A stretch of 41,719 bases of DNA from Deltaproteobacteria bacterium (GTDB lineage: Bacteria; Myxococcota; JACPTQ01): the NCBI GenBank assembly GCA_016192705.1, contig JACPTQ010000058.1, positions 1-41,719 of the forward strand, in the 5' to 3' direction. The first letter of the stretch is position 1. Every line of letters starts with the position of its first letter. The notes beneath the pieces were generated by a model. The model saw nothing but the letters and a program-made list of their open reading frames with translations. It was not told the origin of the DNA and did not search any database. The translations under genes and the position numbers were made by a program. Of this stretch, positions 1-41,719 are shown piece by piece.

Positions 1-83
1 CGTCCCCGGAAAGCGGTCCGCCCGGAATTACGTAGGGTCGGCAGGGGCGACGCGCAGGCGCGCCTATTCTGCGAGCAGTCTGT

Positions 84-104
84 CGGCAAGCCAGCGGCTT
101 GCCG
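84..104. repeat. Perfect 9-bp inverted repeat (stem-loop)
   Basis: CGGCAAGCC is followed by a 3-nt loop and GGCTTGCCG, a perfect hairpin. No T-run follows on either side, so it is not a canonical intrinsic terminator. It could be the stem of a terminator or a dispersed repeat unit. Confidence 0.4.
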
Positions 105-331
105 GCGCGAGCGGAATGGCGAGGGCGACGGAACGGAGCCCGCAGCCTTCCTTCGCGCAGGGTCTGCAGCGCGATATCCGCTGGGGCCAGCGACCTTTCG
201 CGTGCCCCTGAACTGCGGATCAATCGCACGTCACAAATCAGACCCGAGGACGTTGGCGCGCCGAAGCGGCACCTGCCGACGCTACGCGCGGAAAATGACT
301 GGCCGCTTGACCCGGCATTGGGGAATAGGGT

Positions 332-360
332 TTGACGTCGCGCCGTCCCGTCACTATGGT
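332..360 (+). promoter_or_regulatory. Sigma-70-type promoter for the phosphate uptake pair
   Basis: TTGACG at 332-337 and TATGGT at 355-360 are separated by exactly 17 nt. Transcription would start near 367, just upstream of the AAGGAG ribosome site of the DUF47 gene. No Pho box was recognised by eye. Confidence 0.5.
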
Positions 361-390
361 CCGCCGCCAAACGAAGGAGAGAACACCACC

Positions 391-1023
391 TTGCTCAAAA
401 TCTTGATGCCCAAAGACGACAAGTTCTTCGTTCTGGTTGAGCGCATGGCCGCCAAGATTCAGGAGGGCGCGCGCGCGTTTCAGGAGCTCACCGCCAAAAT
501 CGAGGAACGCGAAGCGTTCGCGAAGCGCATCAAGGACATCGAGCACGCGTGCGACACGATCACGCATGAGACAATGGAAGACCTCAACAAAAGTTTCGTG
601 ACGCCGTTTGACCGCGAAGACATTCACCTCCTCATCTCGCGCATGGACGACGTGATGGACTTCATCGACGCGTCGACCCAGCGCATCAACCTTTACAACG
701 TCAACCACACGACGCCCGAAGTTCGTGAGATGGCGGCCGTCTTGGTGATGCAGGTCGACGAGCTCGCGAAAGCGGTCGGCCACCTCCGCGACATTAAGAA
801 GGGGACCAAGTCGATCTTGCAGATCTGCATCGAGATCAACCGTCTCGAAAACACGGGCGACGACCTTCTCCGGTCGGCGGTTGCGGGCCTCTTTAAGACG
901 CCTGGGGTCGATCCACTCGAAGTTATTAAGTGGAAGGAAGTTTACGAGAAGCTCGAGGTCGCCATCGATCGATGCGAAGACGTTGCGAATGTCCTTGAGG
1001 CGATCGTCCTTAAGAACGCGTAA
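391..1023 (+). CDS. DUF47 family PhoU-like phosphate transport regulator
   Basis: This is a 210-residue, all-helical PhoU-like protein of the DUF47 (TIGR00153) family. Such proteins are encoded next to PiT transporters and are thought to modulate their activity. Visible family features are the acidic metal-binding-type stretches around DREDIHLLISRMDDVMDFID and the later INRLENTGDDLLR segment. I chose the TTG start at 391 because AAGGAGAG lies about 9 nt upstream; an in-frame ATG at 406 is the alternative. The longer upstream frame (to 202) would run through the promoter and has no ribosome site. The stop is 2 nt before the PiT start, so the two are translationally linked. Confidence 0.88.
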   Translation: MLKILMPKDDKFFVLVERMAAKIQEGARAFQELTAKIEEREAFAKRIKDIEHACDTITHETMEDLNKSFVTPFDREDIHLLISRMDDVMDFIDASTQRINLYNVNHTTPEVREMAAVLVMQVDELAKAVGHLRDIKKGTKSILQICIEINRLENTGDDLLRSAVAGLFKTPGVDPLEVIKWKEVYEKLEVAIDRCEDVANVLEAIVLKNA

Positions 1024-1025
1024 CC

Positions 1026-2021
1026 GTGGAAGCTTCGATTGTCGTCATCATCGGGGTCGCCCTCGCCTTCGATTTCATCAACGGCTTCCACGACGCCGCG
1101 AACTCGATCGCGACGGTGGTCTCAACGCGCGTCTTGTCGCCCGGCGTCGCCGTCGCGTGGGCCGCGTTTTTTAATTTCATCGCCTTCTTGTTTTTCGATG
1201 TGCACGTCGCGAGCACCATCGGCAAAGGCGTCGTCGCGCCGCAAATCGTCGACCAATGGGTCATCCTCGCAACGCTGCTCGGCGCCATCACGTGGGACCT
1301 CGTCACTTGGTATTTCGGCATCCCGTCGTCGTCGTCGCACGCGCTCATCGGGGCGCTCGCGGGCGCCGCTGTCATCCGCGGCGGGTTCGGCGTTCTCGAT
1401 TCGGGGATCATTAAGATCGGCGTATCGATCGTGCTTTCCCCGGTCATCGGACTCATCCTCGCGACTTTTATCGGTGTAATCGTGACATGGTTATTCAGAA
1501 GGACTGCCCCGTCCAAAGTCGACCGGATCTTTCGGCGCGGGCAGCTCGTCTCTGCGGCGCTTTATAGCTTGGGTCACGGCGGCAACGACGCGCAAAAAAC
1601 GATGGGAATCATCGCCGTCCTTCTTTTTTCGGCGGGCCAATTGGGCGAAACGTTCCACGTCCCGCTCTGGATCGTCCTCTCATGCCATGCCGCAATGGGA
1701 CTCGGAACGCTCGCGGGCGGCTGGCGAATTGTCAAGACGATGGGGATGGGCATCACGAAGCTTCGGCCGGTCGGCGGCTTTTGCGCGGAGACGGGCGGCG
1801 CGGCAACGCTGTTCGTCGCGACCGGCCTCGGCATTCCCGTCTCGACGACGCACACCATCACCGGGTCGATCGTCGGCGTCGGAATTTTACGTCGCTTCTC
1901 GTCGGTGCGTTGGGGGCTCGCGGGTCGCATCGTCTGGGCTTGGATTCTCACGATTCCGATGAGCGCGGCCATCGCAATCGCGTGCTATCTCGCCTTCCGC
2001 GCCGCAGGCTGGGCGCAGTAA
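1026..2021 (+). CDS. pit: PiT family inorganic phosphate transporter
   Basis: This is a 331-residue integral membrane protein of the PiT (PHO4) family, a cation-coupled low-affinity phosphate permease. Two copies of the family signature are visible: an N-terminal GFHDAANSIATVVSTRVLSP near residues 20-40 and an internal GHGGNDAQKTMG near residue 185. A third conserved element, VSTTHTITGSIVGVG, lies toward the C terminus. Many hydrophobic helices span the rest. The GTG start directly follows the stop of the DUF47 gene, giving the common pit-DUF47 two-gene operon. Substrate could also be a divalent-metal phosphate complex. Confidence 0.93.
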   Translation: MEASIVVIIGVALAFDFINGFHDAANSIATVVSTRVLSPGVAVAWAAFFNFIAFLFFDVHVASTIGKGVVAPQIVDQWVILATLLGAITWDLVTWYFGIPSSSSHALIGALAGAAVIRGGFGVLDSGIIKIGVSIVLSPVIGLILATFIGVIVTWLFRRTAPSKVDRIFRRGQLVSAALYSLGHGGNDAQKTMGIIAVLLFSAGQLGETFHVPLWIVLSCHAAMGLGTLAGGWRIVKTMGMGITKLRPVGGFCAETGGAATLFVATGLGIPVSTTHTITGSIVGVGILRRFSSVRWGLAGRIVWAWILTIPMSAAIAIACYLAFRAAGWAQ

Positions 2022-2245
2022 CGAACATTTCGCCGATTCCATTCGCAGCGAGCCGCCACGTTTCCCATGCGCAGTCTCTGCGTTTCGCCAAAGTATTCGC
2101 CGGCAGTTTTTTTCGCCGTAACCCCGATCGCACGGCAAACGCCGTCAGATTTTGCGCCCGCACCACCTCGGCACGACAGCCGCGCATCAGCTAGAACCCC
2201 AATCATTTTGGCCTGTTACGACCGCCCTGTGGGTTTCGTTCGGCC

Positions 2246-2261
2246 TGGCACTCTGGATGCT
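2246..2261 (+). promoter_or_regulatory. Sigma-54-type -24/-12 promoter of the decaheme cytochrome
   Basis: TGGCACTCTGGATGCT matches the sigma-54 consensus (TGGCACG-N4-TTGCW) at all but two positions. The invariant GG and GC dinucleotides are spaced by the required 10 nt. It lies 49 nt upstream of the cytochrome start codon, giving a leader of roughly 39 nt. Dependence on an enhancer-binding protein is implied but no such gene is in the window. Confidence 0.5.
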
Positions 2262-2310
2262 CAGACTTCGTCTCGACGGCGTCTGCTTATCGAACCTGAA
2301 GGAGGTCGCG

Positions 2311-5300
2311 ATGCTGAGGTCAGGCTTTCTATCGGGTCTTCGAGGATCGCTTCTCCCGCTCCTCATCGCGATGGCTTTGAGCTGCCGCGGCGGAACCGGA
2401 AGCGATGGAGAAACGGGTCCAACCGGCTCCGCTGGCAACACAGGCGCAGCCGGTCCGTCGGGCGACGGCGGCACCGGCCCCACGGGGCCCGCGGGGCCGA
2501 GCGGCGATGCAGGGACAGCCGGCGCCAACGGCTCGAACGGCTCGCAAGGGCAGCCTGGCGCGACGCCCACAACGCGAACGACGCTCTTCCCTTGGGAAAA
2601 CATGCCGGGTGTCGTCATCACGATTCTCGATGGAGGCGTTGTCGGCGACGCCGGCATTCCGATCCAAGTGGGCGATAAGCCATCGGTGTCGTTCACCGTG
2701 AAACGAAACGACGGGACATCGCTCCCGCTCAGCGAGCTCGATTACGGGCGCCTCTGGATTTCAGGTCCCACGTCGAACGTCCAACGCGTCATCGCGTCGG
2801 CGTCAGACCTTAGGACAAAGTCGGTTCAAGACGACGCGGGCGTTTACACGTATCAATTCTCGACAGCGATTCCGTCAACTTACCTCGCGCCATACAACGA
2901 CGGACCACTCATCGATGCGGGCGAGCTCACGGGAACCGCCATTCTGGCCGGCACCTACACCGTCGTTGTCGTCGGCTACAAAAACTATACGTACGACGGC
3001 GTTTTCGATCGCGATGCGGGCGTCTCGGTTCCGACGGTCTTCAAGGACGTCTCGAACGCGACGCAGGAGTTCCGCATGGTGAGCGCGGGCGCGCTCGAAA
3101 AGCGCGACGTCGTCCGCACCGCGAACTGCGAGTCGTGCCACGCCAATCTCCGCGCGCATGGCGGAAGCCGCACCGAAGTCGAAACGTGCATCACGTGTCA
3201 CACGGCGGGAATGGAAGACAAGCTCGACGCGGGGAATACGCTCGAGTTCGCTGTCATGATCCACCGCATTCACAATGCGAAACACTTGCCGTCGGTGAAC
3301 GGCGTCCTCGTGACGGCGGACGGTTTTCGAAACTTCGACGCCGGCAAGCGCCCGTACATGATTAACAGCGAAGATTTTTCTGGGATTGGGTTCCCCGTTT
3401 GGCCGAGCCTTAACATCGCCACAATCGCGGAACCCGGATACGGCAGTTGGGACGCGGGCGAAAAGGCGCAGTCCGACGAGATTCGGCGCGGCATCATGGC
3501 GTGCGCGAAATGCCACGGCGATCTGAACGGCGGCTGGACCGACGCGGGGCCGGCCCAAGGCATGAACGCGTTTTCGAAGCCGACTCAGCGCGTCTGCGGA
3601 TCGTGCCACGACGACATCAACTGGGCGATGGCGTACCCGCCGAAGCGAGGAACTCTTGCGATGCCCGGTGGCATCGGCGATTCATTGTGCGCGGCCTGTC
3701 ACGTGGCGACCGAGCCGTCGATCTTCCCATACATGCGAAGCAACCAAGAAGCCCACGTCCATCCGCTCCTTCGCGCATCGGTTAATCCGGGACTTAACCT
3801 GAAGATCCTCGCTGTCACCGAATTCGATGGTGGCAACGGCAACGGCAAGATCGATCCGGGCGAACGCGTCGCCGTCACTTTCACGATGGTCGACAACGCC
3901 GATGCCGCCGTCGCGGGGGGACAACTCGGCACAAACGTGAGTGTTGCGCTCTCAGGCCCGACGTCGAACTACAACATCGTCCTCAATACGTCGATACCCA
4001 AAGATGTCGTTGACGGCGGGCAACCGTTCGTCGTGAACCTCCCAGAGCCCGTGCTCTTCGAGCGACTCGGGACGCCGACGTTTGGTGATGCGGGCGAAGT
4101 TCTCGGGTCGCCGCGAAAGCCGATTTGGACGGTCGGTACCGCACCGACGGTCTATCAGCGGACGGGGGAAGGCGAAACGACATACCTCGCGGCCGCCGCG
4201 AAAGCAGGGCAAAACTACGTCGACCTTGTGAGCGCAGCCGGCTTTAGTCACCACGACGGCGGGCAAGGCGACTACATCGTCATCGACGACCCGGCCCACG
4301 ATGGCGGTGGTGGCGGCGCGCTACAGGAGTACCGGCAAATCGCTTACGTCGAGGACGGAGGGGCACGCGTGTGGTTCTATTCGTCGGGTTCGTATGCGTA
4401 TAAAGCGGGGCTTCGGTTCGCGCACAGCGCGGGCGCGTCGGTCCATAAGGTGTTTCTGACGAAACGCACACAGAGCACGCATTACACGGTTGACGGGCCG
4501 AACGGGACAATCACCGAGGTCGGCGATTCGCTCGATGGCGGCGAAGTCGTGATGCACTACACGACCGATTTCGTGATGCCGAGCGTTTACCCCGAGGCGA
4601 TCAACGAATCTCCCAACATCGGCGCGGAATGGGGCAAATGGGCGGGACTCCCAATCGTCGATGGCACTTACTCGCTCGGCCTTTGGAGCTATCGAAATAT
4701 TTACGTCGGTTCCGATGGCGGCGTTCAGACGAGCGCGCCAACCGGATCGTCGACGGTCACCTTACGCGGGACGTCGCAAGCGGCGAACTTCGATTTCCTC
4801 GTTGGCGATGCGGGCGCGACGACGGCGTACGCGCTCATCTCGGGCGCGGGGAGCACGTGCAACGCGTGCCACAACGACCTCTACTTCCATGGCGGAGGTC
4901 GCCGCGGATTCGACACGTGCAAGATGTGCCACAGCACAGCCGGTAGCGAGGACCGCCCGCCCTACACGGCGCCGAACGCACCTGCAACAGCGGAGACGAT
5001 CAACTTCCGCCGCATGCTCCACCGAATCCACGCCGGCAAAGAGCTTGCGAATGCGACGACTTACGCCATCGTCGGGTACAGCTCCGCCGCGTGGCCCAAC
5101 AACTACGGCTCGTCGACGTTCGACGAAATCGGATTTCCGTCGTGGCCGGACGGCGTCAAGGATTGCGCGAAGTGCCACGGCACGTCGATCGCATGGACAC
5201 AGCCGACCGATCGCACGCACCCGACCGCTCAGCCGGCGACGACGCCATTCCGCGGCTACCAGGTCGCGTGTGGGTCGTGCCACGATGGAGCCGCCGCGCA

Positions 5301-5409
5301 GGCGCACATCAGCTTGCAGACGTACTATGGGACAGAGTCGTGCAGCGTTTGCCACGCGCCCGGCCGCGATCTCGGCGTCGACATGGTACACAAGATCCGA
5401 GCGAGGTGA
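2311..5409 (+). CDS. OmcA/MtrC-family decaheme c-type cytochrome lipoprotein
   Basis: This 1032-residue exported protein has ten CXXCH heme-attachment motifs, at about residues 273, 293, 398, 429 and 460 and then 850, 870, 952, 987 and 1011. The two pentaheme blocks are separated by about 390 residues, as in the MtrC/OmcA fold, where each block follows a beta domain. The family carries electrons across or at the outer surface to extracellular acceptors. The N terminus is a lipoprotein signal ending in a MALSC lipobox. It is followed by a collagen-like Gly-X-Y stretch (about residues 31-85, GPTGPAGPSG type), a probable extended stalk. The start at 2311 is fixed by AAGGAGGT 4 nt upstream. No MtrA- or MtrB-like gene is adjacent, so the trans-envelope partners must lie elsewhere. 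Confidence 0.93.
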   Translation: MLRSGFLSGLRGSLLPLLIAMALSCRGGTGSDGETGPTGSAGNTGAAGPSGDGGTGPTGPAGPSGDAGTAGANGSNGSQGQPGATPTTRTTLFPWENMPGVVITILDGGVVGDAGIPIQVGDKPSVSFTVKRNDGTSLPLSELDYGRLWISGPTSNVQRVIASASDLRTKSVQDDAGVYTYQFSTAIPSTYLAPYNDGPLIDAGELTGTAILAGTYTVVVVGYKNYTYDGVFDRDAGVSVPTVFKDVSNATQEFRMVSAGALEKRDVVRTANCESCHANLRAHGGSRTEVETCITCHTAGMEDKLDAGNTLEFAVMIHRIHNAKHLPSVNGVLVTADGFRNFDAGKRPYMINSEDFSGIGFPVWPSLNIATIAEPGYGSWDAGEKAQSDEIRRGIMACAKCHGDLNGGWTDAGPAQGMNAFSKPTQRVCGSCHDDINWAMAYPPKRGTLAMPGGIGDSLCAACHVATEPSIFPYMRSNQEAHVHPLLRASVNPGLNLKILAVTEFDGGNGNGKIDPGERVAVTFTMVDNADAAVAGGQLGTNVSVALSGPTSNYNIVLNTSIPKDVVDGGQPFVVNLPEPVLFERLGTPTFGDAGEVLGSPRKPIWTVGTAPTVYQRTGEGETTYLAAAAKAGQNYVDLVSAAGFSHHDGGQGDYIVIDDPAHDGGGGGALQEYRQIAYVEDGGARVWFYSSGSYAYKAGLRFAHSAGASVHKVFLTKRTQSTHYTVDGPNGTITEVGDSLDGGEVVMHYTTDFVMPSVYPEAINESPNIGAEWGKWAGLPIVDGTYSLGLWSYRNIYVGSDGGVQTSAPTGSSTVTLRGTSQAANFDFLVGDAGATTAYALISGAGSTCNACHNDLYFHGGGRRGFDTCKMCHSTAGSEDRPPYTAPNAPATAETINFRRMLHRIHAGKELANATTYAIVGYSSAAWPNNYGSSTFDEIGFPSWPDGVKDCAKCHGTSIAWTQPTDRTHPTAQPATTPFRGYQVACGSCHDGAAAQAHISLQTYYGTESCSVCHAPGRDLGVDMVHKIRAR
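2401..2570 (+). repeat. Collagen-like Gly-X-Y repeat tract
   Basis: Just after the lipobox, the cytochrome reading frame encodes a run of Gly-X-Y triplets rich in Pro, Thr, Ser and Ala. The DNA is correspondingly repetitive (GGC/GGG every nine bases). It probably forms an extended stalk between the membrane anchor and the heme domains. Confidence 0.7.
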
Positions 5410-5464
5410 TCGTTAGCCTCGATCCCGCTCGACGGTGACTAGCGAGTGTGCATACTCTTCGAAA

Positions 5465-5980
5465 ATGGCGATGAACCCAACTCTTCAAATCCGCGACGCG
5501 ATGGAACTCGACGTCGATCCAATTCGCGACATCTATAACCATTACGTCCTCACCTCGACCTGCACTTTTGACATCGAGCCGCGCCCGCCTGAGCCGCCCG
5601 AGGTCTGGCTATCACAGCACCCTGCGTCGTATCCCGCCATCGTTGCGTGTGACGGCGACAAAGTCGTCGGATGGGCCACGCTCTCACCCCACCGCACGCG
5701 ATGCGCGTACCAAAACACCGTCGAAAGTTCCGTCTATATCCACCGCGACCAGCATCGACGCGGGATCGGGCGCCAACTCATGAAAGATCTCGTGCAACGA
5801 GCCGCGACGCTTGGCCACCACACCATCCTCGCGGGAATCGCCGACCATCAGCAGGCGAGCCTTCGCCTCCACGAAGCACTCGGCTTCACGTCCGTTGGCT
5901 GCCTTCGCGAAGTCGGCTACAAATTCGGTCGCTGGATCGACGTCGACTGGATGCAACTCCTTTTTTGGCGCGAGTCATAA
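5465..5980 (+). CDS. GNAT acetyltransferase, phosphinothricin/methionine sulfoximine type
   Basis: This 171-residue protein spans the GNAT fold. Visible landmarks are the N-terminal DIYNHYV element typical of the Pat/MnaT subgroup, the acetyl-CoA pyrophosphate loop HRRGIGRQLM, and the conserved C-terminal ASLRLHEALGF plus VGYKFGRWIDVDWMQ. Members N-acetylate L-phosphinothricin, methionine sulfoximine or similar amino acids in the cytoplasm. I chose ATG 5465; ATG 5471 and an upstream GTG at 5435 are alternatives, none with a strong ribosome site. Its end overlaps the convergent aminotransferase gene by 6 nt. The physiological substrate is not determined by sequence. Confidence 0.88.
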   Translation: MAMNPTLQIRDAMELDVDPIRDIYNHYVLTSTCTFDIEPRPPEPPEVWLSQHPASYPAIVACDGDKVVGWATLSPHRTRCAYQNTVESSVYIHRDQHRRGIGRQLMKDLVQRAATLGHHTILAGIADHQQASLRLHEALGFTSVGCLREVGYKFGRWIDVDWMQLLFWRES

Positions 5981-7522
5981 GATCGGCATAAGCCGCGTCA
6001 CCTCAGCCTGCGAACGCCGCACGTAGTCGCCCGACGGTCCCGAAACGTACACCTCCGCAAGCCGGTTCCGTTCGCGCGAAATCTCGTCGAGCCCCGCACA
6101 GAGCCGGTCGACGTCGTCCCGCGTCGAATAAAGCCCGAAGCTCGCCCGCACCATGCCCGGCACGCGCCGCCGCTCGCCGTCCACCATCTCGCGCAAGTAA
6201 ACATGCTGCTCTGCCGCCGTCACTCCGAGAAATCGCTTCACATATGGGTGCGCACAAAAGCATTCGTTCCGCACCGCGACGTTGTACGCGTCGTTCAGAT
6301 AGGCGGCGACCAATGCATGCGAAACACCGTCTACGTTGAGCGCGATCACCCCCGCACGCCGATGCGCCTGCCAGGTCGGCCCGTACACACGAACATCGGG
6401 AATCGCCGCGAGGCGGCTAAGCGCGTATTGGGTGAGTTCGGCCTCATGTCGTTCGATGGCGTCGAGCCCGATCTGCGCCAACATTCGCGCCGCGAGTCCG
6501 AGCGCAATCGTACCGGGAATGTTCGGCGTCCCCGCCTCTTCGCGCGCCGTGACATCGTCCTTCGGAGTGTAATCCTCGATCGACACCGAATCGACCATCC
6601 CTCCGCCCACGTCACCAACGCACTGCGCACCGATTGAGCGCATGAGCCCGCCGACAAGCGCTCCGCGCGACCCGGGCACGTACATCTTGTGTCCCGACAG
6701 CGCGACGTAATCGATCGTCGCCGCGTCATCGCCCGCAACGTGAAGTGCGATTGCCGCATGTGCCGCCATCTGCGCGGCGTCGACAACGATCTCTGCGCCC
6801 ACGGCGTGCGCCGCCCGCGCGATCTCATGGATCGGATTGCGAACTCCAGTGACATTCGACACGCCGGCGACGGTCACAACCCGCACGCGATCGCCGTCAT
6901 CGCGCAAAACCCGCGCGAGATCGTCGAGGTCGAGCTGTCCATCGGGCCGCGATTCGACAAAGCGGCAGTTCTCGCGACCGACCGCCTCGATCCACGGCAG
7001 CATGTTCGAGTGATGTTCCATGACTGTCGTCACGACGAGCGGTCGCAGCAACGCATCCCGTACACGATTCACAGTGCGCCCACCGAGCGCCGCGGCTGCG
7101 TCGATCGCCCGCCGCGCTTCGTGCGCTTTTAAGAAGAGGCGAACCTCGGGAGGAAACAGCGCGCGCGCCAGATAGTTGAGCGCGCCCGTTGCGCCGTTTC
7201 CTGTGAAGAGAACCGAATCAACGCGCGGATCCATCCCGACAAGGTGCCCGACCGCGTCGCGGGCGTTCTCGATTGCTTCGGTGGTCGCGCGACCCGCGCG
7301 GTGAGCGTGCGTATGCGAATTCGCGCACGCGGTTTCGAGGTAGCGTGTGATGTCGCCGTAAATTGACGCGGACATGAGCGTCGTTGCGCCCGAATCAAGG
7401 TAGACGCGCCGCGCGCTTCGCACGACGCCATCGACCCCAACGACCGGGTCAACCCGATCGTCGCCGAGGAATCGCCCGCCCAATCTCTGTTCGACGCCGC
7501 GCGCCGATCCGCCATCGTCCAT
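5975..7522 (-). CDS. Class V PLP aminotransferase, cysteine desulfurase-like
   Basis: This 515-residue fold-type I PLP enzyme resembles the NifS/SufS/Csd group. It has the PLP-binding lysine in SGHKMY (K279), an upstream HHSN motif (EHHSNMLPW), and DAAQ near residues 250-255. The segment RNECFCAHP (C421, C423) is positioned like the catalytic cysteine loop, so persulfide formation is plausible. It is longer than typical SufS (about 410 aa), with roughly 40 extra N-terminal residues and a C-terminal extension. No Fe-S assembly genes are nearby, so the acceptor is unknown. Selenocysteine lyase or isopenicillin-epimerase-like activity are alternatives. The ribosome site before ATG 7522 is weak. 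Confidence 0.85.
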   Translation of the reverse strand: MDDGGSARGVEQRLGGRFLGDDRVDPVVGVDGVVRSARRVYLDSGATTLMSASIYGDITRYLETACANSHTHAHRAGRATTEAIENARDAVGHLVGMDPRVDSVLFTGNGATGALNYLARALFPPEVRLFLKAHEARRAIDAAAALGGRTVNRVRDALLRPLVVTTVMEHHSNMLPWIEAVGRENCRFVESRPDGQLDLDDLARVLRDDGDRVRVVTVAGVSNVTGVRNPIHEIARAAHAVGAEIVVDAAQMAAHAAIALHVAGDDAATIDYVALSGHKMYVPGSRGALVGGLMRSIGAQCVGDVGGGMVDSVSIEDYTPKDDVTAREEAGTPNIPGTIALGLAARMLAQIGLDAIERHEAELTQYALSRLAAIPDVRVYGPTWQAHRRAGVIALNVDGVSHALVAAYLNDAYNVAVRNECFCAHPYVKRFLGVTAAEQHVYLREMVDGERRRVPGMVRASFGLYSTRDDVDRLCAGLDEISRERNRLAEVYVSGPSGDYVRRSQAEVTRLMPIL

Positions 7523-7626
7523 CTTACGGCCGGGAATACCGCTTAAAGGTCTGCGCGTAAAGTCGTTGTTTCACAACGGTTTCCAAGCTTCGCATGTAGG
7601 TGTGCTGGCTACATTGACGCTATCTG

Positions 7627-7635
7627 TGGTAATAT
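7627..7635 (+). promoter_or_regulatory. Extended -10 promoter, possible leaderless start
   Basis: TGGTAATAT is a strong extended -10 element. Initiation about 7 nt downstream would fall at or next to the ATG at 7642. No Shine-Dalgarno sequence precedes that ATG, so the message may be leaderless. Confidence 0.35.
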
Positions 7636-7641
7636 CGCGCG

Positions 7642-9534
7642 ATGCGCCTTGGTCTTGCGATCATAATCATTGCGTCAATTCCGCGACTGGCGCTCGCGCG
7701 CCCGGGCGACGTTGGTGACCCGCTTACCATTCCCGGCGCTCCATTCGTTCACCGCGCATCGACCGCCCTGCGCGGCTCGGCCATCGCTCGATATTCGTGC
7801 AAGCCGACCGCGTCTGAAGCCGGTCCTGAAGTGGTTTACGTGTTTCACGCGCCGGCCTCGGGACGTGTGACCGCAACCGTGGACGGCGACAACGGCAGCG
7901 TCGACGTCGATGTCCATTTGCTTTCGTCGCTCAACATCGACACAACCAAAACAGCGACCAACTGCCTCGCGCGCGGGGACCGCATCGCTGAAACCCGCGT
8001 TCTGGCTGGACCTGTTTTCGCCGTCGTCGACACCTTTCAAGCGGCGACGCACGCTGGCGTCTTCACGCTGCGCTTCGATTTTCAGCCCGACAACGACTGG
8101 GCCCCGCGACCCGTCGCGCGCGGCGTTACGCTTAAAACGAAGGCGTACGACGATTTGTTTGGTGCGCGGCAATCGACGAGTGTCCTTGAGGTCGACCTTG
8201 CTGAGCCAAGCGTCGTGGTCAAACCGATCCTCGCGTCGACCTGCGCAACAACGTCGAGCCTCGCACGAGGTGCAGGAGCCGTCGCGGCGATCAACGCGGG
8301 GTTTTTCGACACGTCGACGGGGAGCTGCGGTTCGGTGTCGCTCGTGAAAATCGATGGACAGCTTCTCGCGCGAAACGCGAAATCGCGAACGTCGTTTGGG
8401 CTCGACGCCCAGCGGCGTCCGCTCATCGAACGCGTGGCGGCTGGTGCCGATTGGCCGGCGGCCACCCAAGCGGTGGGTGGCGTTCCGCGCATCGTGACCG
8501 CAGGGCGCGTCGACGTGCGCACCATCGAAGAGGGCGCGCCCGCTGCTTTTGGAACGGCGCGACACCCGCGTACGACCGTTGGGATTTCGACGGGTGGCGG
8601 GCTTGTTTTTGCGACGGTCGACGGCCGCACCACCGCGGGCGCTGGGATGTCGCTCGCGGAGCTCGCGCAGTGGATGATTTGGCTCGGCGTCGCAAACGCG
8701 GTCAATTTGGACGGCGGCGGAAGCACAACGATGTGGGTCAAGGGCGAACCATGGGGTGGTGTCGTGAATTACCCGAGCGACAACGGGCGCGCCGATCACG
8801 CGGGCGAGCGCGCCGTGGGAAGCGCGCTTGGAGTCTGGGCGGCGCCGCTCGATCGAGACCTCGTTTGGCTGACTTCGCCGCCGCCGTCGGTGCGACTCCG
8901 GAGCGGCGACACTTGGGCGTTTGAGGCGGTGGTCGCGGATCCCGAGGGTCGCGCCGTGACAATTCGCGCGGCGGTGCTCGGACTGACCGCTTCCAATCGC
9001 GTGGCCGTGCAAGACCGCGGCGATGGAACCGCGCAGATCGCATTTACGGCGGATGCAACCGATGTGTCGCGGTCGCCAATCCGCTTCGAGATCGCGATCG
9101 ACGTTGCAGGTGGACGGAGTTTCTCAACGACGATTGCGATCACCGTCGACGCGCCCGACGCCGGCTCACCGCCCCTTGCCGATGCCGGACAAAACCCGGA
9201 CCTCAATTCGGACGCAGGTTCGAACCCATCCGCCGACGACGCGGGTGTTGATCCCTCGATCGAAATTGACGGGGGCGCTTTACGTGATCCTTCGACCACC
9301 GATGGTGGCCCATCACCATCCGCGCCACCAACGACGCCGAACCCTGAATCGCCGCTGCCAGGCGAACCGCGTTCGGCGGACGAGACCACCGGTTGTTCAG
9401 CAGGGCTCATTTCCGGCGCGTTATCGACCGCGATCGGTTGGCCCCTTTTTGTCGCGTTTGCGTCTCTCGTTACTCTGGCTTCTCGTCGCCGCGGCAAAGA
9501 ACGCGCAAATACTCGTTCTGGCTGCGATCGATAA
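7642..9534 (+). CDS. Exported phosphodiester glycosidase (NAGPA-like) protein with MYXO-CTERM-like tail
   Basis: This is a 630-residue secreted protein. It has an N-terminal signal peptide (residues 1-19), then a beta domain resembling bacterial pre-peptidase C-terminal domains (about 40-150). A phosphodiester glycosidase (NAGPA/DUF2233) domain follows (about 165-395), with AINAGFFD (residue 216), HPRTTVGI and NLDGGGSTTMW (residue 355). Next come an Ig-like segment and an Asp/Ala/Gly/Pro-rich linker (about 515-580). The C terminus has a cysteine (C585), a hydrophobic helix and an RRR cluster, as in MYXO-CTERM sorting tails of myxobacterial surface proteins. The likely role is cleavage of phospho-sugar linkages at the cell surface, but the substrate is unknown. 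The 3' end overlaps the convergent SH3 gene by 65 nt. Confidence 0.85.
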   Translation: MRLGLAIIIIASIPRLALARPGDVGDPLTIPGAPFVHRASTALRGSAIARYSCKPTASEAGPEVVYVFHAPASGRVTATVDGDNGSVDVDVHLLSSLNIDTTKTATNCLARGDRIAETRVLAGPVFAVVDTFQAATHAGVFTLRFDFQPDNDWAPRPVARGVTLKTKAYDDLFGARQSTSVLEVDLAEPSVVVKPILASTCATTSSLARGAGAVAAINAGFFDTSTGSCGSVSLVKIDGQLLARNAKSRTSFGLDAQRRPLIERVAAGADWPAATQAVGGVPRIVTAGRVDVRTIEEGAPAAFGTARHPRTTVGISTGGGLVFATVDGRTTAGAGMSLAELAQWMIWLGVANAVNLDGGGSTTMWVKGEPWGGVVNYPSDNGRADHAGERAVGSALGVWAAPLDRDLVWLTSPPPSVRLRSGDTWAFEAVVADPEGRAVTIRAAVLGLTASNRVAVQDRGDGTAQIAFTADATDVSRSPIRFEIAIDVAGGRSFSTTIAITVDAPDAGSPPLADAGQNPDLNSDAGSNPSADDAGVDPSIEIDGGALRDPSTTDGGPSPSAPPTTPNPESPLPGEPRSADETTGCSAGLISGALSTAIGWPLFVAFASLVTLASRRRGKERANTRSGCDR

Positions 9535-10210
9535 GCGTTCGTCCCACTTCGCGATCGACGAACCGAATCGTCGTGTTGCGCGCAATGTTGTCGGCGTCGA
9601 CGAGTAGAATCTCTCCATCCCGCAGCGTGTAACGCCCACGGTTGGCGATGTTCGACGACCGCTCGAGCCGAAAATAGTAATCCCCGGACGGCCAAAAAAT
9701 GATGAACGCGCGCTGCGCCCCGTCACACCACGTACCGTGGAGCCACCGGTCGATCGCCTTGAGCCGCTCCTTGACGCCCTCGGCCTCCGCCTTTTTTCCA
9801 GCGCTGTCATACGCCGCGAGGAGCGCGACGAAAACTCGCCGGTCGGTCGGTGCGGCCCTTGTCGCCGCCTCCAAATACGCCATAGCCTTTATGTTGGCGT
9901 CTCCATGAAGCAATTTCATTCCGCGGTCGTAGAGCGAAGCGCCCGCCGACGTTCGGGGCGCAACGTGTTCGCGCGGAAGCCAGCCTTCACTTCCATCCGC
10001 GTCAACGCGCATCCAACGCCCGCGCTGCCCCTTTTTCTTCACCTCCGTCCCGAGAGCCAACGTCTTGACGGACGCCGCGTTGGAATCCGGCTTCAACCGC
10101 ATCACAGCGTCGGATTCAACAACGACCAGCACGGGCCGCTCTTTCCGAGCGCCATCGGCACCCGCCGAAGTAACCACGACGAGAATGGCCGCGGACAGAC
10201 TTCGCCACAT
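9470..10210 (-). CDS. Exported SH3-domain protein with TPR-like segment
   Basis: This 246-residue protein begins with a signal peptide (MWRSLSAAILVVVTSAGADG) and then a bacterial SH3 domain (about residues 27-82; the WMRVDADGSEGWLP strand pair is typical). A short helical, TPR-like stretch (about 95-145) and a C-terminal beta-rich lipocalin-like region (RGRYTLRDGEILLVDAD) follow. Bacterial SH3 domains usually bind cell-wall peptides, so a periplasmic structural or sensing role is plausible. I chose the start at 10210 because it begins at the signal peptide. The frame extends to 10255 without added features. Confidence 0.7.
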   Translation of the reverse strand: MWRSLSAAILVVVTSAGADGARKERPVLVVVESDAVMRLKPDSNAASVKTLALGTEVKKKGQRGRWMRVDADGSEGWLPREHVAPRTSAGASLYDRGMKLLHGDANIKAMAYLEAATRAAPTDRRVFVALLAAYDSAGKKAEAEGVKERLKAIDRWLHGTWCDGAQRAFIIFWPSGDYYFRLERSSNIANRGRYTLRDGEILLVDADNIARNTTIRFVDREVGRTLIDRSQNEYLRVLCRGDEKPE

Positions 10211-10299
10211 ACCGACAGTGTGCGAACCTTCGCACCGAAAATCAAGCGCTCGCAACGCCTTGCATTCAGCAGCGACCCATCGTACCTACTCGAGCGCCC

Positions 10300-11796
10300 A
10301 TGGTTCGTCTCTTTTGGATAACCCTCGCGCTCGTCACGGCCGCGAAACTCCTCTTCATCGGCACAACAATGGTCGTCGACGACGAAGCCCATTACTTCGC
10401 CTGGTCACGCCACCTCGATCTCGGCTACATCGACAACGGCCCCTTCGTCGCCTTTCTCATTCGCGCGTCGACCGCCCTTTTCGGCGCGTCGTCGTTCGGC
10501 ATTCGCGCCCTCACAGTCTTCCTCTCGACCGCCCTCGCCGCGTACCTTTTTGTTATTTTTCGCCGCTCGTTCGGCGTCCGCGCTGCCTTTACCTCGGGGA
10601 TGCTTCTCTCGACGACGCTCCTCTTCTTCGGCAGCACAGTCGTCACAACCCCCGACTCACCGATGTGGCTCGCCATGGCACTCGCGATCGTCCTTTATCA
10701 CCGCGCGTTCTTCGTCTCGCCGCGCGCCTTCTACGCCGCCGGCTTCTTCCTCGGCATCTCCGCCCTTTCAAAAATCTCGGTCTTCCTCCCAGCCGTCGGC
10801 GTATTTCTCTTTCCGTTCGTCATCCGCGAAATGCGCAGTTTCATACGCCGCGCCGATTTCTACTTCTCCTTTCTCATCGCTGCGGTCGTCGTCTCGCCGT
10901 TCGTCGTCTGGAACTTTTTGAACGACTTCGCCTTCCTGAGATTCAAAGGGCCGATGGCTTTTCAGTCGGGCTCTCTCGCCGACTTCGGCGCATTTTGGGC
11001 CGCGCAACTCGGCCTCCTTTTTCCGCCGCTCGCCGTCCTCAGCGTCGGCCTACCGCTCGTGATCGTGTTTCAGCGTTTCATCCAGCGCCGCGACACGCCG
11101 CCACATCTCGTCTTTTTCGCTCTCACCGCGGCCTTCCCACTTCTCTTCTTCGTCATCGGATCGATTCGCACGCGCTACGAGGCGTATTGGTCGATCGCCT
11201 TTGCGCTCCCCGGGATTCTCCTCGTTGCCGCTTACGTGGGAACCGACGCCAAGCGATTTCGCCGCACGCTCGCGGTGCAACTCGTTGGTGGTGCGCTCTC
11301 GATCGCCGCCTCCATCCTTCAAGTGCACACGACGCTAATTCCGCTCTCTCCCACGGCCGATGTCACGCGCCGCTATTTCAAGTTCTCGGCGTTCCCGACT
11401 GAAATCCGTGCATTCCTCGCGTCGCGCCCCGACCTCGCACGCTATCGCGTCTTGTCGAACAACTATCAGATCCCCTCGATGCTCATCACGTACGCCGCGC
11501 CCACTTTAGTTCCGACGTGCCTATCGATCGACGGCTATCACGATACCTTTTACTTGAAGCTCGTCACTGATTCCTCGCTCATCGGGCACGATCATCTTTT
11601 TCTCTTGGAGGGCGATGCGTTCCCTGACGCTTTTCGCGCGCACTTCGTTTCCGTCGAATTCGTACAGTCGTTTGTTTCACGTCGAGCGGGCGCAACGATC
11701 GCAACATTCTCGCTCTGGCTGGTTCGCAATTACCGTGGCCGTGCCGCTATGGAACAACCGGCGTCGTCGTCAGTCGCCCCGCGCGAATCGCACTGA
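10300..11796 (+). CDS. GT39-type (ArnT/PMT-like) membrane glycosyltransferase
   Basis: This 498-residue polytopic membrane protein has about ten hydrophobic helices. The first periplasmic loop carries DDEAHYFAWSRHLDLGYIDN, closely resembling the catalytic Asp-Glu loop of family 39 glycosyltransferases, which use polyprenyl-phosphate sugars. This suggests transfer of a sugar to lipid A, protein or surface polysaccharide on the outer face of the inner membrane. The C-terminal third is a soluble, likely periplasmic domain. The end overlaps the convergent lipoprotein gene by 50 nt. Acceptor and donor are not predictable here. Confidence 0.85.
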   Translation: MVRLFWITLALVTAAKLLFIGTTMVVDDEAHYFAWSRHLDLGYIDNGPFVAFLIRASTALFGASSFGIRALTVFLSTALAAYLFVIFRRSFGVRAAFTSGMLLSTTLLFFGSTVVTTPDSPMWLAMALAIVLYHRAFFVSPRAFYAAGFFLGISALSKISVFLPAVGVFLFPFVIREMRSFIRRADFYFSFLIAAVVVSPFVVWNFLNDFAFLRFKGPMAFQSGSLADFGAFWAAQLGLLFPPLAVLSVGLPLVIVFQRFIQRRDTPPHLVFFALTAAFPLLFFVIGSIRTRYEAYWSIAFALPGILLVAAYVGTDAKRFRRTLAVQLVGGALSIAASILQVHTTLIPLSPTADVTRRYFKFSAFPTEIRAFLASRPDLARYRVLSNNYQIPSMLITYAAPTLVPTCLSIDGYHDTFYLKLVTDSSLIGHDHLFLLEGDAFPDAFRAHFVSVEFVQSFVSRRAGATIATFSLWLVRNYRGRAAMEQPASSSVAPRESH

Positions 11797-13375
11797 GGCT
11801 CGACTTCGTGATGTCGAAAAAGCGCGGTATCGGGGTCGTGTCGGGAAGGGCGATTGTCACGACATACTCCTCGCCCGTCGCCTTGTCGCGCAAGAACGCA
11901 TTGTCGAGCCGCCAGCCGCCCGCGAGCCCCGACTTCTTGTAGATGACGGTGTTGCCCGCGCCAAACACCGCCTCAGCCGCACTAAAAATCGACTGCCCTT
12001 TGTTCGTCGAAAGCGCGACGCGCAGATACGCGAGGTCGTCCCGAAAAATCCGAAACCGCTCGCCGTCCGACAAGCGCTCGTGAAGCGCGACGCGTCGAAT
12101 CGCATCGCCCAGCTCAAACGGATTTGTACAGTTCCCACTGTTCGCGCAGGCGTACGTTCCGGTTCCTTGACGCGCCGGAATCGATGTCTGCTTTGTCCCC
12201 TCGTCGAGCGTGATGGCGGGCGAGTTTCGAATTGCGTTGTACGCGCCGTAACTTCGCTGGAGCACCGTTCGTTCAAAGCCACGCTCGGGCGCCAAAAACG
12301 CAGTGTTGATTTCGTCGAACCCCGCAAGGAGCATTAGGCGATCGTACGATGTGTTATCAGACACGATGAGGGCGTCGTTCATCACGGTGCGGAACGGCCC
12401 GTCGTAACCGCCTGCGTAGTGAATGTTCGAGCGAACGCTGTGCCCGCGATCCTCGAGCGTTTCGAGCGCGGCGAGCGCCGCGAACAGCTTGATGGTCGAC
12501 GCAGGCCAGAAGGCGTCGCTAAACAGCGTCCCTTTGAAATCGAAATATTGATAGCTGAACGCGCCCGCGGACTGTGTGATTCGAACAACCGCAACCTTTG
12601 AGTTCGCTGGGACAGAGACGCCATCCGCCACGAGAATCTGTTCGAGCTTTGTTGTGTCGTGCGTCGCGCGAACCGCTGCGATCCGCGCGGGGTAAGGACT
12701 CGGGCTCGCGGGTAGAGGCGCGGGGCGCACATCGGGTGGAACGCAAACGTTTTGGAGCGTCGTCGGCTCGTTGAAGCGCCCGCGGGCTCCGCATCGGTAT
12801 CCTGCGCGACAGTCCGCGTCGGTCGCGCATTTTGAGACACATCGACCGGTGGCGTCGTCGCCGTCGATACAAAACGTGACCGGTTGGCTGGCACGATCGG
12901 GGCACGTGCGCGTACAAGCGAGCGAGCAATGCCCGCCCTGAAAACCGCTTGCTAAGCAGATCGCCCCCGGGTAGTTGCAACTTGCGGCGCTTTCACACGG
13001 CCCGCCGATCCATTGATCGCGAATTAGGGGGCCCGCGTCAGCGTCAGCTCCCGCATCCGCTTCCGCACCCGCATCCGGGCCCGCTCCCGCATCCGCTCCC
13101 GCTCCCGAATCCGCAGCCACTGCCGCATCCGCTTCCGCTTCCGCGCCCGCGTCGGTTACCGCAACCGGTCCGGCTCCCGAATCTGCTCCCGATTCCGATC
13201 CCGCGTCGACGATGGGAACTTGCGGCGGCTCCCAATCGCCTCCCCCGCAATCGCCCGGACGATCGCAGTTTGGCGGTGTTTCGCCATCGCCGCACGAAGC
13301 ACCGCTTGTCGCGATAACGGCAACCAAAAATACGGTTCTAAAACTTGATCGGCTGAGAGACCTGTTGAACTTCAT
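11747..13375 (-). CDS. Class A beta-lactamase-fold serine hydrolase lipoprotein
   Basis: This 542-residue lipoprotein has its lipobox Cys at about residue 28. An Asp/Ala/Gly-rich linker follows (about 58-115), then a Cys-rich module (about 120-215, many paired cysteines). The rest is a penicillin-binding/beta-lactamase fold. The catalytic triad motifs are visible: S-T-I-K (S293, K296), S-D-N (S339-N341) and K-S-G (K481-G483). This fold includes class A beta-lactamases and D,D-peptidases. With the surface anchor and spacing, either antibiotic hydrolysis or an unknown amidase/esterase role is possible. The omega-loop glutamate of true class A enzymes was not confidently placed. Confidence 0.82.
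   Translation of the reverse strand: MKFNRSLSRSSFRTVFLVAVIATSGASCGDGETPPNCDRPGDCGGGDWEPPQVPIVDAGSESGADSGAGPVAVTDAGAEAEADAAVAADSGAGADAGAGPDAGAEADAGADADAGPLIRDQWIGGPCESAASCNYPGAICLASGFQGGHCSLACTRTCPDRASQPVTFCIDGDDATGRCVSKCATDADCRAGYRCGARGRFNEPTTLQNVCVPPDVRPAPLPASPSPYPARIAAVRATHDTTKLEQILVADGVSVPANSKVAVVRITQSAGAFSYQYFDFKGTLFSDAFWPASTIKLFAALAALETLEDRGHSVRSNIHYAGGYDGPFRTVMNDALIVSDNTSYDRLMLLAGFDEINTAFLAPERGFERTVLQRSYGAYNAIRNSPAITLDEGTKQTSIPARQGTGTYACANSGNCTNPFELGDAIRRVALHERLSDGERFRIFRDDLAYLRVALSTNKGQSIFSAAEAVFGAGNTVIYKKSGLAGGWRLDNAFLRDKATGEEYVVTIALPDTTPIPRFFDITKSSLSAIRAGRLTTTPVVP
13035..13205 (-). repeat. Hexanucleotide-type tandem repeat encoding Asp-Ala-Gly linker
   Basis: The plus strand shows many near-identical units of the form tcccgcatccgc / ttccgcacccgc. 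In the serine hydrolase frame these encode alternating Asp-Ala-Gly and Ala-Glu-Ala residues. Repeats of this type expand and contract by slippage; here the frame is intact. Confidence 0.75.
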
Positions 13376-13441
13376 AAGCTATCCCACAAAGCCCTACAGT
13401 CTACACGAACGCCGTAGATAAGACCAGCGTGGCTGGCCAGA

Positions 13442-15343
13442 CTAGAACGCGATCGCAATCCGCGTTTGGAAAGAAAACGCCGACGACGACGCCCGCGTTG
13501 CGCCCGCCGAGTCGACAAAATTCATCCCCGCGAACGGCAAGAGCCACCCGACCGAGAACCCCGCATAAAGCCCGTCATCGTTGTAGTAGAAAATGTCGAG
13601 GTCGAACTCGAGCCCAAGCGGCGTCGCTTTCCCCGGCGTCGACGCAGCCGACACCGCGTACGAATTGACGACATCAAACCTGAGCCCGAACCCGTTCACG
13701 ATTTCCCACTGAATCCACGGCCGGAAATACCACGCGTTCGTGACGGTGCCGATAATCTCGCGAAACAAGATCTGATCGACGTGAAAATCGGGGTCGAATT
13801 TGAAGTTCCCAATTCGCCGATTCGTGTCGGTCACCTTTCCGTCCCGCACGCCAAACCCGGCGTCCTTGTCACCCGACGCGATCCCCGCCTCGAGCCCAAC
13901 GTACAGCTCGCCCGTCAAAAACCGATACGTCGCGCGAAACACAGCCGCCTGCTGATTCAGCTCCGTCTTTTCCCCCGTGTCGGGTTTCTTGTACTCGCCC
14001 CAAATCCCGGCCGCCTCGGCTTCGATGCGCCATCGCTTGTGAATAAAAATCGCCCACAGGTCAAACGTTTGCGACGTCAAATCAACCGCCACATTCGTCG
14101 GCGTCGCGCCCGCGAGCGGATTTGTCCCTTCGGTTGTGTACGTTTGAAATCGAAGCGAGTAACGGAGCCCGTAGTTGAATATCGGCAAGTTCAGCTCAAA
14201 TTTCCGCCGCAGCTCGCGCTCGTTGTCGCGCCGCAAAATGAAAACGCTGTATTGATTGATGTCGTCAAGCTGGTCCTTATCGATCGGCTGGCCGATGTAT
14301 TTGTCGACGAGCGGATCCGAAAAACTCGACAGCATCCCCTCGCCCCCAAAGTCGAGCGCCATCCCGAAATAAAAATCTTCGAGCTTCGTTGCGAACATCA
14401 CGCGGTCGATGGTGTCGCCGTAATTGCAGTCGTTCAGCGACCTGAAATTCACGTTGCCGTGCTTTGGCCCCGACGCACCTGGCTTCTCGGGGTCGCGCGC
14501 CCACCCATACACGCGGTCGTACTGCGACTGTGCGCACCCACCGTCATTCCACACGAGCCCCATGCCAAAATGATCGCCCATACGGCCGAACAGAAAATTC
14601 CCAAACGGAATCTCGATTTCGCCCCAGACGCGTTTCACACGAATCGCGTCCCTTACCGAGTTGATGCCCGACGTCGGTGGAACGATCGCCTGCGACTCCC
14701 CGAGAAACGGCGTCGACAGCGTTGCCGTTGGCCATCCATCGGGCGTCTCGCCAAACACCGCGTTGTCGAGAACGTCAAACTGGCTCCGAATGCGCACTTT
14801 CTCAGCCACGCGAATCGTCGGTTCGAGCCTAAGCCGCATGTTCGCAAACGCGATCGTGTGCGCGTCGAGTGCGCGAAAACCGTTGGCCGATGAGTATGGA
14901 ACGAAGAACGGCGACGACCCCGTCAACGTCGTTCCTGAAAGGGCCGCCGTTTTGAGGTCGAGGTTTTGGTGGAGAACGCCGCGCATCCGATAGTAGCCGT
15001 GGAGCTCAAACGCCGGAAACCGCTTCGCCTTCCCCTCTTCGAAATCGCCGTCCTTCTCCTCTTTGTCGTCGTCGCCCTTTAAGTCGACCCTGACCTTGGC
15101 TCCCGCGCCGTTTCGACTCTTCTTTGATTTCGCCTCAGACTTTTTCGCCGCCGACTTCCTCGACGCGGCCTCGGATTTTTTCGCCTTCGCGTCATCTTCG
15201 GTCGAGCCCGCGCTGGTCGACGGCGTCACCACCGATTTCTTTTCTTTTTCGTCCGCCTCGTCAATGTCGTCGTCCTTCGTATCCGCAAACGCCACATTCG
15301 ATAGGCCCAAAACAACCAAGATGTAAAGGAGTTGTCGCTTCAT
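13442..15343 (-). CDS. Porin-like outer-membrane beta-barrel protein
   Basis: This 633-residue protein has a signal peptide (MKRQLLYILVVLGLSNVAFA) and a highly charged Lys/Ala/Ser/Glu linker (about 22-100). A long series of alternating amphipathic strands ends in an aromatic Phe (FQTRIAIAF), typical of outer-membrane barrels. The ELHGYYRMRG strand at about 115 resembles a myxobacterial family I recall as TIGR04551; that assignment is from memory. ATG 15343 begins the signal peptide and has GAGG about 12 nt upstream; an in-frame extension to 15421 adds nothing. It does not resemble MtrB (no N-terminal CXXC), so it is not an obvious partner of the decaheme cytochrome. Confidence 0.75.
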   Translation of the reverse strand: MKRQLLYILVVLGLSNVAFADTKDDDIDEADEKEKKSVVTPSTSAGSTEDDAKAKKSEAASRKSAAKKSEAKSKKSRNGAGAKVRVDLKGDDDKEEKDGDFEEGKAKRFPAFELHGYYRMRGVLHQNLDLKTAALSGTTLTGSSPFFVPYSSANGFRALDAHTIAFANMRLRLEPTIRVAEKVRIRSQFDVLDNAVFGETPDGWPTATLSTPFLGESQAIVPPTSGINSVRDAIRVKRVWGEIEIPFGNFLFGRMGDHFGMGLVWNDGGCAQSQYDRVYGWARDPEKPGASGPKHGNVNFRSLNDCNYGDTIDRVMFATKLEDFYFGMALDFGGEGMLSSFSDPLVDKYIGQPIDKDQLDDINQYSVFILRRDNERELRRKFELNLPIFNYGLRYSLRFQTYTTEGTNPLAGATPTNVAVDLTSQTFDLWAIFIHKRWRIEAEAAGIWGEYKKPDTGEKTELNQQAAVFRATYRFLTGELYVGLEAGIASGDKDAGFGVRDGKVTDTNRRIGNFKFDPDFHVDQILFREIIGTVTNAWYFRPWIQWEIVNGFGLRFDVVNSYAVSAASTPGKATPLGLEFDLDIFYYNDDGLYAGFSVGWLLPFAGMNFVDSAGATRASSSAFSFQTRIAIAF

Positions 15344-15447
15344 AAAATCAACCTCACTTGCCAGCCAATAGACCAGAATGGTGCGGCGTTTCTCCCATGC
15401 GCCCCCCACCTTGTCAAGCATCGGGCAACGATTTAGGGTGCCGTTCC

Positions 15448-16488
15448 ATGCGGTTTTTCCTTCTGTTTTTGGTTTTTGTTCCCGTGTCGTGCGGTGGTCT
15501 CGCCCCGCTCCCTAAGGAACGCCATTTCACGTCGCTCCGGCAGCTCACGTTTGGTGGCGAGAACGCTGAAGCTTATTTTTCGCCCGACTCGCGAACGCTC
15601 GTTTTCCAATCAACACGGGGAAGTTTTCGAAACACGGCGCCGAAGGGCGAGTGGGCGTGCGACCAGATTCTCACAATTCCAGTAGACGGCGGTAGAGCAG
15701 AGCTCGTTTCAACTGCGACGGGGCGAACGACGTGTGGCTACTATTTGCCGGCCGGCGACATTTTGTTTTCGAGCACGCATGCGGCGTCGCCCAATTGTCC
15801 GCCAAAACCGTCGTACGCGCGCGGGTATGTTTGGCCCATCTATGACACGTACGACATCTATTTGAGGAAGGCGAATGGCGCCCTCGCCCCGCTCATCGCG
15901 GCACCGGGGTACGACGCGGAGGCGACGGTTTCGCCGATGGGCGATCGGATTGTTTTTACGAGCACGCGCGACGGCGACCTTGAGATTTACACGGCGGCGA
16001 TCGATGGAAGCGATGTGCGGCGACTTACGACGACGCCAGGGTATGATGGCGGCGCTTTTTTTTCGCCGGATGGGAAGCGAATCGTTTATCGCGCGCACCA
16101 CCCAACGGGTGCGGCGCTCATCGAGTACCGCGCGCTGCTGAAAGCGGGGCTCGTGCGACCGTCGATCATGGAAATCTTTGTGATGGATGCCGACGGCAAG
16201 AACCATCGCCAGCTCACGCGGTTTGGCAAGGCGAGTTTCGCGCCTTTTTTTCACAACAACAATCGGCAGATTTTTTTTGCGTCGAATTTTCACGATCCGC
16301 GTGGGCGCAATTTTGATATCTATCTGATGGCCGACGACGGCTCGCGGCTCGAGCGAATCACGTGGAGCCCCGATTTTGATGGGTTCCCGATGATGTCGCC
16401 CGACGGAAAGATGCTCGCATTCTCGTCGAATCGCGGGGGACGGATTCGCGGCGAGACAAATGTGTTTGTTGCGGAGTGGCAGGACTAA
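15448..16488 (+). CDS. TolB-like WD40/PD40 beta-propeller lipoprotein
   Basis: This 346-residue lipoprotein starts with MRFFLLFLVFVPVSC, a short signal ending in a lipobox. The rest is a set of PD40 propeller blades, visible as repeated FSPDSRTLVFQSTRG, VSPMGDRIVFTSTRDG, FSPDGKRIVYRA and MSPDGKMLAFSSNRGG blocks. Such propellers bind peptides or act as scaffolds in the periplasm, as in TolB, but there is no TolB N-terminal domain and no tol genes nearby. ATG 15448 was preferred over an upstream in-frame start at 15358 because it starts the signal peptide. Confidence 0.8.
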   Translation: MRFFLLFLVFVPVSCGGLAPLPKERHFTSLRQLTFGGENAEAYFSPDSRTLVFQSTRGSFRNTAPKGEWACDQILTIPVDGGRAELVSTATGRTTCGYYLPAGDILFSSTHAASPNCPPKPSYARGYVWPIYDTYDIYLRKANGALAPLIAAPGYDAEATVSPMGDRIVFTSTRDGDLEIYTAAIDGSDVRRLTTTPGYDGGAFFSPDGKRIVYRAHHPTGAALIEYRALLKAGLVRPSIMEIFVMDADGKNHRQLTRFGKASFAPFFHNNNRQIFFASNFHDPRGRNFDIYLMADDGSRLERITWSPDFDGFPMMSPDGKMLAFSSNRGGRIRGETNVFVAEWQD

Positions 16489-16500
16489 GGGGACAGTCGT

Positions 16501-16529
16501 TTGACGGAGTTTTTTTTTGCCGGTAAAAG
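16501..16529 (+). promoter_or_regulatory. Promoter of tRNA-His
   Basis: TTGACG at 16501-16506 and TAAAAG at 16524-16529 are spaced by exactly 17 nt. Initiation would occur about 12 nt before the tRNA 5' end. Confidence 0.6.
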
Positions 16530-16547
16530 AATCGATTGCCAACGTAC

Positions 16548-16622
16548 GGTGGGTATAGCTCAGTTGGTTAGAGCACTGGATTGTGGCTCCAGTTGTCGGG
16601 GGTTCGAAACCCCTTACCCACC
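16548..16622 (+). tRNA. tRNA-His (anticodon GTG)
   Basis: A full cloverleaf is readable: acceptor GTGGGTA pairs with TACCCAC, the anticodon stem CTGGA/TCCAG encloses TTGTGGC (anticodon GTG), and the T arm is GGGGGTTCGAAACCCCT. An extra G at -1 facing C73 is the identity element of tRNA-His. CCA is not encoded. The 3' end overlaps the end of a serine recombinase gene on the other strand, marking it as an integration site. Confidence 0.95.
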
Positions 16623-18132
16623 CATTATCTCAGAAAAGGGCGCTCGCGAGTGTTTTCGCCCGTCTTTTGCGGCGGTTTCAGAGTTCGAAAGGGCAAGGAG
16701 ATCGAACGGAGGTCGGTAGGTGACTTCGAGGGCGCCTGCTTTCCAAGAAGCCTTCGCGACAACGCAATCGAGAAGCCGCCGCTTTTCGTGCGGTGTTTGC
16801 TTCGCGTAAAGGTCGCACGCGCGACTTGCAAGTTCGAGGAGCCGCGCCCCTTCGTCGACGTACGTTCGATTCGCCGACTGGTGGTTCGCGATCGTCCGCA
16901 ATAGGTTGTCCTGTTCGAGGCGCCACTCCGAAGCCTTGCGGTCGAAAAACTCCAGCGTGACGCGACCGTCGAGCTTGTCGATGTACATCTGGTCAATGCG
17001 CCCCTGAAGTCGCGTGTACTCTGCTTGCAGGCGCGCGACCGCCTCGTCGTGAAATTTCTTCTCGTCCGCGTGGCTCTGTTTCAGCGCCTCCGCAACCCAT
17101 GTGATGACGTTGTCATCAAATATGATCTGCTCAAGAACGGTTTCGAACTCTTCGGCGAGGCGCTCCTCGCGAACATACGGCTCCGGACATTTTCCCTTGT
17201 ACCCGGTGCAGTGGTAGTAAACGTACCGGTCTTTTTTCTTCTCGCCGACAAGCCCGCACCCGCAATGACCGCACGTTACGAAACCCGAGAAGGCGAAATC
17301 GTGCGTCGCCGTCCGGTGCCGCTTCCCTCGGTGCGTGCTGCGAACCATCTGTGCCATTTCCCAAACGTCGTTTTCGACAAGGGGCGCATGTGCCCCCTTG
17401 TAGAGTTTCCCCTTCCAACTAAAGCGCCCCGTGTAGATCGGGTTCCGCAGAATCTTGTGAATGGTCGACGTTGGGACAGGTTTTCCGCTGCCACGAAACA
17501 CCAGCCCTTCCTCTTTCGCTTTTCGCGCAACCTCTTTCACCGATAAGTTTCCGGCCGAATAAAGCTCAAACACCCTTACGACGAAAGGGGCGACGTTCGG
17601 ATCGACTTCGATGATTCGTTTCCCGTCCGGCCGGCGCATGCCCGGGCCAAATCCCCTGTTCCGCCTTCTCGATCATTCCCTTGCGCGTCTCCTCGCTCAG
17701 GTTGTCGATGTAGTTCTTCGCCATGAGTACCTTGATCCCGTGAAGGAGCTTGTCTGAAGACCGCGAGCCCTCCGAAATCATTTGGCCTTCCTTGACGAAG
17801 TGAATCTCGACGCCAAGCTCATCGAGCGTGACCCAGTCTTTCAGGTTGCGGTACAGCCGATCCGTTTTCTCGACCAAAATGGCGCGACACGAAGCACGAT
17901 TCTTTCGAAGAAACGCGATCATCTCACCAAACCCCACGCGCCCAGCCCTCTTTGCCGTTTCGACGTCGACGTACCGCTCAACGAGCGTCATGTTGCGCGT
18001 CGCTGCATACTCTTCAATCAATTTGATCTGCGCGGGTATCGAGAACCCTTCTTTCTCTTGCTCCTTCGAGGAAACGCGCGCATATAGCACCGCTCGCACC
18101 GGACCCATATCAGCCAATCGTTTCACGTTCAT
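16614..18132 (-). pseudogene. Large serine recombinase, broken by a frameshift
   Basis: Two minus-strand frames together encode one recombinase of about 500 residues. The upstream part (18132 to about 17640) carries the resolvase catalytic domain with YARVSSKEQ (nucleophilic Ser). The downstream part (about 17640 to 16614) carries the Recombinase domain (RRPDGKRIIEVDPN), a zinc ribbon with CGHCG and a later Cys pair, and a coiled coil. The break falls at GIWPGHAP / RRPDGKR, where related proteins are continuous. The CGCC repeats on each side suggest a small deletion (about 13-14 nt, inferred). The stop codon lies inside the tRNA-His 3' end. The enzyme is probably inactive unless the shift is a sequencing error. 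Confidence 0.85.
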
Positions 18133-18183
18133 CGACTGCGGATATTAACATGATTACGTGCGTACCCCGACAGCATTTTCTCG

Positions 18184-18582
18184 TCACTCAAACATCGCAG
18201 CGATTTCGCGCGAAACCCAAGAGAGGCAAGCGTTTCGGTCAGGGCGCACGGGTTTCTTAGCGGTCTCGCCCTTCGCGACGGCGGTGGCCCAGTCGAGAAC
18301 GCGAGAAACGGCGGCGACTTCGTACGACTCGAGGCCGAGCGTCGCAATCTGGCGACCGTGGCGGTCGAGCGAGGTTTCGTCGTGGCGGTCAATCGCGTCG
18401 ACGATCGAAACGAACGTGAGAAACGCGTTTGCGCGCGCCTCGACGTGCCGGAGCGATTGCCGCGCGCGGTCGGCTTCGATTCGAAAACCGAGTTCAGATG
18501 CTCGGCAGGCGGCGAGTTCGTTTGTCGGGGACTCCGCGGCACACCCCGTCAAAACGAGCAGCGAAAGGAACGATGTGCGCAA
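18184..18582 (-). CDS. Small putative lipoprotein
   Basis: This is a 132-residue protein with signal MRTSFLSLLVLTGC and lipobox LTGC. The mature part is helical with two further Cys and no recognised family. I chose the TTG start at 18582 because GGAGGT lies 5 nt upstream. A regulatory promoter element (18602-18634, minus) also places the transcription start after the alternative ATG at 18603. It is divergent from the 490-residue lipoprotein gene, and both carry the same promoter motif. Function unknown; shared regulation links it to the RING/FHA cluster. Confidence 0.6.
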   Translation of the reverse strand: MRTSFLSLLVLTGCAAESPTNELAACRASELGFRIEADRARQSLRHVEARANAFLTFVSIVDAIDRHDETSLDRHGRQIATLGLESYEVAAVSRVLDWATAVAKGETAKKPVRPDRNACLSWVSREIAAMFE

Positions 18583-18601
18583 AGGGCACCTCCAACGAAC
18601 C

Positions 18602-18634
18602 ATTCTCCGCGCTCCTACTGACAAATGAGGACAG
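18602..18634 (-). promoter_or_regulatory. CTGWCC-N5-TGWCAG promoter element (site F, minus strand)
   Basis: On the minus strand: CTGTCC, 5 nt, TGTCAG at 18634-18618, then GAGAAT starting 16 nt after the T of TGTCAG. It lies 35 nt upstream of the TTG start of the small lipoprotein. Same layout as five other sites in the window. Confidence 0.6.
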
Positions 18635-18666
18635 CGCCCAACAAAGGGCTGAATATCGGCGAAGCG

Positions 18667-18699
18667 CTGACCGGCCCTGACAGTCGTCGGGAGTACCTT
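18667..18699 (+). promoter_or_regulatory. CTGWCC-N5-TGWCAG promoter element (site A)
   Basis: CTGACC, 5 nt, TGACAG at 18667-18683, then TACCTT at 18694-18699, exactly 16 nt after the start of TGACAG. It is 37 nt upstream of the lipoprotein ATG at 18721. Confidence 0.65.
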
Positions 18700-18720
18700 C
18701 GAGAATGAGGAGGAATCGCC

Positions 18721-20193
18721 ATGTTTCAACCATTTCGAAGAGTCTGTGTCGTCTTTAGCGCCGGGGTCTTCGCCGCCTTTTCGCTCTTCGCTTGCGGGAA
18801 GATTCAGAGCGAATCGGACGGTGGGGCGGCGGGCGGCGGCGGCTCGTCGGGCGGATCAAGCGACTCGTCGAGCGCGCTCTTCTACCTTGAAAGAGACGGC
18901 TGCACGAACCGCAGCCCGAAGGGCGTCGCGAGCCCGAACGGCGCGTTCACGGTCGTCTGGCTCGCGCAGCAGTGCACGGACAGCGTTCAAAACGGGCTCT
19001 TTGGCGCGCGCTACGAAAACGGCACCTGGTCGACGCCGCAAAAGCTCACCTCACAACCTTCGCTTTTTTCGGTCGCCGCAACTGGCGCATCGGACGTGTC
19101 GGTGATCATTACGCTGCCGAACTCCGTTCAGATATCGGAGCTGCGGTACACAAATGGAAACGGTTTCGGCTATTTCACGCCGTACCTCATTACGCGCTTT
19201 CCGCCTCAATCGATCGACTCGGGATTCAACGCCGTGGGTCAAGGCGCATTCGTCGCGCACTCGGCGAATACGTCGAACAACGGCGACCAAACAATCGAAC
19301 TCTTTTCGTACGCACCTGCGTCGGGCTGGAAGCAAACCGCAACCGAGGTGGAGCGGCTTACGCCAACGACGGGACAATCCGTATGGCTGAGCCTTCTCGC
19401 TCTCCACGTTCTTCCAAGCGGAAACTCGAACGTCTTTTACCAGTACAACAAAACCGTTTTCGGCGCTCAGCCATCGTCACCGTATGTCGTCACGACGTCG
19501 ATCGAAGTGCGCAAATACTCACCGGGCGGCGCGCTTCTCGCGCAGGGCAAGATCGCGGAGACGTCGGAGTCTGTGCCGTACGGGCCCAGCCGCAAACTCT
19601 TTCTTGGCGGTTTCGTCTCGCGTGTGAATCGGCGAGGCGACGCCCTCGCCTGTTACAGCTTGACTGACGAATCAGTTCCGGCCAGTCGCACGTTGACGTT
19701 TCTCTGCCGCAAATCGCAAGCCGAATCGGATTGGGCGGCCACGGAGGTCGTCGCGACGATCGTCTCACCGTCAAACAGTCTCGTTGCTACGGCGCTCTCG
19801 GAGGCAGGCGACGCGGCCTTCGCATTTACGGCGAACGGAAAACTTCGCCCGTTTGTTTCGTCGGTGTCGGCGCTCGGCTGGACCGAAAAACCGATCGGGG
19901 CCGACGACCTCCTCTACCCAGTCATGAACTATCCGCTCGGCGCCTTCTACAAGGCGGACAACGTCCTGCGGCTCATTTGGCGCACCACAAGCCCCGACGT
20001 AACGCCCTACAAGAGCGAGCTTCGTGACGGCGCGTGGACAGCTCGCACGTCCCTCGGAAAACTTGCGGCTGCGCCCACGAATTCAGAGGGCGGCCTCCCC
20101 GACGGTCCCGTGCTTCACGGCGTCACCCAAAGCCTTCTCCTTTACCCCTACAACAATTCGGTGCGCATCATCCTCGCGGGGCTTTGGTTGTAG
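18721..20193 (+). CDS. Lipoprotein of unknown function
   Basis: This 490-residue protein has a lipoprotein signal (MFQPFRRVCVVFSAGVFAAF, then SLFAC). A Gly/Ser-rich linker (about residues 38-58) follows, then a beta-rich domain with repeated strand patterns resembling an irregular propeller. I recognise no family. The start is supported by GAGGAGG 7-8 nt upstream. Its promoter element matches those before the RING and FHA genes, so it is probably a surface or periplasmic member of that regulon, perhaps a ligand-binding component. Confidence 0.7.
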   Translation: MFQPFRRVCVVFSAGVFAAFSLFACGKIQSESDGGAAGGGGSSGGSSDSSSALFYLERDGCTNRSPKGVASPNGAFTVVWLAQQCTDSVQNGLFGARYENGTWSTPQKLTSQPSLFSVAATGASDVSVIITLPNSVQISELRYTNGNGFGYFTPYLITRFPPQSIDSGFNAVGQGAFVAHSANTSNNGDQTIELFSYAPASGWKQTATEVERLTPTTGQSVWLSLLALHVLPSGNSNVFYQYNKTVFGAQPSSPYVVTTSIEVRKYSPGGALLAQGKIAETSESVPYGPSRKLFLGGFVSRVNRRGDALACYSLTDESVPASRTLTFLCRKSQAESDWAATEVVATIVSPSNSLVATALSEAGDAAFAFTANGKLRPFVSSVSALGWTEKPIGADDLLYPVMNYPLGAFYKADNVLRLIWRTTSPDVTPYKSELRDGAWTARTSLGKLAAAPTNSEGGLPDGPVLHGVTQSLLLYPYNNSVRIILAGLWL

Positions 20194-20221
20194 ACGCGGT
20201 ATGGAGGCGACGGTTTTCGCG

Positions 20222-20254
20222 CTGACCTACTTTGTCAGTAACGCACGTTAGAGT
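20222..20254 (+). promoter_or_regulatory. CTGWCC-N5-TGWCAG promoter element (site B)
   Basis: CTGACC, 5 nt, TGTCAG at 20222-20238, then TAGAGT at 20249-20254, 16 nt after the start of TGTCAG. It is 37 nt upstream of ATG 20276. Confidence 0.7.
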
Positions 20255-20275
20255 TCGAATCGGAGGAATAGCGCC

Positions 20276-21457
20276 ATGAAACGTGTGTTGTTCGTGGGTT
20301 TGGCGTTCGTGGCTGCGTGCGATTCGCGCGGGATGGGCGGCGGCTGGAGCGCGGGGTCACAGTCAGCCGTGGAACAAGTGGCCGAAGCGCGAAAGCGCGA
20401 GCGGGCGAACATTAAGGCGGCGATTGTGGCCGTCGGGCGGCTTGAGGGAACACCGCAAGTTACGGAAATTAAATCAAAGCGCGGGCGACGCGCCGTTGCC
20501 GATCGCGCGCTTCAACGAACCGCGACGCTCAAGGCGAAGGATCGCGAACGCGCCATTGCGACGCTGCTCTCAATTCCAGCTGACTGGCCGCGCGCCAAGG
20601 AGCGGCGACATCGGCTGCGCGGAATCGTCGTTGCCATCGCGCAAAGCGACTTCGCAAAGAAACGGTTCGACGCCTTCGAGAATCGCTGCACGGAAGCTGA
20701 GGTTGTCGGCAGGTCAAAGGTCGCGTGGTGCGTAGTTGCCCGAAAGCGTCTCGCTGAGCGACAGGACAAGGCGCGCATGAAAGACGCGTTAAGCGTTCTA
20801 AAAAATGGAGAAGGAGCCCTTTTCGTCGACGCGGCGGCGCGCGTCGAGGGGAAGCAGCGCGTCGCGATCGTTTGGGCGAAGGCGCTTCGTTTCGCAAAGT
20901 CGATCGAAAAGACGGCGCCCAAGACCGCGTTCGCCATCGCACGCGGCTATCCGCCTCACTTGAAAGATGTTCACAGCGCAAAGAAACTCGCCGAACGATT
21001 GCGCCCGCTCGTCAAAGCAATACCAGTACCGACCGAACTCGCGACCGTGTCGCCGCTTTCACCAGCGCCCGACCCCGTTTCCGCTACCGCACCCGCCGCC
21101 GCTCCTACTCCGGCTCCCGCACCCGCAAAACCTGTTCGTGCGAACCTCCTCGCGAGTCCCGTGGCCCAAGTTGCCTTCATCGGCGGCTTCGCGGCACTAA
21201 CGATGGGCGCCGCTCTTCTGGTTCGTCGCACCCGCGCTCGCCGCGCCGCTTCGAGACTCGCGCAAGAAGAGGAGTTCGCCGTCCGCTCCTTCACGCTCGC
21301 CGCCAACCACGCGCGTTGCCTCGTCTGCGGCCGCGACTTCGACCTTAACGCGCGCCCCGTCAACTGCGCGCGTTGCGGCACCGCACACCACATCGAGTGC
21401 TGGGACTACAACCGCGTCTGCGCAATCTACGCCTGCGACTCGCGCAATGCTGCATGA
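20276..21457 (+). CDS. Lipoprotein-type membrane protein with C-terminal prokaryotic RING finger
   Basis: This 393-residue protein starts with MKRVLFVGLAFVAAC (lipobox AAC). A long basic helical region (about 30-250), an Ala/Pro-rich linker (about 255-285) and one transmembrane helix (about 300-320) follow. A treble-clef RING-like module then ends the protein: C348-x2-C351, C364-x2-C367, H371/H372, C375, C382, C387. This resembles Prok-RING family 1, treble-clef domains usually tethered to membranes and proposed to mediate protein contacts. The RING would be cytoplasmic if the N-terminal part is periplasmic. Ribosome site GGAGG precedes the ATG. The RING is shared with the gene at 24282. Confidence 0.75.
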   Translation: MKRVLFVGLAFVAACDSRGMGGGWSAGSQSAVEQVAEARKRERANIKAAIVAVGRLEGTPQVTEIKSKRGRRAVADRALQRTATLKAKDRERAIATLLSIPADWPRAKERRHRLRGIVVAIAQSDFAKKRFDAFENRCTEAEVVGRSKVAWCVVARKRLAERQDKARMKDALSVLKNGEGALFVDAAARVEGKQRVAIVWAKALRFAKSIEKTAPKTAFAIARGYPPHLKDVHSAKKLAERLRPLVKAIPVPTELATVSPLSPAPDPVSATAPAAAPTPAPAPAKPVRANLLASPVAQVAFIGGFAALTMGAALLVRRTRARRAASRLAQEEEFAVRSFTLAANHARCLVCGRDFDLNARPVNCARCGTAHHIECWDYNRVCAIYACDSRNAA

Positions 21458-21476
21458 ATTCGTGGTCGCGTCCTCG

Positions 21477-21509
21477 CTGACCCAATCTGTCAGTCGCGCC
21501 CGTTAGTAT
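21477..21509 (+). promoter_or_regulatory. CTGWCC-N5-TGWCAG promoter element (site C)
   Basis: CTGACC, 5 nt, TGTCAG at 21477-21493, then TAGTAT at 21504-21509, 16 nt after the start of TGTCAG. It is 39 nt upstream of the TTG start of the FHA gene and would also transcribe the WYL regulator behind it. Confidence 0.7.
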
Positions 21510-21532
21510 CACGCTACAAGGAGGGCCAGGAC

Positions 21533-22516
21533 TTGAGCACCAGTCGTGAAACAACAGCCGCCATCCCGACCGACTGCCTCGACGAGAAAACCGAGAAACC
21601 GCCCGCCGCTCCACTCTTGGAGGTCGACGGCTTCTCCTTTTTCTCGCAGATTCATCGGCCGCTTCTCGATTCGATCCGCGATCGCAACGAAGAGGGCCTC
21701 CAAATCGCGGCCACCCGCGAAGACGTGACCTCTTATTATCCGCGCTTCCGGCAGGCTTCAGCGTTGCCCGCGTTTTTTACCATCGGCACGAGCAACCGAT
21801 GCGACCTGCAGCTTCCGGACGGGGACCCCGGCATTTCGGCACGACACCTGCTCGCGCGCTACACCGCGAACGACTCACGCGAAGACGACGTGTCCGTATT
21901 CCTTCTTCACGAAGGCGACTCTGGAAGCGGGCTGGCTTTCGAAACCCCCTCGTTCCTCCACGCACGCAGCCGGCGATTCGCGATCCGCACTTCTAAGACA
22001 GAAATCCTTTTCTTGCCCATCCGGCGTCGAGCCTGGCGAGCTTCGGCCGCCGACACCTGGAAGAAACTGAAGTGCGGCTGCATGTACTTGAAGGGCCGCT
22101 GCCGGAGCTGCGCGAAAATGGTGGCCGGCAACGAGCTTTCTCGCGGGCTCGTTCCCGTGGATGCGCTCGCGTGGCCATCGGCGAACGCTGGATTCGCTGC
22201 GGTGCTGAGGCTTAGCGGAGGCAATGGTGGCGTCTCTCGCGTCGTCGGGGTCCCGCCAGACGCCGAGGGAGTCGTAATCGGCAGACGTTTGCTCGCAGCG
22301 ATGGGCTACGACCTCCCGTCGATTTCAGAGTCGCACCTGGCGATCGTTCGGGACGGGGCGGCGACGACAGCACGGTATTTTGCTGTCGATCTCGCGTCCC
22401 AAAACGGATCGCTCATCAACGGGTGGGGATTCGACCAGGCGCCGCTCGACGCGAACGCACGAATTGAACTTGGCGAATCGATCGAGCTGACTTGGGAACA
22501 GAGCACGTCGTCGTGA
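21533..22516 (+). CDS. Protein with two FHA-like domains
   Basis: This 327-residue cytoplasmic protein has two forkhead-associated-like segments. The first (about 80-150) shows FTIGTSNRCDLQLPD and ISARHLL. The second (about 240-325) shows VVIGRR, SISESHLAIV and SQNGSLING. FHA domains bind phosphothreonine peptides. Between them is a small Cys cluster (CGCMYLKGRCRSCAKM) that could bind a metal. The TTG start is supported by AAGGAGG 8 nt upstream. No Ser/Thr kinase is in the window, so the phospho-partner is elsewhere. It lies between a RING gene and a WYL regulator, in the same regulon. Confidence 0.78.
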   Translation: MSTSRETTAAIPTDCLDEKTEKPPAAPLLEVDGFSFFSQIHRPLLDSIRDRNEEGLQIAATREDVTSYYPRFRQASALPAFFTIGTSNRCDLQLPDGDPGISARHLLARYTANDSREDDVSVFLLHEGDSGSGLAFETPSFLHARSRRFAIRTSKTEILFLPIRRRAWRASAADTWKKLKCGCMYLKGRCRSCAKMVAGNELSRGLVPVDALAWPSANAGFAAVLRLSGGNGGVSRVVGVPPDAEGVVIGRRLLAAMGYDLPSISESHLAIVRDGAATTARYFAVDLASQNGSLINGWGFDQAPLDANARIELGESIELTWEQSTSS

Positions 22517-22603
22517 GGTGTGCCGCGTAAAGGAAGTGCCCGAAAAAGAGATTGCGGAGCTCAGGAATTTGCGCTTCGCAGCGTCGCATCGGAAGATTGG
22601 CGC

Positions 22604-23584
22604 GTGGCACGCGAGGCACAACTGACGCGAACGTGGCAACTCATCACGAGCCTCGACCACCATCAGAACGGCTTGACCGTCGACGAGCTTCGCGAAGAGC
22701 TGCGCGTTACGGAGCGAACGGTGTACCGGGACCTTGCGGCGCTTCAAGAAGCTGGCTTCCCGATCTTTAGCGACACGAACTCGGGAGTTGCGCGATGGCG
22801 GTTCGTCGAGGGGTATCGTTTCGTCAAGGCGCTGCCGCTCAACGTCAAGGAAGCCGCGGCACTCGCGCTTGCGGGGGACCTCGTCGGGAGCTTTCACGGA
22901 ACGTTTTTCGCCGACGCGATGAAATCGGCGTTCGAGAAAGTCCGCGGAACGCTTTCACCCGAGGCGCTCGATTACGCGCGGAGTGCGGTGGGAATCCTTG
23001 GTGTGAGCGCGACGAAGCGGCACAATTACGAGAAGAAGGCGGCGATCCTTGCGACACTGCACGAAGCGACGCGCCTGCGGCGACAGGTCGAGATCGTCTA
23101 CGAGTCGTTTTCGTCGAATCGCGTGGCCCGGCGAATCGTCGACCCGTACACGCTGCACCTTCATGGCGGAACGATCTACTTGATTGCCTACTGTCACCGG
23201 CGGCGCGACGTGCGGCAGTTCGTCGTCGACCGGGTTCGAACCGCGGAGGCGCTGACCGAGTCGTTCGCGGTTCAGGAGGGGTACGATCCGGAGCGCCACC
23301 TCGCGTCGGCGTTTAAGATGTTTCGCGGAAAGCCTTTCACTGCGCGGATTCGCTTCGAGCGCCGCGCGGCGCGCTACCTGCGCGAGCGGACGTATCATCC
23401 ATCACAATCGATTCGCGATCTGAAGGGCGGCGCGATCGAAGTCACGCTCGAAGTTTCCGGGCTCGACCAGCTCGCGGCGTGGGTCGCATCGTTCGGCGGC
23501 GACGCGACCGTCCTTGAACCCGACACGCTCCGCCGCGCCGTCATCGCACGCGCCAGGGGCACGCTCGGGCGCTGCGGCGAGTGA
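22604..23584 (+). CDS. WYL-domain transcriptional regulator (PafB/PafC-like architecture)
   Basis: This 326-residue regulator has an N-terminal winged helix-turn-helix (about 8-60; LTVDELREELRVTERTVYRDL). A WYL domain follows (about 150-235; IYLIAYCH, then FVVDRV), with a C-terminal WCX region. WYL domains bind nucleic acid or nucleotide ligands; actinobacterial PafBC are WYL proteins activating DNA-damage promoters. I prefer GTG 22604, which gives the usual compact N terminus. GTG 22520 is possible and would nearly abut the FHA stop. It is the only regulator inside the gene set carrying the shared promoter element, so it is the prime candidate to bind it. Confidence 0.85.
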   Translation: MAREAQLTRTWQLITSLDHHQNGLTVDELREELRVTERTVYRDLAALQEAGFPIFSDTNSGVARWRFVEGYRFVKALPLNVKEAAALALAGDLVGSFHGTFFADAMKSAFEKVRGTLSPEALDYARSAVGILGVSATKRHNYEKKAAILATLHEATRLRRQVEIVYESFSSNRVARRIVDPYTLHLHGGTIYLIAYCHRRRDVRQFVVDRVRTAEALTESFAVQEGYDPERHLASAFKMFRGKPFTARIRFERRAARYLRERTYHPSQSIRDLKGGAIEVTLEVSGLDQLAAWVASFGGDATVLEPDTLRRAVIARARGTLGRCGE

Positions 23585-23590
23585 AATCAA

Positions 23591-23640
23591 GTTGACCATT
23601 GCCTTGTCGGTATAAAACGTACAAAATGTATAAATTAGAG
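23591..23640 (+). promoter_or_regulatory. AT-rich control region of the Phd-RelE module
   Basis: Between the WYL gene and the antitoxin lies an AT-rich patch with TATAAA at 23611 and 23629 and a small dyad TAC-AAAAT-GTA. Autoregulation by the antitoxin would be expected to act here. TTGTCGGT at 23604 resembles part of the regulon motif but lacks the spacing. Confidence 0.35.
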
Positions 23641-23649
23641 GATTAAACG

Positions 23650-23925
23650 ATGGCGCGCAGATCAGCGAGGGTTTTGACGACCAGCGAGATACGAGAGGAT
23701 TTTGCCGACGCGTTGAATCGTGTCGCGTATGGCAAGGAGCGCATCGTCCTCGAACGGCACGGAAAGCAGGTTGCGGCGCTCATTCCGATTGAGGATTTGA
23801 GTGCCTTGGAGGAAATCGAGGATCGGCACGATTCGGAGGCGGCGCGGCGCGTATTGGCACGCGTTGCGTCGAAAAAGGAGAAGCTGATCCCCTGGAGCGA
23901 GGCGCGCAAGAAACTGAAGCTGTAG
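23650..23925 (+). CDS. Phd/YefM-type antitoxin
   Basis: This 91-residue protein has the Phd/YefM pattern: a basic DNA-binding start, then TSEIREDFADALNRV, ERIVLERHGKQVAALIPIEDL and a Lys-rich C terminus that would cover the toxin. It is followed 3 nt later by a RelE-type toxin frame that is broken. An antitoxin retained after toxin loss can still regulate its own promoter or neutralise related toxins. Confidence 0.85.
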   Translation: MARRSARVLTTSEIREDFADALNRVAYGKERIVLERHGKQVAALIPIEDLSALEEIEDRHDSEAARRVLARVASKKEKLIPWSEARKKLKL

Positions 23926-23928
23926 TTC

Positions 23929-24194
23929 GTGGCTTACGTCGTCAGCATCGCTTCGTCGGCGCTTCGCACCCTCAGCCGACTACCCAAGGACGCGGCGCGG
24001 CAAATCCGCGAGTTGATTGATATACCCTCGCCGCCTCTCCGCGCCCACATGGCGCAAAGTCGCTTCAGTGCGTGGCGGGCGTCTGGCGTGCCCGCGTCGG
24101 CGATTACAGAGTGGTCTATCGAGTCGATGACCGCGCGGTGACGATCCTCGTCGTGCGAATCGGTCATCGCCGCGACGTTTACCGTGGGCTGTGA
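23929..24194 (+). pseudogene. RelE/ParE-family toxin, frameshifted
   Basis: The GTG-started frame (YVVSIASSALRTLSRLPKDA...ELID) shows the RelE N terminus. After about 24021 the RelE signature continues only in another frame: LAASPRPHGAKSL, then GVWRARVGDYRVVYRVDDRA and VRIGHRRDVYRGL, ending in a TGA at 24192. The join fits a duplicated AT in GATATAC: removing two bases restores a continuous RelE of about 87 residues. The module's toxin is therefore predicted to be inactive, unless the shift is a read error or is bypassed. Confidence 0.85.
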
Positions 24195-24242
24195 CGAGCC
24201 CGGGGCTCTCGGGTTTTCCGGTCACGGCGAACGTGAAAGGCG

Positions 24243-24275
24243 CTGACCGCCGCTGTCAGTTCGGCGTGCGAGGAT
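24243..24275 (+). promoter_or_regulatory. CTGWCC-N5-TGWCAG promoter element (site D)
   Basis: CTGACC, 5 nt, TGTCAG at 24243-24259, then GAGGAT at 24270-24275, 16 nt after the start of TGTCAG. It lies only 22 nt upstream of ATG 24282, so that message would be nearly leaderless. Confidence 0.6.
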
Positions 24276-24281
24276 CACGGC

Positions 24282-24830
24282 ATGGGCGCACATTGTCGAG
24301 AGTCAGGGGTCGCGGGTGCAGATGCCGCGACGGCATTGCGATGCGGCGTTTGCGGCGACGAACTGGCAGCAGGCGTGATCGCGTGCGCCACGTGCGAGAC
24401 GCTGCATCACTTGAGTTGCTGGGAGTTTGTCGGGCACTGCTCGGTCTATGGGTGCGATGAGTTTCGTGGGGTTACGCTCGCGTCGCGTACGGCATCGCCC
24501 AGCGCCACACCGAGTCGTCCGAATGGGGGCGCGCTCGTCCCAGTCGCCGCACCGAGGTTGCCGGCGAAATCGAAGGAGCCCGTGACGAGCCTGGTTCCGT
24601 CCGACAACGAGGCGGAGAAAGCCGTCCACTTGGCTGTCTTCAACAACATCATGCTGAACTACGTTGCAACCGCAGAAACAATCACGCCCCGCGCTCCGAA
24701 AACCTCAAACGTGGCCAGTTTCTTCGCGCTTCTCGGCATCTTGGCGTTTTGGGTCGACTGGCGTGGTGCCGTGGTGCTTCTCTTGCTTTCTGCGTTTATC
24801 AACTGGATTTCGGAATTGGGCGAGGGGTAA
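24282..24830 (+). CDS. RING-finger protein with C-terminal membrane segments
   Basis: This is a 182-residue protein. Its N-terminal treble-clef module repeats the ligand spacing of the 20276 protein: C21-x2-C24, C35-x2-C38, H42/H43, C46, C53, C58, with HHLSCW matching HHIECW. A Pro/Ala-rich linker and a helical stretch follow, then two closely spaced hydrophobic helices (about 144-177), probably a membrane hairpin. It is a minimal membrane-tethered prokaryotic RING protein. No ubiquitin-like or E2-like gene is visible in the window. The ATG is preceded by GAGG 8 nt upstream. Confidence 0.72.
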   Translation: MGAHCRESGVAGADAATALRCGVCGDELAAGVIACATCETLHHLSCWEFVGHCSVYGCDEFRGVTLASRTASPSATPSRPNGGALVPVAAPRLPAKSKEPVTSLVPSDNEAEKAVHLAVFNNIMLNYVATAETITPRAPKTSNVASFFALLGILAFWVDWRGAVVLLLLSAFINWISELGEG

Positions 24831-24879
24831 TGGCGGCGTCGGCGCGCTACTATGCAACGGGACGCAAGGAGGGGCGAGA

Positions 24880-25026
24880 TGCATCGAATCTTGGCGGGGC
24901 TGGAGTTTGACGGGGAGCACGCCACGGAGTCCGGCGATGGCGCACGCGCGAAGGGGACGCCGGGTCGAAATCGAAGTCAAACTAACACGGTAACCGCTTT
25001 GGGCGGACGCCCTTTACGCCCATAGC
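24880..25026 (+). other. Short ORF with strong ribosome site at the island edge
   Basis: AAGGAGG stands about 9 nt before an ATG that opens a 48-codon frame ending in TAG at about 25024. The first 20 codons read like a normal gene start, and the rest looks unrelated. It overlaps the end of the XRE gene on the other strand. It may be the stump of a gene cut off when the defence island arrived. No function can be given. Confidence 0.3.
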
Positions 25027-25348
25027 TTACGCGAATCGCACGGGCGCGCGCAGCGGCGAGTGGCTGAAAAAAACGAATGACCGGCACGCTGTACCCGATC
25101 GACGCCGCGACCAGTGTGCCGACGGTAACGTTCGTGACGCCGAGTTCAGCGCGCTGCAAGTGCTTCGGATGGATACCGATTCGCTCGGCGGCTGACTCTT
25201 GCGACAGCCCGAGCTCGAAACGCACGGCCCGCATCCTCTCACCGATCGCCCGAAGTTCCTCGTTGATGCTCCGCGCGACCGCCCGGTTGCGCCAGATTTC
25301 CGACGCTCCAGGCGCCAGCGGCGTATGAACGCGCGGTCGGCGAGCCAT
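24977..25348 (-). CDS. XRE-family helix-turn-helix regulator
   Basis: This 123-residue protein has a classic XRE HTH (about 40-95): MRAVRFELGLSQESAAERIG, then HPKHLQRAELGVTNVTVGTL. It is transcribed away from the helicase gene across a 125-nt divergent region, a common place for the regulator of a defence operon. The C terminus is basic. I chose ATG 25348; the frame continues to 25384. It may repress the divergent operon; this is inferred from position. Confidence 0.82.
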   Translation of the reverse strand: MARRPRVHTPLAPGASEIWRNRAVARSINEELRAIGERMRAVRFELGLSQESAAERIGIHPKHLQRAELGVTNVTVGTLVAASIGYSVPVIRFFQPLAAARARAIRVSYGRKGRPPKAVTVLV

Positions 25349-25389
25349 GAGTTGGTGGTAGCGCGAGTGCACCAGCCATAACACCGCAC

Positions 25390-25418
25390 TTGTGATCCCT
25401 TTATGCGCCGCCTAAACT
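25390..25418 (+). promoter_or_regulatory. Promoter of the defence operon
   Basis: TTGTGA at 25390-25395 and TAAACT at 25413-25418 are 17 nt apart. A CATAA...TTATG dyad (about 25377-25405) overlaps it and could be an operator for the divergent XRE regulator. The predicted leader to GTG 25474 is about 50 nt. Confidence 0.45.
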
Positions 25419-25473
25419 CAAATCCGTTTCGATTCACGACGCAGTTAATTGAGAGAGAAGGAGGTCGCGCGCA

Positions 25474-28400
25474 GTGGCCAAACTCGAAGACCTTCAGCCG
25501 AACGCCGCCCTTCGCGGAGTGCTTCCCGATAGAATCGTCACCGTCATCGCGTCCCAGTGGTTTGGCTCCGATGCCGTCGAGATCACCTTCAAGGACCCGT
25601 CCGGCCGCTTGGACCAGGAAATCCTCTATCGCGATCGGGAGGCGTCCCTCGAGATCGTCGAGAAGGGCCGCCCCTGGAGCTTTGACGCCGACGGCGCACT
25701 CTTTCGCCTTGTCTCCGAGGCCCATCGGATTCGTCTCGCCCACCTTTTTGACCCCGTGCTCGCCGTCCACACGTCGCTCGTCGACCCGCTCCCGCACCAA
25801 ATCACCGCCGTCTACGAGACAATGCTCCGCCGCCAACCGCTCCGGTTCCTCCTCGCCGACGACCCCGGCGCCGGGAAAACCATCATGGCCGGCCTCCTCA
25901 TCAAAGAACTCATTATTCGCGGCGACCTCCAGCGTTGCCTCGTCGTGTGTCCGGGCGTGCTCGCCGAGCAGTGGCAGGACGAGCTCTCGCGCCGCTTCCA
26001 CCTCCCGTTCGACATCCTCACCAACGACAAACTCGAAGCCGCGCGCACCGGCAACTGGTTTGTTGAGAACAGCCTTGTCATTGCTCGCCTCGACAAGCTG
26101 TCGCGCGACGAAGACGTCCAGGCGAAGCTCAAGGCGCCCGATTGCCGCTGGGACCTCGTCATCTGCGACGAGGCGCACAAGATGTCCGCGACGTACTTCG
26201 CCAGCGAGATCAAATACACGAAGCGCTACATCCTGGGGCGACTCCTCGCCGGCCTCACGCGCCACTTCTTGCTCATGACGGCGACGCCGCATAACGGCAA
26301 GGACGAGGATTTTCAACTCTTCATGGCGCTTCTCGACGCGGATCGGTTCGAGGGGCACTTCCGAAACGGTGCGCCGACCGCCGACGTGTCGGACCTGATG
26401 CGTCGCATGGTGAAGGAGCGCCTCCTCAAGTTCGATGGGACGCGGCTCTTCCCGGAGCGGCACGCGCACACGGTCCCATTCGAACTCTCGGACAATGAAA
26501 TGCGCCTTTACGACGAGGTCACGGAGTATGTGCGCGAGGAGTTCAATCGCGCCGATGCGCTCCAAAACGACAAGCGCGCCGGGACGGTCGGTTTCGCGCT
26601 GACGATTTTACAGCGCCGCCTCGCGTCGTCGCCCGAAGCGATTTTCCAGTCGCTCCACCGCCGCCACGAGCGCCTCGAAAAACAGCTTCGGGAACTTGAG
26701 CAGATGCAGCGCGACGCGGCCGTCAAGGCGCTCGCGAGCGGAGGCCCCGCCCTCAGCGAAGACGACATCGAAGACTTCGATGATCTCCCCGACGACGAAG
26801 CGAACGAAGAAGAGGCGCTTGTTCTCGATCAGGCGACCGCGGCGCGGAGCGTCGGCGAGCTCAAGGCCGAGATCGCAACGCTGAAACGCCTTCGAGATCT
26901 CGCCGGTGAAGTTCGCCGCAGCGCCGTCGATCGAAAGTGGCAAGAGCTTGCGAAGGTCCTCGACGATCAGCGCTTCGCGGAAGCGCGCGGGGTGCGGCCC
27001 AAGCTCGTTGTTTTCACCGAGCATCGCGACACGCTCAACTACTTGGTTCAGCGCATCTCAACGCTACTTGGGCGCCCCGAGGCGGTCGTGGTCATCCACG
27101 GCGGAATGAGACGCGAGGACCGACGGCAGGCCGAAGAGGAGTTCAAGCACAACCCAGACGTACAAGTCCTGGTTGCGACCGATGCCGCGGGCGAAGGGAT
27201 CAACCTTCAGCGCGCGCACCTCATGGTCAACTACGACTTGCCGTGGAACCCGAACCGCATCGAGCAGCGGTTTGGCCGCATTCACCGCATCGGACAGACC
27301 GAGGTTTGTCACCTTTGGAACCTCGTCGCCGACAAGACGCGTGAGGGCGACGTTTACCGGCGGCTCCTCGAGAAGCTTGAGCGGGCGACCGACAGCCTTG
27401 GCGGGCAGGTTTTCGATGTGCTCGGGAAGGTGCAGTTCGAGGGGAAGCCGCTTCGCGACCTGATGGTTGAGGCGATTCGCTACGGCGAGCGGCCGGAGGT
27501 GCGGGCGCAGCTTTTCGAGGTCGTCGAGAGCGCAATCGACCACAAGCGCCTGCAAAGCCTCATCGACGACCAGGCTCTCGCGCAAGACGTCATGGATACG
27601 AGCCGCGTCGCCCGCATCCGCGAGGAGATGGAGCGGGCCGAGGCGCGGCGGCTGCAGCCGCACTTTATCGAGTCGTTCTTCGTTCACGCCTTTCGGCAGC
27701 TCGGCGGCACCATGCATGATCGGGAGACGGGGCGCTTCGAGATTACGCACGTCCCATCGATCATTCGGAACGGCGATGCACGAGAGCCTGTTCTCCTTCG
27801 GTATGAGCGAATCGCGTTTGACAAATCGAGCGTCCAGATTCCGGGCAAGGCGACCGCGGCGTTTGTCTGTCCCGGCCATCCGCTCCTCGATGCGACAATA
27901 GATGTGACTCTGAGCCGGCACCGCGATCTGCTGCGGCGCGGCGCGGTCCTTGTTGACAAGGACGACCTCAGCTTGAACCCGCGCGTCCTTTTCTATCTCG
28001 AGCACTCGCTCCAAGATGCGCTCGTCACGCGAAGCGGGGAGCGGCGAACGATTTCAAAGCGAATGCTCTACGTTGAAATCGACGCGGCCGGTGCCGCAAC
28101 CCACATTCAATACGCGCCGTATCTCGACTACGAGCCGCTTCGCCCCGACGACCCGAGCGTCGCGGAAATTCTCGCGCGCCCTGAGTGCGCGTGGATTACG
28201 CGTGACGTCGAAGCGAAGGCGCAGGGTTACGCGGTCGCGCGGGTTGTCCCCGAGCATCTGGACGAAGTGCGTGGGCAGCGGCTTCTGCTGATTCGGAAGA
28301 CGCGCGCGGCGGTCAAAGAGCGGCTGACGCACGAGATAAACCACTGGGACAACCGGGCGGCGGATTTGAAGGAGAAGGAAGCGGCCGGAAAGCCCGCGGC

Positions 28401-28992
28401 GCGAATGAATTCGATCGAGGCGCGGCGGCGCGCCGACGAGATGCAGGGGCGCTTGGAGCGGCGGCTCGCGGAGCTTAACCGCGAAGAGCAGATTTCGGCG
28501 TTGCCGCCGGTCGTGATGGGCGGGGCGCTTGTGGTGCCGGCGGGGCTGCTCGCGGCGGTGAAGGGGCGCACGGCGGCGAGCGATGCGAAGGGGGCGACCA
28601 AGGCGGTAATTGACAAACAGGCCGTGGCCGCGCGGGCGCGGGCGATTGTGATGGCGGTTGAGCGCGGCCTTGGGTTCGAGCCGCGCGACGTCGAGACCGA
28701 AAAACGTGGTTTCGACATCGAGAGCCGCGACGCAAAGACGGGGCGGCTCCGTTTCATCGAGGTCAAGGGGCGCGACTCCGACGCGGCGACGGTCACCGTC
28801 ACGTCGAACGAGATCCGTTACTCGCTGAACGAACCCGACAACTTCATCCTCGCCATCGTCGAATTCCTTCCGGTCGGCGACCGCCGCGTCCACTACGTCC
28901 GCTGCCCCTTCCAGCGCGCGCCGGACTTCGGCGCAACCAGCGTGAACTACGATCTTTCCGAGCTTCTCGCCAAGGCGGAGGCGCCGAGGTGA
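25474..28992 (+). CDS. SNF2-like DEAH helicase with C-terminal DUF3883 domain
   Basis: This 1172-residue superfamily 2 (SNF2/RapA-like) ATPase shows Walker A DPGAGKT (about 131-137), DEAH (232-235), TATPHNGK (269-276), ATDAAGEGINL (570 region) and QRFGRIHRIGQ (598-608). After a helical region it ends in a DUF3883 domain. There GFDIES and FIEVKGR place D1081, E1096 and K1098 in a D...ExK pattern as in PD-(D/E)XK folds. Helicases of this type accompany DUF1156 methylases and DUF499 ATPases in defence islands and probably translocate on or remodel phage DNA. The GTG start is fixed by AAGGAGGT 7 nt upstream. It overlaps the next gene by 4 nt. Confidence 0.92.
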   Translation: MAKLEDLQPNAALRGVLPDRIVTVIASQWFGSDAVEITFKDPSGRLDQEILYRDREASLEIVEKGRPWSFDADGALFRLVSEAHRIRLAHLFDPVLAVHTSLVDPLPHQITAVYETMLRRQPLRFLLADDPGAGKTIMAGLLIKELIIRGDLQRCLVVCPGVLAEQWQDELSRRFHLPFDILTNDKLEAARTGNWFVENSLVIARLDKLSRDEDVQAKLKAPDCRWDLVICDEAHKMSATYFASEIKYTKRYILGRLLAGLTRHFLLMTATPHNGKDEDFQLFMALLDADRFEGHFRNGAPTADVSDLMRRMVKERLLKFDGTRLFPERHAHTVPFELSDNEMRLYDEVTEYVREEFNRADALQNDKRAGTVGFALTILQRRLASSPEAIFQSLHRRHERLEKQLRELEQMQRDAAVKALASGGPALSEDDIEDFDDLPDDEANEEEALVLDQATAARSVGELKAEIATLKRLRDLAGEVRRSAVDRKWQELAKVLDDQRFAEARGVRPKLVVFTEHRDTLNYLVQRISTLLGRPEAVVVIHGGMRREDRRQAEEEFKHNPDVQVLVATDAAGEGINLQRAHLMVNYDLPWNPNRIEQRFGRIHRIGQTEVCHLWNLVADKTREGDVYRRLLEKLERATDSLGGQVFDVLGKVQFEGKPLRDLMVEAIRYGERPEVRAQLFEVVESAIDHKRLQSLIDDQALAQDVMDTSRVARIREEMERAEARRLQPHFIESFFVHAFRQLGGTMHDRETGRFEITHVPSIIRNGDAREPVLLRYERIAFDKSSVQIPGKATAAFVCPGHPLLDATIDVTLSRHRDLLRRGAVLVDKDDLSLNPRVLFYLEHSLQDALVTRSGERRTISKRMLYVEIDAAGAATHIQYAPYLDYEPLRPDDPSVAEILARPECAWITRDVEAKAQGYAVARVVPEHLDEVRGQRLLLIRKTRAAVKERLTHEINHWDNRAADLKEKEAAGKPAARMNSIEARRRADEMQGRLERRLAELNREEQISALPPVVMGGALVVPAGLLAAVKGRTAASDAKGATKAVIDKQAVAARARAIVMAVERGLGFEPRDVETEKRGFDIESRDAKTGRLRFIEVKGRDSDAATVTVTSNEIRYSLNEPDNFILAIVEFLPVGDRRVHYVRCPFQRAPDFGATSVNYDLSELLAKAEAPR

Positions 28993-29858
28993 GAAAGGCC
29001 AACCGGATCACGCGAGACGCGACCGACCAAGTGAGATTCTTGGTCAAGACATTCCTGGCAAGCCAACCGGCTCCCGCTGAACGCCCACGAGTCGTCGAAA
29101 GGGTTCTTTCGTTACTTGGACTTCAAGAGAGTTTCCTGGCGGATCAGAACAACGCGGCTTTCGCTTGCAACGGCGCCAATTGGAATCCCCTTGCGTTTCA
29201 CCTGTCGAAGCCCAAGCACATCGGAAGCTGGCCCGCACCCGAGACGATGCTGGACCTACTCAGCTACCTGTTCCGCCATCCCGACTTCAAAGCCTTTAAG
29301 AAGCGGGCGCGGGAAGACTTTCTTGCTCGAATTTCGCAGGAACACCGCCGCATATTCGATTGGGCCGACTTCTCGTCAGCTCTTTCGGAAATCGCGCTTC
29401 TCAAATGGATTTCAAAGTGCCGAGAGTTGCAATGTCATCTCCGTGAGCGCGCAAGAAGATCCAAGACCTCAGACATTCGTGTCACTTGCTCGGGAGTTGA
29501 TGTCCTTGTCGAAGCGAAAATGCAGTTCTCGCGGCAGGACCAGACCTCGATTTCAAATCCAGAAGCAATGTTTGGATCCGTTGCCGCTCGGGGCGATATC
29601 GCCAAAAGGATATGGCAGAACATCGAACACAAAATTGTGGAGGGACAGGTTTCCACCTCTGTGCCTTCCGTATTGCTAATAGACGTGACATTTGTCAACG
29701 ACGTCTACTTTTGTTTCGGATACCCCGCGCTAATCAACGCATTCGTCAGCTCAGTCGCGAGGCAACGACCCGCGAACCAAACGTCAGGCGTTCCGGCGTT
29801 CCTGTACTTCCTCTCTAACCACGCACAGGGGGTTGAGTGGGTTCGGTCCCTCGAATGA
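28989..29858 (+). CDS. Unknown defence-operon protein, candidate PD-(D/E)XK nuclease
   Basis: This 289-residue protein is in no family I recognise. Residues E134 (ALSEIALLKW), D162 (TSDIRV), E175 and K177 (VLVEAKMQF) form the helix-E / D / E-x-K arrangement of PD-(D/E)XK nucleases. The D to ExK spacing is normal, and a helix with K206, R207 and Q210 follows. The GTG start overlaps the helicase stop (GTGA), so the two are translationally coupled and probably work together. It occupies a position where related systems carry accessory proteins. It would be the cleaving subunit if the fold is right; motif reading by eye only. Confidence 0.6.
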   Translation: MRKANRITRDATDQVRFLVKTFLASQPAPAERPRVVERVLSLLGLQESFLADQNNAAFACNGANWNPLAFHLSKPKHIGSWPAPETMLDLLSYLFRHPDFKAFKKRAREDFLARISQEHRRIFDWADFSSALSEIALLKWISKCRELQCHLRERARRSKTSDIRVTCSGVDVLVEAKMQFSRQDQTSISNPEAMFGSVAARGDIAKRIWQNIEHKIVEGQVSTSVPSVLLIDVTFVNDVYFCFGYPALINAFVSSVARQRPANQTSGVPAFLYFLSNHAQGVEWVRSLE

Positions 29859-29907
29859 GAAGGTGTTCGGATTGGATTCTCCATTCCGGCGAAAGGAGAT
29901 GTGCTTA

Positions 29908-30246
29908 ATGGCCATTCAAGAACTTCCACAGCCAATACAAGCGGGGGGTGGACTGATTGGGGATCCTCGATTCCCCACCATCGTGTCGCATCATTTCAGG
30001 AATGGGACAGTGATGTTTTTCGCCCATTCTCTACCTGGCAACTTCCTCATGAACTTTTTCTCGCCCGTGGATCGCACCAAACCCGCGGCATCCTATGTCG
30101 TGTCTGGCGTAAAATCAGTGGCGCTGAAGGAGCTCGAAGATCTGTTCGGCTCGTATCAAGGATCGTCGCCTGCCCTGGCAGCCCCCTCCGTTCGAACTTT
30201 GCCAGTCCAGAGGACGTTAGATCCCGGTGGATTTCCCCTCCCATGA
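29908..30246 (+). CDS. Small protein of unknown function in the defence operon
   Basis: This 112-residue protein has no recognised family. The first 85 residues look like a compact mixed alpha/beta domain with a hydrophobic core (TVMFFAHSLPGNFLMNFF). The last 25 are Pro/Ser-rich and probably disordered. I chose ATG 29908 with AAAGGAG about 9 nt upstream; ATG 29899 and a start at 29833 are in frame. It sits between the candidate nuclease and the methylase with gaps of about 50 nt, so it is likely part of the same transcript. It may be a regulator or adaptor. Confidence 0.55.
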   Translation: MAIQELPQPIQAGGGLIGDPRFPTIVSHHFRNGTVMFFAHSLPGNFLMNFFSPVDRTKPAASYVVSGVKSVALKELEDLFGSYQGSSPALAAPSVRTLPVQRTLDPGGFPLP

Positions 30247-30290
30247 TTTTTGGAACCGCAGCGGAGAGCATTTGAGATGAGCGCCCGATT

Positions 30291-33170
30291 ATGAGCGTTT
30301 CGAGCAAGAAACTCATCGAGGTGGCGCTGCCGCTGGAGGCGATCAACAGGGCGTCGGCGCGGGAGAAGTCGATTCGGCATGGACATCCAAGCACGCTGCA
30401 CCTGTGGTGGGCGAGGCGACCGCTCGCCGCGGCGCGGGCGGTGATCTTCGCGCAGATGGTCGACGACCCGTCGGCGTGCCCGGACCTTTTCCCAACGGCG
30501 ACGGCCCAGGAGAACGAGCGGCAGCGACTCTTCAAGATCATCGAAGACCTCGTGCTCTGGAAGAATACAACGAACGAGCGGGTCCTCGAAGCGGCGCGCG
30601 AAGAGATTTGGCAAAGTTGGCGGCGCGCGTGCGCGGAGAATGCCGACCATCCGCGCGCCAAGGAACTGTTCGATCGAAACAAGTTGCCCGCGTTTCACGA
30701 CCCGTTCGCGGGCGGTGGCGCGTTGCCGCTGGAAGCGCAGCGGCTCGGGCTCGAGGCGTACGCGAGCGATCTCAATCCCGTCGCTGTGTTGATCAACAAG
30801 GCGATGATCGAGATACCGCCGAAGTTTGCCGGGCGTCCGCCCGTGAATCCTGAATGGCACGCGAAGAACAAGGGCGAGAAGACGATGCTCCAATGGCGCG
30901 GCGCAGAGGGGCTCGCTGAGGACGTGCGCTACTACGGCAAGTGGATGCGCGACGAGGCCGAGAAGCGCATCGGACACCTTTACCCCGACATCGAGGTCAC
31001 GGTCGAGACGGCGAAGGAGCGGGCTGATCTCAAGAGGTACGTCGGCCGAAAGCTCACCGTGATCGCGTGGCTCTGGGCGCGTACGGTGAAGAGCCCGAAC
31101 CCGGCCTTCAGGCAGGTGGACGTGCCGCTCGCTTCGACGTTCATGCTGTCCACGAAGGCGGGCAAGGAAGCGTACGTCGAGCCGGTGATCGAGGACGGCG
31201 GCTATCGGTTCACGGTGAAAGTGGGGAAACCGAAGGATGCCGAGGGGGCGAAGAACGGGACGAAGCTGTCGCGCGCGAACTTTGCCTGCCTGATGTCCGG
31301 CACTCCGGTTTCGGGCGACTACATCAAGGGCGAGGGAAAAGGAGGGCGCATGGGTGCGCGGCTGATGGCGATCGTGGCCGAGGGTGATCGCGGGCGCGTC
31401 TATCTGACACCGACGCTGGAGATGGAAGCCATCGCGCTGACCGCGCAGCCGACGTGGAAACCAGAGGGCGAGATTGCCAAGCGAATGACCGGCGGTAACT
31501 GCACGCCCTACGGCCTCACGACGTGGGGCGACCTCTTCACGCCGCGCCAGCTTGTGGCGTTGACGACCTTCTCCGACCTGGTGCAGGAGGCGCGCGAGCG
31601 GGTGAAGCGCGACGCGCTTGCCGCCGGCCTGCCCGACGACGACAAGCCCCTCCGCGACGGCGGCACCGGCGCCACCGCCTACGCCGATGCGGTGGGGGTG
31701 TATCTGGCGTTGGCGGCAAGCCGCGCCACCGACGCTTGGTCAACGATCGTCAGTTGGCGAAACAGCGTGGAAAGTACCCGAGGGACATTCGCGAGACAAG
31801 CGCTCCCCATGGTGTGGGACTTCACCGAAGCAAACCCATTCAGCGACTCTTGCGGTAACTGGGATGGCGCTTGTTTGGAATGGGTCGAGAAGGCGACGGC
31901 ATCGCTACCTGCGCGAGCGCCTGGCGACGTGCGTCAGAACAATGCCGCGTTTCAGCTGATGAGTGCCGACATGGTCGTATCCACCGACCCGCCGTACTAC
32001 GACAACATCGGCTACGCCGACCTGTCGGACTTCTTCTACGTTTGGCTACGCCGCTCTCTGAAGCCCGTTTTCCCGGATCTCTTCGCCACGCTTACGGTGC
32101 CCAAGAACGAGGAACTGGTCGCGACGCCATATCGCCACGGCGGAAAGGAGAAGGCGGAGGAGTTTTTCCTCGACGGCATGACGCAGGCGATTCACCGCCT
32201 CGCGGAGCAGGCGCACCCGGCCTTTCCGGTCACGATTTATTACGCGTTCAAACAGTCGGAGAGTGACGGCGCCGATGGCACGACAAATACTGGCTGGGAC
32301 ACGTTCTTGGCCGCGGTCATCGAAGCCGGCTTTGCAATTAGCGGCACTTGGCCGATGCGGACGGAACGCGGCGCACGCTCGACCGGCATCGGCACCAACG
32401 CGCTCGCATCCAGCATCGTTCTCGTCTGCCGTAAGCGCGCTGCGAACGCGACGACGGCCACGCGCCGCGAGTTCGTGACCGCGCTCAAGACCGAGCTTCC
32501 CGATGCGCTCATCAACATGCAGCGCGGGAACATCGCGCCCGTGGACCTCGCGCAGGCGGCGATCGGCCCGGGCATGGCGATCTATACGCGCTACGCGAAA
32601 GTCATCGACGCCAAGGGCAACGCGCTCTCGGTGCGTGAGGCGCTCGCGCTCATCAACCAAACGCTCGACGAAGTCCTCGCCGAACAGGAGGGCGACTTCG
32701 ACGCCGAGACGCGGTGGGCGCTCGCGTGGTTCGAGCAGTTCGGTTTCGCCGACGGCGACTTCGGTATCGCGGAGACGCTCTCGAAGGCGAAGAACACGAG
32801 CGTCGCGGGGATGGTCGACGCCGGGATCGCACTCTCGAAAGCCGGCAAGGTCCGGCTCAAGAAGCCGCACGAACTCCCCGCCGACTGGGACCCGACCACC
32901 GACGGTCGCGTCACCGCATGGGAAGCCGTTCACCATCTCATTCGTGAGCTTGAGGGCGGGAGGACGGAGAAGGGGGCCGCGGCACTCGTCGAAAAACTCG
33001 GCGGCAAGGCCGACGCCGCCCGCGAGCTTTGTTACCGCCTCTTCGCCCTTTGCGAACGAAAGAAGCGCGCGCACGAGGCGCTCTCCTACAACGCGCTCGT
33101 CCGAAGCTGGCCCGAGATCGCACGCCTTTCGCGGCCGGGGCAGTCGGCGACACAGGAAGCGTTCGCGTGA
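30291..33170 (+). CDS. DUF1156 DNA methyltransferase (adenine-type)
   Basis: This 959-residue methylase starts with a DUF1156 domain ([20 protein letters not shown], then [15 protein letters not shown]). SAM-binding motif I is DPFAGGG (137-143), with SDLNP at 159-163. The catalytic motif DPPY is at 566-569, marking an amino-methyltransferase (N6-adenine or N4-cytosine). The wide gap between motifs is normal for this family. A long C-terminal region (about 750-959) is probably for target recognition or partner contact. In helicase-methylase-ATPase systems this enzyme is expected to mark self DNA. The ribosome site is weak. An antisense toxin-antitoxin pair separates it from the ATPase. Confidence 0.92.
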
Positions 33171-33177
33171 GGCGAGT

Positions 33178-33576
33178 TCAATGGGCGCGAAGAATTTCCC
33201 AAAGCTGGCGCGGCGAGACGATTCGGATCGGCGGTCGCTTGAGCGCCAAGAGCTCCGCGTCACCCGTGACGAGACAATCGGCCTTCGCTGCAACCGCCGA
33301 CGCGATGACCCATTCATCATCCCGATCCTTGAGGCCGACATGAAGATGGCGGACGGGCTTCGGCGCAATCTCGTTCGCAAGCAACAAGTTCTCAACCCTT
33401 CCAATCTTATCCACGGTCATGCGAAAGCGTTCTCGGAGTACCCGCCGCAGTTCGGTGAGTACCACCTCGCCAAGAACGACTTCCTGCTTCGAAACGACCT
33501 CGCGAAACAGGTCGTAACAAAGCCCGCGCGCGATAAACACGCTCACCAGAACGTTCGTGTCGAAAAAGACCCTCAA
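33178..33576 (-). CDS. PIN-domain toxin (VapC-like)
   Basis: This 132-residue PIN domain starts with VFFDTNVLVS (first acidic residue and Asn). It has an inner Glu in LTELRRVL, and DRDDEWVIASAVAAKADCLVTGD carries the remaining acidic metal ligands. PIN toxins are Mg-dependent RNases. The TTG start overlaps the antitoxin stop by 4 nt (TTGA), the usual coupling. It is transcribed against the defence operon, and its 3' end is 7 nt from the methylase stop. Confidence 0.9.
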   Translation of the reverse strand: MRVFFDTNVLVSVFIARGLCYDLFREVVSKQEVVLGEVVLTELRRVLRERFRMTVDKIGRVENLLLANEIAPKPVRHLHVGLKDRDDEWVIASAVAAKADCLVTGDAELLALKRPPIRIVSPRQLWEILRAH

Positions 33577-33791
33577 GAGATGCGACGAAAAACGTCCTCG
33601 TCGGTGAGAAACCCTGCCGCTTCGCCATACGGCAGGGTGAGCTCGCGAAGCTTCTCGAGTCTTACGAGGAAAAGCTGCCGCCTCAGCGCATCACGGACCA
33701 GCTCGCTTCGAGACTTCCCGCTCTCGGCGCACACCCGATCGAGCTCCTTCTCGAGCCGTTTATCGAGGCGAATGGTCAACGTCGATTTCAT
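33573..33791 (-). CDS. Ribbon-helix-helix antitoxin
   Basis: This 72-residue protein has the RHH pattern STLTIRLDKRLEKELD followed by SGKSRSELVRDALRR, then a C-terminal arm expected to block the PIN toxin. Such antitoxins also repress their own promoter. Only 30 nt separate its start from the divergent DUF499 ATPase start at 33822, so its operator would overlap that gene's leader. ATG 33791 begins the conserved domain; an upstream extension is non-conserved. Confidence 0.88.
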   Translation of the reverse strand: MKSTLTIRLDKRLEKELDRVCAESGKSRSELVRDALRRQLFLVRLEKLRELTLPYGEAAGFLTDEDVFRRIS

Positions 33792-33821
33792 GTATGACAT
33801 TGTAACACGACGAGGAGAACC

Positions 33822-36800
33822 ATGGCGATAACGAACCATGAACGCGTGGGCAAGGCGATGGACCTTCTTCGAGACGGACTCGGCCCGTTCGTTGAGCGGG
33901 AGATGCGGGCGCGCGCTGGCGACGGCTGGGCGGGAAAGGTGGAGCAGATCGTTGGCCAAACGCGGCTCGGCGCGGGGAAAGGCAAACCGCTCGATGACGT
34001 CGCGGTCTTGCTTGTCGTGATGGATCGGAGTTGGGGCGATGTGTTCCGGTGGGTTTTGGGCAAGACGGACCGCAGCCTCGTGAACGAGCTTTTGGCGGTG
34101 CGAAACGCTTGGGCGCACCAGGAGCCGTTTTCGGGCGATGACACGTACCGCGCCCTCGATACCGCCGAACGACTTCTGAACTCCGTCTCGGCGCCGCAAG
34201 CCGGCGACGTGGGCAAGCTGCGTGAGGAGCTCCAGCGCGTTCGAAACGAAGAGTGGATGCGGACCGAGAAGCGAAAGAGCGCTGGCTCGGTCATCGAGAG
34301 CCAGGCCACTGGCAACCTGAAGCCGTGGCGCGAAGTCATCACGCCGCACAAGGATGTGGCGAGCGGGCGCTACCAACAGGCCGAGTTCGCCGCCGACCTT
34401 TGGCAGGTGTACCTCGGCGAGGGGACCGACGAGTATCGGAGGCCCGCCGAGTTTTTTCGTCGCACGTTTCTCACGGAGAGCTTGAAGCGCCTGCTTGTGG
34501 GTGCGGTTCAGCGTCTATCGGGAGGAGGTGGCGATCCGGTCGTGCAGCTCCAGACGAATTTCGGAGGCGGCAAGACGCACTCGATGCTGGCGCTTTACCA
34601 CCTTGTATCGGGCACCCCCGCGGGAGATCTCGCCGGGGTGGATGCCGTGCTCGCGGAGTCCGGCGTCAAGACCCTCCCCAAGGCAAAACGCGTGGTTCTG
34701 GTGGGCAACAAGATTTCGCCCGGCAACCCGGCGAAGAAGGACGACGGGACGATCGTGCGGACGCTTTGGGGCGAGCTCGCTTGGCAGCTCGGCGGAAAGA
34801 AGGCGTTCAAGCGCATACAGGCCGACGACGAAAAGGCCACGAGCCCGGGCGATGCGCTCCGCGATCTGTTCAAGGAGTACGGTCCGTGCCTCGTCCTTAT
34901 CGATGAGTGGGTCGCCTACGCGCGGCAGCTCCACGACCAGAGCGACTTGCCGGGCGGCGGCTTCGAGACGCAGTTCACTTTCGCCCAGGTGCTGACCGAG
35001 TCGGCCAAGCTGGCGAAAAACTGCTTGCTTGTCATCAGCCTGCCGGCGTCGGACACCTCGGGCTCGCCGCACGCGCAGGCGGACGATGTGGAAGTTGGCG
35101 GCCAGCGCGGGCGCGAGGCGCTCGACCGGTTGCGGAACGTGGTTGGGCGCGTCGAGGCTTCGTGGCGTCCGGCCAGTGCCGAGGAGGGTTTTGAAATCGT
35201 TCGGCGTCGCCTCTTCGAGCCGCTCGTCGACAAAGCGCAGTACGTGGCGCGGGATACGGTGGCGCGCGAGTTCTACGATCTCTATCGAACGCAGCATCAG
35301 GAGTTCCCGCCCGAGTGTTGCGATGCGGATTACGAGACGCGTCTCAAAGCGGCGTATCCAATCCATCCCGAGGTTTTCGACCGCCTCTACAGCGACTGGT
35401 CGACTCTCGTGAGGTTCCAGCGCACGCGCGGGGTGCTGCGCCTCATGGCCGCGGTGATCCACAGCCTGTGGGAGAAGGGGGATCGGAACCCACTCATCAT
35501 GCCGTCCAACATCCCGATCGACGACCCGCGCGTCCGGTCCGAGCTCACGCGATACCTCTCCGACAATTGGGTGCCGGTCATCGAAAAGGACGTCGACGGC
35601 CCAGCCTCGCTGCCGCTTCGCCTCGACGGAGAAGTTCCAAACCTCGGTAAGTTTGCCGCCTGTCGACGCGTCGCGCGAACCATCTACATGGGCTCGGCAC
35701 CGACGCCCGACGCCGCAAACCGCGGGCTCGAGGACCGGCGCGTGAAGCTCGGCTGCGTGGTGCCGGGGGAATCGCCTGCGGTTTTCGGGGATGCGCTTCG
35801 ACGGCTCGCGAGTGCGGCGACTTACCTCTATCAGGATGGGACGCGCTGCTGGTATTCGACGCAGCCCACCGTGACGAAGCTCGCGGACGATCGCGCCGAA
35901 CAGTTGAAGCGCGAGCCCGACAGGGTGGTGGCGGAAATCGACAAGCGCCTTCGCACCGATCTGCGCAAGACGGGCGATTTCTGTGGGGTCCATCCGCTGC
36001 CCAAGTCTGGGCACGACGTTCCTGACGACGTCGGCGTGCGGCTCGTCGTTCTTGGTGTTGACCATCCATACAGCAAGGAGCCGAACTCCGCGGCCGAGAC
36101 TGCGGCGAAGGCGATCCTCGAGTCGCGCGGAAGCGGCCCGCGTCTTTATCGGAATACCGTCGTTTTCTTGGCCGTCGATAAGACGCGCCTCCAAGACCTT
36201 GATGAAGGCGTGCGCCGATTCCTCGCGTGGGAACGGATCGTGAACGAGAGCAAGTCGCTCAACTTGACCGAGCATCAGAAAAAGCAGGCGGGGACACAAC
36301 TCGCCGCGGCCGACACGACGGTGACCGCGCGACTCCCGGAAGCGTACCAGTGGCTTCTCGTGCCTAAGCAGGAGTCGCCGCAGGCAGCGCTCGGCTGGCA
36401 AGCGGTTAAGGTCGGTGGTCAAGAGATGCTCGCGGTGCGGGCAAGCAAGCGACTGAAACTCGAGGAGCTGCTTGTCACGAACCTTGGGCCGGCGCGACTT
36501 CGCCACGAGCTCGACCGCATTCCGCTTTGGCGCGGCGACCACGTCGAGGTAAAGCAGCTTGCTCAGGATTTTTCGCAGTATGTCTACCTGCCGCGGGTGC
36601 GACATCCCGAGGTCTTGGTTCAAGCGATTCGCAGCGGACTCGAGTTGCCTTCGTGGGAGAAAGATTCCTTTGCGTACGCCGAAAGCTACGACGAGGCGGC
36701 GCGCCGGTATCGCGGACTTCATGTCGGGCGGCCGATCGATATCGGCGACGCCGAATCGGTGGGACTCTTCGTGCGCGCGGAGGCGGCGAAGCGACAGCTT

Positions 36801-37139
36801 GATGCGGAAAAGGGGCGTGCGCGGACAGGAGAACACAGGGCGATTGAGGCGCAGGCGAGCGGGCGAGATTCCAAGGGAGTCGAGCCGGCCCCGCGCCCCA
36901 AGGCGCCGCGGCGATTTCATGGAACGGTCACCCTCGACCCCGCGAGGATCGGTCGTGACGCCGGTCGTATCGGCGAGGAGGTGGTCGCGCACTTGGCTGG
37001 GCTCGTCGGCGCGCGTGTAAGCGTCACGCTCGAAATCGACGCCGAGATCCCAGACGGTGTGCCCGAAAGCACGGTGCGGACCGTCGTGGAGAATAGCCGG
37101 ACCCTGAAGTTCACGTCCCACGGGTTTGAAGAGGATTGA
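33822..37139 (+). CDS. DUF499 AAA ATPase with N-terminal Swt1-type HEPN domain
   Basis: This is a 1105-residue ATPase. Residues 1-125 form a Swt1-like HEPN helical domain with an intact R-x4-H motif (RNAWAH, R94-H99), the catalytic motif of HEPN RNases. The DUF499 P-loop region follows, with Walker A NFGGGKTHSM (246-255) and Walker B CLVLIDEW (D361, E362). A long C-terminal part (about 600-1105) has a charged linker. DUF499 ATPases pair with DUF1156 methylases and helicases in defence islands, probably coupling recognition to the effector. The HEPN domain suggests RNA or tRNA cleavage as an output, or a structural dimer role. GAGGAG precedes the ATG. Confidence 0.9.
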   Translation: MAITNHERVGKAMDLLRDGLGPFVEREMRARAGDGWAGKVEQIVGQTRLGAGKGKPLDDVAVLLVVMDRSWGDVFRWVLGKTDRSLVNELLAVRNAWAHQEPFSGDDTYRALDTAERLLNSVSAPQAGDVGKLREELQRVRNEEWMRTEKRKSAGSVIESQATGNLKPWREVITPHKDVASGRYQQAEFAADLWQVYLGEGTDEYRRPAEFFRRTFLTESLKRLLVGAVQRLSGGGGDPVVQLQTNFGGGKTHSMLALYHLVSGTPAGDLAGVDAVLAESGVKTLPKAKRVVLVGNKISPGNPAKKDDGTIVRTLWGELAWQLGGKKAFKRIQADDEKATSPGDALRDLFKEYGPCLVLIDEWVAYARQLHDQSDLPGGGFETQFTFAQVLTESAKLAKNCLLVISLPASDTSGSPHAQADDVEVGGQRGREALDRLRNVVGRVEASWRPASAEEGFEIVRRRLFEPLVDKAQYVARDTVAREFYDLYRTQHQEFPPECCDADYETRLKAAYPIHPEVFDRLYSDWSTLVRFQRTRGVLRLMAAVIHSLWEKGDRNPLIMPSNIPIDDPRVRSELTRYLSDNWVPVIEKDVDGPASLPLRLDGEVPNLGKFAACRRVARTIYMGSAPTPDAANRGLEDRRVKLGCVVPGESPAVFGDALRRLASAATYLYQDGTRCWYSTQPTVTKLADDRAEQLKREPDRVVAEIDKRLRTDLRKTGDFCGVHPLPKSGHDVPDDVGVRLVVLGVDHPYSKEPNSAAETAAKAILESRGSGPRLYRNTVVFLAVDKTRLQDLDEGVRRFLAWERIVNESKSLNLTEHQKKQAGTQLAAADTTVTARLPEAYQWLLVPKQESPQAALGWQAVKVGGQEMLAVRASKRLKLEELLVTNLGPARLRHELDRIPLWRGDHVEVKQLAQDFSQYVYLPRVRHPEVLVQAIRSGLELPSWEKDSFAYAESYDEAARRYRGLHVGRPIDIGDAESVGLFVRAEAAKRQLDAEKGRARTGEHRAIEAQASGRDSKGVEPAPRPKAPRRFHGTVTLDPARIGRDAGRIGEEVVAHLAGLVGARVSVTLEIDAEIPDGVPESTVRTVVENSRTLKFTSHGFEED

Positions 37140-37154
37140 AGAGAGGGAGGAAAC

Positions 37155-39377
37155 GTGAGCCCAACGTCAAGATCAATGAAAGCCATTTCGCCAGCGGACC
37201 TGCTCCAAGAAACGAGGCACCAGACCGAGTTGTTCCTCAAGTGGTTTTCTGAGGAAAAAACGCAGGCCGCCAGCCGCACTTACCCGCGCGAAATCCAAAG
37301 ATGGCGGAAAGAAGTTGAGTCGATTGCCGAGTCGCTTCGCCAAGAACGGCCAACGACGCAAATTGCGCTCGTCGGTACGACGGGCGCTGGGAAATCGACG
37401 CTCCTGAACGCAATTCTTGGCAGGGTCGTCTTGCCAGTCGGCGTTATGGAGCCGTGCACCGCGTTTGTGACGTCGGTCCGGCACTCGACACGCCAGGGAG
37501 GCTCTGTTCACGTGGAGTTTTGTTCCCGGGAGGACTGGCGGCGAGAGGTTGAGGCCTATGTGGAATCCCAGTCGCCAGGCGAGTCGGACGTCGGAACGAC
37601 CGAAGGAGGCGAAACAACGGCAATTGCCACTGTGGCGCGAAAACGGATCGAGGCCGTCACTGGAAAGACACTGGCGGAGATTGGCGACCCAAAAAACCTT
37701 CTTCAGATCGATCTTCCCGAAGAAGTCGAAAGGGCGCTTTCGTCTGATAGAGGCGCGGAGCAGTACTTTGAATCAACTAACGAATTGCACGAGTACGTGA
37801 AGGGGCTCGTGCATGCGGAGAAGAGTTCCCTGTGGCCGCTCGTGAATCGCGTCGAGATCAGTGGGAGTTTTCCGTGTCTCGCAGGCGGAATAGAGCTGGT
37901 CGACCTGCCGGGGCTCAACGACCCCAACGAAGCCCGGATCGACGTCACCCGCAAGTATCTTCGTCACGCTCCTTTTATTTGGCTCGTTTTTTCAATGAAG
38001 CGCTCGATGACAAAGGACATTCAGGAGATTCTTGTTGATGGAAAGATGCTCCGAAGGCTCGTCTTCAGTGGAAGAGCGGGGGCATTCGCGCTCATTGGAA
38101 CCCACGCCGACGAAATTGATTTTGACGTCGCACCGCAATTCGGGCTCCCTGACGATTTGTCGACAAGAACCGAACTGATACAGAAGTACCGTGAGACATG
38201 GAAAAGAAAGGCTCGCAAGCAGCTGGATGAACTCGTACGCGGTCTCCCGGCACGCGACGATGAGCGGGAAACGATCAGCCGCCTTGCAGGTGAATTCAAG
38301 AATGCTAAGGTTCACGCTGTATCCGCAAACGCATACATGAAGCTCGAGAAGATCGGGCGACTCCGCAAAGACTACGGTATCGAGGACCCGAACGATACCG
38401 GAATCCCAGGGATTCACAGCCAGCTCAACCAGATAGCACTTGCGGCCGATGGCGTTCAAAGTAGCCGCGCGGCGATTGAACGATTGAGGCATCTCAAGGA
38501 AGAGATCGAACAGTTTTTTCGGGCCAGGGCGCGGCCAAAGGCCGCGCAAGCGCGGGAGCACATCGACAAACGTGTCGCCAGTTTCTCGACCGCCGTCGAC
38601 ACGGTCCACCACGACGGGAAACAGCAGCTCAAGTTCGAGCACACAAGGTTTGTGGAAAAGATGGACCCAATCTTTGAAAAAACTGTTCGCGAAGTAAACA
38701 GAGCGGTCGACGGCTGGCGGACTATCCACTGGGCGACGTTACGGGCAATCGCTCAACGCGACGGATGCTTCAGAAGCCCGTCGACAGGGAAAACGTATGA
38801 CCTCAATGAGGATCTCGCGGAACCGCTCCTCGACCAACTCCCGGTCGCCTTCGAGAAGTACTTTACGGACGACCTGGGCCGTGTATCGCACGATTTTGTG
38901 GTCAAACTCGGAGAGTCAGGCAAGAGCTTCGGCGAAGGCGCTCAACTCGTTATCGGAATCGTACTGGACGCGAAAGACGAAACGCTGGTGAGCCAGGTTC
39001 GATGGTTCGAGGAGAAGCTCGCCCACGTTTCGGAGGAGGCGAAGTCGAAGTTGAAGGCGGCTGTCGATGCGCGAAGGCGAGAACTTGACGACAGTCTGCC
39101 GGCTACCGCAAGGGACCATATGCAGCCCGCGTACAAGAAGGCTCGACTCGAACAGGGTCCAGGGTTGAAAGCGCGAATGTTGGCATTACTGCAATCGTGC
39201 GCCTTGAAGGCGGCGGGTCCGATTTACAGTTCGATGAAAGTCGACCTCTTGCAGAATCTCGATGAACTCGATCGGACAGTCGCAGCAATGTTCCACCAGC
39301 TTTCTGAAAACGCGCACAAACTCGCCCGAACCGTCGCCCATAATGCGAACATCGGCGCCGAAGAGGCGATTGGGTGA
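37155..39377 (+). CDS. Dynamin-like large GTPase
   Basis: This 740-residue protein has a dynamin-family G domain. G1 is VGTTGAGKST (73-82), and the G2 Thr is probably in EPCTAFVTSV. G3 is DLPGLND (D250-G253), and G4 is GTHADEID, where T316-H-A-D319 replaces the usual NKxD. The G1 region resembles SLIP-GC/dynamin_N proteins. The rest (about 430-740) is helical and coiled-coil, suiting self-assembly. No transmembrane helix is evident. The GTG start follows the ATPase stop by 15 nt (GGGAGG ribosome site), so it belongs to the operon. Bacterial dynamin-like proteins can act in membrane-linked phage defence. Confidence 0.85.
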   Translation: MSPTSRSMKAISPADLLQETRHQTELFLKWFSEEKTQAASRTYPREIQRWRKEVESIAESLRQERPTTQIALVGTTGAGKSTLLNAILGRVVLPVGVMEPCTAFVTSVRHSTRQGGSVHVEFCSREDWRREVEAYVESQSPGESDVGTTEGGETTAIATVARKRIEAVTGKTLAEIGDPKNLLQIDLPEEVERALSSDRGAEQYFESTNELHEYVKGLVHAEKSSLWPLVNRVEISGSFPCLAGGIELVDLPGLNDPNEARIDVTRKYLRHAPFIWLVFSMKRSMTKDIQEILVDGKMLRRLVFSGRAGAFALIGTHADEIDFDVAPQFGLPDDLSTRTELIQKYRETWKRKARKQLDELVRGLPARDDERETISRLAGEFKNAKVHAVSANAYMKLEKIGRLRKDYGIEDPNDTGIPGIHSQLNQIALAADGVQSSRAAIERLRHLKEEIEQFFRARARPKAAQAREHIDKRVASFSTAVDTVHHDGKQQLKFEHTRFVEKMDPIFEKTVREVNRAVDGWRTIHWATLRAIAQRDGCFRSPSTGKTYDLNEDLAEPLLDQLPVAFEKYFTDDLGRVSHDFVVKLGESGKSFGEGAQLVIGIVLDAKDETLVSQVRWFEEKLAHVSEEAKSKLKAAVDARRRELDDSLPATARDHMQPAYKKARLEQGPGLKARMLALLQSCALKAAGPIYSSMKVDLLQNLDELDRTVAAMFHQLSENAHKLARTVAHNANIGAEEAIG

Positions 39378-39498
39378 GCCGACCAGAGGGCACGACGCCG
39401 AGGAGGGGCGGTACTGGCTCCTTGGCGTCCAGTGCTCGGTCGCGCGCGGCGGTGTTCAAGGCGCTCGCGGAATGATGGAAGCATTTGTTCCAGCGGTG

Positions 39499-39531
39499 CT
39501 GTCCCGATCTGACAGAAACGCAACGTAACCT
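39499..39531 (+). promoter_or_regulatory. CTGWCC-N5-TGWCAG promoter element (site E)
   Basis: CTGTCC, 5 nt, TGACAG at 39499-39515, then TAACCT at 39526-39531, 16 nt after the start of TGACAG. It is 40 nt upstream of ATG 39556. It gives the last island gene its own promoter and ties it to the RING/FHA regulon 15 kb away. Confidence 0.6.
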
Positions 39532-39555
39532 GTTCTCAGCAAGGGAGGGGCTGCG

Positions 39556-41268
39556 ATGACTCTACCTTACGACCTTAGACGGCACTATCAGTGCGCGTTT
39601 GATCTCAAGCCGAATGGCAACGCAAACGAAATCTGGCCAGCTGTCGTCGGCACCGTGCGAGAATGGGTTCGACAGGCGCTTCATCGGCAGACGGCGAATT
39701 GGTCTACGGGGCCAATCACCATCGCGCGGATATGGAACGGCGGTGAGTGGCGATATCCACGCCATCCCCGGGTTTCGGTAACGGTTGACCAAGAGGCGGG
39801 CAACGGTTCGAAGGACCGTCCGCAGTTCTGGTCTTTGCGGCTGAAGCACCCATGTGCAGATCATCCATTTCGCTCATGGCAAACGGACGTTGGTGTGGTT
39901 GCGGGTCCGAATGGGGCGTGCCGGGTTTCGAGCAAGACGGCGTACTTCTTCTCGACGACATTCATTGGCGAAGAGCCGCCTTCTCCGGTGCCAGCAGCCC
40001 CTGTGTTGATACGACAGCTGCTCAGCGCGACGCGGTACAACGGTTGGGCGGGGGCAACTCGACTTCGTGCAGAGCCAACGCCGGTATTGGTGGGCCACGG
40101 CGACCGTTTTGTTCACGAAATGAAGGAGAAGGGGCGCGCTTGCCCCCTCGTCTACATTTCCAGACGCCGACTGGATAACGAAACGATCGTCAACCCGGGT
40201 CTCTTGAGCCGCGCTCTGGCGGGGTTGGCAACCGTCATGGTGGCCGCGAGCAAGACAGTTGACGAAGAGCTCGAGTACCTCTTGCCCACCAAGTTGTATT
40301 GCGGCAACGGGGTTTTGCGCATTTACCTTCCGGGTGTCGATTTCAACGCCGACGGTGAATCGGCAAGGCACCGGTTCTTCGTGCTTGAACATCCTGACGA
40401 GCAGAGTTCTCAGCAGGTGTTTGACGTCATCACGCGCAGCCTTGTTCGGGGTGCGCTGACGTACCAGAGAAACGAAGTCACATCGCTCGAAGACGTCGTG
40501 GCGCGGCGAAACGAGATTCGGCTCGCGGAGCTTCGACAGGGAGGCTCGGGTGAAGAGATCGAGATGCTCGACCTGTTCGCAGCAAACATTGAGCGACTTG
40601 AGGCCGAGAAGAGGCAAGTCCAAAAGGAATTGGACGCGTTCTTGTCCGAGTACGATGGCCTGGAGAATGAGCTGAACAACTGGAAGTCGAGCGCGAAGAA
40701 ACTTGAGGATGACCTGAGGCAAAGCGAATTCATCCGGAAGGAATTCGAGGAGCGGCTTGCGAGCATTAAGGCGAACGCGAAGCCGACGGCCGGGCGCAAA
40801 ATGGCGGCCGACGAATTCGCGACGTTGCCAGAGGATCTTGCCGACGTTGTACGGCGCATTGCGAGCCTGCATGAGGGGAAGATTGCGTTCACCGACCGCG
40901 CTTTCAAGACGTCGTCGGGTCCTGGGATGAAACAGTTTCGCACCCAGATCAAAGACATTTGGAAGTTGTTCGTCGAAATGGCCACGACGTTGCGTGACCT
41001 CTTTCGCAGAAAGGGGGGACAAGTCGAAAGAGGATTTCAAGACAAGACCGGGTTCGAATTGGCGCTGACTGAGGGAAAGAACACCAAGCACGATCGCGAC
41101 TTGGTCAAGTTAAGGAAGGACTGGTTTGACGGACAGCCCATCGATGTTAATCCCCATGTGAAATGCCGGGAGTTCCGCGTCTACTTCGCATTCGACCACC
41201 AACGCGAGATCATCATCGTCAGCCACCTCGGGCACCTCGATACTGCAGGGACCCGGCGAATGACGTGA
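39556..41268 (+). CDS. Unknown 570-residue coiled-coil protein with RelE-like C terminus
   Basis: I recognise no family for the N-terminal half (about 1-320), which is mixed alpha/beta. A strong coiled coil (about 335-420; IERLEAEKRQVQKELDAF onward) follows. The C-terminal 130 residues look like a small separate domain. Its last strands (FRVYFAFDHQREIIIVSHLGHL) resemble RelE/HigB-type folds, a weak pattern match. AAGGGAGG lies about 9 nt before ATG 39556, which is separated from the GTPase by 178 nt holding its own promoter element. It could be a sensor with an effector tail in the island, or an independent gene. Confidence 0.6.
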   Translation: MTLPYDLRRHYQCAFDLKPNGNANEIWPAVVGTVREWVRQALHRQTANWSTGPITIARIWNGGEWRYPRHPRVSVTVDQEAGNGSKDRPQFWSLRLKHPCADHPFRSWQTDVGVVAGPNGACRVSSKTAYFFSTTFIGEEPPSPVPAAPVLIRQLLSATRYNGWAGATRLRAEPTPVLVGHGDRFVHEMKEKGRACPLVYISRRRLDNETIVNPGLLSRALAGLATVMVAASKTVDEELEYLLPTKLYCGNGVLRIYLPGVDFNADGESARHRFFVLEHPDEQSSQQVFDVITRSLVRGALTYQRNEVTSLEDVVARRNEIRLAELRQGGSGEEIEMLDLFAANIERLEAEKRQVQKELDAFLSEYDGLENELNNWKSSAKKLEDDLRQSEFIRKEFEERLASIKANAKPTAGRKMAADEFATLPEDLADVVRRIASLHEGKIAFTDRAFKTSSGPGMKQFRTQIKDIWKLFVEMATTLRDLFRRKGGQVERGFQDKTGFELALTEGKNTKHDRDLVKLRKDWFDGQPIDVNPHVKCREFRVYFAFDHQREIIIVSHLGHLDTAGTRRMT

Positions 41269-41443
41269 GACGAGTCCGGGCCTGACTGATGTCATGCCCA
41301 GGCGTCCATTTTCGAAATCGGCCCGGCGAATTTTTCGGCGGTAGCGCGCGGCGGGAAAACCGAGCGGCTCACGAAATCCGAGGGGGGTGGGCGGGGTTGA
41401 TGGAATGCGCGAGCCCGCGTATTCATTGGGCGCGAGGTGAGAG

Positions 41444-41719
41444 ATGGGGTACGCGGACAACACGAAACGACCGCCGAGGACGCTCACTGAGATTGAGCAG
41501 GCGCGGCTGCTCAAGGTGACGGGAGAGCACCGGAGCGGGTTTCGCGACCACGTTCTCTTTGCGGTGGCGCTGGGGACGGGGCTTCGTGTCGCGGAGATCG
41601 TCGCGCTCGATGTTGGTGACGTGTCGCCTGACGGAAAACGCGTGCGGCGCCGCGTCACGCTGCGCGTTTTCAAACGTTCGCTCAGAGACGGGGGTGCGCA
41701 GGAAGTATTTCTACCCGAC
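41444..41719 (+). CDS. Tyrosine recombinase/integrase, partial (runs off the right edge)
   Basis: From ATG 41444 the frame is open to the end of the window (92 codons). It encodes the start of a phage-integrase-type catalytic domain: [10 protein letters not shown], then [26 protein letters not shown]. This contains the first catalytic Arg of tyrosine recombinases. The protein lacks an N-terminal SAM-like core-binding domain, so it is either a short form or truncated at its 5' end. It lies directly beyond the defence genes and may mark the island's right end. Confidence 0.8.

Follow-up and report, generated by a model that had tools for sequence, protein, structure and literature searches.

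An OmcA/MtrC-family decaheme lipoprotein with a collagen-like stalk and a candidate barrel–cytochrome conduit in a Myxococcota genome

The decaheme gene, its product, and its stalk

The window analyzed here, a stretch of 41,719 nucleotides, is the entire contig C63 (JACPTQ010000058.1) of a Deltaproteobacteria bacterium placed in the Myxococcota, whose genome assembly (GCA_016192705.1) comprises 5.21 Mb in 88 contigs and is 96.65% complete. Positions 2311..5409 of the forward strand, on which all features of this gene lie, encode an OmcA/MtrC-family decaheme c-type cytochrome lipoprotein of 1032 residues. Starts, signal peptides, and lipoboxes were assigned by simple rules. An upstream start for this open reading frame, TTG 2152, was dropped in favor of ATG 2311 because the ribosome-binding site (AGGAGG, 2300..2305) and the lipoprotein signal both belong to the latter. 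The signal peptide (2311..2382) ends before Cys25 (2383-2385), the presumed lipid-anchored residue, which is invariant in 5/5 aligned homologues. As the initial annotation had described, ten CXXCH motifs form two pentaheme blocks, the first at 3127..3702 (residues 273, 293, 398, 429, and 460) and the second at 4858..5355 (residues 850, 870, 952, 987, and 1011), whereas shuffled versions of the protein contain 0.011 such motifs on average and at most two.

The proposal that this is an extracellular decaheme cytochrome is supported by family, domain, and predicted fold. The protein scores 258.9 bits against the NCBIfam OmcA/MtrC family TIGR03507, above the curated cut-off of 209.3, and matches the MtrC/MtrF Pfam domain PF22113 twice; MtrF is its closest solved sequence in a PDB sequence search. 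A model of the protein without its stalk (951 residues, 41 sequences) reached a pLDDT of 86.2, and in a Foldseek search of the PDB its best 14 matches were all OmcA/MtrC proteins, with TM scores by target of 0.51-0.67. With family, domains, and predicted fold computed, the product is presumed to be an outer-surface terminal cytochrome that carries heme and transfers electrons. It resembles Shewanella OmcA, MtrC, and MtrF (TIGR03507; PDB 4lmh, 4lm8, 3pmq) in its ten hemes, two pentaheme blocks, beta domains, lipid anchor, and predicted fold. However, the Shewanella chains comprise approximately 670-700 residues, compared with 1032 here, and the stalk of the window protein is longer.

This stalk is a collagen-like Gly-X-Y stretch at residues ~27-85 (2389..2565) with one register break. 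Its longest unbroken run, 11 triplets, exceeds every one of 2000 shuffles of the same stretch (mean 3.4, maximum 8), in agreement with the repeat first noted after the lipid anchor; the match to the collagen domain PF01391, at 23.2 bits, falls under the Pfam gathering cut-off of 27.2. The accompanying impression that such a stalk is not associated with MtrC/OmcA did not hold, and the idea that it is foreign to the family was rejected. At least five unbroken triplets precede the first heme in 25 of 30 phylum loci (L025-L054, one per genome, from the 62 genomes with a decaheme match; table read by eye), a glycine run taking their place in the other five, and in the MtrF chain of the PDB the lipid-anchor cysteine is directly followed by a short Gly-X-Y-like stretch, where the window protein has a longer one. 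Triplet counts reach 18 in a paralogue on contig C27 of the same genome and 37 in genome G009, triplets are few in many Planctomycetota homologues, and genome G051 has a different repeat. Since stalk length varies and other repeats replace Gly-X-Y, the sequences fit a role as a spacer. The stalk also occurs on other multiheme lipoproteins, one with eight hemes on contig C47 of the window genome and one with nine in G051. In locus L020, a lipoprotein with eight hemes and a collagen-like stalk (8189-10780, +) has a heme count and layout that are not of the OmcA/MtrC type. A literature search judged by title returned no publication on a collagen stalk in OmcA/MtrC, and a search combining collagen-like, multiheme, and lipoprotein likewise found none.

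A compositional trait was also observed. Asp-Ala-Gly and Asp-Gly-Gly tripeptides number 18 in the window protein (2311-5409) and 14 in the C27 paralogue (L009 9167-12178), against 0-4 in 39 homologues. Across the loci of the window genome, they occur at 12.75 per 1000 residues in lipoproteins and at 1.3-1.6 in other proteins, the value for lipoproteins of relatives being 1.7.

Because the contig begins just 2.2 kb ahead of the decaheme gene, the upstream neighborhood of this gene is truncated, and its visible part extends no further than a PhoU-like gene and a PiT-type phosphate transporter gene. The neighbors of the decaheme gene are phosphate-transport, acetyltransferase, and aminotransferase genes. 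Every other open reading frame of the window has at most one CXXCH motif, and no MtrA/MtrB-like gene was found among the window genes scanned; the remark that no MtrAB partner is adjacent is thus correct within the contig, whose upstream view ends 2.2 kb from the gene. Farther along, three large genes in a row (25474-37139, +) are matched over nearly their full length by the PADLOC models HmaA, HmaB, and HmaC (1632, 1558, and 1150 bits), and HEC-07 matches a fourth gene at 39556-41268. This Hma anti-phage system appears complete, and serine-recombinase genes lie nearby at 16614-18132.

A sigma-54-type promoter and the genes it may serve

A -24/-12 (sigma-54-type) promoter element, CTGGCACTCTGGATGCT, occupies 2245..2261 on the forward strand, 65-66 bases 5' of the start codon. 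Its core at 2246-2261, TGGCACTCTGGATGCT, has GG and GC separated by ten bases and is close to consensus. Scored with general weights for sigma-54 sites, it is the top-scoring such site in the window, and no other site within 139.5 kb of the window genome reaches its score. At that stringency, which allows one mismatch, a mean of 0.84 chance matches is expected per window; the window alone is therefore no proof of a promoter, and genome-wide tests are better suited. The genome contains one rpoN. The strict pattern YTGGCAC-N5-WTGCW occurs six times in the 5.2-Mb genome compared with 11 times for a reversed-pattern control, and the raw count is thus not above the control. Judged by eye, however, all six strict sites sit 40-70 bases 5' of a start codon that is followed by a lipoprotein signal. 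They are located on contigs C37, C41, C48, C82, and C63 of the window genome (G000; loci L139-L142, with the window site at 2245). A fixed rule applied to the whole genome placed TGGCAC-N6-TGC sites, the window included, 5' of a lipoprotein-like open reading frame in 13/33 cases, compared with 0/28 for N7 spacing, 0/33 in the opposite direction, and 31/3000 at random positions in the examined loci. One further site precedes a PilA-like pilin.

Relatives were compared by spacing. Wrong-spacing controls took the place of an antisense-strand control, which is open to bias from strand composition. Among decaheme upstream regions, 12/63 score at least 10 at the right spacing (the window included, and two of the twelve being near-copies), against 0-3 at each of eleven wrong spacings. 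Open reading frames with at least four hemes gave 14/90 against 0-3, whereas non-heme frames of the same loci gave 5/159 at the right spacing against 1-7 at wrong ones. The link to lipoproteins appears mostly confined to the lineage of the window: in nine relatives, the same crude rule placed only 8 of 71 strict sites before a lipoprotein, and at least one of these eight is doubtful by eye. The suggestion that such sites mark lipoproteins across the phylum was thus not borne out.

The original call of a sigma-54-type promoter with correct GG/GC spacing is well supported, now by more than the motif itself, namely rpoN, the placement of the sites before lipoprotein genes, and the spacing-specific enrichment. 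A chance match, with another promoter serving the decaheme gene, would accord with the 0.84 matches expected per window and with a strict count not above its reversed control. We nonetheless regard it as improbable given the placement of the matches before lipoprotein genes, the enrichment at the right spacing in relatives, and the failure to find a sigma-70-like site at 1900-5600. The decaheme gene is thus a candidate for sigma-54 dependence, in which sigma-54 RNA polymerase would transcribe it alongside further lipoprotein genes of the window genome, and a lineage-specific sigma-54 lipoprotein regulon, weaker in the nine relatives, is possible. RpoN has been linked to electron-transfer cytochromes (omcB) in Geobacter, and rpoN is reported to be essential in Myxococcus xanthus (PMC2725144); a connection of sigma-54 with lipoproteins and the cell exterior has been described in bacteria (PMC3162934). 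The word cytochrome is absent from the main text of the latter account, whereas the strict sites described here concentrate on the lipoprotein genes of one lineage, one of which is the decaheme. The sigma-54 result offers a concrete, testable regulon.

A barrel and a 13-heme cytochrome as a candidate conduit in place of MtrAB

The genome search for MtrA/MtrB homologues that the initial annotation had called for yielded no MtrB. The MtrB/PioB model TIGR03509 found nothing in the window genome, 14 control genomes were also silent, and 1/195 phylum genomes gave a match; this match, at 1.3e-67, indicates that the model is able to find one. For the MtrA/DmsE decaheme model TIGR03508, four weak matches were obtained in the window genome, none of them above the cut-off. 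The idea of a working MtrB in the window genome was dropped, none having been found in this 96.65% complete genome and only one in the phylum. In this respect, the genome differs from the Shewanella Mtr system, having no detected MtrB and no MtrA-type match above cut-off.

Absence of any outer-membrane conduit had been named as grounds for abandoning the electron-transfer reading, and contig C23 does encode a candidate conduit: a 419-residue barrel protein and an adjoining 13-heme protein of 349 residues. The barrel model has 22 strands and a pLDDT of 88.9, and the protein has no Pfam or NCBIfam match. A structural search with the barrel turned up TonB-type receptors, ushers, and porins with unrelated functions; MtrB is absent among the matches listed, though the two may be kin. 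The module also lies beside 30-heme and 6-heme cytochromes and a Qrc/ACIII-like quinone complex, whose matches are below the cut-offs of the NCBIfam Qrc models. In locus L023, the 30-heme cytochrome (8419-10599, -; 727 residues) adjoins the barrel/13-heme module and the Qrc/ACIII-like complex, and a sigma-54 activator is encoded at 16325-17854.

Relatives of the decaheme were sought by scanning contigs. With the single window protein as query no relative was found, whereas an alignment as query recovered 77 decaheme loci, many of which are truncated where a contig ends. Outside the window genome, the closest homologues are mostly from Planctomycetota MAGs, the best at 35-46% identity. In a tree, the window gene and its C27 paralogue, which is the second decaheme of the genome and 51% identical to the window protein, group at 99/99 support inside a set of 20 rows, 15 of them Planctomycetota.

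Within the phylum, the decaheme family is present in 62/195 genomes, and the barrel family (~400 residues), searched with a profile of four barrels, in 58/195. Both occur in 54 genomes, the barrel alone in 4, the decaheme alone in 8, and neither in 129 (Fisher p 1.9e-34, counts that include related genomes and ignore kinship). Taking one locus per genome, the decaheme lies within 10 kb of the barrel in at least 23 of the 58 barrel loci. A 12- or 13-heme open reading frame stands beside the barrel in 28/30 barrel loci, the two without being short stretches, and a 12/13-heme profile, which also catches some smaller multihemes, matches in 28/77 decaheme loci. Four relatives have the decaheme beside other multihemes. 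In three of them, L058, L079, and L107 (the same place as L019), its neighbors include a 13-heme cytochrome, a CxxxxCH multiheme protein, and a barrel-like protein of ~400 residues, and counterparts of all three are on C23 of the window genome; L058 also has a NapC/NrfH-like gene. The association is incomplete. The eight decaheme genomes without a barrel match include G051, although its decaheme adjoins multihemes, and four barrel genomes have no decaheme. In family f13, taken as the Anaeromyxobacter group, barrels and decahemes are mostly not neighbors, G071 being the one exception among the matches listed.

The module invites comparison with published porin–cytochrome (Pcc) clusters. Three Anaeromyxobacter genomes are described as having two-gene clusters of a porin-like protein and a periplasmic cytochrome, and the cluster cytochromes of Anaeromyxobacter and Kuenenia have 12-14 hemes in 338-344 residues (PMC4245776). 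Likened by that published description, the C23 module is similar in gene content, heme number, and size, and it shows the Pcc arrangement of a small barrel gene adjoining a multiheme gene. However, the Anaeromyxobacter clusters are reported there as lacking an outer-membrane cytochrome (PMC4245776), whereas here the module and an OmcA/MtrC decaheme tend to occur in the same genomes, often next to each other. An account of porin–cytochrome clusters in other phyla names neither OmcA nor MtrC in its text (PMC7399161), while MtrC-type decahemes have already been listed in many genera, with Anaeromyxobacter included in the decaheme figure of that work (PMC3669403). A literature search at the level of titles and listings found no fitting publication on OmcA/MtrC and extracellular electron transfer in Myxococcota. 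That an OmcA/MtrC decaheme serves as the outer partner of a Pcc-type conduit is a proposal of the present analysis.

A candidate electron route and what it would mean

The reading that we favor, and consider reasonably probable from these genes and their distribution, is an Mtr-type head on a Gly-X-Y stalk, fed by a Pcc-type conduit instead of MtrAB and expressed with sigma-54. Each step from quinol to head is drawn from gene content. Quinol would be oxidized at the inner membrane by the Qrc/ACIII-like complex of C23, and electrons would cross the periplasm via the 6- and 30-heme proteins and traverse the outer membrane through the 13-heme protein inside the 22-strand barrel, after which the decaheme head on its stalk would receive them. 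The decaheme itself would be exported, lipid-anchored at Cys25, held off the outer membrane by the Gly-X-Y stalk, and able, via its ten hemes, to give electrons to an acceptor or take them from a donor outside the cell. We infer both the physical partnership of decaheme and conduit and the direction of electron flow.

It counts against this explanation that the window decaheme and the candidate conduit are encoded on separate contigs, and that the C27 decaheme competes with the window decaheme for the conduit. The gene neighbors of the C27 decaheme are a MoCo oxidoreductase, an NrfD/DsrP-like protein, a tetraheme protein, and a Porin_O_P protein, a set that may constitute an alternative electron route. 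The decaheme could accordingly work with this conduit-like set, comprising a Porin_O_P-type barrel, a MoCo/NrfD-like complex, and mono- and tetraheme proteins, with the window copy being a spare paralogue. The close relationship of the two decahemes, which share the same kind of stalk, and the Porin_O_P domain itself are consistent with such an arrangement. However, no multiheme of MtrA size adjoins the C27 porin, and when this porin served as a phmmer query, the other decaheme loci searched yielded no relative, so that we consider this arrangement unlikely. Slightly less probable still is a cytochrome that stands free on the surface or on vesicles, is fed by other carriers outside the cell, and does without its own conduit. 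Such a protein would suit the orphan position of the gene in the window, among phosphate-transport, acetyltransferase, and aminotransferase genes, but it sits poorly with the 54 genomes that have both decaheme and barrel, and with the adjacency of the two in at least 23 of 58 loci.

A bolder extension, which we put forward as speculative, is that OmcA/MtrC decahemes in Myxococcota and related phyla are the missing outer partners of the two-gene, Anaeromyxobacter-type Pcc conduit, a further route across the outer membrane, and that the stalk forms a triple helix. In that case, the head would be a trimer of 30 hemes held far out from the membrane.

A genome that encodes an OmcA/MtrC head is usually read as having the MtrCAB route. 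In the phylum genomes examined, about a third have such heads and almost none have MtrB; the heads instead track the pair of barrel and 12/13-heme cytochrome. If the partnership is real, it would explain the outer end of a conduit that has been described without an outer cytochrome and would change how electron-transfer capacity is read from genomes.
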